From Capsaspora owczarzaki ATCC 30864 (taxonomy: Eukaryota > Opisthokonta > Filasterea), in assembly GCF_000151315.2 (NCBI RefSeq), contig NW_011887301.1, forward strand, positions 836,021 to 900,020: 64,000 nucleotides of DNA, written 5' to 3'. The position numbers were made by a program, and so were the translations under genes. Below, one piece after another: positions 1 to 64,000 of the stretch (positions within the stretch are counted from its first letter, which is position 1; each line of letters starts with the position of its first letter). Under the pieces are notes generated by a model. That model was given only the letters and a program-made list of their open reading frames with translations. It was not told the DNA's origin and searched no databases.

Positions 1-861
1 AATGGAAAACTGCATCGTCGACCAGGCACTGCTCGTGTTCCCGCTCGAGCTGCCAGAACTACTTGCATTGCTTCCGCCACTTGCGCCCGCGCTGTTGCCG
101 CCTCCAACCAGGCTGCTTGGAGCAGTCGACGGGGCCCATTCAAGCGCGAATCGACCCATGGACGTTTCCGGGAGCGACCGCAGATTGTCCAGCGGCCGGA
201 CGCGGATGAGCTCGTCAATGAACCGGACCTCCGATTCGCTGTCCTGGTCACGGTAAATCACAAGTCGGCCTTGTGCAGTGATTCTCAGAATGTGTGGGAC
301 GCGGTGCATGATCAGGTTGAACTCGTCGCCCTGCTCGCGGAGCAGCTGCAGCTCGGCCTTGAGTTGTTCGAGCAGCTCGGTCTGCTCGGCGTACCACTGC
401 GCAGGGTCTTGCTGTTGTTGCTGTTGTTGTTGGTGTTGTTGTTGTTGCTGTTGCTGCTGTTGTTGTTGGTGGTGGAGTGCTGGTGTCGAGCTGCTCAAGC
501 TCAATCGCATGTCGGAGTAGTCGAGACTGTTGAATCCTGCGCCTGCTCCGGCGGTAGCGGACTGTCGGTTGAGCGACGCCGTGCTTGAGCTGCTGGATGA
601 CAGCAACGCGGCGGCAGACGCTCCAAAGAAGCCCGAGCTGCGTGGCGTCGAGTGGACCGAGTTTGACTGGGACTGCATTGCCGCCAACGCCGTTGCTGCT
701 GCGGCTGCTGCTGCGGCTTCCTGCTGCTGCTGCTTGAGCTGGGCACGGTCGAATGCCTCGATGAGCTCGCGCTGCTGCTCGATGCGCGCCTTCAGAGCGC
801 TCTTTCGCAGGCTGATCGACTCGGTCACTCCGCCCGGACCGTAGCAAGCGTCCTCAATCAT
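1..861 (-). CDS. Q-rich protein of unknown function (3' end beyond left edge)
   Basis: From an ATG at 861 this frame stays open to base 1, giving 287 codons with no stop, so the gene continues past the left edge. I do not recognise the family. In order it shows a short charged helix (about residues 15-45, ending in QQQQ and an Ala run), a Ser-rich stretch, a long Gln/His tract encoded by mixed CAA/CAG near 415-470, and then a folded-looking segment (about 1-410 of the window) with coiled-coil character (EQTELLEQLKAELQLLREQ) followed by hydrophobic/charged alternation that could begin a PH-like fold. The last visible part is Gly/Ser-rich. The start is the first ATG of the open frame, 169 nt from the divergent CPI1 gene. 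Frame and start are seen directly; the PH suggestion is only a guess. Confidence 0.7.
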   Translation of the reverse strand, partial: MIEDACYGPGGVTESISLRKSALKARIEQQRELIEAFDRAQLKQQQQEAAAAAAAATALAAMQSQSNSVHSTPRSSGFFGASAAALLSSSSSSTASLNRQSATAGAGAGFNSLDYSDMRLSLSSSTPALHHQQQQQQQQQQQHQQQQQQQQDPAQWYAEQTELLEQLKAELQLLREQGDEFNLIMHRVPHILRITAQGRLVIYRDQDSESEVRFIDELIRVRPLDNLRSLPETSMGRFALEWAPSTAPSSLVGGGNSAGASGGSNASSSGSSSGNTSSAWSTMQFSI

Positions 862-1030
862 TCAGCAGCGATAGAAGTATGACTGACTGAGTGAGTGAGA
901 AGCACACGCATGTACGACCGAGTCGGTTTTTGTGATTTCTGATTCAATGCGAATGCTCCAGTGCAAGTCTGAGAATCTCGCCGGTGCAATTCCAGTCTTC
1001 CTTTCCATAGCTCTACAGCAATCCCTTTCA

Positions 1031-1321
1031 ATGGTGGCTGACAAGACCAACAGGCAACCGGCAGCAAAGTCCAAAACGAGCAGCATTGCTGGACCATCGC
1101 CGAGCAAGCAGTGGTCTGAGCGGGTGTTTCTGAGCTACTCACCCGTGTGGATTGCAGTGCTCGCGGCGATCGTCAAGCTCAAGTTGTACGAGTCGTTCAC
1201 GGCCGAAACGTATCTGTTCGTCGGCGTGGCGACCGCTGCCCCGTGCGTGCTCATCCCGCTGCTGTGCGATCTGCTGTGGACGACGCCAGACTCTGGCCGG
1301 CCGCTGTTTGAGCGACATTGG

Positions 1322-1367
<46 letters not shown>

Positions 1368-2252
1368 GGGGGGGTTTGAGCGATTCCAAAAGCTTTTTGG
1401 AGCGCTCCTCGTATTGCGAGCCTGTGCGCCTTGAGTGTGCACGAGCAAGCCAGATGCATCGAAAACATGTACTCACAGTGGTGATGCGAATGTTTGATTT
1501 TGGGGGGAATTTCTGTCGAACGAAAAACTGCTGTACTGTACTGTTTCAGGTTCAAGGTGAATCTCTGGATTGCCATTGTCGGCTACATTGGCAACCACTT
1601 TTACACACACTACTTTTACCAAGTGCTCGGCATGCGGTACACGGTGCCGACGGACGGATGGACGATCAACGGCGTTCCGGTGTGCATGTACTTGCTGACG
1701 CATCCGTATTTCTGCTCGTACCATTCCGTTACGACGCAAATCTTGCGCGCCATTCGCTACAAGACGCCCGCCATCTGGCGCACGGGCGTCCTTTGTGCGG
1801 CGATTACTGGCATTGCGTACATTACGGCTTTTATGGAGACGTACACGATCAGTGGCTTCCCACACTATGTAACGTGTTTTGTGTTGGTTTGTTTGTGTGT
1901 TTGACCATGCTCGTGCACTCACCCACAAATTCCGAAACACACTCAACGTCAAACAAACTCACAGACCTACCCTGACTGGACGCTCATGCTCACTGTGGGC
2001 TCGGCATTTTACGCAATGCTGTTTTTGGCGACCTTCCCGCTGTTTGCCCGCCTCGACGAGTGCTCCTTGTTTGACCCCATCGAAACGCCCTCCCGCGCAT
2101 CCCCGCTCTCTCAGACCATGCTCGACGCGTTTGCTGCGGCAATGATTGCCTTCTGTCTCTTTGATGTCTGGCGGCTTGCCGTGGGCCCGTTTGTTAGTTT
2201 TCCGGCGCCTGTGGTGAATGTTGATGTTCCATCAGTGCCTTTTGCTCAGTAA
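1031..2252 (+). CDS. CPI1: Cycloeucalenol cycloisomerase (cyclopropyl sterol isomerase)
   Basis: Three exons, 1031..1320, 1550..1868 and 1965..2252, join in phase to 298 aa. The product closely resembles plant and protist cycloeucalenol cycloisomerases, ER membrane enzymes that open the 9beta,19-cyclopropane ring of cycloartenol-derived sterols. Family hallmarks visible are SKQWSERVFL near the N terminus, KLYESFTAETYL, the NLWIAIVGYIGNHFYTHYFY block, FLATFPLFARLDE and AFCLFDVWRLAVGPF near the C terminus, with several membrane segments. Joining the exons restores the RHW-FKVNLW junction expected of the family. ATGs also exist at 947 and 953; I chose 1031 because the conserved part follows closely and ATG is followed by G. 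Intron 1 carries a (GT)n repeat and a G10 run. Function is assigned from family resemblance and is fairly secure. Confidence 0.88.
1325..1374 (+). repeat. (GT)n microsatellite followed by G10, inside CPI1 intron 1
   Basis: About 20 GT units start four bases after the 5' splice site of CPI1 intron 1 and run straight into ten G residues. The tract is entirely intronic. Confidence 0.95.
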
Positions 2253-2488
2253 GAGTACAAAAGTCAAGCAGCAGTACAGCACGTTGTCTCGTGGTCACGT
2301 AACGATTGTCAAGAGACGATTGACCCTGATGCCTTGCTTTGTTTCCATCTCCAGTGCCGTTGACGTTCGTTTTTGTGCTCGAGGGTTGTCATAAGTTGGA
2401 AAGCCTCCCAAAATCAAAGCTCCAACATGAATCCCTTCGTCTCAGCTTAAGCTTCTGTTCTCACTCTCTTCTCTTTTCTTGGTTGAAC

Positions 2489-3285
2489 ATGGCTGAAGCG
2501 TCGATTGTCAGCGCCACTGCCGCCGCGCCGCAGCTGAGCCAGCCGAGCAGTGATCCGACCGCCGTGCTCGCCTCCGGACTGTTCCAGCTGCTGCTGCCCG
2601 TTGTCGAGCAGCTCGAGTCCAGCGTCGACGGCGTCCAGACTGCCCAGACCGCGCTCAAGACGAACATTGAATCGCTCATGACTGGTAAAAGCATGATTCG
2701 AGGCGCGCTCTCCCAAGCATGGCTCGAACAGTCTCAATTGGAAAGCATCACTTGCACTGCTGGAGGGGTCCCTGAGCGTGCCGAGGTGGCCCATCTGACG
2801 CGACGCGGCCTGGGAACCAGCTCCAATTGAGATCTCGACTTGTTTCCCCTCTCTTGCACACTGATACGCTCGCGATATACTGTTCTCAACTCTGTATTTT
2901 GACTATGTGTGTGTGTGTGTGTGTCTTTGTGTTTGTGTGTGTTTGTTTTGAATTTGCGGCAGAGCTGCGGCAGTTCAACGAGGTCAATGCAGCCACCCAA
3001 CCAGTCAATCTCGACGTTTACATCAAGAAGCTCATCACTGCGCGGCGACGAGTGACCACAGTGAGCAACACGCTGGGCGAGACACAAGCTCGCATCCAGC
3101 GGCTGCAGCAATCTATTGCAAAGGAGCAAAAGCGCAAGAAGGAGACGCTCGACGCAGTCACCATCCAAGCCGCTGCTGCCGCTGCCACAGGTCAAACCAA
3201 GGGCTTTACTGCTCCTGCGACCCAGCAGCAACCCGAATCCTCGTCCGTGCCACCCTCGCCGATGCAAGGGATGGCATCCCCATGA
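2489..3285 (+). CDS. SNAPIN: SNAPIN homologue (BLOC-1/BORC subunit)
   Basis: Two exons, 2489..2684 and 2963..3285, encode 172 aa. Exon 1 carries the SNAPIN N-terminal helix (LFQLLLPVVEQLESSVDGVQ). Exon 2 carries the strongly conserved LDVYIKKLITARRRVTTVSN block and a second coiled coil (LGETQARIQRLQQSIAKEQK). SNAPIN is a small helical subunit of BLOC-1 and BORC, which act in lysosome-related organelle biogenesis and lysosome positioning and also bind SNAREs. The protein is longer than the animal one (about 136 aa) because of a Pro/Gln/Ser-rich tail. The intron (2685..2962) contains a degenerate TG repeat (about 2904-2947). The neighbour RagA is convergent and also acts at lysosomes, but adjacency alone is no evidence of joint control. 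Confidence 0.88.
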
Positions 3286-3652
3286 CCCGTCGGCCGTGGG
3301 AATGATTGAGATTTCAATGTGTGCAGTCGTTGCTCGTTCAACGTGTGTAATGTTCCTTTTTGGTTTCCGTTGGATGTCTTACTTGTTGCAAGAGGATGCC
3401 GCAATACAGGACAATTCCGAGGACGCGTTCAGGAGCATGCAATAACAGGAGGATTTATGGAAAAAGAAAACAAAACAACAATCGCACAAAAATGAACAAA
3501 AGCCATTCACAAACACGAGCAGAGCGGTCGGTAACACAGCACCGTGTCACTGCTCTTGAACCGGCCCGCAAGACGCCTCACAAATGAAGATGACCCGCCA
3601 ACCAGCCAAGAGCGTCGACTGGAGAAAAGAAAAAACCTTTTGCGTGTTTTGT
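3286..3652. other. Spacer between convergent SNAPIN and RagA genes
   Basis: This stretch holds the two 3' untranslated regions. I see no open frame with homology, no RNA gene and no clear AATAAA on the plus strand. The short frames here are low-complexity. Confidence 0.6.
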
Positions 3653-3657
3653 TTATT
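3652..3657 (-). terminator. AATAAA poly(A) signal overlapping the RagA stop codon
   Basis: On the minus strand the last codons read CAA TAA AC, so the hexamer AATAAA contains the TAA stop itself. Whether it is used is not known; animal-type signals usually lie 10-30 nt before the cleavage site. Confidence 0.35.
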
Positions 3658-5809
3658 GGTTGTGGCCCTCGAGCTTCTCGAAATGCTGGCGAGCGTTTTG
3701 AATGTTGACCAGAGTGGCCGCAGCGGCTGTTTTGCGAACAGAAAACAAAAAAGCAGCAAAGGTTAGAACAAGAATGCAGCGTAGTCAACCCCCCCAAACC
3801 TCCGACGCTCAATTCAACACAAAAAAATGCTCGACGTACGCAATGAAGGATCGGCGGAAATCACCATGACGTAAGTGTTGGTTGTAAACAAATCAATGAA
3901 TGAGGCAAAGTTGGCGTTGCGGACTTCCATGCTCTGGAACTGCGCCTGGGACTTTGAGCAACTAAGTTTGAATTGCTTGATAATGTTGCTGATCTTTTCA
4001 AACCGGTGGACGTCGCGATGTTGCCTGCGCGTCGAGTGCGAGATGACCAGGAAGGTGGCGCGCTCAAACAGCACAACTTCGTCGGCATCAATGATTTCGG
4101 CAAAGTTCTGCAAGTGATCCTCGAGCTGCCTGACGTTGGGAATGAGCGAGTAGACGATCGATGACCAGGCCTGTGACAAAGCGAGGAAGCAGGAGTTGAG
4201 TTGAGAAAGGACGGCAGCAAAACGAGAAACAACAAGCGAACGAGAAACAACGAGCAAACGACAAACCAATAAACAATATCACTCATCGTGAAAATCCTCA
4301 CCTTGTACAGGGTCTCGTCCCAAATCGAAGTGCGGAAGCAGGTGATTTCAAGCGGCAGAGATCGGCACTTGAGCTCGGTTTCGCGCTCGGCAAAAATCTA
4401 CAGGGCAGCGAGCAGCGGATGCATTGAGTATCGCAGTCGTCAGGATGCTGAAGAAGCACCGACAATTTGGGTCAACAACACACGCATTTCAACAAACGAC
4501 AACGCCTTACCAAATCGCGCTGATCCTCGGCAACGAGATCCATCTTGTGCAACAGGCAGAAGATCTTGGCATCCTTCGAGTTTTGAAGAATGGCCTCGAG
4601 ACAGGTCTGGTAGTAGTGCATGTCCTTCTCGAGCTCGCGGGACTCGACGTCGAACACGTAAATCAAGACCTCGACGTTTCGGAAGATAATGTCACGCTGG
4701 CTGGCAAAGTAGTTTTCCATGAAGGCCTCCTGACTGTTGTTTTGTTCGCAATTGTCACACGAGGAGCATCAAAGGAGCATGAGCATGGCATTGCGCGCAA
4801 GGGAGCATGAACACGCAGCAACGTGAATCTGTTTTTGCACAAGTCAAACTCGACGCGTGCCCTTCAAGCGACACAAGCAAACGTACCCGCCGCAATCCCA
4901 GAGGTTGAGAACGAGGTTGCCGAGGAAGCGCACGTGCGAGTGCTCGACATCGATGGTGTATCCGAGACGGCGAGTATCACGCGCAATGTAGTTGGCAAAG
5001 ATGATTGAGCGCATCGAGGTCTTGCCCGACCCGCTCTTGCCCATCAACAAAACCTAAGGTCAAGGGAGAAGCCAACAAGAAGGGGCATTTGTTTGCGGAG
5101 GGGGGGGGGAGAAAGGTGAGTGAAGAGCAAACAAATCAAATGACATTTGCAGCGGCGATTTTTATTATTGCATGCGTATGGCTGGAAAAGCACTGGCGAT
5201 CCGAGTTTATACCAACGCGGCTCACTAAATCGCTTTTCTCCCTTTGCTTTTCCGGGGTCAATGTGGCGGTCTTTTTTTTTTTTTTTTTTTTTTTCCCCAA
5301 TTTCAATGTGTGTCTTCGCCGCCGCAGTCTCACCGCCTCACAGCCTGCCAACGGGCGCTACAATGGCAAATGCCATCCCCATCCACCAATGTCCACGAGT
5401 GAGGGGTGAAGCGAGGAGTGAAGTGGTGAAGGCGGGATCTCGTCTTTTTTTTTTTTTTTTTTTTGAACGATTCTCCTGCTCGCCTCTCTGATCACACACT
5501 CCACCCACTCGCTCACCATCGACATCCACGCTGTGAGATTAAACAACGTGCACACACGCATAGTCGAGCGCAATGGCGGCAACAACGAGAGAGAGAGAGA
5601 GACCGTTCGTTCATTCGAGCCAGCCACAAAATCCATCGTGACTCGTCCCTTTCGACCACCCCCGTCCCTTCCCTTCGCTTCGACCCATCGTTGCGACCAC
5701 TCTCGCTCTCTATTCGACCCATGACACTTCGAGCCCCCTTCCACTAGCAAACCCCCCTGTTCTTGTTCGTTTGAATGGCATTCATCGATTCGCTCACCTT
5801 CTTCTTCAT
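3653..5809 (-). CDS. RRAGA: Rag GTPase, RagA/RagB (Gtr1) type
   Basis: Six exons on the minus strand, 5798..5809, 4887..5053, 4511..4733, 4302..4397, 3840..4170 and 3653..3726, join in phase to 300 aa. RagA with RagC/D, on lysosomes, signals amino-acid sufficiency to TORC1. Seen directly: P-loop GKSGSGKTS, switch region ([20 protein letters not shown]), the DCGGQ G3 motif restored across intron 2, the HKMD G4 motif, and the C-terminal roadblock part ([18 protein letters not shown]). The first coding exon is only 12 nt (MKKK), separated from the rest by a 744-nt intron; it was chosen because the family begins with a short Lys-rich start just before VLLMGKSG and the donor fits (AAG|GTGAGC). The stop codon lies inside an AATAAA hexamer. 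Length and conservation match the family, so the assignment is very secure. Confidence 0.93.
5054..5797 (-). other. Long first intron of RagA with homopolymer tracts
   Basis: This 744-nt intron contains two poly(T) runs on the plus strand (about 5271-5294 and 5445-5464) and short GA repeats near 5589-5601. I see no conserved frame in it. It is the longest intron in the genes with secure models apart from the proposed peptidase intron. Confidence 0.7.
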
Positions 5810-6026
5810 TTTGGAAAACAAGGACTAGCCAAAACTATCATGCCATGAATCAGTGATCATTATCCAACAACAACAACAACAACAACAACTCAGCGACCGG
5901 GGGCGGCTGCTACACCCGAAGGTGGTCGAGAATAAGTTGTTGAAAGATTGACGCATGGATATCGATCCAGGTAAGGGTTGAAGTCGGGGAGCGACAATCA
6001 GTCGTCTAAAACGCAGCTCGCTTCCA

Positions 6027-9000
6027 ATGTACTTTCCATTGGGTTGGCCGAACGTCTACTCGTCCGTCTTCCCGCAGCGTAGCAGCAGCAAGCACCAACA
6101 GCAGCAGCAGCAGCAACAACAACAACAACAACCGCATGACCAAGCACCACCGTCAGACACGGGTCGCGATTCCACTGCTCCGTCTCAGTCGTCGCACAAT
6201 GCCAGCGAGGCGGCCGTTGCTGTCGACCTGGCGTTGGCCAAGGACAGCATGTGGCTCGCCACGACCACCCACGCGACTCTCTTCCTGTGGTCTTACAAGG
6301 TAAAAGCCCCCCCCCCGCCCCTCCAAAAACCAGACATGACAGGGACGCAGTGGAGTGCTGGAGCGTCTTCTTCCAAGTCCGATCGTCCAAAACGCCTCGT
6401 ATCTCACTCACTTCCCCAACCCAATCTGCTGCTCTGCAACTGACTCGAACAGCCACGCGCGGTGGTCGCTGCATTCACGCGCTCGAGCGAGTCCATGGAA
6501 CGCTACGGAGTCAACTCAAAGATTGCTTGGAAGCCCGACGGAACGGCCAGCCCATTGCAGTCATTGTAACTCACTGCCTGCCAACCTGCAAGTCGACGAA
6601 GTGGCTGGCTGCCTCACTTTGCTTGTTGTGTGATTTTGGCGTGTCGGGGGGGGGGGCTTCAGACATCCAAGCATTGCGTGCTGATCTTCTCGATCGGTGG
6701 AATCAACGACAAGGCGCGGACGCTCGACATGAATCTGACCCTCTCGCACGGCGTCACCATGGAGGCTGGGCCCGGCGAGAGTGCTGGCTGTCCCGCGCGA
6801 TCGCTCGTGCTGAAGAGCATCTCTGTGGTTGACAGCGGCATGTCTTGGTATGGGTTGTTGATTTTGGTTCCATTTGTGTGAGAGTGATTTTTCGTCGTTT
6901 GTTAACCCTTTTTCTCTCGCTCGCTCTTGATACGAACAAACAACAGCATCGCGAGCCACACGCAACATCTCATCATTGCTACACTCAACGGCACGCTGCA
7001 GCCCATCCGATGGGCTGGCCATGCCGATCCCGAGACCATGATTGATTTGAAGACGGTCACCTTCACATCTGGCCCTCGGCGCATGCCAGGTGTGTACAAA
7101 CAACCAAACACATCGAAGGGATTGGCTGATGTGATGTGCAGATGTCAAAGCCTAGTGACCTGCATTGATTCTATTCTCACTCTCACACAGAAAACGTGTA
7201 CGTCAAGAGCATCGACTTTAGCCAGCGAAGTAAAACCATTGTCATGTACGTTTGCGTACTTTCTAATGGCACCGCAGTATGCCTGTTTCCGTCGCCAGCG
7301 AGTACGGAGCATCATGTAAGTCTCTTTGGATCCGGCGAGGGCGGCAACCGAACTTGCGCATTCATCGATTTTTGGTGCATTTGTGTGATAGGGCTGTTGG
7401 ATTCCTGATATTGCACAAGCCGTCACTGTTAGCTTCAATCCCTTGTACTCGTTCATTGCGCTGGGTTGCGACAAGTGAGTAATGGCTGATCCTTGGGTCA
7501 AAGTGTCGCTTGTTTTTTTTTCTCCCCCCCCCCGTCGCTCACACACACACAATCCTCACGTCCCTGTGAGCAGCGGAGAGGTCATGATTTTTATGGTCGA
7601 CGAAAAGGCGCGGAGAGTCTTGTTCAGCCACACTGTCAGTGCGGGGCCAGCCCATGTGATTGGCGCGCGCCGCTTCCGCCAAAACGAGTCCATGCTCCGC
7701 TCTGCCAGCAACTCGTCTCTCAGCGATCATCGTCACGCTCAAAACCAATCCTCTTCGACACACCATCAGGGCGTCGGCACAAATGGGTTGCCATCTGGTG
7801 GTGACAATGGACGCTCGGCTTCGCCCATTCCCGCCGCTGCTGCTTCCTCTACGTCATCGTCTTCCCACCTTCCACACGTCGGATCGGGCCTGGGGGCTCC
7901 GGCCGCGCTTACTTGGACGAATGACGGCTGCGCCCTTGCGTGTGGATGGGCCGACTGTGGCGTCGTGGCCGTGTGGAGCGCCTGTGGCTCGCCACTGTTC
8001 TCCACGCTGGGACTCAACGCCAACGCGTCTGACGATGCCACCGTGCGAATGAACTTTTCGGGTATTCGCAGCATGGTAACGTTTGTCAACCTTGTAGATA
8101 TCCGCGTGTGCAGTGTGGGGAGCGTGATTCTCACATTTGCGGCCCTTTTTTTTTTTTTTTTTTTTTTTTTAAGACCTGGGGCCCAGAAGGCTACTCGCTA
8201 CTGATAGCCCCGTCATTCGACAACGATGGTCAGGACTCGTCCTCCAATGGTAAGATAATTATCTCTGCATTCGTCCTGCTGTACTCGTTTATTGCCCACT
8301 TTTTTTCACTTTTTGTTCTCTTCTGGGGGCTCAGGTGACATCTACGAGTTTGCATTTGTTCGTAGTGCTCTTGCAGCCAACTCCTGTGTGGTACGTGTTG
8401 CTGTTAGCGCTCAACGGAGACTTTCCTTGCCGCGAAACTCGCACCCCCTCACCAACATCACGACCCTTTTCCTTTAGACGCACTGGTCACACATGCTCTT
8501 CCACAGCGACGATCGTCTCTACTTTTTGCCCAGCAGATCGACATCAAAGCATGTTCTGCCTGATAACAGCGACGGCGCTTCGGTGGTTGCGCAATGGCTT
8601 TCGATCAAAGTTCCGCTCACCTACATGGCAGAGCATTGGCCAATCAAGGTCAGAACGCTTCTCGCGACACTTGTTGGTGTAAATGGTGGCGGACGACTCA
8701 CGCACATTTCCACGACGCGATGCTTGACGAGCAGATTGCTTGCGCGGATGAAAGCGGCGATTGCATTGCGGTTGCGGGTCGACAAGGCTTTGCACAGTAC
8801 ACCGTATCGACCCTGAAATGGCGCCTTTTTGCCAATCAGAATCACGTATGTACAGTCGACTTGGTTGCCGACTTTGCGGCAATGCTGACAGTTCATTTCT
8901 TCCCGGCTGTAGGAGCGAGAAATCGCCTGCAAAGCGCTTCACTGGGCCCATGATATTCTGGTGGTTGGATGCCGCACAATCAACCAAGAATCAGAGGTAC

Positions 9001-11178
9001 CAGTTTTGTGGCATTCACCTGCTTGAGCATTCCCCCCTTCCATCTCCCACCCCCCGTTTGTTTTTATTGGCGCTGACATTGTCCTTTTGCTCTTCAGCTT
9101 CGATTGTATTCCAAGCACGGGACGCTCGACAACTCGACTAGTCTACTCCACACCGAAAAGTGCACCCGGCCCGTTCTACTTATCAACACGTGCGAGCTCG
9201 GATTGCTTGTTTACACGTCAGACCGCATGCTGAGCTTGTACCACATCCAACGCTCTGTCAACGCTCGAACGGGCGAGTTGGCCGTTTCGCTTTCCAAACG
9301 CCATACTGTCGGACTGACACAGCTGTGCAATCACCCCGCAGCTGTCATGTCGTTTATGATTACACAGCTCGGGATTGAGGCTGGTAAGAAGGCGTTTTTG
9401 TTTTTGTTTTGTTTTTTTGGAACAACACTTGGCATAGCGCATCTGCTCATCGCATGGTTTGGTTCTTGTGTCGCCCATAGATCGCGCTTCCCATGTATCT
9501 CTTCTTCTGAACGTGTCTGGCAAGCTCTCCGTTACTCAACTCAACATTGCCACTTCGAATGTGGATGAACTTCTGGTGACGCCACCAGCCCTCCTTGCCA
9601 CCTCGGTCGAACACTTCTGGACACCACCACCCAGTCTTCACAAACGACAGCATAATTTAGCGAAAGCCGTCTTTTTGAGCTGCGGCGCTGCTGGCATGAA
9701 GGTCTGGCTTCCATTGGACCCGCAGGCTGAATCCTCCCAGTCCAAAGCTGCCGTGAAGCGTATCATGCTCTCCTTCCCGATCGGGTTTATGCCACAGAGT
9801 GAGTATTTTTTTTTTGCTAGATGGTTGCCGTTGCTTTTCGTGAATTTTTTGTGGAGTTGGAAGCACCTGTTTTGAGTTCTAACCAGTCGTTGCTGTTGTG
9901 CCTGCAATTCAGCTGTTCGGTTTGAGGATGCCATGCTACTCGGTGCGGCGCATGACGTGTCCTTTGACTCGGCGACATCTTCGACCGTCTTCCCCTTTTA
10001 CGTTTTCGAGCATCGCTCTCAGTCAGCCCTGCATCACATCCTCGGGCAGCTCATTAAACGCGGGCACGATCGACTTGCCATGGAGATTGCCAACAGTTTC
10101 AGCTCCCTGCCCTACTTTTCACATGCGCTGGAGCTCATGCTGCATGAGGTGTTGGAAGAGGAGGCTGGCACAATGACTGCATTCAATACTGGTATGACGC
10201 CGATGTGCATGTGCAAGTTGTTTGATTGAGCTTGCATTCTCATGGGTTTTTGTTTCCTCTGCTTCTTTTGCCACTCAAAGACGCCATGCTTCCGCGCGTG
10301 GTGAACTTTTTGAGCCGTTTCCCACAATTCCTGGAAGTGGTTGTTCACTGTGCCCGCAAAACCGAAGTGGCAATGTGGGACTATCTCTTCTCGATTGTTG
10401 GTAGTGCCCGGGAGCTTTTCCAGGTACAGAACTGCGGGTTTGGACATTTTCTACCGCGCTTTTAATACTGATTCTGCTCCTTGATGGTGTGTTTGATTCG
10501 TTTCAGCAATGTTTGAACGAAGGACGGCTGGCGACCGCTGCGTCCTACTTGATCATTTTGCAGAGCTTGGAGCCGCCATCGGATTCGAGACTGGTAAGCC
10601 TCAAAACGAGTGTCCAGGAGTTTGCTCCACTGCTGCTGCTCACATACTGTTTGTTTGCAACAACAATCTCTTTCCAAAAGTTTGCCACTCTGTTGTTTGA
10701 AGCTTCGCTCGATCAGTGCCAATGGGAGGTAAGACTCTCGGGGGGTTTTTTTGCTTCCTTGTTTTGCTCGTGCGGCTTGCATTGTCGAACTTACTCTACT
10801 CTTCTTCCCCTAATGCTCTCAGCTCTGCAAAGATCTTGTTCGGTTTCTGGGAGCCATCGCAGGTAAGAGCGGGACTTTGTTGCCCTGCTGTCCAAACACA
10901 AACTGGATGCCTCACCCGCTGCCCACCATTCTCTAGACGACGAGCGAGCCGAGTCCCGCGCGCAGCACAAAGATGTACCTTCGAACAACGACAGGGCATT
11001 CTTGGAACTCAAGTTGTCGCGCAACGCAAAGCGACTCTTGCGAACCCATCGTCTCAGAGTCCTCAAGTCGTTTGCTGCTCAACTGCACTTCCCGCTCATC
11101 GGTTGGCTCCAAAAAGAACGGTACAGTGAAATGTGGCTCTCCAGCGCTTTGGTGCAATCAGCAGCGACTAACAGCACT

Positions 11179-11262
<84 letters not shown>

Positions 11263-12093
11263 TCCCTCCCAGAGTCCGCGCCGCGTTGGTTGACAATTTT
11301 GCAGATGCATTAACGTCTTTGCACGAACAGTATCATTGGCCGTATCCATGTAGGTTCCAAAACCAACCGTGCTTCGTTTCTTCCAGCCGGCCCAGCACTC
11401 AAACCTTGTTCTCTTTGCTTTCGTTTCGTTGTAGCGGCTGCTGTGATTCGCACCGCAAACAACTGCTTTGCCACAGAAAAGTTTGCATCAACCGACTCCA
11501 CTCCACTTCCACACGACGCACCAGCCTACGCGTTCCCTTCGCAGATCATTTTGGATGCCGAGGCACTTGAGATGCCCGGATCGTTGCCAGCTTCTCCGAA
11601 GGCGCGCGGCCGCACCTGGTCTGCGCTGTCGGCGTCCGGCTTTTCTGAACCGCAGGGCGTAGTGACGTCTGTTCATGCCAATCTGGCGCAATCAGACGAA
11701 GCTCGAGAGCTCCGGTATGGGGTTTCTTTCCATTTTATATGCGTTCAGAGTTTGTGTGCTTGTTTTTTGTTGCTGGCGGAATCACTCATGTGTTGGTTGG
11801 TACTTGGATCTAGGTTTTTCCTGTCGGTGTTTATGCAAGCGCGGTGTTTCGAATGGGCCATGGTGATTGCCATTCTGCTTTTAGATTTGCCCACTCTGGC
11901 GGCACTCTTGCACAACCACCTGAGCGATCCGGACCAACAAGCGCACCCCACGGAGCGCGTTCGACTGCACGTGAACTCGCTCATTTCCAGCGACGCATGT
12001 GCGCCGTATCGCGACGTTCAGCCTCTCATGAAGCTCCTTCTCGGCGCCGTTGAGGGCCGCCACCACAGCTGCTACACTGTTCGATTTGAATAG
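6027..12093 (+). CDS. RIC1: RIC1, Rab6 GEF complex partner 1 (WD40 plus RIC1 domain)
   Basis: Twenty-three exons give about 1,314 aa: 6027..6299, 6453..6565, 6663..6847, 6947..7089, 7191..7315, 7392..7474, 7574..8075, 8174..8249, 8335..8390, 8478..8648, 8735..8845, 8913..8996, 9098..9383, 9481..9798, 9913..10191, 10281..10423, 10507..10593, 10681..10728, 10823..10862, 10937..11120, 11273..11349, 11435..11714, 11814..12093. RIC1 with RGP1 activates Rab6 at the Golgi for endosome-to-Golgi retrieval. Family signatures are the MYFPLGWP start, WD-like N-terminal half, [51 protein letters not shown] and [16 protein letters not shown]. All junctions keep phase except exon 2, where the frame shifts between about 6541 and 6556: the first part (AWKPDG) and the last part (QPIAVI) match the family in different frames. 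This could be a sequence error or real damage. Gln-rich (exon 1) and Ser-rich (exon 7) insertions are local additions. Confidence 0.9.
8150..8171 (+). repeat. Poly(T) tract directly before a RIC1 acceptor
   Basis: About 20 T residues end two bases before the AAG acceptor of RIC1 exon 8, so the tract serves as the polypyrimidine tract. Confidence 0.9.
11181..11261 (+). repeat. (CT)n microsatellite in RIC1 intron 20
   Basis: About 40 CT units on the sense strand end 11 nt before the exon 21 acceptor (CCCTCCCAG). Confidence 0.95.
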
Positions 12094-12125
12094 AGGCGTG
12101 TTCTGCAATCTCGCTTCCTCACCCC

Positions 12126-12131
12126 AATAAA
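12126..12131 (+). terminator. AATAAA poly(A) signal of RIC1
   Basis: A perfect AATAAA lies 33 nt after the RIC1 stop, in the 150-nt spacer before the convergent NOL10 stop. Confidence 0.6.
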
Positions 12132-12243
12132 ACAAAGCCACGAGAACCCGATTCGGCCTTTGTCCAATATTCCAATATATTGTTTGTCCAGGAACGCTCA
12201 ACACTGCCAGAACAAAATTTGCACAAAACAGCAACAAAAACGA

Positions 12244-15891
<3,648 letters not shown>

Positions 15892-16068
15892 TGTGCTGTG
15901 CGAACAAAAAGAAGAAAGAAGAAAGAAAACAAGACTGAGCGCGCTCAGAAACGCTCAGACAGCATCAATAGACCCAGGAGCTTTTTTCGTTATTTGTGTG
16001 TTCTCTGTTGCACATTCGAGCTGTCTGAGACTCCTGGATTGGCAGTCCTTAGTTCGCATTGACACGGA
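15892..16068. promoter_or_regulatory. Likely bidirectional promoter between NOL10 and SPCS2
   Basis: Only 177 nt separate the two divergent start codons, so both promoters and 5' leaders must lie here. No TATA box stands out. Similar short divergent spacers occur at 862-1030, 5810-6026, 20250-20506 and 57204-57336. Confidence 0.5.
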
Positions 16069-16788
16069 ATGGCCAAGTCAGTCAAGTCGCGGCCAGCCTC
16101 ATCCGCCGCCGCCGCCGCCGCCGCCGCCACGTCTCATACAAGCCCAGCCAATGCACAGCAGCAGCAGCAGCAGCAGCAGCAGGATCCGCAGGTGGCCGGC
16201 GCGGCAGAGCAGACAGCGCCCGAGGAGAGCTACCCGGCCGTCGATCTGTACGACAGCGTTGCCGTCAAGTCGACGATGGACGACTCGCTGCGGGGCCTGC
16301 TGACGCTCGAGGCCGGCTTCATTGAGAGCCATCGCCGCATGGATATCAAGATCGGGATGTCGGCTGCGGCGATCGCGCTGACCGGGTTTGCGCTCGCCTG
16401 GGGCTACTTTGTCCCATTCCCCGAGAGCTCGCTCGTTGTTGGCACATGCGTCGTCCTCTACTTTGCACTGATGCTCGTCATCACGGCGTACACGTTCTTT
16501 GCCGAGGGCGTCACCGTGTTTGAGGGTTTGCGCCAGAACGTGTCTGCCACCGCACGGCCAGGCAGCGCCAAGGCCCAAGAGTCGGTCGTCGTCGACTCTG
16601 AGTTTAACAAGCTCAAGCACGAATACACGCTCAAGATCACGTTGCAACGGTACGGCAAGGCGCCAGTCACAGAGTCGCTCTCCAAGCCGGTGGGCAGCTA
16701 CTTTCACAGCGACGGCTACTTTGCCGAGACTGCGTTCGACTCGGATGCCCGAAAACTGCTCAAGCAGGTCGAGTCCAAGCTGGCATGA
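16069..16788 (+). CDS. SPCS2: Signal peptidase complex subunit 2 (SPC25)
   Basis: A single exon encodes 239 aa. SPCS2 is a non-catalytic ER membrane subunit of the signal peptidase complex. After a local Ala/Gln-rich N terminus come the family motifs: AVKSTMDDSLRGLLTLE, two membrane spans around GMSAAAIALTGFALAWGY and VVGTCVVLYFALMLVITAYT with the loop VPFPESS between them, then a cytosolic beta-rich part (HEYTLKITLQRYGKAPVTES, VGSYFHSDGYF). The ATG at 16069 is the first in frame and is followed by G. No intron is present, unlike most neighbours. It is divergent from NOL10 with 177 nt between start codons, which suggests a shared promoter. Confidence 0.9.
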   Translation: MAKSVKSRPASSAAAAAAAATSHTSPANAQQQQQQQQQDPQVAGAAEQTAPEESYPAVDLYDSVAVKSTMDDSLRGLLTLEAGFIESHRRMDIKIGMSAAAIALTGFALAWGYFVPFPESSLVVGTCVVLYFALMLVITAYTFFAEGVTVFEGLRQNVSATARPGSAKAQESVVVDSEFNKLKHEYTLKITLQRYGKAPVTESLSKPVGSYFHSDGYFAETAFDSDARKLLKQVESKLA

Positions 16789-16976
16789 GATGGCGAGGGG
16801 TGGTGCATGTCCGTCTGATGTGTTTACAACAAAAATACGAAGCTGAAACAACTAAAAGAAACGCAAAAGTTTGATACTCGTTTGGGGCCGAGACTAGCAA
16901 TAGAACATGTGCAAATGGATCTAACTCGAGTTTATGTGTCGATGCGAGAAATGCGCACACGCAGGGCAACAAGTTG

Positions 16977-19412
16977 CTACAACATGTCGAACAAACGCCA
17001 GCCGACAACATCCGCCGAATAGCTATAGTATGTGGTGTTAAACCCGGGATCGTTCACGAACAGGGTGTCGTTGTTGTTGCTGGCAGCGGTAACGAGGACG
17101 AAATGGCGACCGTGCAGCACGTTTGCAATGACAACGCGGCCCATCTCGAGGTAGCTCGCAATGGTGCCGAACGAAAGGTCGTTGGTGGGGTGCATGCCAT
17201 CAGCGGGCCAAGAAATGTCAACGGGGTTGATCTTGGGCACTGCAGATTCATCAAGATCGTCGCCAATGTACCTGGGCGTTGGTGTGTGTGAGGTGGAATA
17301 GAACGGGAATTGAGACAAGTTGTGGCACGCAACCGTCGAAACATCACCACCTACACAGCAACAACAAAACAAAAGGCGTTACCCGTTGTTGGCCCTCAGG
17401 AAATTGTTGAGACTCTGAGGGTTGGAGGATGTCCCGTTAATCTTGATCTGCCAGCCGTGGATGGCCATGGAGATGGACGACATGAGGCAGCCGACTTGGC
17501 AGATGGTCTCGGTGTCGATGAGGTCATCGCCCCACGCAGGGTCGCATTGCTTGAAGAGCGGGTACGGGGACGGAGGGCCGGCCTCGAGTTGCTGAAACAC
17601 GCCAAAAAACATCCAAACGTCAAAAGCAGAAAATGAGTTGAAAGAACACAAAAAAGAAAGTCGTGCGAGGTGTGAAAGGCAACAAAAGGAATGTCTCAGC
17701 GTCCTGAGCAGTCGACTGGGTGATGATAAATCCAGTGCAGATTGCGTGGTTTGAGGTGTCGGGCTGAAAGTCCAGAGTTCCGTCCCTTGCTCCGCCTCCC
17801 CCCCTGACTCTGACTCGCCTGCCAGCCAAGCAAAACACACTCCCCGCCATCAATTCCTTTCAATCCCATTCAAGCATCAAAGACAAACAAGAATCCATCC
17901 ACAATGCGGGTAGAAGGGAAAAAAACAAGGACATGGAAGCAAACAAAAAAAAAGACTCGAAAGCAAGGTTCAAGCAAAGCCAGGTCGCAACGAAAGCAGA
18001 ACACAAACGTTTGACGTTTGGCAGGTACCGAGATTCAAGGCCATCGAAAGCCCCACGCAAAAATCGTGGAAAAGCCAAGCAACAATGCAGACGAAAGAGG
18101 CTGCCAAAGCAAAAACCTCAAACACTCCACACTTTGCCCACCAGAGACACACCTTCCGTTAGAGAAAGGTGGCACCAAGCGGGTATGAAGATGAAATCAC
18201 CACAGACCGCCCGAAGCACCTCTAGTCATCCATTTTGTGCTCTCGCGAGCCAAAATGAGATGGCAAATCACTTGTCAACCAGTTCAAGTGAATGCCCAAG
18301 ATGTCGGATGCTGACCGAGTGCGTCTCTGCCCACTCAGGGGTGACAAAGAAACGAAACTGGACAAAACGCCCACAACCTGACAAAAACCAAACATGGAAG
18401 CGTTTTTGATTTTGCATGTTGTTTGGAAGGAAGGAACTTGACATCGCTCCTTTTCCACCTGGGTCTCCCAATGATCCGCTCATGGGATGGGAGAGCAAAA
18501 GAAGCAACAAAGCTCCTCTACTGGCCAGTCCCTAGTGGCGCCCATGAAAATTGAGCATCAAAACAACTTTGACAGCTCGAGCATCCAGACCGGCGACCAC
18601 AGGCAACCAAATCGGTCACAAGCAAAAACAAAGAAAACGGTCTTCTTTTGTTTCAGCTTCCAAGGGTCAGGTATGTGTTTGGCAGATTGTTTGCGCTTCG
18701 ATTCAGTCGCGGATCCCAGAGAATGGCAAAAAAACGCAGCGGATTCGGATCAGCTACTTTTCAGACTGAAGGTTGTTCAAGCACCCGGCTCGGTGACGCG
18801 AGCAACTGCAAACCAAATCAATGGGATGCTCAGTGCTCGTTCTCTGTGATTTTGTTTAGCTCTCTGCAGTAGAGAAGAGAGCTGCGGGGCAAGGCATCAA
18901 GAACAATCTCGTTCTGCTCTGGTTTTTGAAACAGCGCGAACCCAATGTAGCCTCTGGAACCGAGCCGTCTGATGAGACTGACTTTTTTTCATTGTTCTGC
19001 TTCCATTCAAAGTGTCCAGTTTGTGTTCCCATGCAAACTCGGGCTGTGGTGGTTGACACGACCAATGATAAGCCTGTTTCAATAGCTTATTGGATGTTGG
19101 ATTCTTTCAAACGTCTCTGAGCCTTTCTTTTGTTTGGAGTGTGAAGCAGGGTGATTGACGATGGAGAGGTCGCAAGTAAGCCAGTAGATCGCGAGTGACA
19201 GAGAGAGAGAGAGTGAGAGAGAGAGAGCATGGAGGACGTTGTCTGTTGGTTTGGGTAATGTGCCTCCGCATGGCCTTGGGGCAGGTCAGCACGAGTATGA
19301 AGGTCGACTTTGGGTGACAAGAAGGCAAAGTGCAATGTGAAAACCAGACAAGCGATCAAAACCCCAAAAAGCAAAAGCCACAAACCACAAGCAAAACAAG
19401 CGCTGAGGGATG

Positions 19413-19452
<40 letters not shown>

Positions 19453-20249
19453 CGATCTCTCGTTCCCACTCTTCACACTCTTCGACTCTTCACACTCTTC
19501 ATCACTCGCTGCTTGTTCCGGTGGTTTGGAGTTTTGCAAAAAAGTGCTTTCGTCGTCCTCTTTGTTTCTCACAAAAACAACCGCTGCCCTTTTGTTATCC
19601 GTAAGTCTGCTGAACCTGAAATACGAAGCGGAGGGGTGATTTATGTGGAGAGGGATGAAGAAGAAGTGGGTGGGGGATGCATTGCCAAATGGAAATAGAC
19701 TGAGCCTCCAAGGTCGAATCGAAAATGGGAGATGACTCAGATGGAATTGCAAGGCAATTTGGCGGGAGAGCGATAGAGAGAGAGAGGAGATGAGAAGGGA
19801 ACAGGGAACAAGCGAGATGGATGCTGATCACTCGAATAGCGGCAACGAAAAGCAAGGCGAGCGCGCTCAACAGCCAGGCAGAAGACGAGTGTCGAACTGC
19901 GACGATTGCATTCGAGCGCTTTTTTGCTTGTACTTGCGCAACTTTCAAGAGAGGTTTGAGGGAAGGAGCAGCAGGAGGGCGCCTCAACACACCAACAAAC
20001 ACACACACACACAAAAAAAAAAGCTCCGCTCGTTGTCGCTCATGGCTGCTGCTGCTGCTGCTGCTGCTGCTACAGGCGAGGGGGGGGGGCAGAAGAAGCA
20101 GAGCAAGTAGAAAGGAGTCATTGTCGAGAGCGAGTGGAGGAAGAAGGGCTGGGAGGCAAGCAGACCTGGATGCTGTGGACGGGTGCAGCACTCGCGACAC
20201 CAACGAGCGCAGCCACCACAAGAGCGGCAAGTACAAGACGAATGCTCAT
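16977..20249 (-). CDS. Secreted C39-like cysteine peptidase family protein
   Basis: Proposed exons 20166..20249, 17383..17591 and 16977..17271 join in phase to 195 aa. The two downstream exons are well supported: they encode PLFKQCDPAWGDD, ICQVGCLMSSISMAIHG (candidate nucleophile Cys), a GY junction restored across the intron, GRHFVLVT (candidate His) and FVNDPGFN (candidate Asp), a set typical of the C39-like papain-fold family often secreted by amoebae and bacteria. The first exon is inferred: it is a textbook signal peptide (MSIRLVLAALVVAALVGVASA) that ends in phase 0 at CAG|GTCTGC and would join directly to QLEAGPPSP. That implies a 2,574-nt intron with a weak donor. If wrong, the true first exon lies elsewhere upstream of 17591. 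No substrate can be named. Confidence 0.68.
17592..20165 (-). other. Proposed 2.6-kb intron of the C39-like peptidase; otherwise gene-free
   Basis: I find no conserved coding segment, tRNA or other RNA gene here. Frames of up to 159 codons on the plus strand (for example 17933..18409) are Lys/Arg-rich and low-complexity, with no family resemblance. GA-rich microsatellites occur near 19198-19227 and 19410-19452 (plus strand). Confidence 0.55.
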
Positions 20250-20506
20250 TGATGTTGCACAAACAAAAAACAAACAAAGAAGAAAAAAAAAGACTGAGAA
20301 AGACTGAGAAAGAAACAACAAATCTATTCTCTCCAAACTACGCCAGTTCTCTCGCTGTCGAGCGTCAGCCAAGCAATCGTTGTGTTGACGGTGGGAGGAC
20401 TGCTTACCACCAATTCACAGCTCATCCATTATGGCTTTGACAGCGCAAATCAGCTCAGATCAGTCTAAAACCTGTCAACAAGCTCAGTCACCAAGCGCGT
20501 CAGATC

Positions 20507-23500
20507 ATGGCAGACACGTCGGCGTCGGTGGCCAAATTCGTGGCAACGCAGCAACTGCTGATCGACCTGGTGTGTGTGTGTGTGTGTTTATATCAGCTTG
20601 CTTGCCCGTGGTTATGCTTCTCCAAGCGCCTGAGCTTTTGGATGACGCTTGGGCGCTCGACCAACCAACCAACTCACTGGAGCTCAACTGGGCGCCGCTT
20701 GCTCTCCTCTTTTTGGATCTGTTTGTATCTGTGGTTTTTTGCTTTGTCCTTGTCTTGTATTGCTGGGTGGCTCGGTGGGGCTGGTTTTGTGGTGTTGTGC
20801 AGGAGCGCAAGGCCGAAGTCGAGCGCACAGACAACCTGCGTCAGACATTGACGACCGCGGAACTCGTGCAACGCGGCCTGTGTCTTGTCAAGCTCACCGT
20901 AAGTAGGCACAGAGAGACAGGCTCGTCATTTCATGGTGTGTGTGTGTGTGTGTGTGTGTTGGAGATGGTGCCAGTCACTTGCCGCTCACCTCTCGTCCAT
21001 ACAACCCACTCACCACCTCATGCTGTCAAACCACGCTTTTTGCTGAATTCTAATACATGCAGGTTGCGAGCTCGTACACTGGCTTTGGTGGAAAGTGCCA
21101 CGTCGATCTCGAACTCGTCGGTAAATCCATCGCAGCGAGTCTCGTTGTGTTGTCTCGTTTCTTAGACGCTCAGTCACTCACAAAAGTTGTACACAAAACG
21201 CAATGGCATTTTGTTGTACATTTGGGACAAAACGCCAACCCCCATCTGGTATTGCAACAACAAAAAGGCGGTGGCAAGAACGCAGCAGACAACCTCTTGC
21301 CCGCAAACAAATTCCGCCCAGGTGATATCGTCACGATAGAGCAGAATATCAAAGGAAGCTCGGGCGTCAACATGAGCGCAACCTCGAGCATGAAGCAGGC
21401 GAGCGCGCCAGCCGGTTCCTCTGATGATGGCCAGCAGCAGCAGCAGCGCGTGTCGGGTGTCGTTTACAAGACCAGTGATGCGCGCGTCACAGTCTCGTTG
21501 TCCGAGCCGTTGCCCGACTACCTGCTTGACTGCGTCTTGCGCCTCGACATGGGAGCAAACGACACGACATACAAGCGGTGCTGCAACGTCATCTCCAAGC
21601 TGGGTCTCGGCGCCTACTCTTCGCTGCCGTGTTCACACCTCGTCGACGTGCTGTTTGGACAATCCAAACCGTTGTTTACGACGGAAATTGCACCCTCTGC
21701 CATTTCCTGGCTCAACCCTGGCCTCAACGACGTGCAACGCTCTGCCGTGAGCTTTTGTCTTGCCGCCAGTGATGTAGCACTCATTCACGGCCCGCCTGGC
21801 ACTGGAAAGGTAAACGGAGATTGGTGGTCGTCAGGTTTGGGGGGGGTTGTTTTGTTTTGCTTTCTGGGGGGGTGCTTGGAGGGCTGGCCGTCCATCTCAC
21901 TCAAGGCGACTTGCTCACACAGACCACTACGATTGTTGAGCTCATCAATCAAATTGTGATGCGTCACGGTCCTGAAGTCAAAATCCTGGCCTGTGGACCT
22001 TCGAACGTTTCAGTTGGTACGCAACGCTCACCACAAGTGGTTTTGCCGCCTTGCATGAGTCCAGCCAAGCACAAGCTTCATTCAAATCGCCCCCTCCCCC
22101 TTATTTTTTTTTCTCTGGCGCAGATAACATTGTCGAGCGCTTGGTTGCATCCAACAAGACGTCGGTTGTGAGATTGGGCCATCCGGCTCGCATGCTTCCA
22201 TCAGTGTTGGCTCATTCTCTCGAGAGCGTCATGGCGGCAAGCGACGCAGGAAAGCTCGTCGCGGACATTAAACGCGAAATGGATGCTGCCACCAAGAAGC
22301 TTGCACGTCCAGTAAGCCAAGCTGGAGATCATGCCTTTTCTTTTTTTAAAAAATTGTTTCAGCGCTTTCTCATACTTACCCGGCTCTCTGTGCAGATTCC
22401 TCGGCAAGAGCGAAAGGAGCTCTACAATGAACTCAAGAATTTGCGAAAAGAGCTGAAGAAGCGAGAGCGTGATTCTGTGCAACAGGTTTTGCAATCAACA
22501 CAAGTCACCTGCTGCACACTCACCGGGGCCATGTCCAAAATGATTGCGTCGTCGCCCATCAACTATGACTGGGTCATCATCGACGAAGCACCGCAGTCCA
22601 TGGAGGTTCATTGTTGGATGGCCATTCTGAAGGGAAAGCGTCTCGTTCTTGCGGGCGACCACAAACAGCTCCCTCCCACCATTCTCTCGGACGCTGCTGA
22701 AAAGAAGGGCTTGTCTCTTACGCTGTTTGACCGACTGATCAAAGCTTACGGCGATCAAGTCACGCGCATGTTGACAGTACGGCATGGATGAATTTCTGTC
22801 CTCTTGTTTTCGGCGTGCATTGAGACAAGCAATTGACCGCGTGTTGAGCAATCTCGTCTGCTTTTTTTTCTTTTCGTTTGATAGGTGCAATACCGCATGA
22901 ACGCAAAGATCATGCAATGGAGCTCGAACGAAATGTACGGTGGCAAGCTCACCTCCGCCCCAAGCGTGCAAGCCCACTTGCTATGTGAACTCCCGCGCGT
23001 CAAGAAGACCGAAGAGACCGAAAGTGCGCTTTTCTTTATCGACACGACCGGTTGCTCCCTGTACGAAACTGAAGCAGCGGACGATGAATCCAAGGTGAAG
23101 TAGAATTTGTGTTTATTTTGCCGCCCTTTCGTTCTTTTGTTGATGCCATTGTCGCTTTTTTCTGACACTCGTCATCCTTTTTGACTCATTCTCTCAATCA
23201 TGACCTGCCAGTCCAACGAAGGCGAGGCGGACGTTGTTGTGCAGCACGTCAAACGGCTCCTCGACGCGGGTGTGACGGAGCGAGACATGGCGGTTATCAC
23301 CCCGTACAATGCCCAGGTCGGACGCCTGCGCAGCAAGCTCTCTGTTCAGTACCCACAGCTAGAAATTGGCTCCGTTGATGGGTTTCAAGGCCGCGAGAAG
23401 GAGGCTGTGGTGATTTCGCTCGTGCGCTCCAATGACAAGCGCGAAGTGGGCTTTCTGGCAGAACACCGACGCTTGAACGTTGCCATCACGCGTGCACGTC

Positions 23501-23619
23501 GGCACGTGTGCGTGATTGGCGACAGCGACACTGTTTCGAACGACAAGTTTCTTGGACGGTTGGTCGACTGGCTGTGCGAGCATGGCGAGCTTCGGAGTGC
23601 CGAAGAGTATGCTTCCTAA
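20507..23619 (+). CDS. IGHMBP2: IGHMBP2/SMUBP-2-like superfamily 1 helicase
   Basis: Eight exons, 20507..20569, 20803..20898, 21063..21809, 21923..22016, 22124..22311, 22396..22776, 22885..23094 and 23212..23619, give 728 aa. The family are 5'-3' RNA/DNA helicases of the Upf1-like group linked to translation and tRNA biology. Motifs seen: Walker A GPPGTGK-TTT (split by intron 3), APSN-like ACGPSNVSV, the DEAPQSME box, [35 protein letters not shown] and [11 protein letters not shown]. The N terminus ([23 protein letters not shown]) also matches. The protein stops after [13 protein letters not shown], so the R3H and AN1 zinc-finger domains of the animal protein are absent, as in yeast Hcs1. Exon 3 carries an extra segment of about 55 residues before NKFRPGDIV, which may be an in-frame intron (possible donor near 21121). 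Intron 1 starts inside a GT repeat. Confidence 0.88.
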
Positions 23620-23873
23620 AGCCGCCCCAGCAACACTTTGGTGATGTGGTAGTTTCCATCGTGGTTCAGTGTTTCTTTGCCTTGGTGTGTGTTGGTGTTT
23701 TGCACTGTTACCTGTAAGCACGAGAATTCGCAGGTCTCCCCGCCACCTCCCATCTGATAATTCTTTCCAAACACTTTGCTGACTCTTCAAGCTCTACAGT
23801 AGTGTTTTCGTTGCGATTACATCTCCAAGCTGAGACAGTGCAGTGCTCAGTCGTGCTTCTGAGGGATTTTGGC

Positions 23874-25513
23874 ATGGCTGAAAAATCACCGCCTCCACGG
23901 ACTCTGCTTGGTCCTGCTGCTGTTACTGCCAGTAGTACTGTCACTACTGACGTCCCTGTGGTTGCCCAGCCAGCCCAGCGCCAGTCGCTCGGGTCGTCCG
24001 TGCAGCACTTTGTCGCTTCGGGGATTGCGAGTGGCCTGGCGCGATTCACGACGCATCCGTTCGACACCATCCGCACACGCTTGCAAGTGCACAATCATGG
24101 CACGAGCCATGCTATGGGTCATGGCGGCGATCGACCCCTTGGTGTCCAGGCCCAAGTCAGTCAGTTTTGTGCCCTATTCCCGCCGCACAATGAATGATGC
24201 AAAATCAGAGCGCTCAAACAAACATCTGAAGACACTCACCATGTTCTATTGCATCGAATTGTGCCATGTATGAATGCATGCTTGTAGTGGTCGGCGAAGC
24301 ACACTGGCGAGCCATCGCGACCGCCAGCTCACTTGACGTCTGCCCTGCGCCAAACGTGGGCATGTGGACGCTCGATCGTCGCCCAGGAAGGCGTTCGAGG
24401 CCTGTACAGTGGTGTTGGTATTGCAATGGTACAGGAATCAAGCGAACAGGACGCCATGGCGGAGCGCCTTTTGAGGTCAAGAGCACTTATCGCTGATCGC
24501 TGATATACTTGTCACTTTTTGGCGTTGGTGCAGGGAATTGGTGCTCCGGCACTCGCGACCTACCTCTTCACATACGACGAGGCCAAGAAGTACATCTCGT
24601 CGCAGCTCAACGCGGGTCGAGGGCACTTGGCTAGCGGTCACGAGGGCCTCGCTACGCATTTGTTGGCTGGCGTCACTGCCGAAGTGGTCAGTGGCCTCTT
24701 CTGGACTCCCATGGAGGTGATCAAGCAGCGGTTGCAGGTAACGTGGTCAAACATTGTGCTGGAGCAGAAGCGAGGGGTGTTGCTCGGCGGCCTTATTCTG
24801 ACAAAAGCACCCCCCGACCTGAAGCACAGGCGGCAGGAGGCGAACTTCAGCGCTACAAATCGTCCACCCATGCCTTCAAAACAATCGTGGCGCAAGAAGG
24901 CATTCGCGGCATGTATCGAGGCTACTTTACAACTCTAACCGTGTTTATCCCGCACTCTGCAATATTCTTTGTCACTTTTGAGCAACTCAAACTCTTGGCA
25001 TTGCGGATACGAGGCCATCGCCCGCTGTCTGATTCCGAAGACTTGCCCCCTCTGAGTTTTTCAACCACGTTAGGAATTAGCACGACAGCCGCGTCGATAG
25101 CAGGTGGGGACTTTTTCTCCTGTCCTGTTTTGCGTCGTATTTGCTTTGTGTGGCTGTGCGTTTTCGAAACTCACATGACCTCCACCCGACTGTTTGGATT
25201 GGACCTTGTGGTGTTTTTTGTTTCTTGTGCCACGATTGCAGCTTTGATGACCAATCCGTTGGATGTGATCAAGACTCGGTGGCAGGTGCAGGTTGGCACC
25301 ACTGCGCTCGCGAACGGCGTCGTCGCACAGACGCCTTGGCTTGGTCTGAGCTACGCAAGTCCTCTAGACGCGGCATTGCGGATTGTGCGTGAAGAAGGGT
25401 GGCGGGCTTTGACGCAGGGCATGGCAGCTCGAGCACTTTGGCTGGCACCAGCGACTGCCGTGTCGATATCATGCTACGAGGCGATGAAGCACGCGTACTT
25501 TTCCGAAGACTAG
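23874..25513 (+). CDS. Mitochondrial carrier (SLC25) family protein
   Basis: Five exons, 23874..24155, 24288..24428, 24534..24737, 24851..25103 and 25242..25513, give 383 aa. Three repeats with the carrier signature PX[DE]XX[KR] are present: PFDTIRTRLQ, PMEVIKQRLQ and PLDVIKTRWQ, each followed by the usual EG-containing loop (VAQEGVRGLYSGVGIAM, VAQEGIRGMYRGYFTTL, REEGWRALTQGMAARA). Such proteins exchange metabolites across the inner mitochondrial membrane. The transported substrate cannot be named from the motifs; the PMEVIKQRLQ form is also seen in yeast Mme1-like and SAM carriers. The N terminus of about 50 residues before the first span is Ser/Thr/Ala-rich. The gene follows IGHMBP2 on the same strand after 254 nt. 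Confidence 0.85.
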
Positions 25514-25654
25514 TGCAGCGCACATCTCCCAAGATTAGCGCACTACTGTGCAAAAATGTAAAACAGTGAATATAGACTTTTTTTTTCCTTCTTTGTTTCT
25601 TTTTTTTTTTTTTTTTTGAATGTGTGGTTTGTTGCTAGAACTTGCGTTGTGTGG

Positions 25655-27058
25655 CTACTGCTTGACAAGCCAGGGTCGCGATAGCAAATCAAACTTTTCA
25701 ACCATATTCTCAATGCTCCTTGCAATGACGCGAGAGTTGGAGGACTGGTAGCCCCCGGAAAGTACCATGACGATCGGGATGTTTCGGCTCAAGGCGCGAC
25801 GGAAGACCGCTTCGTCCCTGTCTAGAATTCCTTGCTCAGAGACGGCCATCCTTCCCAAGGAATCGTGAATGAGGCAGTCCGTCCCTAAAACGAGTGAACG
25901 GGTGAGGTGAGAAACGAGAGAAAGTTGCCAGCTTGCTGAAAAACATGTCTCTGCGCGGTAAATGCTGTGCCTGCGTTATAAACAATCAGATCGGGGGAGA
26001 ACTGCGCCAAAGCTTGGTCCAAAGATTCGTTGACAGTTTGCAAATACTCTGCGTCAGCAATGCCCGACGAAACAGGCACGTTCAGCGACATGCCCGATTT
26101 CGCCTTGCGGTCTCCGGGGTAAATGTCTCTGCATCGCACAGATCTCGCCAAAGTGAACAACAGGGGCATTTTAGAAGAGCGAAATCAAGAGCTTCCACAA
26201 ATGACTCACCGATTGTACACGTCCAGAATATAGACACGGTCCTTGTCTTGTGCAAAGTCATTCTCGTGGCCATTTCCTTGGTGTGCGTCCAAATCAACAA
26301 TCATGGCTCGCTGAAGGCCTTCGCGCATGAGGAGTTTGATGGCGAACGAAATGTCTGCGAAAATGCAGAAGCCGCCACCCTACAAGGCACATTTATATGA
26401 GAGTGAGCGTTGAGAATTGTAACGAGCTCAGATCAAAAAGCGGATCTGAGATCTCTTTCTCCTTCATACTGTACACACACGCACACACACATACACACAT
26501 ACACTCTCTCTCCCTCATCCCTCTCATCCGTCTCAGCAAAATGCCCAAAGATAGAAACAACACTCAGAGCCACACCTCGTTGCATGAGGCGTGGTGAAAC
26601 CCGCCGCCGACGTTGATGGCCCACCCGGCTTGCATGGCTGCTTTGGCTGCGAATGCGGTTCCCGATGTCATGGTGCGCTGCGGGGTGACGATGCCATAGT
26701 TGACCATGAAGATTGGGAGCACGGCGAGAGTGATGACCTCAGCAATGTGAGCGACGGTGGTGCTGCTCTTCAGGCTGCGCAGGTACTCCTCCGAGTGTGC
26801 AATCAGCAGATCTTGGTCGGACGCGACAGCCGGCGGCGCCATAATCCTCGCAGGCGCAAACGCACTCGCGAGCGGTCCGGCGCGGAGATGTTTGAAGACG
26901 CCGCGGTACTTTGTCGCGTCGAATGGGTGCGGCGACAGGACCTTCTCAATTCCGCCAAACCCCATGTTGTAGGCCTCGCTGTAGAACACTGGCAGCATGG
27001 CTGCGGGCAGCTGGAACTGCCGGAACGCTGTGATGAACGCTGACGAAGGAGTCGCCAT
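25655..27058 (-). CDS. HDAC11: Class IV histone deacetylase (HDAC11 type)
   Basis: Four minus-strand exons, 26576..27058, 26210..26379, 25971..26128 and 25655..25884, give 346 aa, the usual HDAC11 length. HDAC11 is a zinc enzyme best known as a lysine defatty-acylase. Seen: PVFYSEAYNMGFGGIEK, HPFDATKYRGVF, DQDLLIAHSEEYLRSLK, the active-site GWAINVGGGFHHA, the zinc-binding DLDAHQGNGHE, DLIVYNAGTDC and the tyrosine loop VLSGGYQSS. Conserved His pair, Asp/His zinc ligands and Tyr are all present, so it should be active. The third intron has a GC instead of a GT donor (GCA G|GCACAG), chosen because only this joint restores YNAGTD in frame. The start is the first ATG before the conserved domain. 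Confidence 0.92.
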
Positions 27059-27149
27059 TTTTGGAATGCGCGGTTGGAGTTGTACGATTAGCAAGTTGGT
27101 ATTTCTGAGAGACTGAGCCTGAGGTGTCCGAATTTAGTGTGTCGCGATG

Positions 27150-27368
27150 CTTGCGACCAAAAGCCTTTAGATGCGTCACTGTCTTGTTGACTTTGAGCCC
27201 TTCAGCAATCGCCTGCGCTTCAGCATCGCCAATCCGATTATCACTCAGACTGTTCATTTCGTCAAGAAACACGTTGTAACACTCTGCCATACATTCAACT
27301 GTTTCTTACTCGAAATCTGCATCCGCATTCTTGACTTTGTCGTACACCTCGCGCTGGCTGAGCGTCAT
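27150..27368 (-). pseudogene. Leucine-rich-repeat (RNI/NLR-type) gene relic
   Basis: On the minus strand one frame reads MTLSQREVYDKVKNADADFE, then a TAA stop, and after 15 codons SLSDNRIGDAEAQAIAEGLKVNKTVTHL. The second piece is a canonical ribonuclease-inhibitor-type LRR unit (N-x-I-G-D-A-x-A-Q-A-I-A-E-x-L-K-V-N). The first resembles the short N-terminal lead of such proteins. Only about one repeat survives and the frame is interrupted, so I read it as a decayed copy rather than a gene. It lies in the HDAC11 5' flank. Confidence 0.5.
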
Positions 27369-28428
27369 ATTCTGATACGATCGAATGAAAAACAACTGCC
27401 AACTGTGAACCTAAAAGCGGCTAAATGCCACAGAGATATATTCTCACCTCGTCCCAATTCAGATTCATCCGAGTTTTCGAGTCGCGTTCAAACTCAGATT
27501 TCAACCATTCTTCTTTTTTCTTTTTTTTTTTTTTTCCTTTTTTCTTTTTTTCGACCTTTTCATTTTTGTCAGTATCTTTGAGAATTAGTTGCAATTCAAG
27601 ACTTTACGCTCGTTTGGCGAAAGTTGTTGCTTGAGTTTCTGGGAACACTCGCGATGAGTGAGGATGGGAGAGGACGATGTCGCTGATGGGCTGATGGAAG
27701 CAGCAGATATTTGTTGAATTTGTATTGCCTTGCATTGAGCCTTTTGTTTGCTTTTTTTTTTTCTTCTCTGTGACAAGGTCACTGTCGCTCTTCCCTGTTC
27801 AGCTACGACGTGGGGGCGGAGTTTGATGGATTTTCACGCTCTTCAATCGCTCGATCGCACTGTGACCTGCGTCTGTTTTGAAGCACTTGGAGCGAGAGTG
27901 ACTGAGGCCCAGCATTAGCCTTTTCTCTTTCTTTTCTCTTTCTCCTTGCCTCGACCCCGCCCTTCCCCCCGCCCCGCCCCCGCCGAACTGCCGTGGACAC
28001 ACATCGCTGGTCTTTGGTCTTTTGTTCCATTCTGTCACTTGAGGGGGGTGGGTGATGAGTTGGCAGGTGCTCGGATGGCTGCATTGGCAATCGTTCTCCA
28101 TCACGAGTCCAGCTCAACCGCCTCCCCAGTGCTCCGCTCCCTTCGCTGCCAGCTCGAGCTGACGCTGCCGTTCCCATTGTGACGTGCTTCTCAATAGTCA
28201 TCTTTCCATCACTCTATCGTACTCGTTGGTCCTGCCGCATGGTCATCGGCAATCGTCAATCAAAACATTGAAAAAAAAAAAAAACTAAAAAAAAAAACTA
28301 AAAACTCATGACCTTTCTCGTTCGACTTTGATTGAACGCGCCGTAGCGAGATTTACTCGGTTTTTACTCAAACAATATCACTTACGAAAGCTCTTCATTC
28401 TGGCCATCGTCACAGACCAGCTCAAAGT
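27369..28428. other. Gene-free spacer upstream of WASHC2
   Basis: About 1 kb between the LRR relic and WASHC2. It contains homopolymers (T-rich near 27508-27551, A-rich near 28269-28300) and a GC-rich patch at about 27955-27986. No conserved frame or RNA gene is visible. Confidence 0.55.
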
Positions 28429-31400
28429 ATGGCGCCCCCACCACCTCCGCCGCCGCCACCGCCACCGCCGCCGCCGGGTCTGTATGGAGACGCCCCTCCT
28501 GTGTCCTCTGGACCGCTGCTTGGCGGCTTTGCTCAGAACGACAGCGACGATGACGGCGCCTCGTTCATTGCGCCCGCCGCTGCATCTGTCGTCGCACAGG
28601 CGCCTCAGACAAGCACGACCATCCAGCCCACAGCCCAGGGCGCAGATCGCTCGTGGGAGCGCGCTTGGTCGATCGACGAGCTCAAGCAGGGCGCTGCATC
28701 CTGGACGTTGGCCTCCGACTCTGGTGTAAGTTTGTGGTGGTTTTTTTTTTTTTTTGTCCGTGTGTATGTGTGTGTGTGAAACCGTAACACGCCTCCTCGC
28801 ATGATCAATGTCATCCTCAACTGTTTTCGTTGCGCATCACACAGCTGCTCTTGTTCCTCAAGGACCTTTCTACTCGCATTCTCAACCGAACGCACGAAAT
28901 TGAGTCGCAAGTCGACGGCTTGGTCCACGAAACGCAAGCGACCAACGCTCGCCTGCACAACACATTCAACGAGTTCTTGATGCTGTCCAACACGCAATTC
29001 ATTGAGAATGTGAGTTTTGAGTTTTTGTGGCAGAATGAATGAATGACGCGAGCGCGACTCTCGTGCATTGACTGTTTCTTCATCCTGTTGTTATTGTTGT
29101 TGTTGCTCATGGTCTCTTGCAGCGCGTGTACGAAGACGAGCTGGTCAACGAACCCGAAAAGCCAACAGAAACCACCGACGACGCGCCAGTAAGCTGCTTT
29201 GCCTTCAAATCCGGGTTTTTGGACCAAACCCGGTTGTTTTTACTCATCCGCTCCGATCGCGCTCATGTCACAGGAAAAGACGCGCGAGCAGCTCGAAAGT
29301 GAGATTGTGCCCAAGTTCTCCCAGGCCATCCAGTTTGGCGTGGTCGTTCTCCAACACGCTTTCGTGCACAGCCAGGCGGAAAACCCCAACCGTAAGTCGG
29401 ATGCATGTCTTGCAATGCGGCTTGAGTTGGGAAGGGGGGGTGGAGAGTGTTGTCACAATCAACCAAACCAACCAACCGTCTGCTTGCCCGCCATGTGCCC
29501 TTTTCAGACTCGGATGACGAAGAAGCAGGATTGCCGTCGGATTACATCCAAGAAACGGTGCTGGAGCCAAAGGACGTCTATCTGCATCGCCCTCTGCCTC
29601 ACTTGATCGGCTCTGCCGCCTTCCTCGAAGATGATGATGTTGGTTTGCTGGACGTCTATTCTGACGGTAGGGAGTCGAAAATGTCCAACGCCATTATTTT
29701 CTGCTTTTCTGCTGCTGTACTTTCCTGTATCTCACCACTGAATGTTGCCCCTGCTCTCTTGCTTGCTGTTGGTTTTTGCAACCCGTCTGCAGAAAGCGAC
29801 GAAGAAGACATGTCGCCGCTGGACCAGGACATCCCGTCATCGCGACAGAATGCCGGCGCGCCCGACGAAGGCTTCACGTCGTCAGAGGAGGAGGATGAGG
29901 CTGCTGGTCAACACCACGCGCACGGTCACGGACGTGCTCATGATGACGATGAGGGATTCACCTCGTCGGAAGCGTCCGGCTCGGGATCCTCGTACGAGAG
30001 TGGCTCGGGCTCGGAGTACTCGGAAGACGAGCAGAGCGTTGCCGCGCCTCGCAAAGCGCTGCCCGCCCGTCCGCCGGCCTCAGACGATCCATTTGCCGAG
30101 GACGACGAGGAGGGCGAGCAAGATCCGTTTGCCGGACCTTCGTCGGGCAAGGGCAACTTCCAAAGCGAGCTGGCTGCCAAGCTCTTCGGTGGCGCACCTA
30201 CACGCCTTGGGGATGATGACGAGGATGCCGGCGATGTGGCTGCCGATGCTCGCTCGACCCGCTCCAAGCGGTCTCGCAAGTCGCACCGTTCGCACAAGAA
30301 GAGCAAGAAACGCAGCGGCTCGTCGGCAACTCAGGCAACCGCTGCTGGTGCAGGTCTCTTTGGCGACGAAGACGAGCCCAGGGATCCGTTTGAGTCGGAA
30401 GCTTTGTTCCAAGGAGGTGCTGCACGACGTGCCGCCAAGCCCTCTGGAGGCCTCTTCGACGACGATGATGATGATGATGCTGCTGCTGAAGACGCGGCTG
30501 CCAACGACCGCTCCGACACCAAGTCCATCAAGTCGACCAAATCGTCCAAGTCCAAGTCAGGCCGGTCTCGCAAGCAACCAGCAACCGCTGCCGCAGGTGG
30601 CTTGTTTGAGGACGACGAGACGAGCTCCATGTTTGATGGTCCTGCCGAGACCAAGCCTCGCTCTGGCACCGTCACCTCGACCGTGTCCAAAAAGAAGAAG
30701 CCGATTGGTGGCGTGTCCATGTTTGGTCCTGCCGCTGGCAGCCTGTTTGCCGACGACGCACAAAGCGTTGCGAGCGAGGAAGCCGCGCCTGCTGCCGCCC
30801 CAGCCTCGGCTGCCGCTCCTGCCCGCCGCAAGCAGTCCTTCTCGAGCGACCTCTTTGGTGATGACGATGGCAGCACATCGCTCTTTGGTGGGGCCAAGCC
30901 CGCCGCTGCAGCACCTGCTCCCGCTGCCGCGGCCAAACCAGCCGCTGCAAAGAAGGCGGCTCTGTTGTTTGGTGACAGCGACGAGGACGACGATCTCCTC
31001 TCCGCTCCTGCCAAGAAACCGGCCTCGTCGTTGCCCGCTGCGTCTGCCAAAGCGCTGGAGGACGATGAGGAAGAGGAGCCGGCTCCCGTTGTTGCCGCTG
31101 CGCCTGCGGAACCCCCCAAAAAGAAGTTGCCCCCTGGTGCCGTGTCCATGCTTGGTGGTGCCGATCCGTTCGGTACGCTCAAGCGAAGCAGCGGTGCGTC
31201 CGATGCTGGCAGCTCTGACTCGCCTGTCGCTGCCCCGCCCGCGGCCGTCTCTTCTGCCTCATCCGTCAAGAAGCCTGCCAATGTCATCAGCATGTTTGGC
31301 GACGAGGACGAAGATGAGGCGACGAATTCATTGATTGGCGCCAAGTCCTCGCCAGCGACCGCTGCTCCTGCCAAGGTTGCACCCGCTGCCGCCGCCCCTG

Positions 31401-33733
31401 CTGCCGCCGCACCCCGCGCCCAAAAGTCGCTTGCCTCCATGTTTGCCGACGATGACGATTCTGGCGACATTTTCGGCGGATCTGGTGGTCGTGGCGGAAG
31501 TGACCTGTTTGGCTCTGCCAAGCCTGCCCCCGCTGCTGCTCCTGCTGCTGCCAAGAAGCTGCCAACTGTCAGTCTGTTTGACGATGATGACGATTTGTTT
31601 GGCAGCCCGAAACCTGCTGCTGCTGCTGCTGCTGCACCCACTGCTGCGTCCCCTGCTCCTGCTGCTGCTGCTGCCCCAGCTGCACAACCCAAAGCCAGCC
31701 CTGTGGCAGCTCCTGTCAAGTCCAAACCTGCCAAGGGCCTGTTTGGTGGCGATGACGACGAGGACGACGACTCCATGTTTGGCAGCAAGCCGGCACCCAA
31801 AGCTGCTGCTCCAGCTGCTGCGCCCGCGGCGGCGGCGCCTGCCGTGACCTCGCGTCCCCGTTCTGACACTGAAGATCTGTTTGGCACGCCTGCCCCTGCT
31901 GCTGCTGCTGCTAAGCCTGCTGCAGCTGTTCCCGCTGCTGCCGCGCCTGCCTCGCGCCCTCGCTCTGACACGGATGATTTGTTTGGCTCATCTCCTGCCG
32001 CCGTGGCAGCTCAGGCCGTCCCTGCCACAAAGTCAAAGACACCATCGAAAGGCTTGTTTGGCGACGACACGTCCGATTTGTTCAGCAAGCCGGCTGCCCC
32101 CGCTGCTGCTACTGCTGCTGCTGCTGCTCCCGCGCCGGCGGCTGCACCGCAAGAAGCAACAGTGTCGGCAAAGGCGTCGGCAAAAGTCGGCGCTCTTGGT
32201 GCAGGTTTGGCCTTCAACCCTGCCATGATGATGCCTGGCCAACGGCCCGCCAAGCGCTCGGGCTCCACTGCGTCGGAGGACGTGCTTGCCACCTCCTCGG
32301 GTGACTCTGAACGCCCGAAGAGCGGCTCGACCTCGTCTGCTGCACCTGCCGAAGACAATGCAAAGATTTTGCATCACGCCAACAAGGATCGTCCAAAGAT
32401 CCAAACGGCGCGCCGCCTCCCGTCTCGCAAAGGCCGCTCCAGCAACTCTGTTTCCAGCACGGCCACCCTGGACGAGGCTGATGACGAGCCAGAGGCCAAG
32501 ACCCCCACCAAGACTGTCACGATTGCGGCTGCGCCAGTGATTGTGCCCGCTGCAGCAAGCAAGTCGGCTGCTCCCAAGGCTGCTCCCGCCTCGCTGTTTG
32601 GCGATTCTACAAACGAGGAGGACATTTTTGCAACTCCCAGCCCTGCCAAGAAGCAAGAGGTTGCCCCTGCTGCTGCACCCGCTCCTGTTGCTGCTGCTGC
32701 CCCTGCCCCTGCGCCCTCGACGAAAGCCAGCAGCAACTTGTTCGGGGACTCCGATTCCTCAGACATCTTTGCCAGTAGCGCGCCCGCCACCAAGGGTAAA
32801 CGCGGAGCGAGCATCAAGTCCGTCGACCTGTTTGGCGAGTCGGACAGCATCTTTGGCCCTGCCAAGCCAGCGTCCAAGGCCGAGCCTGCAGTCGTTGCTG
32901 CCAGTCCTAAAGTTGCAGAGCCGACTCCTGCGCCTGCCCCCGTTGCCGAGCCCGCTGCGCCCACTCCGTCCAAGGCCGAGGCTCCCGCTGCCGCTCCTTC
33001 TCCCGCACCTGCGGCTGAAACTGCGCCGGCAAAGAAGAGCAAGTCACGCACCCCTGTGGATTTGTTCGCCGAGGACGACATCTTTGCCCAGGCTTCGACC
33101 TCCCCCGCATCCGCCAAGAAGTCGAGCAAAAAGAAGGCGGCCGCTGCGACTGCTGCGACTGCCGACGCTGACGACGCCCCTCGCAAGCCGCGCTCGCAGT
33201 CGACGCTCTCCACACTCTCCACCGTGTCGGCCGCCGTCGACGCTGTGGTCTCGCGTTCGAACGAAGCGCCCACCCCTGAGATGCTGTCGGCTGGCCGCGC
33301 CAAGGAGGATCTTGGCTTTAGCACTGCCATCTCGACCGCGACGAACGCCAAATCCTCTGCCATGCTGGACGATGCAACCACTGCCGCCGCCTCCTCCAGT
33401 GGCTCCATCTTTGACGCCCCGGTTGAGAAACCCACTGCTTCGGCCGCTGAGAACGAAGGCGAGGATGGCGAGCCGCTGCTGACAGACCTCTCACAAAAGG
33501 AGGAAAACCGCAGCCGATCGCGCAGCTTGTTTGGTGACGACAACACGGACTCGCTCTTCCAGACCAGCGCTGACAAGAAGGGCAAAAAGTCCACCTCTGG
33601 ACCCAAGGGTAAGAAGAAGGGAGCTGCCGACGAGGCTGCCAAGAAATCCAGCAAGACCAAGATTTTCATTTTCGACGACGACGCTCCTTCCATCTTTGAC
33701 GACCCTCTGAGCAAGGCGTCCACTGATGCTTGA
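28429..33733 (+). CDS. WASHC2: WASH complex subunit 2 (FAM21)
   Basis: Six exons, 28429..28725, 28845..29009, 29123..29188, 29274..29391, 29508..29666 and 29793..33733, give 1,581 aa. FAM21 is the WASH-complex subunit that binds retromer and recruits the complex to endosomes for Arp2/3 actin nucleation. The N-terminal head matches well: [87 protein letters not shown] and EDDDVGLLD. The tail, almost all in one 3.9-kb exon, is a long disordered array of LFa-type motifs (Leu/Ile-Phe next to Asp/Glu clusters, such as GLFGDDD, DLFGES, DIFASS), separated by Ala/Pro/Lys spacers. It ends in [15 protein letters not shown], like the animal protein. A Pro-only stretch follows the start Met. The assignment is very secure. 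Confidence 0.93.
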
Positions 33734-33883
33734 AGACAATTGGACCTGGCCTGAGCAGCAATTTTTTTTTCTTGTTCTTGGTGTTCCTTGGACTGAAATT
33801 TTGGTTTGAGGACAAGTATTTTTTTTTTTTTCGTTCTTTCTTTTCTTTCGGTGTTCTTTTTGTTGATTCTTCTTGTTTTGTCG

Positions 33884-33889
33884 AATAAA
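33884..33889 (+). terminator. AATAAA poly(A) signal of WASHC2
   Basis: A perfect AATAAA lies 150 nt after the WASHC2 stop and about 90 nt before the next gene's start codon. Confidence 0.55.
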
Positions 33890-33979
33890 CCATTCCTCTT
33901 TGATTTTTCTTTCTTTGTTTCGTCTTTCTTGTTGTTTGATTTTCCATCCCGTTGGTTCCATTCCGCTCGTTGTGATTTG

Positions 33980-36713
33980 ATGCAGCACGAACGCGAGCCG
34001 CCGCCTGTACCCATTCGCAGCAGTAGCCCCGCGTGCCTGAGTCCAGAGAATCGCACGCCCAGCAACACAGCTACTCCTATCGCAGGTCGTGCAGGGAGCG
34101 AAACAGCGAGCGAGTCGTCGAGCTCTCACGGGAGCGCGCCACTTCTCGGCGGTGCTCTCGCGCAACCACATTGCAGCGATTCCGTCTCCAGCGACGTGTA
34201 CCGAATCAGCGTACGTGCTGTTGATGCAAATTATGCGATCGATGGCGACGCCCAGACGCAGGTGAGCAAAACCAGAGGTGGCGCAAATTGAACGCCGCGG
34301 GAAAAATGAAACGTATTTGAAACAACTTTCATCTTTCCCGCCAAAATCAGCAGCTCGAGTTGTTTCCCTGCTTGATGGTCACCCTACCCCACCCCCTCCC
34401 CCCAACGGATTTCTTGAGATCAGTAAAATGAAGGGACTGCACATTGTGTGAAGATCGACGGTTGGGTATCGTATTTGTTGCTGTTCTGGCGGATTGGCGG
34501 AGACGGGGGCAAAGCATGCCCAGTTCATCTCACAAAGTGCTTCGTGCAAGACAATGCTGAGTGTCACATGCATCAACACAGCGTTCACATGCACGCAACA
34601 CTCACATACGATTCCTTGCATTGGTGTTGTTTGTGTGTTCATTGTTTTTGGTTCGTTTGGGACCGTTGGTCTTGTCTTGAGAAGAGCCATTGTCAACCAT
34701 GCGCTTGTCCAATCATCCTTCACCAACTTACTTTTCTCAAACATGTGCCGAGCTCAACTAATTTGGATGCAACGCGTGTTCCATGGGGGGGGGGGGGAAT
34801 TTGTGACTGCAGATTTCAGATCTCAACACAACCGTCACGATGGACGCCACACTGCCGGGCAATGAACACGCGACCTCAAGAGTCCTATTCTTTCGCCGCA
34901 ACATGCAATGGGAACATGTGCTCAAGTCTGCCGCTGTCACAGTGGGTCTGCGTCCCTCTGAACCCGTCATCCTGGTCGAGTCTGCAAACCGCTCGCGGAT
35001 TGACTCTGTGACGGCGCTGTGCTTGGCTGCTTTGGAGCACCCGCCCCGCGAGGTGCTCGTCTCTCGCAGTGAAGTGCAGCAAACGCCAGCTCGTTCAACG
35101 CCAACCCCGCCACGACTACTCAACACGAGTAGCAGCAAGAGCGCGGCATCCATGACATCGTCGGATTGGTCACCCTCCTCGCGCACCTTTGCCACGCTTG
35201 ACTTGAAGCCGCCATCGATTTCCGCGCATACTGCCGAGGCACTTAGTGGTCTACAGATGCTGAGCAAGGTAGCGCTGCAACCCACAGACACGGCAAGCTT
35301 TTCGCTCGGCGCCGGCTTGCTGCTTCGACGAGAACCCACAACTTCCGTTCCCATGTCCATTGACCTCCAAGAGGAACAACCCAGCCCCGTCAGCATGGAA
35401 CGATATCAACTGCAGCAGCTTTCCGCGCAGTCGCCAACAGTGCAGTCGTCGACGAAGGTGCCAGCTCGGGCGTTCGCCCGTGCAAGGCGTCGCTACGTCG
35501 GCCCTGAGCGCTTCGACAACGACAGCAACTCGGTTGCTCCAACACTGTCCAATCCTGATTTCCACGACATGGATGGTTTCGACGCCGCGGCAGACCGTCG
35601 TGACGCGAACGATTCTTCCAGTGCCGACGACAGCGACTCCTCCTTCAAACCCTACACTCGCCGCAAGCGAGCCCGCTCCATCCAGCACGCGGTGATGGGC
35701 AGGCGCATCCACAAACGCGAGTACGAGCACCTCGAGGATGATGATGATGATGATTCTGATGACTCTATCAGTGAGGATACCAATGAGGTCGACTCCGACA
35801 ATTCCAGCGTCATAACTGACTCGGACGTGGACGTGGAGTCTCCATTGTTTCGTCCTGAGAAGGCTTCCAAAAAACCCCTTCCGACAGGTCAAGTCCGACT
35901 CTTGAGAATGTGGGTGATGACCAGAAACGACATTGACCGGCTGGCGCTGAATTACGTGCCACGAATCTGCTCATCGTCGCCCGGGTTGTGGCACAAGCAC
36001 CGCCAAGGTAATGCCCCAACGTTGCGTCGCTGGAAGATGACACCCGCTCCAGCCGTACTTCCCGCAAGCCTCTCAGAGCGCAGCCCTCCAGTGTCTTCGC
36101 CGTTTGCGATTGCACAACGATGCGTCTCATCCCCACCCCGAATCCGAGGGCCAACTGCAGTCAAGCGCGCAAAGACCTGGCGACGACGCCCGAGCAGATA
36201 CCTAGCTCCAGTGTTCATGGAGCTGTACACGGTGGCACAAAAGATTGACCGGTTCAAGTCCGGGTTTACGTACCACTCTGTCATTCTCGAACAGGAGGAG
36301 CGTCTGCTTGCAGGTCATGAGGACTTTATCCGAGCACAACTTGCGGATCCGACCGATACGAGCGTGCGGCACTCTGCCCTCACCTTGGTAACGCTGCAGC
36401 ACAGAACAACTTGTGCTCGCTAACAACATTTGTATTCATCTTGCTCACGCACTCATTTGTCATGGCTTTTGGCTGGAACCAACAGAGAGAAGCCGTCAAG
36501 GAGGCAATCATCTACAAACACATGTTTGCACAAAGTTTTCCGGACTCTTCCCGCGAGATTGGGGTCAGATTTGCCGTTCCGATGCTGGAGCATTGGAAAG
36601 CCAAACCGCAGACTCGCCCGCAATGGATTACAGACTCGTTCGATTTCGACGAAGCCATCCAGCGACAACACCAGTGGCCTTCGTCGACAACGCTGGCTCA
36701 CTTGTATTTTTAA
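33980..36713 (+). CDS. Protein of unknown function, 694 aa, acidic and basic tracts
   Basis: Three exons, 33980..34261, 34813..36387 and 36486..36713, keep phase at both joints and give 694 aa. I do not recognise it. It has a Pro/Ser-rich start, then a folded-looking part (residues about 75-170: VYRISVRAVDANYAIDGDAQ, RVLFFRRNMQWEHVLKSAAV, EPVILVESANRSRIDSVTAL), a Ser-rich linker, a basic patch (YTRRKRARSIQHAVMGRRIH) next to a pure Asp/Ser/Glu run that looks like a nuclear protein, and a C-terminal conserved-looking end (EAIIYKHMFAQSFPDSSREI, PMLEHWKAKPQTRPQWI). Intron 1 is 551 nt and carries a G run next to the acceptor. The start is the first ATG after the WASHC2 poly(A) signal. The coherent phase across introns argues it is real. 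Confidence 0.72.
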
Positions 36714-37269
36714 ATGTCACCATGTTCTTCCTGTTACACCCCAACCCATGTCGTTTTAGCTCAGTGGTCAATATACTTCGTATCTCACTAGACAGTAAAG
36801 TTTTGAAAGCAACTCTTCTCCTGGTGTGTTGTACTCGACAAGAAAAAAATGCAGTCGGTGGAAACACGTGTTGCAGATGCGAGCTGCTAATTCTATTTCG
36901 TTGTGAATTCAGGCGCAAGTCGTACTGTGCACGTTGTTTGTGTGTTTTGGATGTCAAATAAGCTTCCGTTACAACAAAAATGGCCCAAACGGTTGACACC
37001 GACACCAAAAAAATCCAACTGGCTTTGCAATTCTCCAAGCTTTCGATGGGACGGGCAAGCAGAACAGATTTTGCACCAACAGTACAACGCAATGCAAAAA
37101 GGCGCAACACCACCACGGAGCAAGAGACACAGCAAAGGAACACGAAGAAGAAGAAGAAGAAGAAGAAGAAGAAGAAGCAGAAGAAAAGAAGAAGAAGAAG
37201 AAGAAGAAGAAGAGTAAGCAACGTTCCAATCAAAGGTCTCAAGGGCAAGAGGGGACCTGGTTCCATTGA
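36714..37269. other. Spacer with (GAA)n repeat between convergent genes
   Basis: The interval holds the 3' ends of the 694-aa gene and the laminin-like gene. A (GAA)n tract runs from about 37144 to 37213. No gene is visible. Confidence 0.7.
37144..37213 (+). repeat. (GAA)n trinucleotide repeat
   Basis: About 22 near-perfect GAA units with two interruptions, 57 nt beyond the stop of the laminin-like gene. Confidence 0.95.
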
Positions 37270-40200
37270 TTAGAGGTTGCACTGCGGAAGAGCAGCAGCA
37301 TTCAGGGAGTCGGCCAGCTTGGCATCGAGGGGCGATGCAGAGCTCAGGTCGACGTCCACGGCAAGATACTGCTTGAGGTTGGTCTGCAGGCTCGACAACT
37401 GCTGCAGAGTGAGCTTGGCAGCGAGCGCGGATGCGTCAAGAATCTGAGACTGTCGCTCGATTTCAGATTCGATTTCTTGGATGAGCTGACGGATCTGACC
37501 AAGCTCGGATGCAATTTCCTGGAGATTGACGCGAACGCGCGCAGCAAATTCAGCGAGCGTTTCCTGGTCGCCTTGTTCGCTCAAGGAAGACTGGAGCAGC
37601 TCGTCAATCTGCGAATGGATCAGCGCAAGTTCATCGGTCACATCCGCGATGCCCGGCAGAGCAACAACGCTCGAGGTGAGCTCGACGAGGTTCTCGAGGG
37701 TGCGAGTGCGAACGGCAGACAGGCTGCCGCGCAGTTCAGCCGAAATGAAGGCCAGCTGTTTGCCAAGGGCGGATGCGCGGCTAGAAATGGCGGACTCGAG
37801 CTGGCCCAGTGCGGCCGTTTGCTCGGATTGGATTTGAGCAGCAACATTCTTCAACTCTGTCAGAAGAGCATCTCGGGAATCCAAGTTGAGCGGCGCTTGG
37901 GACAGGTTCAGAGGAATGCGAGTGCTGCGCGTCAAGAAGCTTGAAACCATCTCAGGGAGGTTGGTTTGGAGCGCATCCAACAGAGCGGTGAGTTCCTGAC
38001 CAATGGCAATCTTTGCATTCACCCACATGGTGGATTGGGCCACGAACATTTCGCGCTCGAGAGGAGAAGTACTGTCGTCCGTCTCAAGCAGCTCAAAGAA
38101 GCGGCTGTGAGAGCCAATGGCTGCAATCAAACGCGAGAGCGCCGACTTGGTCGCAGTGTTCACGCCGAGGAGGATTGTCTCCACGTTGGCCGTTCGAACA
38201 GCAACATCAGCCACACCGGTGGAAAGTTTACGAGCGGCTGACTCGACGGCAGTCTCGGTGGCTTCCTTCAGAGCACCAAGAGTTTGAAGGGACGATTCGA
38301 GCAGCGCTTCGCGATGGCCCTCGATCTCGGCTTCCAAAAGAGCAAAGAGCTTGAGAACTGCGGGTGACTGAGCGGGATTGAGCTCCTGCAGAGCCGCATG
38401 CATTGACTCTTCAGCTGACTCGGCAGCGACGTGGAAGGCAGTGAGGGTCGATGCAATCGAGTTGATGGCCAGATCGAGAGATGCATGCAAACGTTCCACG
38501 TCTCCGCTTGCTCCGACGCTAGACTCGAGAAGAGCAAGGCGAGAGACAAGGCTGGAGATGGTAGACGAGTGAGAACGAAGCAGAGCTTCCGTCTTTGCGC
38601 CGCGCGCCTGGGCCGAAGACGATTGCAGAAGCAGAATGGAGCGATCGAGGCGATCGAGACGTGCCTGGATTTGACCGAGAGCCGAAGACAGGGATGCTTC
38701 AACGTGGCTCTTGCCCTCGTCGCCAAGAACGGCGGTAGCACGGTCAAGCAAGGCGAGAAGCGGAGTGTGGGTCGCGCTGATGGCGACAGCGGCATCGCCT
38801 TGCATAGCAGCAACGCTCGCCACAGCGAGTTCGGCACCATCGGCACCAGCGCGCAGCATGTCAACGTTGGCATCAAGATACGTCTTTGAAAACTCAAAGG
38901 CTGCGGCGGTCTCATCATACAAAGTCACGAGAGCTTCAATTTGGGCACGCTGAGCTGGCAACTTGGCCACAAGTGCGGTCAATGTGGCAGAAGCGGATTG
39001 CAAGCGAACAAACTCCGCTGACTGGGCAATAGCGGAAGCCTTGGAGGCCTCCACCCGAGCCAAAAATGACTCGATACGGGAGTTTACGTGAACGTCGGTG
39101 GCAGCGTCGCTGTAGCTCGCAATGAGCTCGGCAAGCTGAGCACGGACTGTGTCCAGTCGGGATTGCATCACGGGAAGGGCAGCGACGCCGGCGTCACGTC
39201 GAGCAATGCCGAGGATGGCCTTCAGGTCGTTGATGGCAACAGCAACAGCGGCAACCGAGGTGGCAATCTCGGACTCGAAAGTGTCCAGAGCCGCGTACTC
39301 GTCGATCAGACCGTAGATGATGTCAGCGGCGTCGCGGGTGCAGTTGTCGCATGGATCGCAGCGGAAGAGGTTGTTGCCGAGGGCGATTTGCTCGTAGCCA
39401 AGCAGACACTCGCGGCAGGTCGGGCCAGTGTAGCCGTTGGCAGAGTCGCAGTCGCAAGTGTAGTTGCCAACAAAGCCAGGAGCAACCGTGGTGCAGGTAT
39501 CGTTGTGGACGTCACCCTCCGTGCCAGGGACGACACGGGCAATCGAGTGGCCATTGCAGTCGCACTGGAAGCACTTGAGCGACTCGCCAGAGGCATCGAG
39601 AATAAAGCCCGTGCCGATGGTGCCGGGAGTGTCAAGACGGGTCGGGTCGCCATAGTAGCCAACCTCGCAGACCTCGCAGGTGGGACCGGTCGAATGACCG
39701 AGGCAGGCCTCGCAGATCAGGTTGCTGGGGTTGCCGGCAGAGTAGTCGCAGTTGTCCATCATGCTCGATTCGTCAATGTTGCCGTTGCAAATACACTCGT
39801 TGCAAGTGTCGAAGGACAAGCAGTCGCCAAGACCGCTGCCGCCAACACCAGGGGTGAGGCATTGCGTGGGCTGGCCAAAGTACGCGTCCTGGTTGCACGA
39901 GTCGCACGTGCGGCCCTCGTACACGACACCCGACGAAATAATGTTGAAGAAGCCGCCGGGAATGGAACGGGGGCAGCTGCACAGAATGGCGCTCTGGGGA
40001 TCAGCAGCAGCGTCGTCAGGGTTGACGCTGTGGTCGAAAATGCACGTCTGCGCTCCGCCACTGACGCCGCCAAGGCTGTTGTCAAAGAGACACTGCTGGA
40101 AGGTGCCAATCTCGGTTTCGGTCAGCAGGTCAAACTTGCTCGGCGCAGAGTGGTAGCACTTGCAAGGGGTGCACGGAATACCGCCAGCAGGGTTGCCAAA

Positions 40201-43200
40201 GTAGCCGTTCTGGCACGAGGCGCAGCGGTGGCTCTCGGCGTGCGACAGAGCGCACTCTAGGCAGATACCAGTGTCGGCACCGCACATGGTGTTGGCACCA
40301 AAGCATTGCTCAGAGCACGGGCGACAGGCGTCAGTGAGCGCGTCCGAAGTGCAGTCGCCGTCGACCAAGGAGCAGGCGTTGCAGGTGTCGCTGGCAGGAT
40401 CAAACCCGGCGCTGGTGAGCTGGCGGAAGAAGCCGGGAACGCAAGTGTCGCACTCGTTGGCAGCGCCGTTGGCCGTGTTGCCGCCGCAGTTCAGGCAGAT
40501 GCCGAGCTCGGGCGTGCAGATACCCGGCGCAATGGTGGGATTGTTGAGCGAATGTCCGTTGCAGTTGCAAGGGGTGCAGTCTTGCTCGCGCATGGTGGTA
40601 ATCACTGCCGGGTCGGGCGTCGGCAAGTCCCAGCCAACAAATGCGGCAGGATTGACGCGGCTGTTGCTAGCAACGCATTGCTCGCAGTTGTTGCCCTCGG
40701 TGTTGCCTTGGCAGCCAGAGCACACGCCAAAGTTGCTGCAGGTGGCCGAGTGGCCGTAGCAGGCGCACGGGGCGCAGTCGCGGCCGTCCTCAGAGTTGCC
40801 AAAGTCGTTCCAAGTGTTGGGTTTGCAGTTCTCGCAGCTGTCGCCCTCAGAGTTGCTCGAGCTGGTGCAGGTGCACAGACCGCCTTCGGCGTTGCAAGTG
40901 TCCAACCCACCGATGGGCGACACGGAATGGCCGTTGCAGTCGCACGGCGAGCAGTCGTCCGTGTAGTCGACAGCAGAGCAAGCGGTCGGCACGCCAACGG
41001 TGCAAGGACGGAAGAAGGTGGCCACGCAGCCTTGGCAGTGGAAGTCGTTCGTGTTGCCGTCGCAGGGCTGGGGAGCGCCAGAAAAGTCAGTCATGCAGTC
41101 GCCACCAAGCGCGTTGCACTCGTTCGAGACATAGTCCTTGTGGCCGTTGCACTCGCACGCCGAGCACGAGGTGCCCGACTCGGCATTGCCGGTGGCACTC
41201 CAGAAGCCGACAATGCAAGACTGGCACTGATCGCCCTCAGAGTTGGAGGCCGGGTCGCAGTCGCACACGCCGCCATTGGGGTTGCACAGAGCGGGGCCGA
41301 CGCCGTGGCCGTTGCAAGCGCAGGGAATGCAATCGTCAGTGGGGTCGATGGAGCCGTCGGGGCGGAACGGGCGGTAGAAGCCGTCGAGGCAGAGCTCGCA
41401 GTTGAAGCCGGTCGTGTTGTCCTGGCAGGGGTCGCCAGCCTGGTCGCAGTTGCCGCCAGAAACGTCGCACGTCTCGGGCGAGCCCTTGTGGCCATTGCAG
41501 AAGCAGGGCTCGCATGTCTCGCCGTCGACACCGTCGCCAGTGCTCGAAAAGTGGCCAGGCAGACAGCTCTCGCAGTGGGGGCCAGTGACGCCGTCGGCAG
41601 GGTTGCACGAGCAGCCGCAGCCGTTGCCGTCGCACTGATCAAAGCCGCCGACCTGGGGCAAAGTGGAGTGTCCGTTGCAGTCGCAGCGCTCGTTGCTGCA
41701 CGACTGCAGGCGGCACGCGTACAGATCGCTGCTCGACAAGGGGGTGTTGTTGCATGGGCTGGTGGAGCGGCACCAAGTGGCCTGGCACGACTCACAGTGG
41801 TCGCCCGTTGTCTCGGTGGTCGGATCGCAGTTGCAGACGCCGGTGGACGCGTCGCAGCCGCGGACATTCTGGCCGGCGTCAGCAAGCGAGTGGTTGTGGC
41901 AGTTGCAGAGAACGCACGCGCCGCCAGTGGCAAAGAACTTGGAGAAGATGGCAGAGGGCAGGTCGCGCGCAGAAACGCCGGGAACAATCACACCGCTGCG
42001 GCCGCCTGATTCAAAGAACAGCGACTCGAGTTCGGACACATCAATGTCGGCCAGGGCCGGACCGTCACAGACCAGCACGTTGTCGACGGCGGGAGCAGCG
42101 AGATCGCAGTTGACCACCTCGGCAGGCAGCGAGTTGCGGCGGTTTTCCCAGTGCTTGTTGTCGCACGAGCCGCAGGTGTCGTCTTGCGTGTGGTGCTCGC
42201 AGCCCGTGCACTGGCCGGTGGCGTAGTTGCAAGTGGACGAATGGCCGTTGCAGATGCAGGTGCCGATCGCCTGCACCTCGGAGATGCCAAAGTAGCGGTA
42301 GGCGGCGTCGAGATCGAGCGACGAGGGCTCAATGCCGTCAAACACGAGGCGCAGGTCGGAGATGGCCTGGTTGCCGAGAATGGTGTCGCTGGCGCGGAGG
42401 TACTCGAGCACGTCGAACGTGACACGGCACGGGCGCTGGCGCTGGCCGCGACTCACGCAGTCGCGGGTGAAATCTTCGGTAACAGAGTCGGTCACATCAA
42501 TCCACGTGCCAGAGGGCGCAAGGGCAACCCACAGCTCGAGGCGGGACTTGGTCGAGGTCGAGTGACCGGACTGGCGCGGGAGGATGGCGGCAGAAGGGCC
42601 ATCGACGGGGTACGGCAGCGGGTAGTGGGTGAGGTCGATGGTGACGTACTTGACGCCAAAGCCAAAGGCGCCGAGCTCGATGTGGACCTGACGGTAGGTC
42701 GGGTTGTCGTCTTGGGCAGCGCACTCGAGCAGCGACTGCAGGTGCGATGTGCCAACCTGCTGGCAGCGACGGCTCGACCACACGCCGACGGCCGAGCTGG
42801 TGGCCCCCGAGCCGATCGAGTACGTGCTGTCGGTGATGGCGCTGGTGGTGCGCGAGCTGGTCGTGTACTGCGAGATGATGGCGATTTGGGAAGTGGGCAG
42901 AATAGCCGTACCCAGGAGCGGAGCGGTCAGCAGGTGCGACAGAGCGCGCGTCGATGAGCAGGAGGCCTTCAGGCGCGAGTTGTCGAGGAACCACTTGTGC
43001 GCGCACTGGGTGGCATCAATCTGCGTGAGGGCCGTCAGGCTTTGGGGAGACGTCATCCACCCGAGGTAGGAGCCCTGCGAGTTGCGCACAACCACGTCGA
43101 CTTTGGTTGGCGCGGAAAACAGCAACGTGAAGGTGCGGCCGCCAAACTCGGCTTCAAAGTCCGCGATGGCGCCGGCGTCGTGGATTTGCGCCTGGGCGGC

Positions 43201-44010
43201 AGTGTAAATGCCAAGCCAGGTGCTGGTGGACGTGAACGACAGGCCGTTAAAGTCACGAAGGGCAATGGCGACAGAGCTGGCGCCGATGGGGTCGCTCAGG
43301 TACTGGAGCGACTGGGCAAAGAAGGCGTCGAGCCATTCCAAAAAGTGGTCGGCATCCGCTTGGTCCACCAGCAGAATGGTGCTCGTGTCGAGCGTCAGCG
43401 TGGGCAAAATCTCAAACATGGTGTCTGCGTTCACATTGTCCACCACCTCGTACTCGAAATCGCTGACACTGCTGGAGGACTGGCGGAATTGCAGAAAGCC
43501 TGGACCAGAGTTGGTAAAGCGAATGACACTGAGTTCGGGCTCCTGACGCAAAGGAGTCAGCTGGGCCGTGACGGAAATGGCGCTCTGGGCGGCAACGTTG
43601 GTCTCGGGGGCTTGTAACACTGCCGGGAGAGAGAAGGCCAGGAAGAACTCTTGGGATGTGACAGTGGCGCCGTCGAGCGTTTCGATGGTGATGCGGTAGG
43701 TGAACTCGTCGTTGACTTGGCTCGGGGCAAGCTCGATGGCAACGTTCGAGGAGGAGGCGTCCACAGCAGTGGTGGTTGCGCTCACGGTCGGGATGGCAAC
43801 CCACTCGTCGTCGTTCTTGATGGCACGCTCGACAGTCGCAGTGCAGCAGTTGGTCTCGCCGCCAGTCTCGCCGACAAGCAGGTTGAGATGCACGTTCTGC
43901 TCGGCGCACACCACCTTGTCCGAGGGTCCGGTGACAATAGACACACCATGTGCGGACGCGCTGATCAGCGAAGCGAGCGCAACAAAGAACAAGATGTTGG
44001 CCAGTTTCAT
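37270..44010 (-). CDS. Laminin-like secreted protein: signal peptide, LE repeats, coiled coil
   Basis: One uninterrupted exon encodes 2,246 aa. The ATG at 44010 was chosen over upstream in-frame codons because it begins a clear signal peptide (MKLANILFFVALASLISASA). Residues about 25-580 are a beta-rich region whose end (LVFDGIEPSSLDLDAAYRYF, then GTCICNGHSSTC) resembles the join between a laminin N-terminal domain and the first laminin-type EGF (LE) module. Residues about 583-1553 hold some 12-13 LE modules, recognised by repeated C-x-C-N-G-H starts and CxxC...C endings (ACNGHGVGPALCNP, DCNGHSVSPIGGLD, ECNGHKDYVSNEC); a few are degenerate. Residues about 1555-2246 are Ala/Leu/Ser/Glu-rich heptads predicted to form a long coiled coil, ending PQCNL with a Cys near the C terminus. 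Laminin G domains are absent, so the layout is that of a beta/gamma chain. A matrix role is inferred. Confidence 0.85.
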   Translation of the reverse strand: MKLANILFFVALASLISASAHGVSIVTGPSDKVVCAEQNVHLNLLVGETGGETNCCTATVERAIKNDDEWVAIPTVSATTTAVDASSSNVAIELAPSQVNDEFTYRITIETLDGATVTSQEFFLAFSLPAVLQAPETNVAAQSAISVTAQLTPLRQEPELSVIRFTNSGPGFLQFRQSSSSVSDFEYEVVDNVNADTMFEILPTLTLDTSTILLVDQADADHFLEWLDAFFAQSLQYLSDPIGASSVAIALRDFNGLSFTSTSTWLGIYTAAQAQIHDAGAIADFEAEFGGRTFTLLFSAPTKVDVVVRNSQGSYLGWMTSPQSLTALTQIDATQCAHKWFLDNSRLKASCSSTRALSHLLTAPLLGTAILPTSQIAIISQYTTSSRTTSAITDSTYSIGSGATSSAVGVWSSRRCQQVGTSHLQSLLECAAQDDNPTYRQVHIELGAFGFGVKYVTIDLTHYPLPYPVDGPSAAILPRQSGHSTSTKSRLELWVALAPSGTWIDVTDSVTEDFTRDCVSRGQRQRPCRVTFDVLEYLRASDTILGNQAISDLRLVFDGIEPSSLDLDAAYRYFGISEVQAIGTCICNGHSSTCNYATGQCTGCEHHTQDDTCGSCDNKHWENRRNSLPAEVVNCDLAAPAVDNVLVCDGPALADIDVSELESLFFESGGRSGVIVPGVSARDLPSAIFSKFFATGGACVLCNCHNHSLADAGQNVRGCDASTGVCNCDPTTETTGDHCESCQATWCRSTSPCNNTPLSSSDLYACRLQSCSNERCDCNGHSTLPQVGGFDQCDGNGCGCSCNPADGVTGPHCESCLPGHFSSTGDGVDGETCEPCFCNGHKGSPETCDVSGGNCDQAGDPCQDNTTGFNCELCLDGFYRPFRPDGSIDPTDDCIPCACNGHGVGPALCNPNGGVCDCDPASNSEGDQCQSCIVGFWSATGNAESGTSCSACECNGHKDYVSNECNALGGDCMTDFSGAPQPCDGNTNDFHCQGCVATFFRPCTVGVPTACSAVDYTDDCSPCDCNGHSVSPIGGLDTCNAEGGLCTCTSSSNSEGDSCENCKPNTWNDFGNSEDGRDCAPCACYGHSATCSNFGVCSGCQGNTEGNNCEQCVASNSRVNPAAFVGWDLPTPDPAVITTMREQDCTPCNCNGHSLNNPTIAPGICTPELGICLNCGGNTANGAANECDTCVPGFFRQLTSAGFDPASDTCNACSLVDGDCTSDALTDACRPCSEQCFGANTMCGADTGICLECALSHAESHRCASCQNGYFGNPAGGIPCTPCKCYHSAPSKFDLLTETEIGTFQQCLFDNSLGGVSGGAQTCIFDHSVNPDDAAADPQSAILCSCPRSIPGGFFNIISSGVVYEGRTCDSCNQDAYFGQPTQCLTPGVGGSGLGDCLSFDTCNECICNGNIDESSMMDNCDYSAGNPSNLICEACLGHSTGPTCEVCEVGYYGDPTRLDTPGTIGTGFILDASGESLKCFQCDCNGHSIARVVPGTEGDVHNDTCTTVAPGFVGNYTCDCDSANGYTGPTCRECLLGYEQIALGNNLFRCDPCDNCTRDAADIIYGLIDEYAALDTFESEIATSVAAVAVAINDLKAILGIARRDAGVAALPVMQSRLDTVRAQLAELIASYSDAATDVHVNSRIESFLARVEASKASAIAQSAEFVRLQSASATLTALVAKLPAQRAQIEALVTLYDETAAAFEFSKTYLDANVDMLRAGADGAELAVASVAAMQGDAAVAISATHTPLLALLDRATAVLGDEGKSHVEASLSSALGQIQARLDRLDRSILLLQSSSAQARGAKTEALLRSHSSTISSLVSRLALLESSVGASGDVERLHASLDLAINSIASTLTAFHVAAESAEESMHAALQELNPAQSPAVLKLFALLEAEIEGHREALLESSLQTLGALKEATETAVESAARKLSTGVADVAVRTANVETILLGVNTATKSALSRLIAAIGSHSRFFELLETDDSTSPLEREMFVAQSTMWVNAKIAIGQELTALLDALQTNLPEMVSSFLTRSTRIPLNLSQAPLNLDSRDALLTELKNVAAQIQSEQTAALGQLESAISSRASALGKQLAFISAELRGSLSAVRTRTLENLVELTSSVVALPGIADVTDELALIHSQIDELLQSSLSEQGDQETLAEFAARVRVNLQEIASELGQIRQLIQEIESEIERQSQILDASALAAKLTLQQLSSLQTNLKQYLAVDVDLSSASPLDAKLADSLNAAALPQCNL

Positions 44011-46407
44011 GATTTTCTGCGAAACCCAAACACACACACAAGAGCAAGCCAATGCCAGCGTTGAGTTTGAATGTCTTTGCAAGACCACCGTATTGGCTTT
44101 TTGAGATCAACGACCAATGCTTCGGTCCTTGTGTCGTGAAGAAGGTGTCAGGGTGTGCTCAAGGTGGTACAAAAAGTCGAGGAATTTTTACGATCGAATT
44201 TTGGTCGACCAGGGCAACATTCGAGTGTCTCATCTCTCTCTCTCGTGTCTCCCCCCCCCCTTCCCTTCCCGGGGGCTTCGGACCGCCATCGATGCAAGGG
44301 CGATCGAGCGGCGTGAATCTTTTTTCTTCTCTTCTTTTCACGCTCTCACGAAGAGCCACCCTGGCAGACACACAAACAATGCGTCCAGGCTCGTTTGCGC
44401 CATTTCTGGGGCATTTTTCGCATTAATAGGTGAAATCGTTGCCGAGATACAACAAGCGCACAACGCGCAGACGCACAAGCACACCACAGTCACAGAAACA
44501 CGCACCAACGCACTTTTACGCAGGTCCTGTTTGATTGCATCTCTGCGCATCTGCTTCGGTTCATTTCGTCGTGATCACCATATTCTCGCGTTGTTTTAAT
44601 TCCAAGATCGCTCTTTTTGCGCTTTTTTTTCCTTTGTTTTGGAAAAGGCGAAGCGTGGTGATGCGCCTTGCCGAGGGTGCAACCGGGCGCTCCAGTGGCT
44701 GCTTCTGGGTGCTGTAGTATCTACGCAGTCAGATTGCCTGAACGCACAGCACCAGCGCGTCCAAGCGAGACGCCAGGACTGTTGGAAGCAAACGAAAACG
44801 AGAAAAAAAATACAAGCTCTTGGCAAACCCACGAGCAGATCTCCACAGAAGATCTGCGCGTTTGTTTGCGACACTGCGTTGCGCTTCAGGCAGCAGGTGG
44901 TCGAGAGCAAAACGGAAGGGGATTTGGAGATGCTGGGGGAAGAGGGGGAAAGAGGAGGAAAGCGGTGGTGGACAGGCGAGGGGAGTCATCGTTTATCCCC
45001 AAGGGAGGAAAGAAGGGCGAGGCAGCATTCGACCGACCATTAGAATTTTAAAAGAAAAAAAAAAAGAAAAAAAAAGCCAAAGAGAAAAAAAGATGAGAAT
45101 GAGATTCAATTTAAAGAGGGCGTGATTTCGTGATTTCGTCGCGCAAATACATGGTTAGGCTTTGGACAACAACACCAAAGCATGCACTAAAGCATGGTTC
45201 TGAAAGCTCGGTCTTTTTGCATGGCACCAGCATATGTATGTCGTTGGCGGGAGTCAGTTTGGTGTCAGGTTTTTGGGTGTCAATGGTTTGGTCGCATCAG
45301 CTGCTGCTCGGAATGTCATGCAGGGTCGCTATCGATACAAGAAATAGAATCAGGCACAGACAGATTTAACAGATTTGACGGTCCTCGACCTGGCAAACAG
45401 ACTTGTTTTGAGGGGGCTCGTTTTCCGGGATTCTGATGAATGCAAAAAGACATAAGAACGTCGGATTGTGAAAAAGAGTTAAGCTCCGCCTGCCGTCTCG
45501 CCAGCGGTGCTTGGTCTGGGAGACACTTGGGTTATGCACAAAAAAAAAGTGAAACTCAAAAGTAGTAAAAGGGAAGCACGAGATCGCGGCACACGCAGGA
45601 TTGGGCGGCGCTACCACTCGGTCTTTGAGTGGAGCACACGCCCAAGCACAGAAGCTATCGGACGCGCATTGGCGCCCAACAATTTCATGTACGGAGTTGA
45701 TATTTGTCAGTAATGTCAGATTCGAAGTAGCATGTTGCTGGTGCTCGTACTATTCGGGCGAATGTTTGGCGGCGGATTTTCAACCGCTTCTGCGAAAATG
45801 TGAGCGCTAATTATGGGCGATCAAAGCGATGAATCAGCCCTTTTCCTCCGTCACCAAAGGATGCAGCCCTCCTGCACGCAATGGGCACCCAACCTTCGCA
45901 TGACCTTTGGTTTGTTGCTCCTGTTGAATGAACGCGGACGGCAACGGCAAAGGAATGATGAGTAAGTAACCGTGCAAAAAGATCCGAAACTGGAGTCATT
46001 GTCAAACGTTGTCGGTTTGTTTTTCGCTGGATTTGGTTTGTTTTACTGCAGAATGCAGAAATATCCATTCTTTTGCTTTGTACATTCAATGAAGAGGGGG
46101 GGGGGATTGGCATCTGGCATAGTTAGATCCATTATGCCTCGATTTGGAGTTGCCGCGCGCCCCAATTGCTTTGCGTCCTCACCATTTCGCTCCCGTCCCC
46201 CCCCCCGAGTCTCGTGGCTTTCGTAGACTCGCGTATGACATGTTTGTTGTCATTGGCTCGAGTTGCGCATGTTCACTTGCTCTGCGATGCGGTTCCGAAC
46301 GCCCAACGCGAAAAAAACCAAAAATAAACAATAATCAATACAATACAAACTCTTGGTCCAGTCTTTTGCTTTTTCGTACTGTTGTTTGTTCGCCCCTTTC
46401 AAACGAA
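44011..46407. other. 2.4-kb gene-free spacer between divergent genes
   Basis: This separates the laminin-like gene (-) from the RasGAP gene (+). It contains an A-rich block (about 45048-45094), a C run near 44251-44260 and scattered pyrimidine runs, but no frame with family resemblance, no tRNA and no clear mobile element. It is the longest such spacer between genes in the window and probably holds both promoters. Confidence 0.6.
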
Positions 46408-49400
46408 ATGGCGTCGCCGTTGATGCGCAGCGCCACGCAGCGCGAGCATGGAGCGCACATCCGGAAGGACCACAATCTGTGGGTGAGCGTTGTGGAGGCC
46501 AAGAACCTCGACATTGATGGTGAGTAAGCCAGCATGGAAATTTTGAACATTATTATTTAAATGATAAAATTTGAGGCTTTTTTTTTTTTTCCCTTTGCAC
46601 GCCCTTTTCGCTCGCATTTGTGCTTGGTGCACGATCACGCTCGCCCACACACACTCGTACTCCAACGTGCTCGTGCTTGGTGCTCTCTTGCTGTGTGCTC
46701 CTTCTCATGCGCGTCCGTCTGCAAACTCTGCCTCGCTTCTCGTGGAACATGACGGAAAAAAAAAAAAAAAAAAAAAAAAAAGCCAATACAAAACCAAAAC
46801 AAAAGAAAAGGCCTGTTTGTGTGTGAGTTTCAACGAGACTTTCATGAATCGAGAACCGTCAATACCTGTCAGTGCGTCCGCGTTCTCATGTGGAGCAGCG
46901 CGTTTGTGGCGGAGGGAGGCGGGGAGGCGGGGGGGGGGCGTCCTCGCACAACGCGCGAAATGCCACAAACGCTCCCCGTCCAACTGAGCCACGAATTGGT
47001 TTGCATGGTGTGTAACACCCACCGCGCACAGAGGCAGTTCCGTTGGCTTGCCATGTGTCAACGCAAACCCAGAGAGGCAGGCGGAAAGTGGCAGGGAGTG
47101 CTCCAGCGACGAAAGGATTGTTTGCTGGAAGACAAATGGAAACAAAAAAAAAAAAAAAAAAAAAAAAAAGCAGAGCCATCACAAATCAAAATCAAAATCC
47201 CCCATCTAAGGGCGTGTCATTGCAGATTCACGCGCCGCCTTGATCTGGAGATTTATTTAGCCTGGAATGAAACCTGCAGCATGCTTGCATTGGTGGGTTG
47301 GGGGGTGGGGTTGGGTCTCGATGGCGGTCTCGTTTTTATACCCGTCGACAGCTGTCTTTGTGTATTTGACTGACTTTTGTATGACCTTGCTCGTTGTTCG
47401 CTCGTGCAGATCGTTGCAGCACCTACTGTCTCCTGAAGATTAACAACCAAGAACGCGGCCGCACCAAGACGGTCAAGAAAAATCAAGCGCCATTGTACAA
47501 CGATGACTACACCTTGTACGCATTCACACTTGTTCCCTCTCTCTCGTCGTTCCTTCTGTTGCCCGAACTCACCAGCTGTTGGAAATTGCTTGATATGCTC
47601 GCGCAGTAACTTGAGCGACACCTTCAAGGAGCTCTCTGTCGTCGTTTGGAATGAGCAAAAGCGAGGCAAGTGTGATTGTCGTGTGCGTTGCCTCTTGCCC
47701 TCTCCACTCGTCTCACTCGATCTGTCCTTCAATCATTTGCCGTTTCCAAAACTACTACTCAAACACTTGTCTTTACCAAAAAAAAATAGGCGACAAGCCG
47801 CTTGGCCAACTGCACATTCCCAAGGACTTTTTGGCGTCAGACCACTTGCAGCACGAAGAATGGTTTACCATCGAACCGGCTCTGGACGAGGGCTCGGTGA
47901 AGGGATCGGCGACGCTGGAAGTCATCTACACACGGGGTGCAGGGCCCGACGACGCAGACAAGGTGACTGTTGTTGTCGTCTCCGCCAAGGACTTGATCAG
48001 CAAGGACGCGAACGGCCTGAGCGACCCGTTCGCGGTGCTGCACCTGCTGCCCGATCCGGAATTCGAGACGACGCAAAAGACCAAGCTGAAGAAGGAGACG
48101 CTGGCTCCCGTCTTTAACGAAATGTTCAACTACAGCATCCCCAAGAAGGGCGGCATGCCAAAGTACCGCTGCCTGTTCTTCACGCTGTGGGACTGGGATC
48201 GTTTTGGCGAGAATGACTTCCTCGGCCAGGTGCTGATTGACTTTGAAGACCTGTTCCGAGTCAATCCCAACGACAACCCCATCAAGTACAACGAATCGCA
48301 CACGCTGCTGCCCAAGACGGTGATTGATCCGATGGCCGCTGCGCCTGCTGCGCGCGATCACAAGTTTTCCATCCACAGCTACAAGTCCCCCACCTGGTGC
48401 TACGTGTGCTCTGGATTTTTGTATGGCCTGGCTCGTCAAGGCGTCAAGTGCAAGGACTGCGGGTTTAACTGCCACGAAAAGTGCGTCATGCAGGTTCCTT
48501 CGAACTGCCGCGGTGACAAGATGAAGCGAATCAAGAAAATGAGCAAAGGACTGTTGAGTCACAAGATTACGTCGCAACAAGCGTACGTGCTCGAAGTGCA
48601 AGACGACTTGCTCAAAGCGCTTGCGCTCGGACCGCAAGCCCCTGGTCGCGCCAAGCCGCACTTGTTTGAGCCAAAGTTCTTCAAGCAGCCCTCCAACTGC
48701 GGTCACTGCTACTCGTCAATGTGGATGGTTGAAGGAGCCCAATGCACCCACTGTGGTCTGAACTGCCACGAAAAGTGCAAAATCAACATTCCGGCCTTGT
48801 GCGGCACCGTTGGCCAAGTGCGCATCAAGTACAAGTACACTGACGACCCAGTGCTGTCGCTCAGCACCTACCTGCCGCTGTACGAAGTTTTGCCAGAGCA
48901 AGATTACTACATCATCATGTTGCTACAAGCTGCCAGCAACCAAAAGGAGGATGTTGCCCGCTGTCTTGTCCGCATCTTTGAGGGCCAAGGGAATGCGCTC
49001 ACCTTCCTGAACACGATGGCTCGCAAGGAGGTCACTTCAACAGCCGATCCCAACACCATTTTCCGCGGCAACTCGCTCGCGACCAAGGCATTCGATGCCT
49101 ACCTCAAATTGCATGGCATGCCTTACCTGCACTCCGTCCTCAAGCCAATCATCTCGTCCATTGTGTTTGACAACGTCAATTGCGAAGTCGACGAAACCCG
49201 CCTTGACAAGGGCGAGGATTTGAGCAAGAATTGGAAAAACCTCAAGGCCATCGTTTCGCGAACATTTGATGCCGTCCTTGGCTCGGCAACCAGCTGTCCC
49301 TTCGAATTCCGGGTGCTGTTTGGCCATCTCCGCGAGCTTGTGCAAAAGCAATTCCCGACAGACGCCGTGATTCCATACACTGCCATCTCTGGATTTATCT

Positions 49401-50625
49401 TTCTGCGCTTCTTCTGCCCCGCCATTTTGGGCCCTCAGCTGTTCGAGATGATGGACGACCTGCCTTCCCCCCGTATTGGTCGCACGCTGACGCTGGTTGC
49501 CAAGACTCTGCAAAACCTTGCCAACCTGGTCGAGTTTGGTGGTAAGGAGCCCTTCATGGTGAAAATGAACGAGCTTATTGTCAAGCGTCGAGATGACATG
49601 AAAGCCTTCCTGGACAAGCTATCGGTAAGAAACGCCCTCTCCCCCCCCCTCTCGCCCGGTTCTGATGACCATGGTGACGTGGAAGCACAAGGGTCAGCAA
49701 ACAGCGTACTCACCCGTTCTTTTCTTTTTGTTCTTGTTCTTGTTCTTGTTCGCTTTTTTGACAGACCCCCGTGACAGTCGCTTCGGCTCCCAATGCCAAA
49801 ATCGATCTTGAGGTTGAGCTCTCCCGCTTGTATCGCTTCTTCCTGCAATGCCGCGACAAGATGCACGTCGCCCACAAAGAGAGGGGCCAGAACGCCCCCG
49901 GAAAGAAGGAAGTTGAGAGAATTCCTTCCTGGGATCCGCGCTACAAGGAAAGCAAACAGCCTGAGGTATGTCGATTCGTGCGGTCGTTTTGTGCCATGAG
50001 ATTGAGTTGAGTTTGGTTTGTGGCTTTTTTTTTTTTTGCGGAAAAGCTGTCGGATTGGTATTAACCGACTTTTTTGCTTGCTTTCAACAACAATTGTTAG
50101 AACCAAGTCACGTTCGTGCGCTTCCTGGACGTTCTGGAGGATCTGACTCGCAAGCACAAAGTGGCCGTGTCGCAGGACTCGGAGGCATCTTCCCCAGCGC
50201 CGCTCACCCCACGCTCGCGACTTTCGGGCCTGTTGGGCCAAAACCAGTCTGCCATCCTTCAGGAGGTCACCGAGTCGTTGTTGCGAACAGCGCGTCAAGC
50301 ACTGTCCTCGCTGGCCAATTCAGACGGCGTCGAGGAGGCGTTGGACTCTGTCAAGCCACTACTCGTTTCTGCGCACCAGATGGTGCTCATTGCCGAGTTT
50401 GCCTTGCCCGATATCACTGCCGAAGGCACCAATCAAGCCAAGGTTGCGCTCGAACTGTTCTCTGCACACATTCCCAAGATTGCTGGCGTTCTCAAGAATG
50501 TTGCTGTTGGCGAAGGCGCAGACTTTAATGTTCAAAACGTGGTCGCTGGCATGACACCTGTGATCAAAGAATTGGGCGTCTTGGCTTCCAATCTGAATTC
50601 GGCAGTTGCTCACCTGCCCGTGTAA
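46408..50625 (+). CDS. RasGAP with two C2 and two C1 domains
   Basis: Six exons, 46408..46519, 47410..47515, 47607..47665, 47790..49624, 49765..49965 and 50101..50625, give 945 aa. Order: C2-A (about residues 18-110; NLDIDDRCSTYCLLKINN, GRTKTVKKNQAPLYNDDYTF), C2-B (about 150-245; VSAKDLISKDANGLSDPFAV, FTLWDWDRFGENDFLGQVLI), C1-A (about 282-330; HKFSIHSYKSPTWCYVC ... HEKC), C1-B (about 382-430; HLFEPKFFKQPSNCGHC ... HEKC) and RasGAP (about 447-700) with the arginine-finger context TIFRGNSLATKAFD and the FLRFFCPAI motif. Both C1 modules keep the His/Cys zinc pattern. The C-terminal 190 residues are helical and unrecognised. RasGAPs speed GTP hydrolysis by Ras; C1 and C2 would target it to membrane by diacylglycerol/phospholipid and Ca2+. 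Intron 3 uses a GC donor (GAG|GCAAGT). Intron 1 is 890 nt. Confidence 0.9.
46756..46781 (+). repeat. Poly(A) tracts in RasGAP intron 1
   Basis: An A run of about 26 nt lies here, and a second of similar length lies at about 47143-47169, both inside intron 1 of the RasGAP gene. Confidence 0.9.
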
Positions 50626-51046
50626 ATGGGTGTGTTCCCGTTTACTCTTTCTTGTGTTTGCTTTCTTCTGTCTTTGTTTTTCTTTTGCCGAGGCTGGGTT
50701 TTGGTGGTTTTATTCCTCTGTTCTTTGTACTTTGGTGTTGCTATTTGTTTTTCGTTATTCGTTATCGACTTTATGGCCTTGCTGGTTGCTCTGTGCAAGC
50801 TGTGTCAATGTGTATGTGCGTTGTTTTGCTACACGTCTGTGAGCCACCGAGTTGTTTGTTCTGTGAAATCCAACTCTGTGGTGTGTCTCGTTCAGTTGTC
50901 AATATATTTGGCATATTCCCCTCTTCAAGTCCAAATAGTTGGACCGCTTGTCCCAAGTCGTTGCAATTTTTCGCTTATTCATTCAGACAACATGGCAATG
51001 AAAGCAAGACAAATGTCTCGAATCCCCGAATCCGAGAAAATGCCTT

Positions 51047-51092
<46 letters not shown>

Positions 51093-51098
51093 CTCGGG
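50626..51098. other. Spacer between convergent RasGAP and acyltransferase genes
   Basis: Holds two 3' ends. A (CA)n repeat occupies about 51048-51090, nine bases short of the acyltransferase stop codon. No gene is visible. Confidence 0.7.
51048..51090 (+). repeat. (CA)n microsatellite
   Basis: About 21 CA units in the 3' spacer of the acyltransferase gene. Confidence 0.95.
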
Positions 51099-54000
51099 TT
51101 AGAGCTCGGTGTGAGCGGCATTCTGTGATTGACGGCGAAGGCGCGCAAGAAGCTCTCGATGAGCATCCTCGGCCTTTTTGCGTGACGCCGGGGCGACAAA
51201 CAGCTCGTTATTCCGTAGCTCGCCGCCAACTTTTCCGAGGAGCTCGTTGGTAATCAGCTTGATGGTAAACTTTTCCTTGACAATCTCGCGATGACCAAGG
51301 CCATTCACTTCAAGGACAGTGGTGGTAAACTCTCGGCCTTGGTGCATGTGCGACGAGGAAAGCCGAGTGTATTCGGGCTCGACCGTGTTCATCAATGACA
51401 GAACGTGCTCCTCGCCCCACTGGCCAATGGGATGCTGGTAGTACTCGATTTTGCGCGAAGGAACGACAGTCACGTTGGTTTCGCCTTCGTGCCAGGTATT
51501 TGCCCAGCTCAACGACGAGTATGGCACGGTCTTGTCGCCAGAACGGCCAAAGACATTGCGCTGTCCCGCATATCGACCTGTGAACTGGCGAGTCAGGGAC
51601 GAATCGTCCAGCGTCGATGAAGGCGGGTTGTTGGCCAAGGACAACAGCACTGGCGAGCGCGTCTTGATGCCAAAGATGCCGCCCTTGTCCTCGTAAATCG
51701 TTGCGTCCGTACGAGGCTCCATGGTGTTGGGGAGTTGCGAGTAGACGTAGCCAATATCCGTCGGAAGGTTGACACCGTACAACATGACCACATGGCGAAC
51801 GGGAGGCCGCGTGGGCGGAGCCGCCAACGGATTTGGCTTGCGCTCCAGGTAATGCTCGCGAAGCATGGTTTGCAAGTCCAAGAAGCGAGTATCGTTCAAC
51901 GCTTCTCCGAGCATCCCGAACATGGCGCCACTGCTTACTTCGGCAGAAGAAAAGATGCGCTGGGTCCCGTTTTGAAACCGGAAGGCAATAATCTCGTCAA
52001 ACTTGACTGGCAAGTCTTGGCCGTGCTCCTTTTCAAAGTCTGCGTCCTCCCTGGCCTCGTCTTCGTGATCGGCCAACTGATGCAGTTCGTCCTGCTGCTG
52101 CTCGCGCGCTTTGCGGCTCTTCTTCGTTGCGGCCATGAGGAGCTTCTGGATGCGAGTGTCTTGGTGGGGCAAAAACCAGTGGACGCTCCCAAACGATTGC
52201 GACAATGTTTTGGCCTGGAGTTCAGAGATGGGCAGGCCCATGTTCAGACCAGAGACGATGCCGCGCAAGGGCTCGTTTGCTCCAAGCAACGGTGCGCCCA
52301 GACCAAAGTACGCCCACACGTTCTCATCGAGCCAGCTTTGCCAAGAAGTTGGGTAGTGGAGCTTGAGCCAGTCCACAAAGTAGAGGAAGAGCGAGTTACC
52401 CTGAGAATGGGCCATGATGATGGCAGGATGCTTTTTGTGACGGACGGCAAACTGGATTCGCTCGCGGACGGAAGTGAAGAGCATGTCGCGCTGCTCGAGC
52501 ATGTCTGGACTCAAACGCCAATCGTAGGGCACAGCCACAATGGACTGCACGTCGTAGAGCAATTCGCTGGCGAGGGACTTGATCACAACGCCAAAAATCG
52601 TGGTCGGATTGCCAGTGAAAACGCCCGGCGCGAGCTCTGTCAGCGCCGCCGTTCCTTCGGCAGGTCGGAGCTTGCAGTTCTCGGGATCGGTTTGGTTGAA
52701 GCCGAGGGCAAGGCATTCAAGCCAGCACCGCGAGTCGGTGGTCAGGGTTTGCAAGATTTTCTCCACGCTCACCCACACGAGGTCGCCGACGTGGATGCCA
52801 AACCCACGGCACTGCTTCTCGCGCCAAGCAATCAAGCGGCTGCTCGCAAGGCCGGGGAAGAGAACCACGGGAGGCTTTTGATCCGTTTCACGCATAAAGT
52901 TGCGAAGGAATTGAAACTCGACCTTTTCGTACAGCTCGGGCGTCGACAGCTGGTAGCGACGCAGCGACTCGCGATCCACCAGCCAGATCCGAGAGACTTC
53001 ACGTGCACGCACAGTGGTCAATCGTGATGTGCCGTAAAGGGCTTGAACGGCGCCAAACGAGCCGCCTGCGGTGATCGTGGAGAGGTGACGAGGAGCATCG
53101 CGACCCGGCTCGGAGAGCAGCACATCCAAGGAACCAGACTCGACAACGTAAAACTCGGTGCTCTTGTCATGCTGTCGGTAGACAAGCTCGCCGGCAGCAT
53201 AAGTGCGAGACTGGAAGGAGGACAAGAACGAGTGGCGATGGTGCGCATCAAAGTTGACATCAAACTGCAACAGGTCGCTGAGCATTTTCGTTGTTTGGTC
53301 GAGCTGGATCGGGCCGCCATCGGCGTCGTCGTTGAGGATGACAACAACGACCACAGAGCAAAACTGGCCGATGGTGACGCCCTCGTGCTCCACGAGCGCA
53401 ATTTCAACCGTTTCGTCGGGCTCGGGATCGGAGTCGTCGTGAATGATCAACGTAAACGTCTTGTCTGCGCCATCGCCGTCTGCCCAGTGCAGCGTTGTAT
53501 GCTTGCGGATTCGCTCAAAGTCGCCCACAGGCGTAGCAGTGCCTCCGACATACTTGAGGCGGACGCTCGCCTCGCCAACTGTCCCACCACGCCGCTGCAC
53601 CGTCAGTGTGACAGAGCCAGCACCTTCGAGGACACGGTACTCGCACTGGGCAAAGTCAAGGATGCCCGTTTCGTGGTGGTTGTCAATGATTTGCACCGCG
53701 GCGTGCTCAATCTCACCGAGCGACGCCCCCTCGATATCTCTGAGCCAGACCGACACTTGGCCGCCGTCGTGAATGTCGGCGATTTGCAGGGGGATTTGCT
53801 TGGTGCTGGCAGTGTCGTCCGCGAGCCAGCGAAGAACAAACGATCGGCGCCAAATGTCGGCGCTCGCGAGCGCGGCCTCGGGCGAAGTCAGCTTGTTGCT
53901 GTGAATGTGCAGCCGAACGGACGCATCCGAGTTGTCGCCGTTCATCCGATGCACGGCGACAGTGACTTGTTTGGCATCCGAGGACACGCGATAGCTGGTG

Positions 54001-54311
54001 GCCGTGAAGCTCAATGTGCCGCCACCTGTTTGTTGGACAAGCGACATCAAGTTAGCAACGGTGCTTGTTTTTCAAAGCAGACAAAGGGGGAAAACAAGGA
54101 CGGGAGGACGTACTGCAGCTCGGGGCAGTGATTCGGCACATTGACTGGCAGCCCATCTTGAGAATGCCACACGACTTGGAGTGGGGATGGAAGTGCGTTG
54201 TGCAGCTGGTTGGGTCGAGCAATCTACCGCCATGAGAGCACGTTCTTGATGCCTGCGATCCGATTGCTGCACACGACTCTGACCAGTAATCGAAATGCGC
54301 TCCGCACGGTA
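51099..54311 (-). CDS. Calx-beta / cNMP-binding-like / LCAT-PDAT acyltransferase fusion (5' end unresolved)
   Basis: The main exon 51099..54025 is joined in phase to a Cys-rich exon 54114..54311 (acceptor AAACAG, donor GTACGT). Order in the main exon: two Calx-beta-like modules (about 54019-53690 and 53668-53340; GTLSFTATSYRVSSD, GILDFAQCEYRVLEGAGSVT, DDSDPEPDETVEIAL), a cyclic-nucleotide-binding fold (about 53290-52930; YAAGELVYRQHDKSTEFYVV, SFGAVQALYGTSRLTTVRA) and an LCAT/PDAT-family alpha/beta hydrolase (52885-51100). In the last I see VVLFPGLASSRLIAW, the nucleophile motif AHSQGNSLFLYF, GAPLLGANEPLRG, the Asp motif SGDKTVPYSSLSW and a His in GEEHVLSL, so the Ser-Asp-His triad looks intact. 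In the cNMP pocket the usual FGE is FGA, so nucleotide binding is doubtful, though the Arg is kept. A likely first exon lies upstream (see 54714-55111). Expected reaction: acyl transfer from phospholipid to diacylglycerol or sterol, or phospholipase activity. Confidence 0.85.
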
Positions 54312-54584
54312 CTGTCCGCCATTTCAGAAACCCAAACAAAAAACAAACAAAAATAGAAAGACATACAAATTGTTAGTGTTGTTACAACAACAAAGACAGC
54401 CTGTCGCTCAGACCAACCCAACAACAAATCTCAAGATCGAGCATGAGTGATTTTCGGGGGGCAAACTCTGATCGAACGAGTCTTGATTCGACTGGTTTGA
54501 GAACACCACTCGATTATCTTTGACAGTAAACGCTGAATCTGAGAACGCGAATCTAGACACGAGATATCCCCGCCGTAAAACGCT

Positions 54585-54639
54585 AATTCTGAGAACGCGA
54601 ATTCTGAGAACGCGAATTCTGAGAACGCGAATTCTGAGA
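54585..54639 (-). repeat. 15-bp tandem repeat, about 3.7 copies
   Basis: The plus-strand unit aattctgagaacgcg repeats three times exactly and then partly; a diverged copy lies at about 54530-54553. It falls upstream of the Cys-rich exon of the acyltransferase gene, probably within its first intron. Confidence 0.9.
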
Positions 54640-54713
54640 GTTGTCGCCACCCTTCACTTCTACAATCTCCGACAATTCGAATCCTGGCATTAAACACACA
54701 CACCCCGCGCCTC

Positions 54714-55111
54714 CTTCCTCTCAGATCCTTGTTGTTTCCTCTGGACGCTGTGCTCTGGTGCTCTGTGCGGCTGGAACGCGGGGAAGCGAGCGAAGGGGGG
54801 TTGGTTGGTTTCTCACAGCTGGGAATGGCGAGCTTGTTGGCTGGGTCTGACTGGGACGTCGAGGCAGCGGCCGCAGCAGAACGAGTGCCGGACAGCGGCA
54901 GCATCAGCATCAGCGTCAGCATCAGCATCAGCAGCAAGCAGAAGAGCGAGGACAGTCGCAGGAGCAGCGATGATGATGACGGCGAATGCACGGCGACCAC
55001 CGACGTGAGCCGCTGCCAGTGACGAGGACCGGCCGGATGACTCAGACCGACACTGCCACCGCTACGGACAATGCCGTGCTGGACTGCCGCAGAACGAGCG
55101 TTTGCAGGCAT
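54714..55111 (-). other. Candidate first exon of the acyltransferase fusion (signal anchor)
   Basis: From an ATG at 55111 on the minus strand an open frame of over 100 codons has a strongly hydrophobic Leu/Met run (LFCLLLMLMLTLMLMLPLS) flanked by basic residues, as in the type II membrane anchor of ER PDAT enzymes. The downstream Cys-rich exon needs an upstream exon, and no other gene claims this interval. I could not find one donor that fits phase with confidence (GT-rich candidates lie near 54690-54705), so the joint is unproven. Confidence 0.4.
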
Positions 55112-55487
55112 TTTCGATCGGCGCGGCAAAGCAAAGAAGAAGCGCTTCGAAACGCAGATTCGACAGTGGTTTCGTGATTCAGTGGTCGAAGACTGAGCCC
55201 ACACACAAAAAACAGCCCAATTGATAGGGGAATAAGAGTGTCTAGAGAGGAGCATATTGTTTAGAAAGTGGCATCGGGACCATGGGAGGGACGATGGGGA
55301 GAGGGAGTTGGAAGCGGATTCGAGGCGGTGAACGAACAAGATGCGATTTCCGCTTCCGAACGTTGACGGTCGTCATTGAATATCGGAGAGCAACAACGCA
55401 GATATCAGGGAAAAGGGAAGGGACGGAAAAGGGGGAGAGCTGTCAAGCCGAAAGCCTGTATTTCATGCGATCGACCGAATTTCAGAT

Positions 55488-57203
55488 TCAGGATTGTGGA
55501 GCAGCACTGCCCTCGTCAATCCCCACTTGCACGGGATGCTGTTGAGCTAGCGCTTGCATGGCCACGAGTTGCTCGGCCAGCGACGGCTGAGTTGTCACAA
55601 GCTGCTCGGCAATATCCATCCAGGTTGTGTTGTCGTGGTCTCCGAAAACGAGGTAATCCGCAGCCTCGCGAGCAATCGCGCGCACCTCTTGGCAGCAGTA
55701 TCTGGAAGCCAGGACGGTCTTCACTATGCGGTTGCGCAATGGGGCCAACTCTTCGTAACGATTGGACTCGAGTGCGGCGTAAAATCGCGCAACAGAGACT
55801 TTCAGTTGAACAATGGTTTGCCGCAATGAGACCTAAGTAACCAGGTGGGAGGTTGTGAACCAAAATACAGAATCCTCGCGTGAGCTACAATTGCTCACGT
55901 AGTTTTGTGGGCCAAACGCACGCAAGCAACGCTTTTGTTGTTTGGTTTTTTCTGCTCACCTCGTCCCAAATGATAAACTTGTGTCGGCCAATAAGAACAT
56001 GGGTGTCTGATGCAAAAAATATGTCAAAGTTAAACACTTCCAGTCGCGTTTCGCGGTCTTCGAGCACGTTGATCAATCTGCACGCGAAAACAAGAGGGTT
56101 TTGAGCGTGGAACCAGGACTATGCAATGCAATCCCCAGCAAGCATTGCATGCAGGCAAACAAACAAACAAACTTACGGCAACAGTTTGCCAAGCTGTGGT
56201 TCGAGGCGCTTCATCAGTAACTTTTGAGCATCGACAAGACTCAGAGTATGCTGCTGGCGAGTGAATTTCTCCAACTGCTCGCCGTTCGTGCCTTCTTCAT
56301 GGTGGAAAATGTAGTCGTCATACGGCTGCAAATCCTGCATGCAGTATGCAAACTCGTACTCTTTCGTGTTGAACAGCGCGATGGCATCGTTGTGGTGCAG
56401 CAGCGTAGCAAACTGGTCGTCGTTCTCAATCTCAAACCATACGCGTTGCGTGTCGTCCGCCGCCGTGATTTCGACTCGGATTGGAACTAGCCAGGAAAAA
56501 CAGAATTAATCCAAGGTGTTGTTGCATCGACCACATCCATTTCGCTTTCGTGAGTCTTAGAAACTTGGTATCAAAACAAAAAGCACGCGCTTCAGCCAAT
56601 CCATCTCCCACCCTATTTCATTCACTCATTCATTCATTCATTCACTCAACTGATGCCTTCGCGGGCCTTCTCGAGCTGCAGCGTGTAGAAGAGTCGGTCG
56701 CCGAGCTCGGGTCGCAGCAGGAAGAGCTCGTCCGGTCCGAGCTTGCCCAGCGCCGTCCCTGCAATCCCGAGGGCCTCTTGGAATGGCTGCTGCTGTTGCT
56801 GTTGCTGATGTTGGTGTTGCTGTTGCTGTTGCTGCTGCTGGTGGTGAGGAGGAGGAGGAAGAGGTGGTTGCTGTGGCGCTGCATTGCCATCTGCCGCTGC
56901 TGCTGCTGCTGCTGCATTCGTCCTACTGCTACTACTACTGCTGCTGTTGCTATTACCAATAGTATTACTGCTACTACTATTGCTACCTGGCGCTGTCGCA
57001 GTCGGCGGAGTGGGGTTGGCCGTCGTTCGCCGTTGAGCTGCACGCTGCATCATCGAGTTCCCTGCAGCGAGCGACACGATTGTGTGCAGTGCTCGCTCGT
57101 GATCCGACATTTGCTGTTCTTGTGAGTGCTGTTGTTGTTGTGGTTGTTGTGGTTGTTGTTGTGGTTGCTGCTGCGGTGGTGGTACTTCAGTCCGATCCGC
57201 CAT
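55488..57203 (-). CDS. Protein of unknown function, 441 aa, Q/P/S-rich N terminus
   Basis: Four minus-strand exons, 56651..57203, 56177..56486, 55960..56077 and 55488..55832, keep phase at all three joints and give 441 aa. Residues 1-140 are low-complexity (poly-Q, poly-S, poly-A, Pro/His). After that the sequence looks globular and conserved: ELFLLRPELGDRLFYTLQLE, RVWFEIENDDQFATLLHHND, EYEFAYCMQDLQPYDDYIFH, LEVFNFDIFFASDTHVLIGR with HKFIIWDE, then a helical end (RNRIVKTVLASRYCCQEVRA). I do not recognise the family. The gene is divergent from CAF-1 p60 with 133 nt between start codons. Splice phase and composition make it a real gene. Confidence 0.78.
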
Positions 57204-57336
57204 TCTCAACCACAAGTAGAATGAAGACTACCGTACCATTGCGATACTTTGACATTAGTGCAGTGACACATTTTACTCTAACGATTTTATCCTCTTGCTT
57301 GCTCTATTGAAGTCGATTCAGTCTTCACTTCAGAAA

Positions 57337-57488
57337 ATGCGCTCGGATACGCTTCAGATTGTATGGCACGCTCGGAAGCCCGTCTTCAGCGTCGACATCC
57401 ACATGCACAGCAACACGCTGGCAACAGGCGGCGCTGACAATGATATTCGCATCTGGCACATCGGACCAGCCAAGTCCCAGTCTCAGTC

Positions 57489-57529
<41 letters not shown>

Positions 57530-57706
57530 GCAAGCAGGCAAATCCCAATGCAAATCCATACGATGTCGAAGTAAGCATGCGACCGCACACACACACACAC
57601 ACACGCTCCAACCCCGAAAACGCAGCTCATTCATCAAAGTCAATGTTGCTGCTTCGAGTTCGCCGCGCTTGTTCTTTGTGGATTGTCACAACTGAGACAG
57701 CAATGG

Positions 57707-57740
<34 letters not shown>

Positions 57741-60405
57741 GGGAAGAACTTCATTTCCCGCCAAATTTTCCAGCATTCAGTTTGTTTGGCCGCTTTGACG
57801 CGGATCGCCTTCACTCTCGCCGGATCACTCGATTTTAGTTGTTGCTGTTGTTGTTGTTGCTTTGCTTGTTGCTTGTCGTGCTGCTCTTGCGGTTGCTCAT
57901 TCACGACTCTTGTTCGGCAGGTCGAGTTTCTCGCGACGCTCGTCCGCCACACAAAGGCCGTCAACTGCGTCCGCTTTGCCCCAACCAAAGAGCGCGTCCT
58001 TGCATCGGCAAGCGATGATGGCCTGATTATCATCTGGCAGCGCAACGACCGGTTGGCGGACGCCGGTGGATCCGCAGTCTCCTCCGACGATCCCTCAAAG
58101 TCGGCTTTTGGAGGGCTGGCGCGCGACGATGGTTCGGTGGATAAGGAGTCCTGGACCGTGCGGACGGCACTCCGGTGAGCATCTAATGATTGCCATTTCT
58201 GTTGAAGACGCGAGGGCCTTTTTTTGATTTGTCAATGACCGCGTTTTCCTCATTCGTCGCTATTCTGTCCACTCTGCCTTTCACAGCATGCACATTGAAG
58301 ATGTATTGGATATTTGCTGGTCCCCCGATGCTAACTACCTGATTTCCGGCTCTGTGGACAATACTGTGGTGGTTTGGGATGTGGTTAAAGGTATATGCCA
58401 GTTTCTCTCCTCTCATCCTCCTCCATCTCCTCTCTCGCCGATGTTCATCTCGCGTACATGTGCAACCAGTGACTGATGGCATCGGATGTTTGTCTCAGGT
58501 CGACCCCTACAACAATTGAAAGACCATCGGCACTATGTTCAAGGCGTGACGTGGGATCCTCTTGGCCAGTACCTCGCCTCCCAAAGTAGTGACCGCTCTT
58601 TGTGTATCTATTCGGTGGTTGACAAGGAGGAGAAGAAAAAGAAGGCTGTTGCTGGCGAAAAGGCCTTGGGTGCTGCCGCCGCTTCCACCGCAACGCCCGA
58701 AGAGGCGACGACTACCACCCGTCGCATCAAAGAGATCAAGCCCGTTGTCACACACACCCGGTTTGACTTTGCAGAATATGCCAAACTGCGCAGTGTAACG
58801 ACAGACTCGTCAGACCCAACAACGCGCACCGTCACACTGGCCGACTCTGACAGTCCGACCACCGTCAAAGTCACCATTGCTGCTGAGCAAGTCGAGGAGA
58901 CCCCGGCCGTCACAGCAGTCAGTGAAGAAACAGCTGTACCCATGGATACGAGCGTTGCTCGATCTGCAGCCAAAACGGACGCAAATCCGGCAGCCTCGTC
59001 GTCCAACAAGACCCGCTTTTTCCATGACGAGACGCTCCCCAGCTTCTTCCGCCGCCTTGGCTTCACGCCAGACGGTGCGCTTCTGCTTGCTCCCGGAGGT
59101 TTGGGATCTGCCCTGTTGCATCCCGAGGTTGCAAGTCGCACGGCTCCCAAACCAGCCGCGAACGCGGATGCTGCACCAGCTCCTGTTGGTCAAGAGGCTG
59201 GAGCCACCAAGTCCGAGGAGAGCGACGGCGTCAAGAAGCCGACCGAGGAAACAACGACGGCTCCTCGTGCAACTGCCATTCACACGCTCTACGCATTTGC
59301 TCGCTCGTACCTGAATGCCCCGCTGTTTGATATCTGTGCGCTTTCCAAGCCCGCCATCGCCGTGCGTTGCTCGCCCGCCTTGTTTCAGCACCGCCAGCTG
59401 GCAGAGCCTGTTGCGCCCTTCTTGAAGCTGCCTTACCGCATGATTTTCGCGATTGCAACGATCGACACTGTTTTAGTTTACGACACGCAGCAACGCGCTC
59501 CGTTTGCCATGTTTACCAATTTGCATTACGCTCCGCTTACAGACATTGCATGGTATGAGCCGCTGAACATGCTCGGTGTTTTTTGTCTGTTCCGCCAAGC
59601 TTACTTGTGAAGTGTTGATTTTCAACAGGTCCGGGGATGGCCACACTCTCATGATGTCCTCCCAAGATGGATATTGCTCTTATGTGACTTGGAAAGAAGG
59701 CGAGATCGGTAAGGGAGAGCTCGCGTTGAGTTGTGAGTGAAAACCAAGCCGCAGCTGATCGATCGTTGTGCTGCGCTGCTTCATCCGTCCTCTTGGCAAT
59801 CTGCTACATGCAGGACTTCCGCTTGCTGCGAGTGCATACCCAGAAGGGGTACCCGCGCCAGCGCTGCTTGCCGAGCTCCCAACACTGGATGACAAAACTC
59901 TTGTCGCTCCAGCCCCAGTCGCTGTAACGCAGCCCATGCTATCAGCCTCCAGTTCGACCACTGCAACCAGTGTCAATGATATCAGTCATTTGATCAAGAA
60001 AAAGACCCCGACAGGTGTGGTAGCGGCTGCAACTCCGGCTGCTCCGCTCGTGAACGACCTTTCTCATTTGATCAAGCGCAAGGCTACCACCGCCGCCGCC
60101 CTTACTGCCAGTGCTAGTGCCTCCACTGAAGCGAATGGCAGTGCCGTGGCCTTTTTGTCGCCTTTCAAACGAAAAGGTAAGCTTGTGGAGAACAAACCAT
60201 GTTGGGAAAAGTCCAAGTCCAAACAAAACCTTTGTTTTGCTTGTTCGACATTGCTAACGGCGTGTTCCTGGATGGTTGGATTTTTTGTATTGCTTGTTGC
60301 TTTGATTGTTTAGATGAAGCAGAATCCTCCGAAAATGGTCACGAAAGCGATCCTGAACTCAACAAACGGCTGAAACTTGATGCCGAAAATGTGGATGCGA
60401 TGTGA
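57337..60405 (+). CDS. CHAF1B: Chromatin assembly factor 1 subunit p60 (CHAF1B/Cac2)
   Basis: Seven exons, 57337..57570, 57921..58174, 58287..58390, 58499..59552, 59629..59708, 59814..60176 and 60314..60405, give 726 aa. CAF-1 deposits H3-H4 behind replication forks; p60 is its WD40 subunit and binds the chaperone ASF1. Matches: [114 protein letters not shown], and the KRLKLD end. Insertions include a poly-Q run in the first blade and an Ala/Thr/Lys-rich loop in exon 4. The disordered tail carries one 11-residue motif twice, [11 protein letters not shown] and [11 protein letters not shown]. Intron 1 contains CA and poly(A) tracts. The ATG at 57337 is the first in frame. Very secure. Confidence 0.92.
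57706..57738 (+). repeat. Poly(A) tract in CHAF1B intron 1
   Basis: About 33 A residues on the sense strand within the intron. Confidence 0.9.
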
Positions 60406-61262
60406 TCGAAGCGGGTTGCTTCAGACCAAGAGTGTTTGATTGTTTTTTTGTCGTTGTAGTATCTCTTAACGCTTGACCAATGAAAAAATGCGCTGTCAAT
60501 TTGCAATCAAGATGAAACAAAGGGAGTGGAGGTCAAAACAAGGCGGATACACGGAATGCAGATGCTGAACATGCACAGCCACACGCAAAGCGAGGTTGCA
60601 GAAGGTAAACGTTTGAGGATTGCTCAACAAGTCAGAAACAAAGGCCCTAAACACTGGTGCAGTTCAGCAGAGCAGCCACGGAGCGCTGAACGTGGCGCGG
60701 GTGAAGGGTGGAGGTGTTTTCAGAGGGCGGTGTTGCTTGTTTTGGAGTGCTCTATTTCTTACTTGCACTGATTGCCTGATGCAGCCAAGTTTCGTGAAAT
60801 TCGACTCGAGTGGGAAATCACGGTGCATCTTGGAAGAAATTCTCTCCAACGCTCGGAATCGCCCTGTTGGTGGGCGAGAGGTACCCGCGCGTTCTGCACG
60901 CTGCCACACCTCAATTCCCCGGCTTTCTAGCCTCCTTTCTTGTCCGTGGCTTGTTCAGCCTTGCTGGGGGCCTGTTTGAGCTTTTGACACATTGACGAAC
61001 GACTTCTTGACATTTTTGGACATTTGGTCTTTCGTGCCACCGCTGCTCTCACAGGACGTGCGATCTCCCCTCAGTTTCCCCGCTTTCGTCCATTCCTCTC
61101 TCCTCACTCTCTCTGGCTCTCCTCATCCCGCTTCGTCTGGTGCTTCTGAGTCGCAGCCGAGTAAAGCGCCATATGCTCGAATGCGATTGCGGTTCAGTCT
61201 GCATTCTTTTTTTTTTTTTCCTTTTTTTTTTTTTTTCTCTTTTTCGACCTTTTTCACACACA
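60406..61262. other. Spacer upstream of the lamin-tail-like gene
   Basis: Contains the CHAF1B 3' end and the next promoter. Short frames (for example 60810..60995) lack family resemblance. T-rich runs occur at about 61206-61240. Confidence 0.6.
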
Positions 61263-61713
61263 ATGATGCGGTTTCGTGACAGGCGTGATCTTGCATTGAA
61301 TGTGCTCGCTACTGCCGAACAGCGCCGCCGCGTGTCACTGCCGTTCGCTCTGCCTCGCACAGTCGCTATGACGGTGGCCCTCACAGTAGCCCTGCTGGCC
61401 TGCCTGTTCGATCCCTCCAACGCAGGTCCGCAAACACCCACCGCCGCATTCTCCTCGTGTTTTTTGGGGTTTTTTGGGGGTTTTTTTTTTTTTTCTTTGG
61501 ACTTTTCTCTGCCTTCTCGCGCGCGCTCCAGCTTCGCCTTCACACGGCTCCCCTCCTCTCAATGAGTAGAGTGTCCTCTCGTGTTGGGCCTCGTTCGACG
61601 GTGCAGCGCTTTGGTTTCATCTCCTGCATGACGCACACCTTTGAGCTTGAGTTTTTGTGTGGGGTTTTTGGTAATTATTTTTCTTGCACCTGTTGGGTCT
61701 ATTCTCAATGATT

Positions 61714-61778
<65 letters not shown>

Positions 61779-64000
61779 ATTGAGCTTATTTGCGAGTTCG
61801 CCCTCTGATCTGCCTTCATTTCTGAGAACTCACTGAAATGTCAAATGTGTTGCTGTGATTTTTAGATTGCACCGACTTGCGAATTGTCGAGATTCTCAAC
61901 CGACCAGCAAGCACTGCTACCCAATACATTCAGCTGTTCAATTCAAATCGACTGCATGCGATCGCACTGAACGGTCTGACATTGGGGCATGTCTCTGGTG
62001 GCACGTCTGAAATTATGTCGTCGGACGTAATCATCCCTCCACTCGGGTGCGCCTTGCTCGGATCCAACAATGGCAGTTCCAATGGCAACGTCAAGTTGGA
62101 CCACGTTTGGTCGACCTTCTCCCTGGCATCGACAACCACTGAGACAATCCAACTTTCTCTGTATTCCACCACGTGCACCTCAGTCTCCATTGGGACTGGG
62201 GCGAGTTCATGGCCAACGTCAACCCAAGGCACCTCGTACGTCATTAGAGACTACAACCTCGCACCGACAGGTTCCAACTGGGAACTCTCGCCGTCCGCTT
62301 GGACCGGCTCTCTGACCAACAAAGGCTCGCCAGGTGTGTGTCAGCAGTTCTCGATGGCCGCAACCCGCGCGGCCATCATCACAGAATTCACGCCTGTTGC
62401 TTCCGCCAGTGTGCGACCGCGATCTTACATCAAATTATTCAACAGTGCCACCGTATCGCTCAACCTGGCGAACGTTAAATTGCGCGATGAAAACTCTTTG
62501 GTTAATTCATTCACGGCAGCTGCTGTACTTCCGCCAATGTCGTGCTCGTTGTTGTCGGGGTCCTCTAGCACGACCACCAATGGTAACATTACCGGCTACA
62601 TTGCAACGTATGACTCCGTCTGGTGGCTTTACGATGGCGATACGGTCCGCTTATCAGCCGCAATCACGCCGGCGGAATTGATTGGGCAATCAGTTTCGTT
62701 TACCACGGGATGGCCCTCGCGAGGTACTTACGCGTCCTACATTCTGAAGGACTATCGGAACACGGGCGACACTGCCAGTCTGTGGCGAGCTGGCACTGTG
62801 TCTTGGCCTGGGTCGAATGCTTGGAGTGGCGGCAACACTGGATATGGAGAGCCCTACCAATGCCCCTACGTTCAACGTGAGTCGTAGACTTTTTTCGGTT
62901 CTGCGAGCGCTTGTCTCGTCGGTCGTCTCACTTAGTTTGTTGAATTATGTCAGAATCTGCGTGCTCTACGATTGTGATTACCGAGTTCATGTACAACCCT
63001 GACATGATTGATTCCAATGAGATTCCCGGTAACGCTCGATTCTTCATTCTGTTGGATGGATGTTGAGTTGTTGCTCACTCCTCTTTTTGTGTTTGTTGAC
63101 CATCAGGTGAATACATCAGGGTGATGAACAAGGGGAGCTCATCTGTCAGCATGACTGGCATGTACATCAACAGCCAACAAATTGTTAACAATGTTGTTCT
63201 TCCTGGTGGCTGCGCTTCGTTGGTGCAAGCGACAACATTTATGGCGCCGATTTTGATAATGTCATCGGATTTGCATTAACGAACAGCGGCATGACCATCA
63301 CCATTTCCATCGGGCAATCAGGCGACGCTAACTATGAGGTCTGCAGTTCTGTCACATACGGAACAAGCGGAGCATGGCCCGGCAGCACTACCACCAATGG
63401 CAAAGCGTTCCAGCTTCGGGATCCGACCCTAGACCCAGCTTCAGCAAACTCGTGGATTCTTGCTACAACCCCTGTGGCGTCGACAGTGGGATCAAATTCT
63501 GGCAGCCCTGTGTGCGCCGCACGCCAAGCTGCCTCAGCTGCATCTTCTGCATCTAAAGCTGTGACCAGCATGGCCTCAATCGCATCGTTTGCGTCAATTG
63601 CTGCGACCAGCAAAGCATCGATGGCAAGTGCTTCTGTCGCAAGTGCCGCTTCCACGAGTCTGGCGTTGGCTGCAACTGCTGCTTCGAAAGCTTCAACCAG
63701 CGTCGCATCAGTCGCTTCTTCTGCCGCGAGAGCCGCTTCCACCAGTCTGGCTTTGGCTGCAACCGCCGCTTCCACGAGCCTGGCTTCGGGTGCATCGTCT
63801 GCATCGAAAGCTGCAACTAGTCTGGCTTCGATCGCGTCATTGTCTGCCAAAGCAGCAAGTGAGTCTTCCGCTTCTGTCGCATCAGTCAATAACCTTGATA
63901 CGCGCACTTTTGAAACGAGCTCGGAGCTCGGTGTCTCATCCTCGAATACGGAGCCCGTTGTCTCATCCTCTAATGCGGAGCCCGTTGCCTCGTCCTCTAA
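61263..64000 (+). CDS. Secreted protein with tandem lamin-tail-like domains and Ala/Ser-rich region (3' end beyond right edge)
   Basis: Exons 61263..61425, 61866..62876, 62954..63028 and from 63116 to the edge join in phase. Exon 1 ends in a signal peptide or anchor (VAMTVALTVALLACLFDPSNA). Three repeated beta domains follow, each opening like a lamin-tail domain (DLRIVEILNRPAS ... YIQLFNS; RAAIITEFTPVAS ... YIKLFNS; STIVITEFMYNPD ... YIRVMNK), continuing with a PP-x-x-C turn and ending in a WxL...GSPxC-type motif. After the third (CAARQ) comes a Ser/Ala-rich stretch from about 63520 built of variants of AASxASxA, then Glu/Pro/Val/Ser repeats. Exon 4 needs a one-base frame change between about 63211 and 63225: the upstream part matches the family in one frame and the downstream part (DNIYGADFDNVIG) in another. 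Probably a cell-surface protein; no function can be named. Confidence 0.75.
61716..61774 (+). repeat. (CT)n microsatellite in intron 1 of the lamin-tail-like gene
   Basis: About 29 CT units on the sense strand, 91 nt before the exon 2 acceptor. Confidence 0.95.

Follow-up and report, generated by a model that had tools for sequence, protein, structure and literature searches.

A single reading frame joining Calx-beta, cyclic-nucleotide-binding and LCAT-family domains: a possible regulated lipid enzyme

Does one gene really join Calx-beta modules, a cyclic-nucleotide-binding (CNB) domain and a hydrolase of the LCAT family and, if so, could the first two gate the third? The locus lies in the window, by which we mean the whole 64-kb stretch of DNA that was analysed. 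The minus strand carries an open reading frame at 51099-54071 that extends from stop to stop over 990 codons without interruption, and the first methionine, at 54047, yields a protein of 982 amino acids. The earlier note had described one open frame of almost 3 kb, and this is upheld both by the frame itself and by a codon-usage score: of 10 blocks, each of at most 300 bases, every one scored best in the main frame. The score was trained on five other long frames within the window, two of which lack any Pfam match at E≤0.001 and are assumed to be coding; the domain matches are independent of this score and far beyond chance. The features of the locus, all on the minus strand, are as follows, with the basis of each in brackets.

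54114..54156, minus strand: candidate for a short first exon of 14 codons, MGCQSMCRITAPSC (sequence inference; coding score +0.09)
51099..54047, minus strand: main coding frame, 982 amino acids from the first methionine, stop codon included (open reading frame and coding score)
53682..54023, minus strand: Calx-beta module 1, residues 9-122, a diverged module that lacks most of the calcium ligands (comparison with module 2 and with genome and plasmid frames)
53322..53672, minus strand: Calx-beta module 2, residues 126-242 (Pfam, CALX alignment, genome profile)
52896..53288, minus strand: CNB domain of PKA-R type, residues 254-384, with the Pfam core, residues 281-364, at 53207-52956 (Pfam, PDB, genome alignment)
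53010..53057, minus strand: phosphate-binding cassette FGAVQALYGTSRLTTV, residues 331-346, in which A333 replaces Glu and R342 is kept (alignments)
51405..52877, minus strand: LCAT-family alpha/beta-hydrolase domain, residues 391-881, Pfam 422-864 (Pfam, PDB)
52404..52406, minus strand: catalytic Ser548, AHSQGN (alignments)
51534..51536, minus strand: catalytic Asp838, GDKTVP (alignments)
51405..51407, minus strand: probable catalytic His881, GEEHV, with H872 as the alternative (alignments disagree)
51102..51404, minus strand: C-terminal extension, residues 882-982 (nothing above the Pfam cut-offs)

The fusion of Calx-beta, CNB and LCAT domains in a single frame is real. Pfam places the three in the order that had been claimed, all above the curated cut-offs: Calx-beta at residues 126-222 (E=1.6e-9), cNMP_binding at residues 281-364 (E=3.7e-13; 49.7 bits against a cut-off of 27.5) and LCAT (PF02450) at residues 422-864 (E=6.4e-50; 170.9 bits against a cut-off of 21). 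The profile search proposed in the earlier note thus returned significant matches for all three families, with module 1 taken alone below the cut-off, and the PDB likewise gave matches for all three domain types within the single frame. A search of NCBIfam returned four weak matches, all far below cut-off. An AlphaFold model of residues 1-385, made without an alignment, had a mean pLDDT of 34.6 and is uninformative on folds and on contacts between domains.

The 5′ end of the gene is less clear. A short first exon at 54156-54114 is possible, separated from the main frame by a candidate intron of 88 bases (54026-54113) with a GTACGT donor, a TGCTAAC branch-like motif and a CAG acceptor, in a phase that fits residue 8; this exon, of 14 codons, is too short for its coding score to carry weight. 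An alternative first exon starting MADSTVRS (54322-54228) had a coding score of -0.23 and a donor, GTAGAT, that we judged weak, and it was set aside. A cysteine-rich 5′ exon had also been proposed. This found no support: along the stretch 54108-54340 none of three frames scores as coding (-0.15 to -0.16), and the scores resemble those of the wrong frames of the main open reading frame. A 15-base repeat, AACGCGAATTCTGAG, occurs in about four copies upstream of the gene, at 54579-54639. Elsewhere in the window, a convergent neighbouring gene occupies 47615-50625 on the plus strand, and its long frame (47615-49771) carries C2, two C1 and RasGAP domains. An open frame of 2278 codons with laminin-type EGF repeats runs from 37273 to 44106 on the minus strand, and in neither of two plus-strand open frames, 29426-33730 and 34807-36420 (1435 and 538 codons), does Pfam recognise a family at E≤0.001.

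For the LCAT domain, the matches to known structures become stronger when the sequence is searched as a profile with three paralogues: group XV phospholipase A2 (PLA2G15) is matched at 6e-60 and LCAT at about 3e-49, compared with E=4.2e-16 and about 1e-9 for the domain alone. Ser548 aligns with the active-site serine of group XV phospholipase A2; entry 4x92 has alanine in this column, and we take it to be an active-site mutant. The suggestion of an intact Ser-Asp-His triad is borne out for Ser548 and Asp838, both of which are invariant in all four LCAT sequences (the window protein and three genome paralogues), while for the histidine the evidence is split. An alignment restricted to the C-terminal pieces puts it at H881 and a longer alignment at H872, and the Pfam match ends at residue 864. 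H872 is slightly better by its spacing from the aspartate; our preference is for H881, which agrees with the GxEH motif seen in the paralogues and in phospholipase A2 and is probably the catalytic histidine. Cys413 and Cys441 lie near cysteines of lysosomal phospholipase A2 that form a disulphide, a placement that could point to a luminal enzyme.

Of the two Calx-beta-like modules claimed, the second is secured by Pfam, and the first is recognised by comparison with related sequences and missed by Pfam and the PDB. Module 1 alone scored 14.5 bits against the Pfam Calx-beta cut-off of 27 (E=0.037), and a PDB search with it gave no match at E≤10. Yet it is 31% identical to module 2 over 117 residues (BLAST E=1e-9 as a single comparison), with a score of 37.4 bits; when 2000 shuffles were compared, 1454 produced any hit at all and the best reached 25.4 bits. 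We also built a Calx-beta profile from eight domains of the host genome, two of them nearly identical, drawn from ten loci among 51 genome matches, the window's own included. This profile matched module 1 with a probability of 59% (E=9.3e-5), module 2 with 97% (E=5.3e-11) and the CNB domain, as a control, with 5% (E=0.0079). Another Calx-beta-matching frame of the host genome aligns over residues 10-244, covering both modules (best E=3.9e-13), and the pair is likewise spanned by two Nostoc plasmid proteins that carry a Calx-beta annotation (residues 12-240 and 10-237). These alignments, taken together, argue that module 1 is a Calx-beta homologue.

The modules differ in their calcium ligands. 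In an alignment with CALX (3rb5), module 2 keeps eight of the nine NCX calcium-ligand side chains, namely E141 (E385 in NCX1), D176 (D421), D204/D205 (D446/D447), E209 (E451), E212 (E454) and D240/D241 (D499/D500), and has N239 in place of D498. The NCX1 numbering was placed by letter count in the printed alignment, and in a shorter alignment, made with NCX1 (3us9), the D446 region is displaced by one residue. Module 1, read by eye from its alignment with module 2, keeps about one of the nine. The NCX1 ligand list is taken from excerpts of PMC3386913, according to which the NCX calcium site sits at the boundary with the following domain, a junction that calcium makes more rigid. In the window protein the domain that follows module 2 is the CNB. 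A calcium role for module 2 is consistent with the ligand side chains that it keeps.

The closest PDB relatives of the CNB domain are regulatory subunits of PKA, from Euglena (E=1.3e-21) and mammalian RI (3e-17 to 1e-15), and Pfam finds just this one CNB in the protein. Of the 15 other CNB matches listed for the host genome ten were aligned, and the nearest, at locus L020, is 43% identical; the gene holding this exon we take to be PKA-R-like, in view of the PDB matches of the window CNB to PKA regulatory subunits. L020 reads FGELALIYGTPRAAT and the window protein FGAVQALYGTSRLTT. The change from FGE to FGA that had been noticed here is confirmed by the alignments, in which Ala333 occupies the Glu position. 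In the CNB cassette the glutamate touches the ribose 2′-OH and the arginine touches the phosphate (PMC10354285, in excerpt). The window protein therefore lacks the ribose-contacting glutamate and keeps the phosphate-contacting Arg342. The loss of the glutamate makes binding of cAMP doubtful; the domain could accept another ligand, and it may bind nothing.

A possible membrane anchor was also part of the earlier proposal, and this found no support: no membrane span is seen in the protein, the top 19-residue Kyte-Doolittle mean (1.54) lying on a Calx-beta strand. CNB is a cytosolic type of domain. From these two points we infer that the protein faces the cytosol, as a soluble or peripheral enzyme.

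In the host genome (27.5 Mb in 29 contigs), the protein is matched over its full length by the window gene and by no other. Three other LCAT genes are 22-25% identical to the window LCAT domain, and their matching frames (418, 438 and 469 amino acids) gave no Calx-beta or CNB match among the best candidates scored. On viral contigs, no relative was found among seven pattern-matching stretches in a search with the whole protein or among 78 stretches in a search with the LCAT alignment. Contigs of prokaryotic genomes, scanned with two degenerate patterns from four diverse LCAT sequences, gave one relative in 66 stretches: a bacterial LCAT-like frame of 602 amino acids, cut by the contig end, at locus L034 3-1811 in a Patescibacteria bin. 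These scans were narrow and prokaryotic or viral, and so say little about a eukaryotic gene. Three plasmid records match, all at the N-terminal Calx-beta part and none over 80% of the query: two from Nostoc, to residue 240 or less, and one from Flagellatimonas, to residue 346. Searches of open-access text found no paper linking LCAT with Calx-beta or CNB among the matches listed, and the main text of PMC4967820, on sterols in Capsaspora, contains neither ‘LCAT’ nor ‘acyltransferase’. The text searches and the module-free paralogues are consistent with the idea that no known LCAT or PDAT enzyme has such modules, and go no further than that. As far as could be checked, this appears to be a new arrangement of known domains.

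What might such a protein do? The reading that we hold, tentatively and at a little below even confidence, is that of a cytosol-facing phospholipase or transacylase of the LCAT family with a Calx-beta/CNB regulatory front end, on a plan like that of neuropathy target esterase (NTE). One intact gene would then encode a soluble or peripheral lipid enzyme, whose LCAT domain would use its Ser-Asp-His triad to take an acyl chain off a phospholipid, with water or an alcohol (a sterol, for instance) as the acceptor. The N-terminal half would serve as a regulatory arm made up of a structural Calx-beta module, a calcium-binding one and a PKA-R-type CNB. The binding tip of the calcium-binding module should point at the CNB, and the C-terminal end of the CNB would lie directly before the first hydrolase strand. 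By analogy with the CBD1-CBD2 tandem of NCX, calcium might stiffen the Calx-beta/CNB joint; the altered CNB pocket might take up a ligand or dock a partner, which would shift the end of the CNB and hence the catalytic domain. What the analysis shows is the single frame, the identities of its domains and, by alignment, the ligand-equivalent and catalytic residues. That calcium or a CNB ligand gates the lipid enzyme is plausible; the location, the substrate, the calcium effect, the CNB ligand, the helix positions and the coupling in this scheme are what we infer.

The same domains could be put to other uses. It is possible, though we lean against it, that the CNB and Calx-beta domains no longer sense anything and form a scaffold that places a constitutively active enzyme on a membrane or a partner. 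The lost CNB glutamate and the disappearance of most ligands from module 1 would suit such a role; against it stand the near-complete set of ligand side chains in module 2 and the phosphate-binding arginine that the CNB keeps. The CNB might instead be a PKA-R-like dock that holds the PKA catalytic subunit near the lipid enzyme, as is reported for fly Swiss Cheese/NTE. The window CNB is PKA-R-like and NTE offers the precedent, but Pfam finds a single CNB here and NTE docks through a separate PKA-binding region (PMC9025805, in excerpt), and we regard this explanation as improbable. An accident of reading, in which a pair of adjacent genes, or a pair of transcripts made from a single locus, appear as one frame, is very improbable indeed. 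An in-frame methionine, at NFMRETDQK, does lie just ahead of the LCAT part; against this, a mere 26 residues separate the end of the Pfam CNB core (364) from the start of the PVVLFPG strand region (391), the coding score is unbroken along the main frame, and 982 codons pass without a stop.

The regulated, cytosol-facing enzyme that we prefer admits a more specific version, which we think unlikely but worth stating: that a cytosolic LCAT-family enzyme is under the joint control of calcium and of a ligand other than cAMP, held in a PKA-R-derived pocket that lacks the ribose-binding glutamate, and thus represents a second, independent invention of the NTE plan of joining PKA-R to a phospholipase. 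The best-known LCAT-family enzymes are luminal or secreted. If the proposal were true, second messengers would be tied to the turnover of membrane lipids through a cytosolic member of the family that answers to calcium and to an orphan CNB pocket, and the idea that a CNB domain can acquire a new ligand could be put to the test; and, if the host belongs, as we suspect, among the unicellular relatives of animals, the protein would bear on how signalling parts of animal type were combined before animals arose.

Among known systems, PLA2G15 and LCAT share with the window protein the LCAT alpha/beta-hydrolase domain, the aligned serine and aspartate and the CW loop. To our knowledge both are lysosomal or secreted and lack Calx-beta and CNB domains; the window protein, unlike them, has a front end of ~390 residues in which no signal-like hydrophobic stretch was seen. 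Plant phospholipid:sterol acyltransferase (PSAT) and PDAT also belong to the LCAT family, and the run GAPLLG...SG...GLPISE of the window protein presumably resembles plant PSAT1; we know of no PSAT or PDAT with CNB or Calx-beta domains. The likeness in plan is to PNPLA6/NTE, in which PKA-R-like CNB sites precede a phospholipase catalytic domain (PMC9025805, in excerpt). NTE differs in having a patatin catalytic domain, three CNB sites and a membrane span, where the window protein has LCAT, one CNB and Calx-beta. Neither patatin nor the NTE P-loop domain has a Pfam match in the window protein at E≤1. The host genome also holds an NTE-like frame (locus L019 859-3060, minus strand; NTE_Ploop E=9e-54, two CNB stretches), and the LCAT fusion therefore seems to be a distinct combination. 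For a changed cassette with a different ligand, trypanosome PKA-R is a precedent: there, cassette changes of another kind accompany nucleoside binding, and they include loss of the very arginine that the window CNB keeps (PMC6440977, in excerpt). Finally, the tandem of Calx-beta modules, one with a near-complete calcium site, recalls CBD1-CBD2 of NCX. Unlike NCX, the window protein is not part of an exchanger, and its calcium-competent module is the second, which abuts the CNB.
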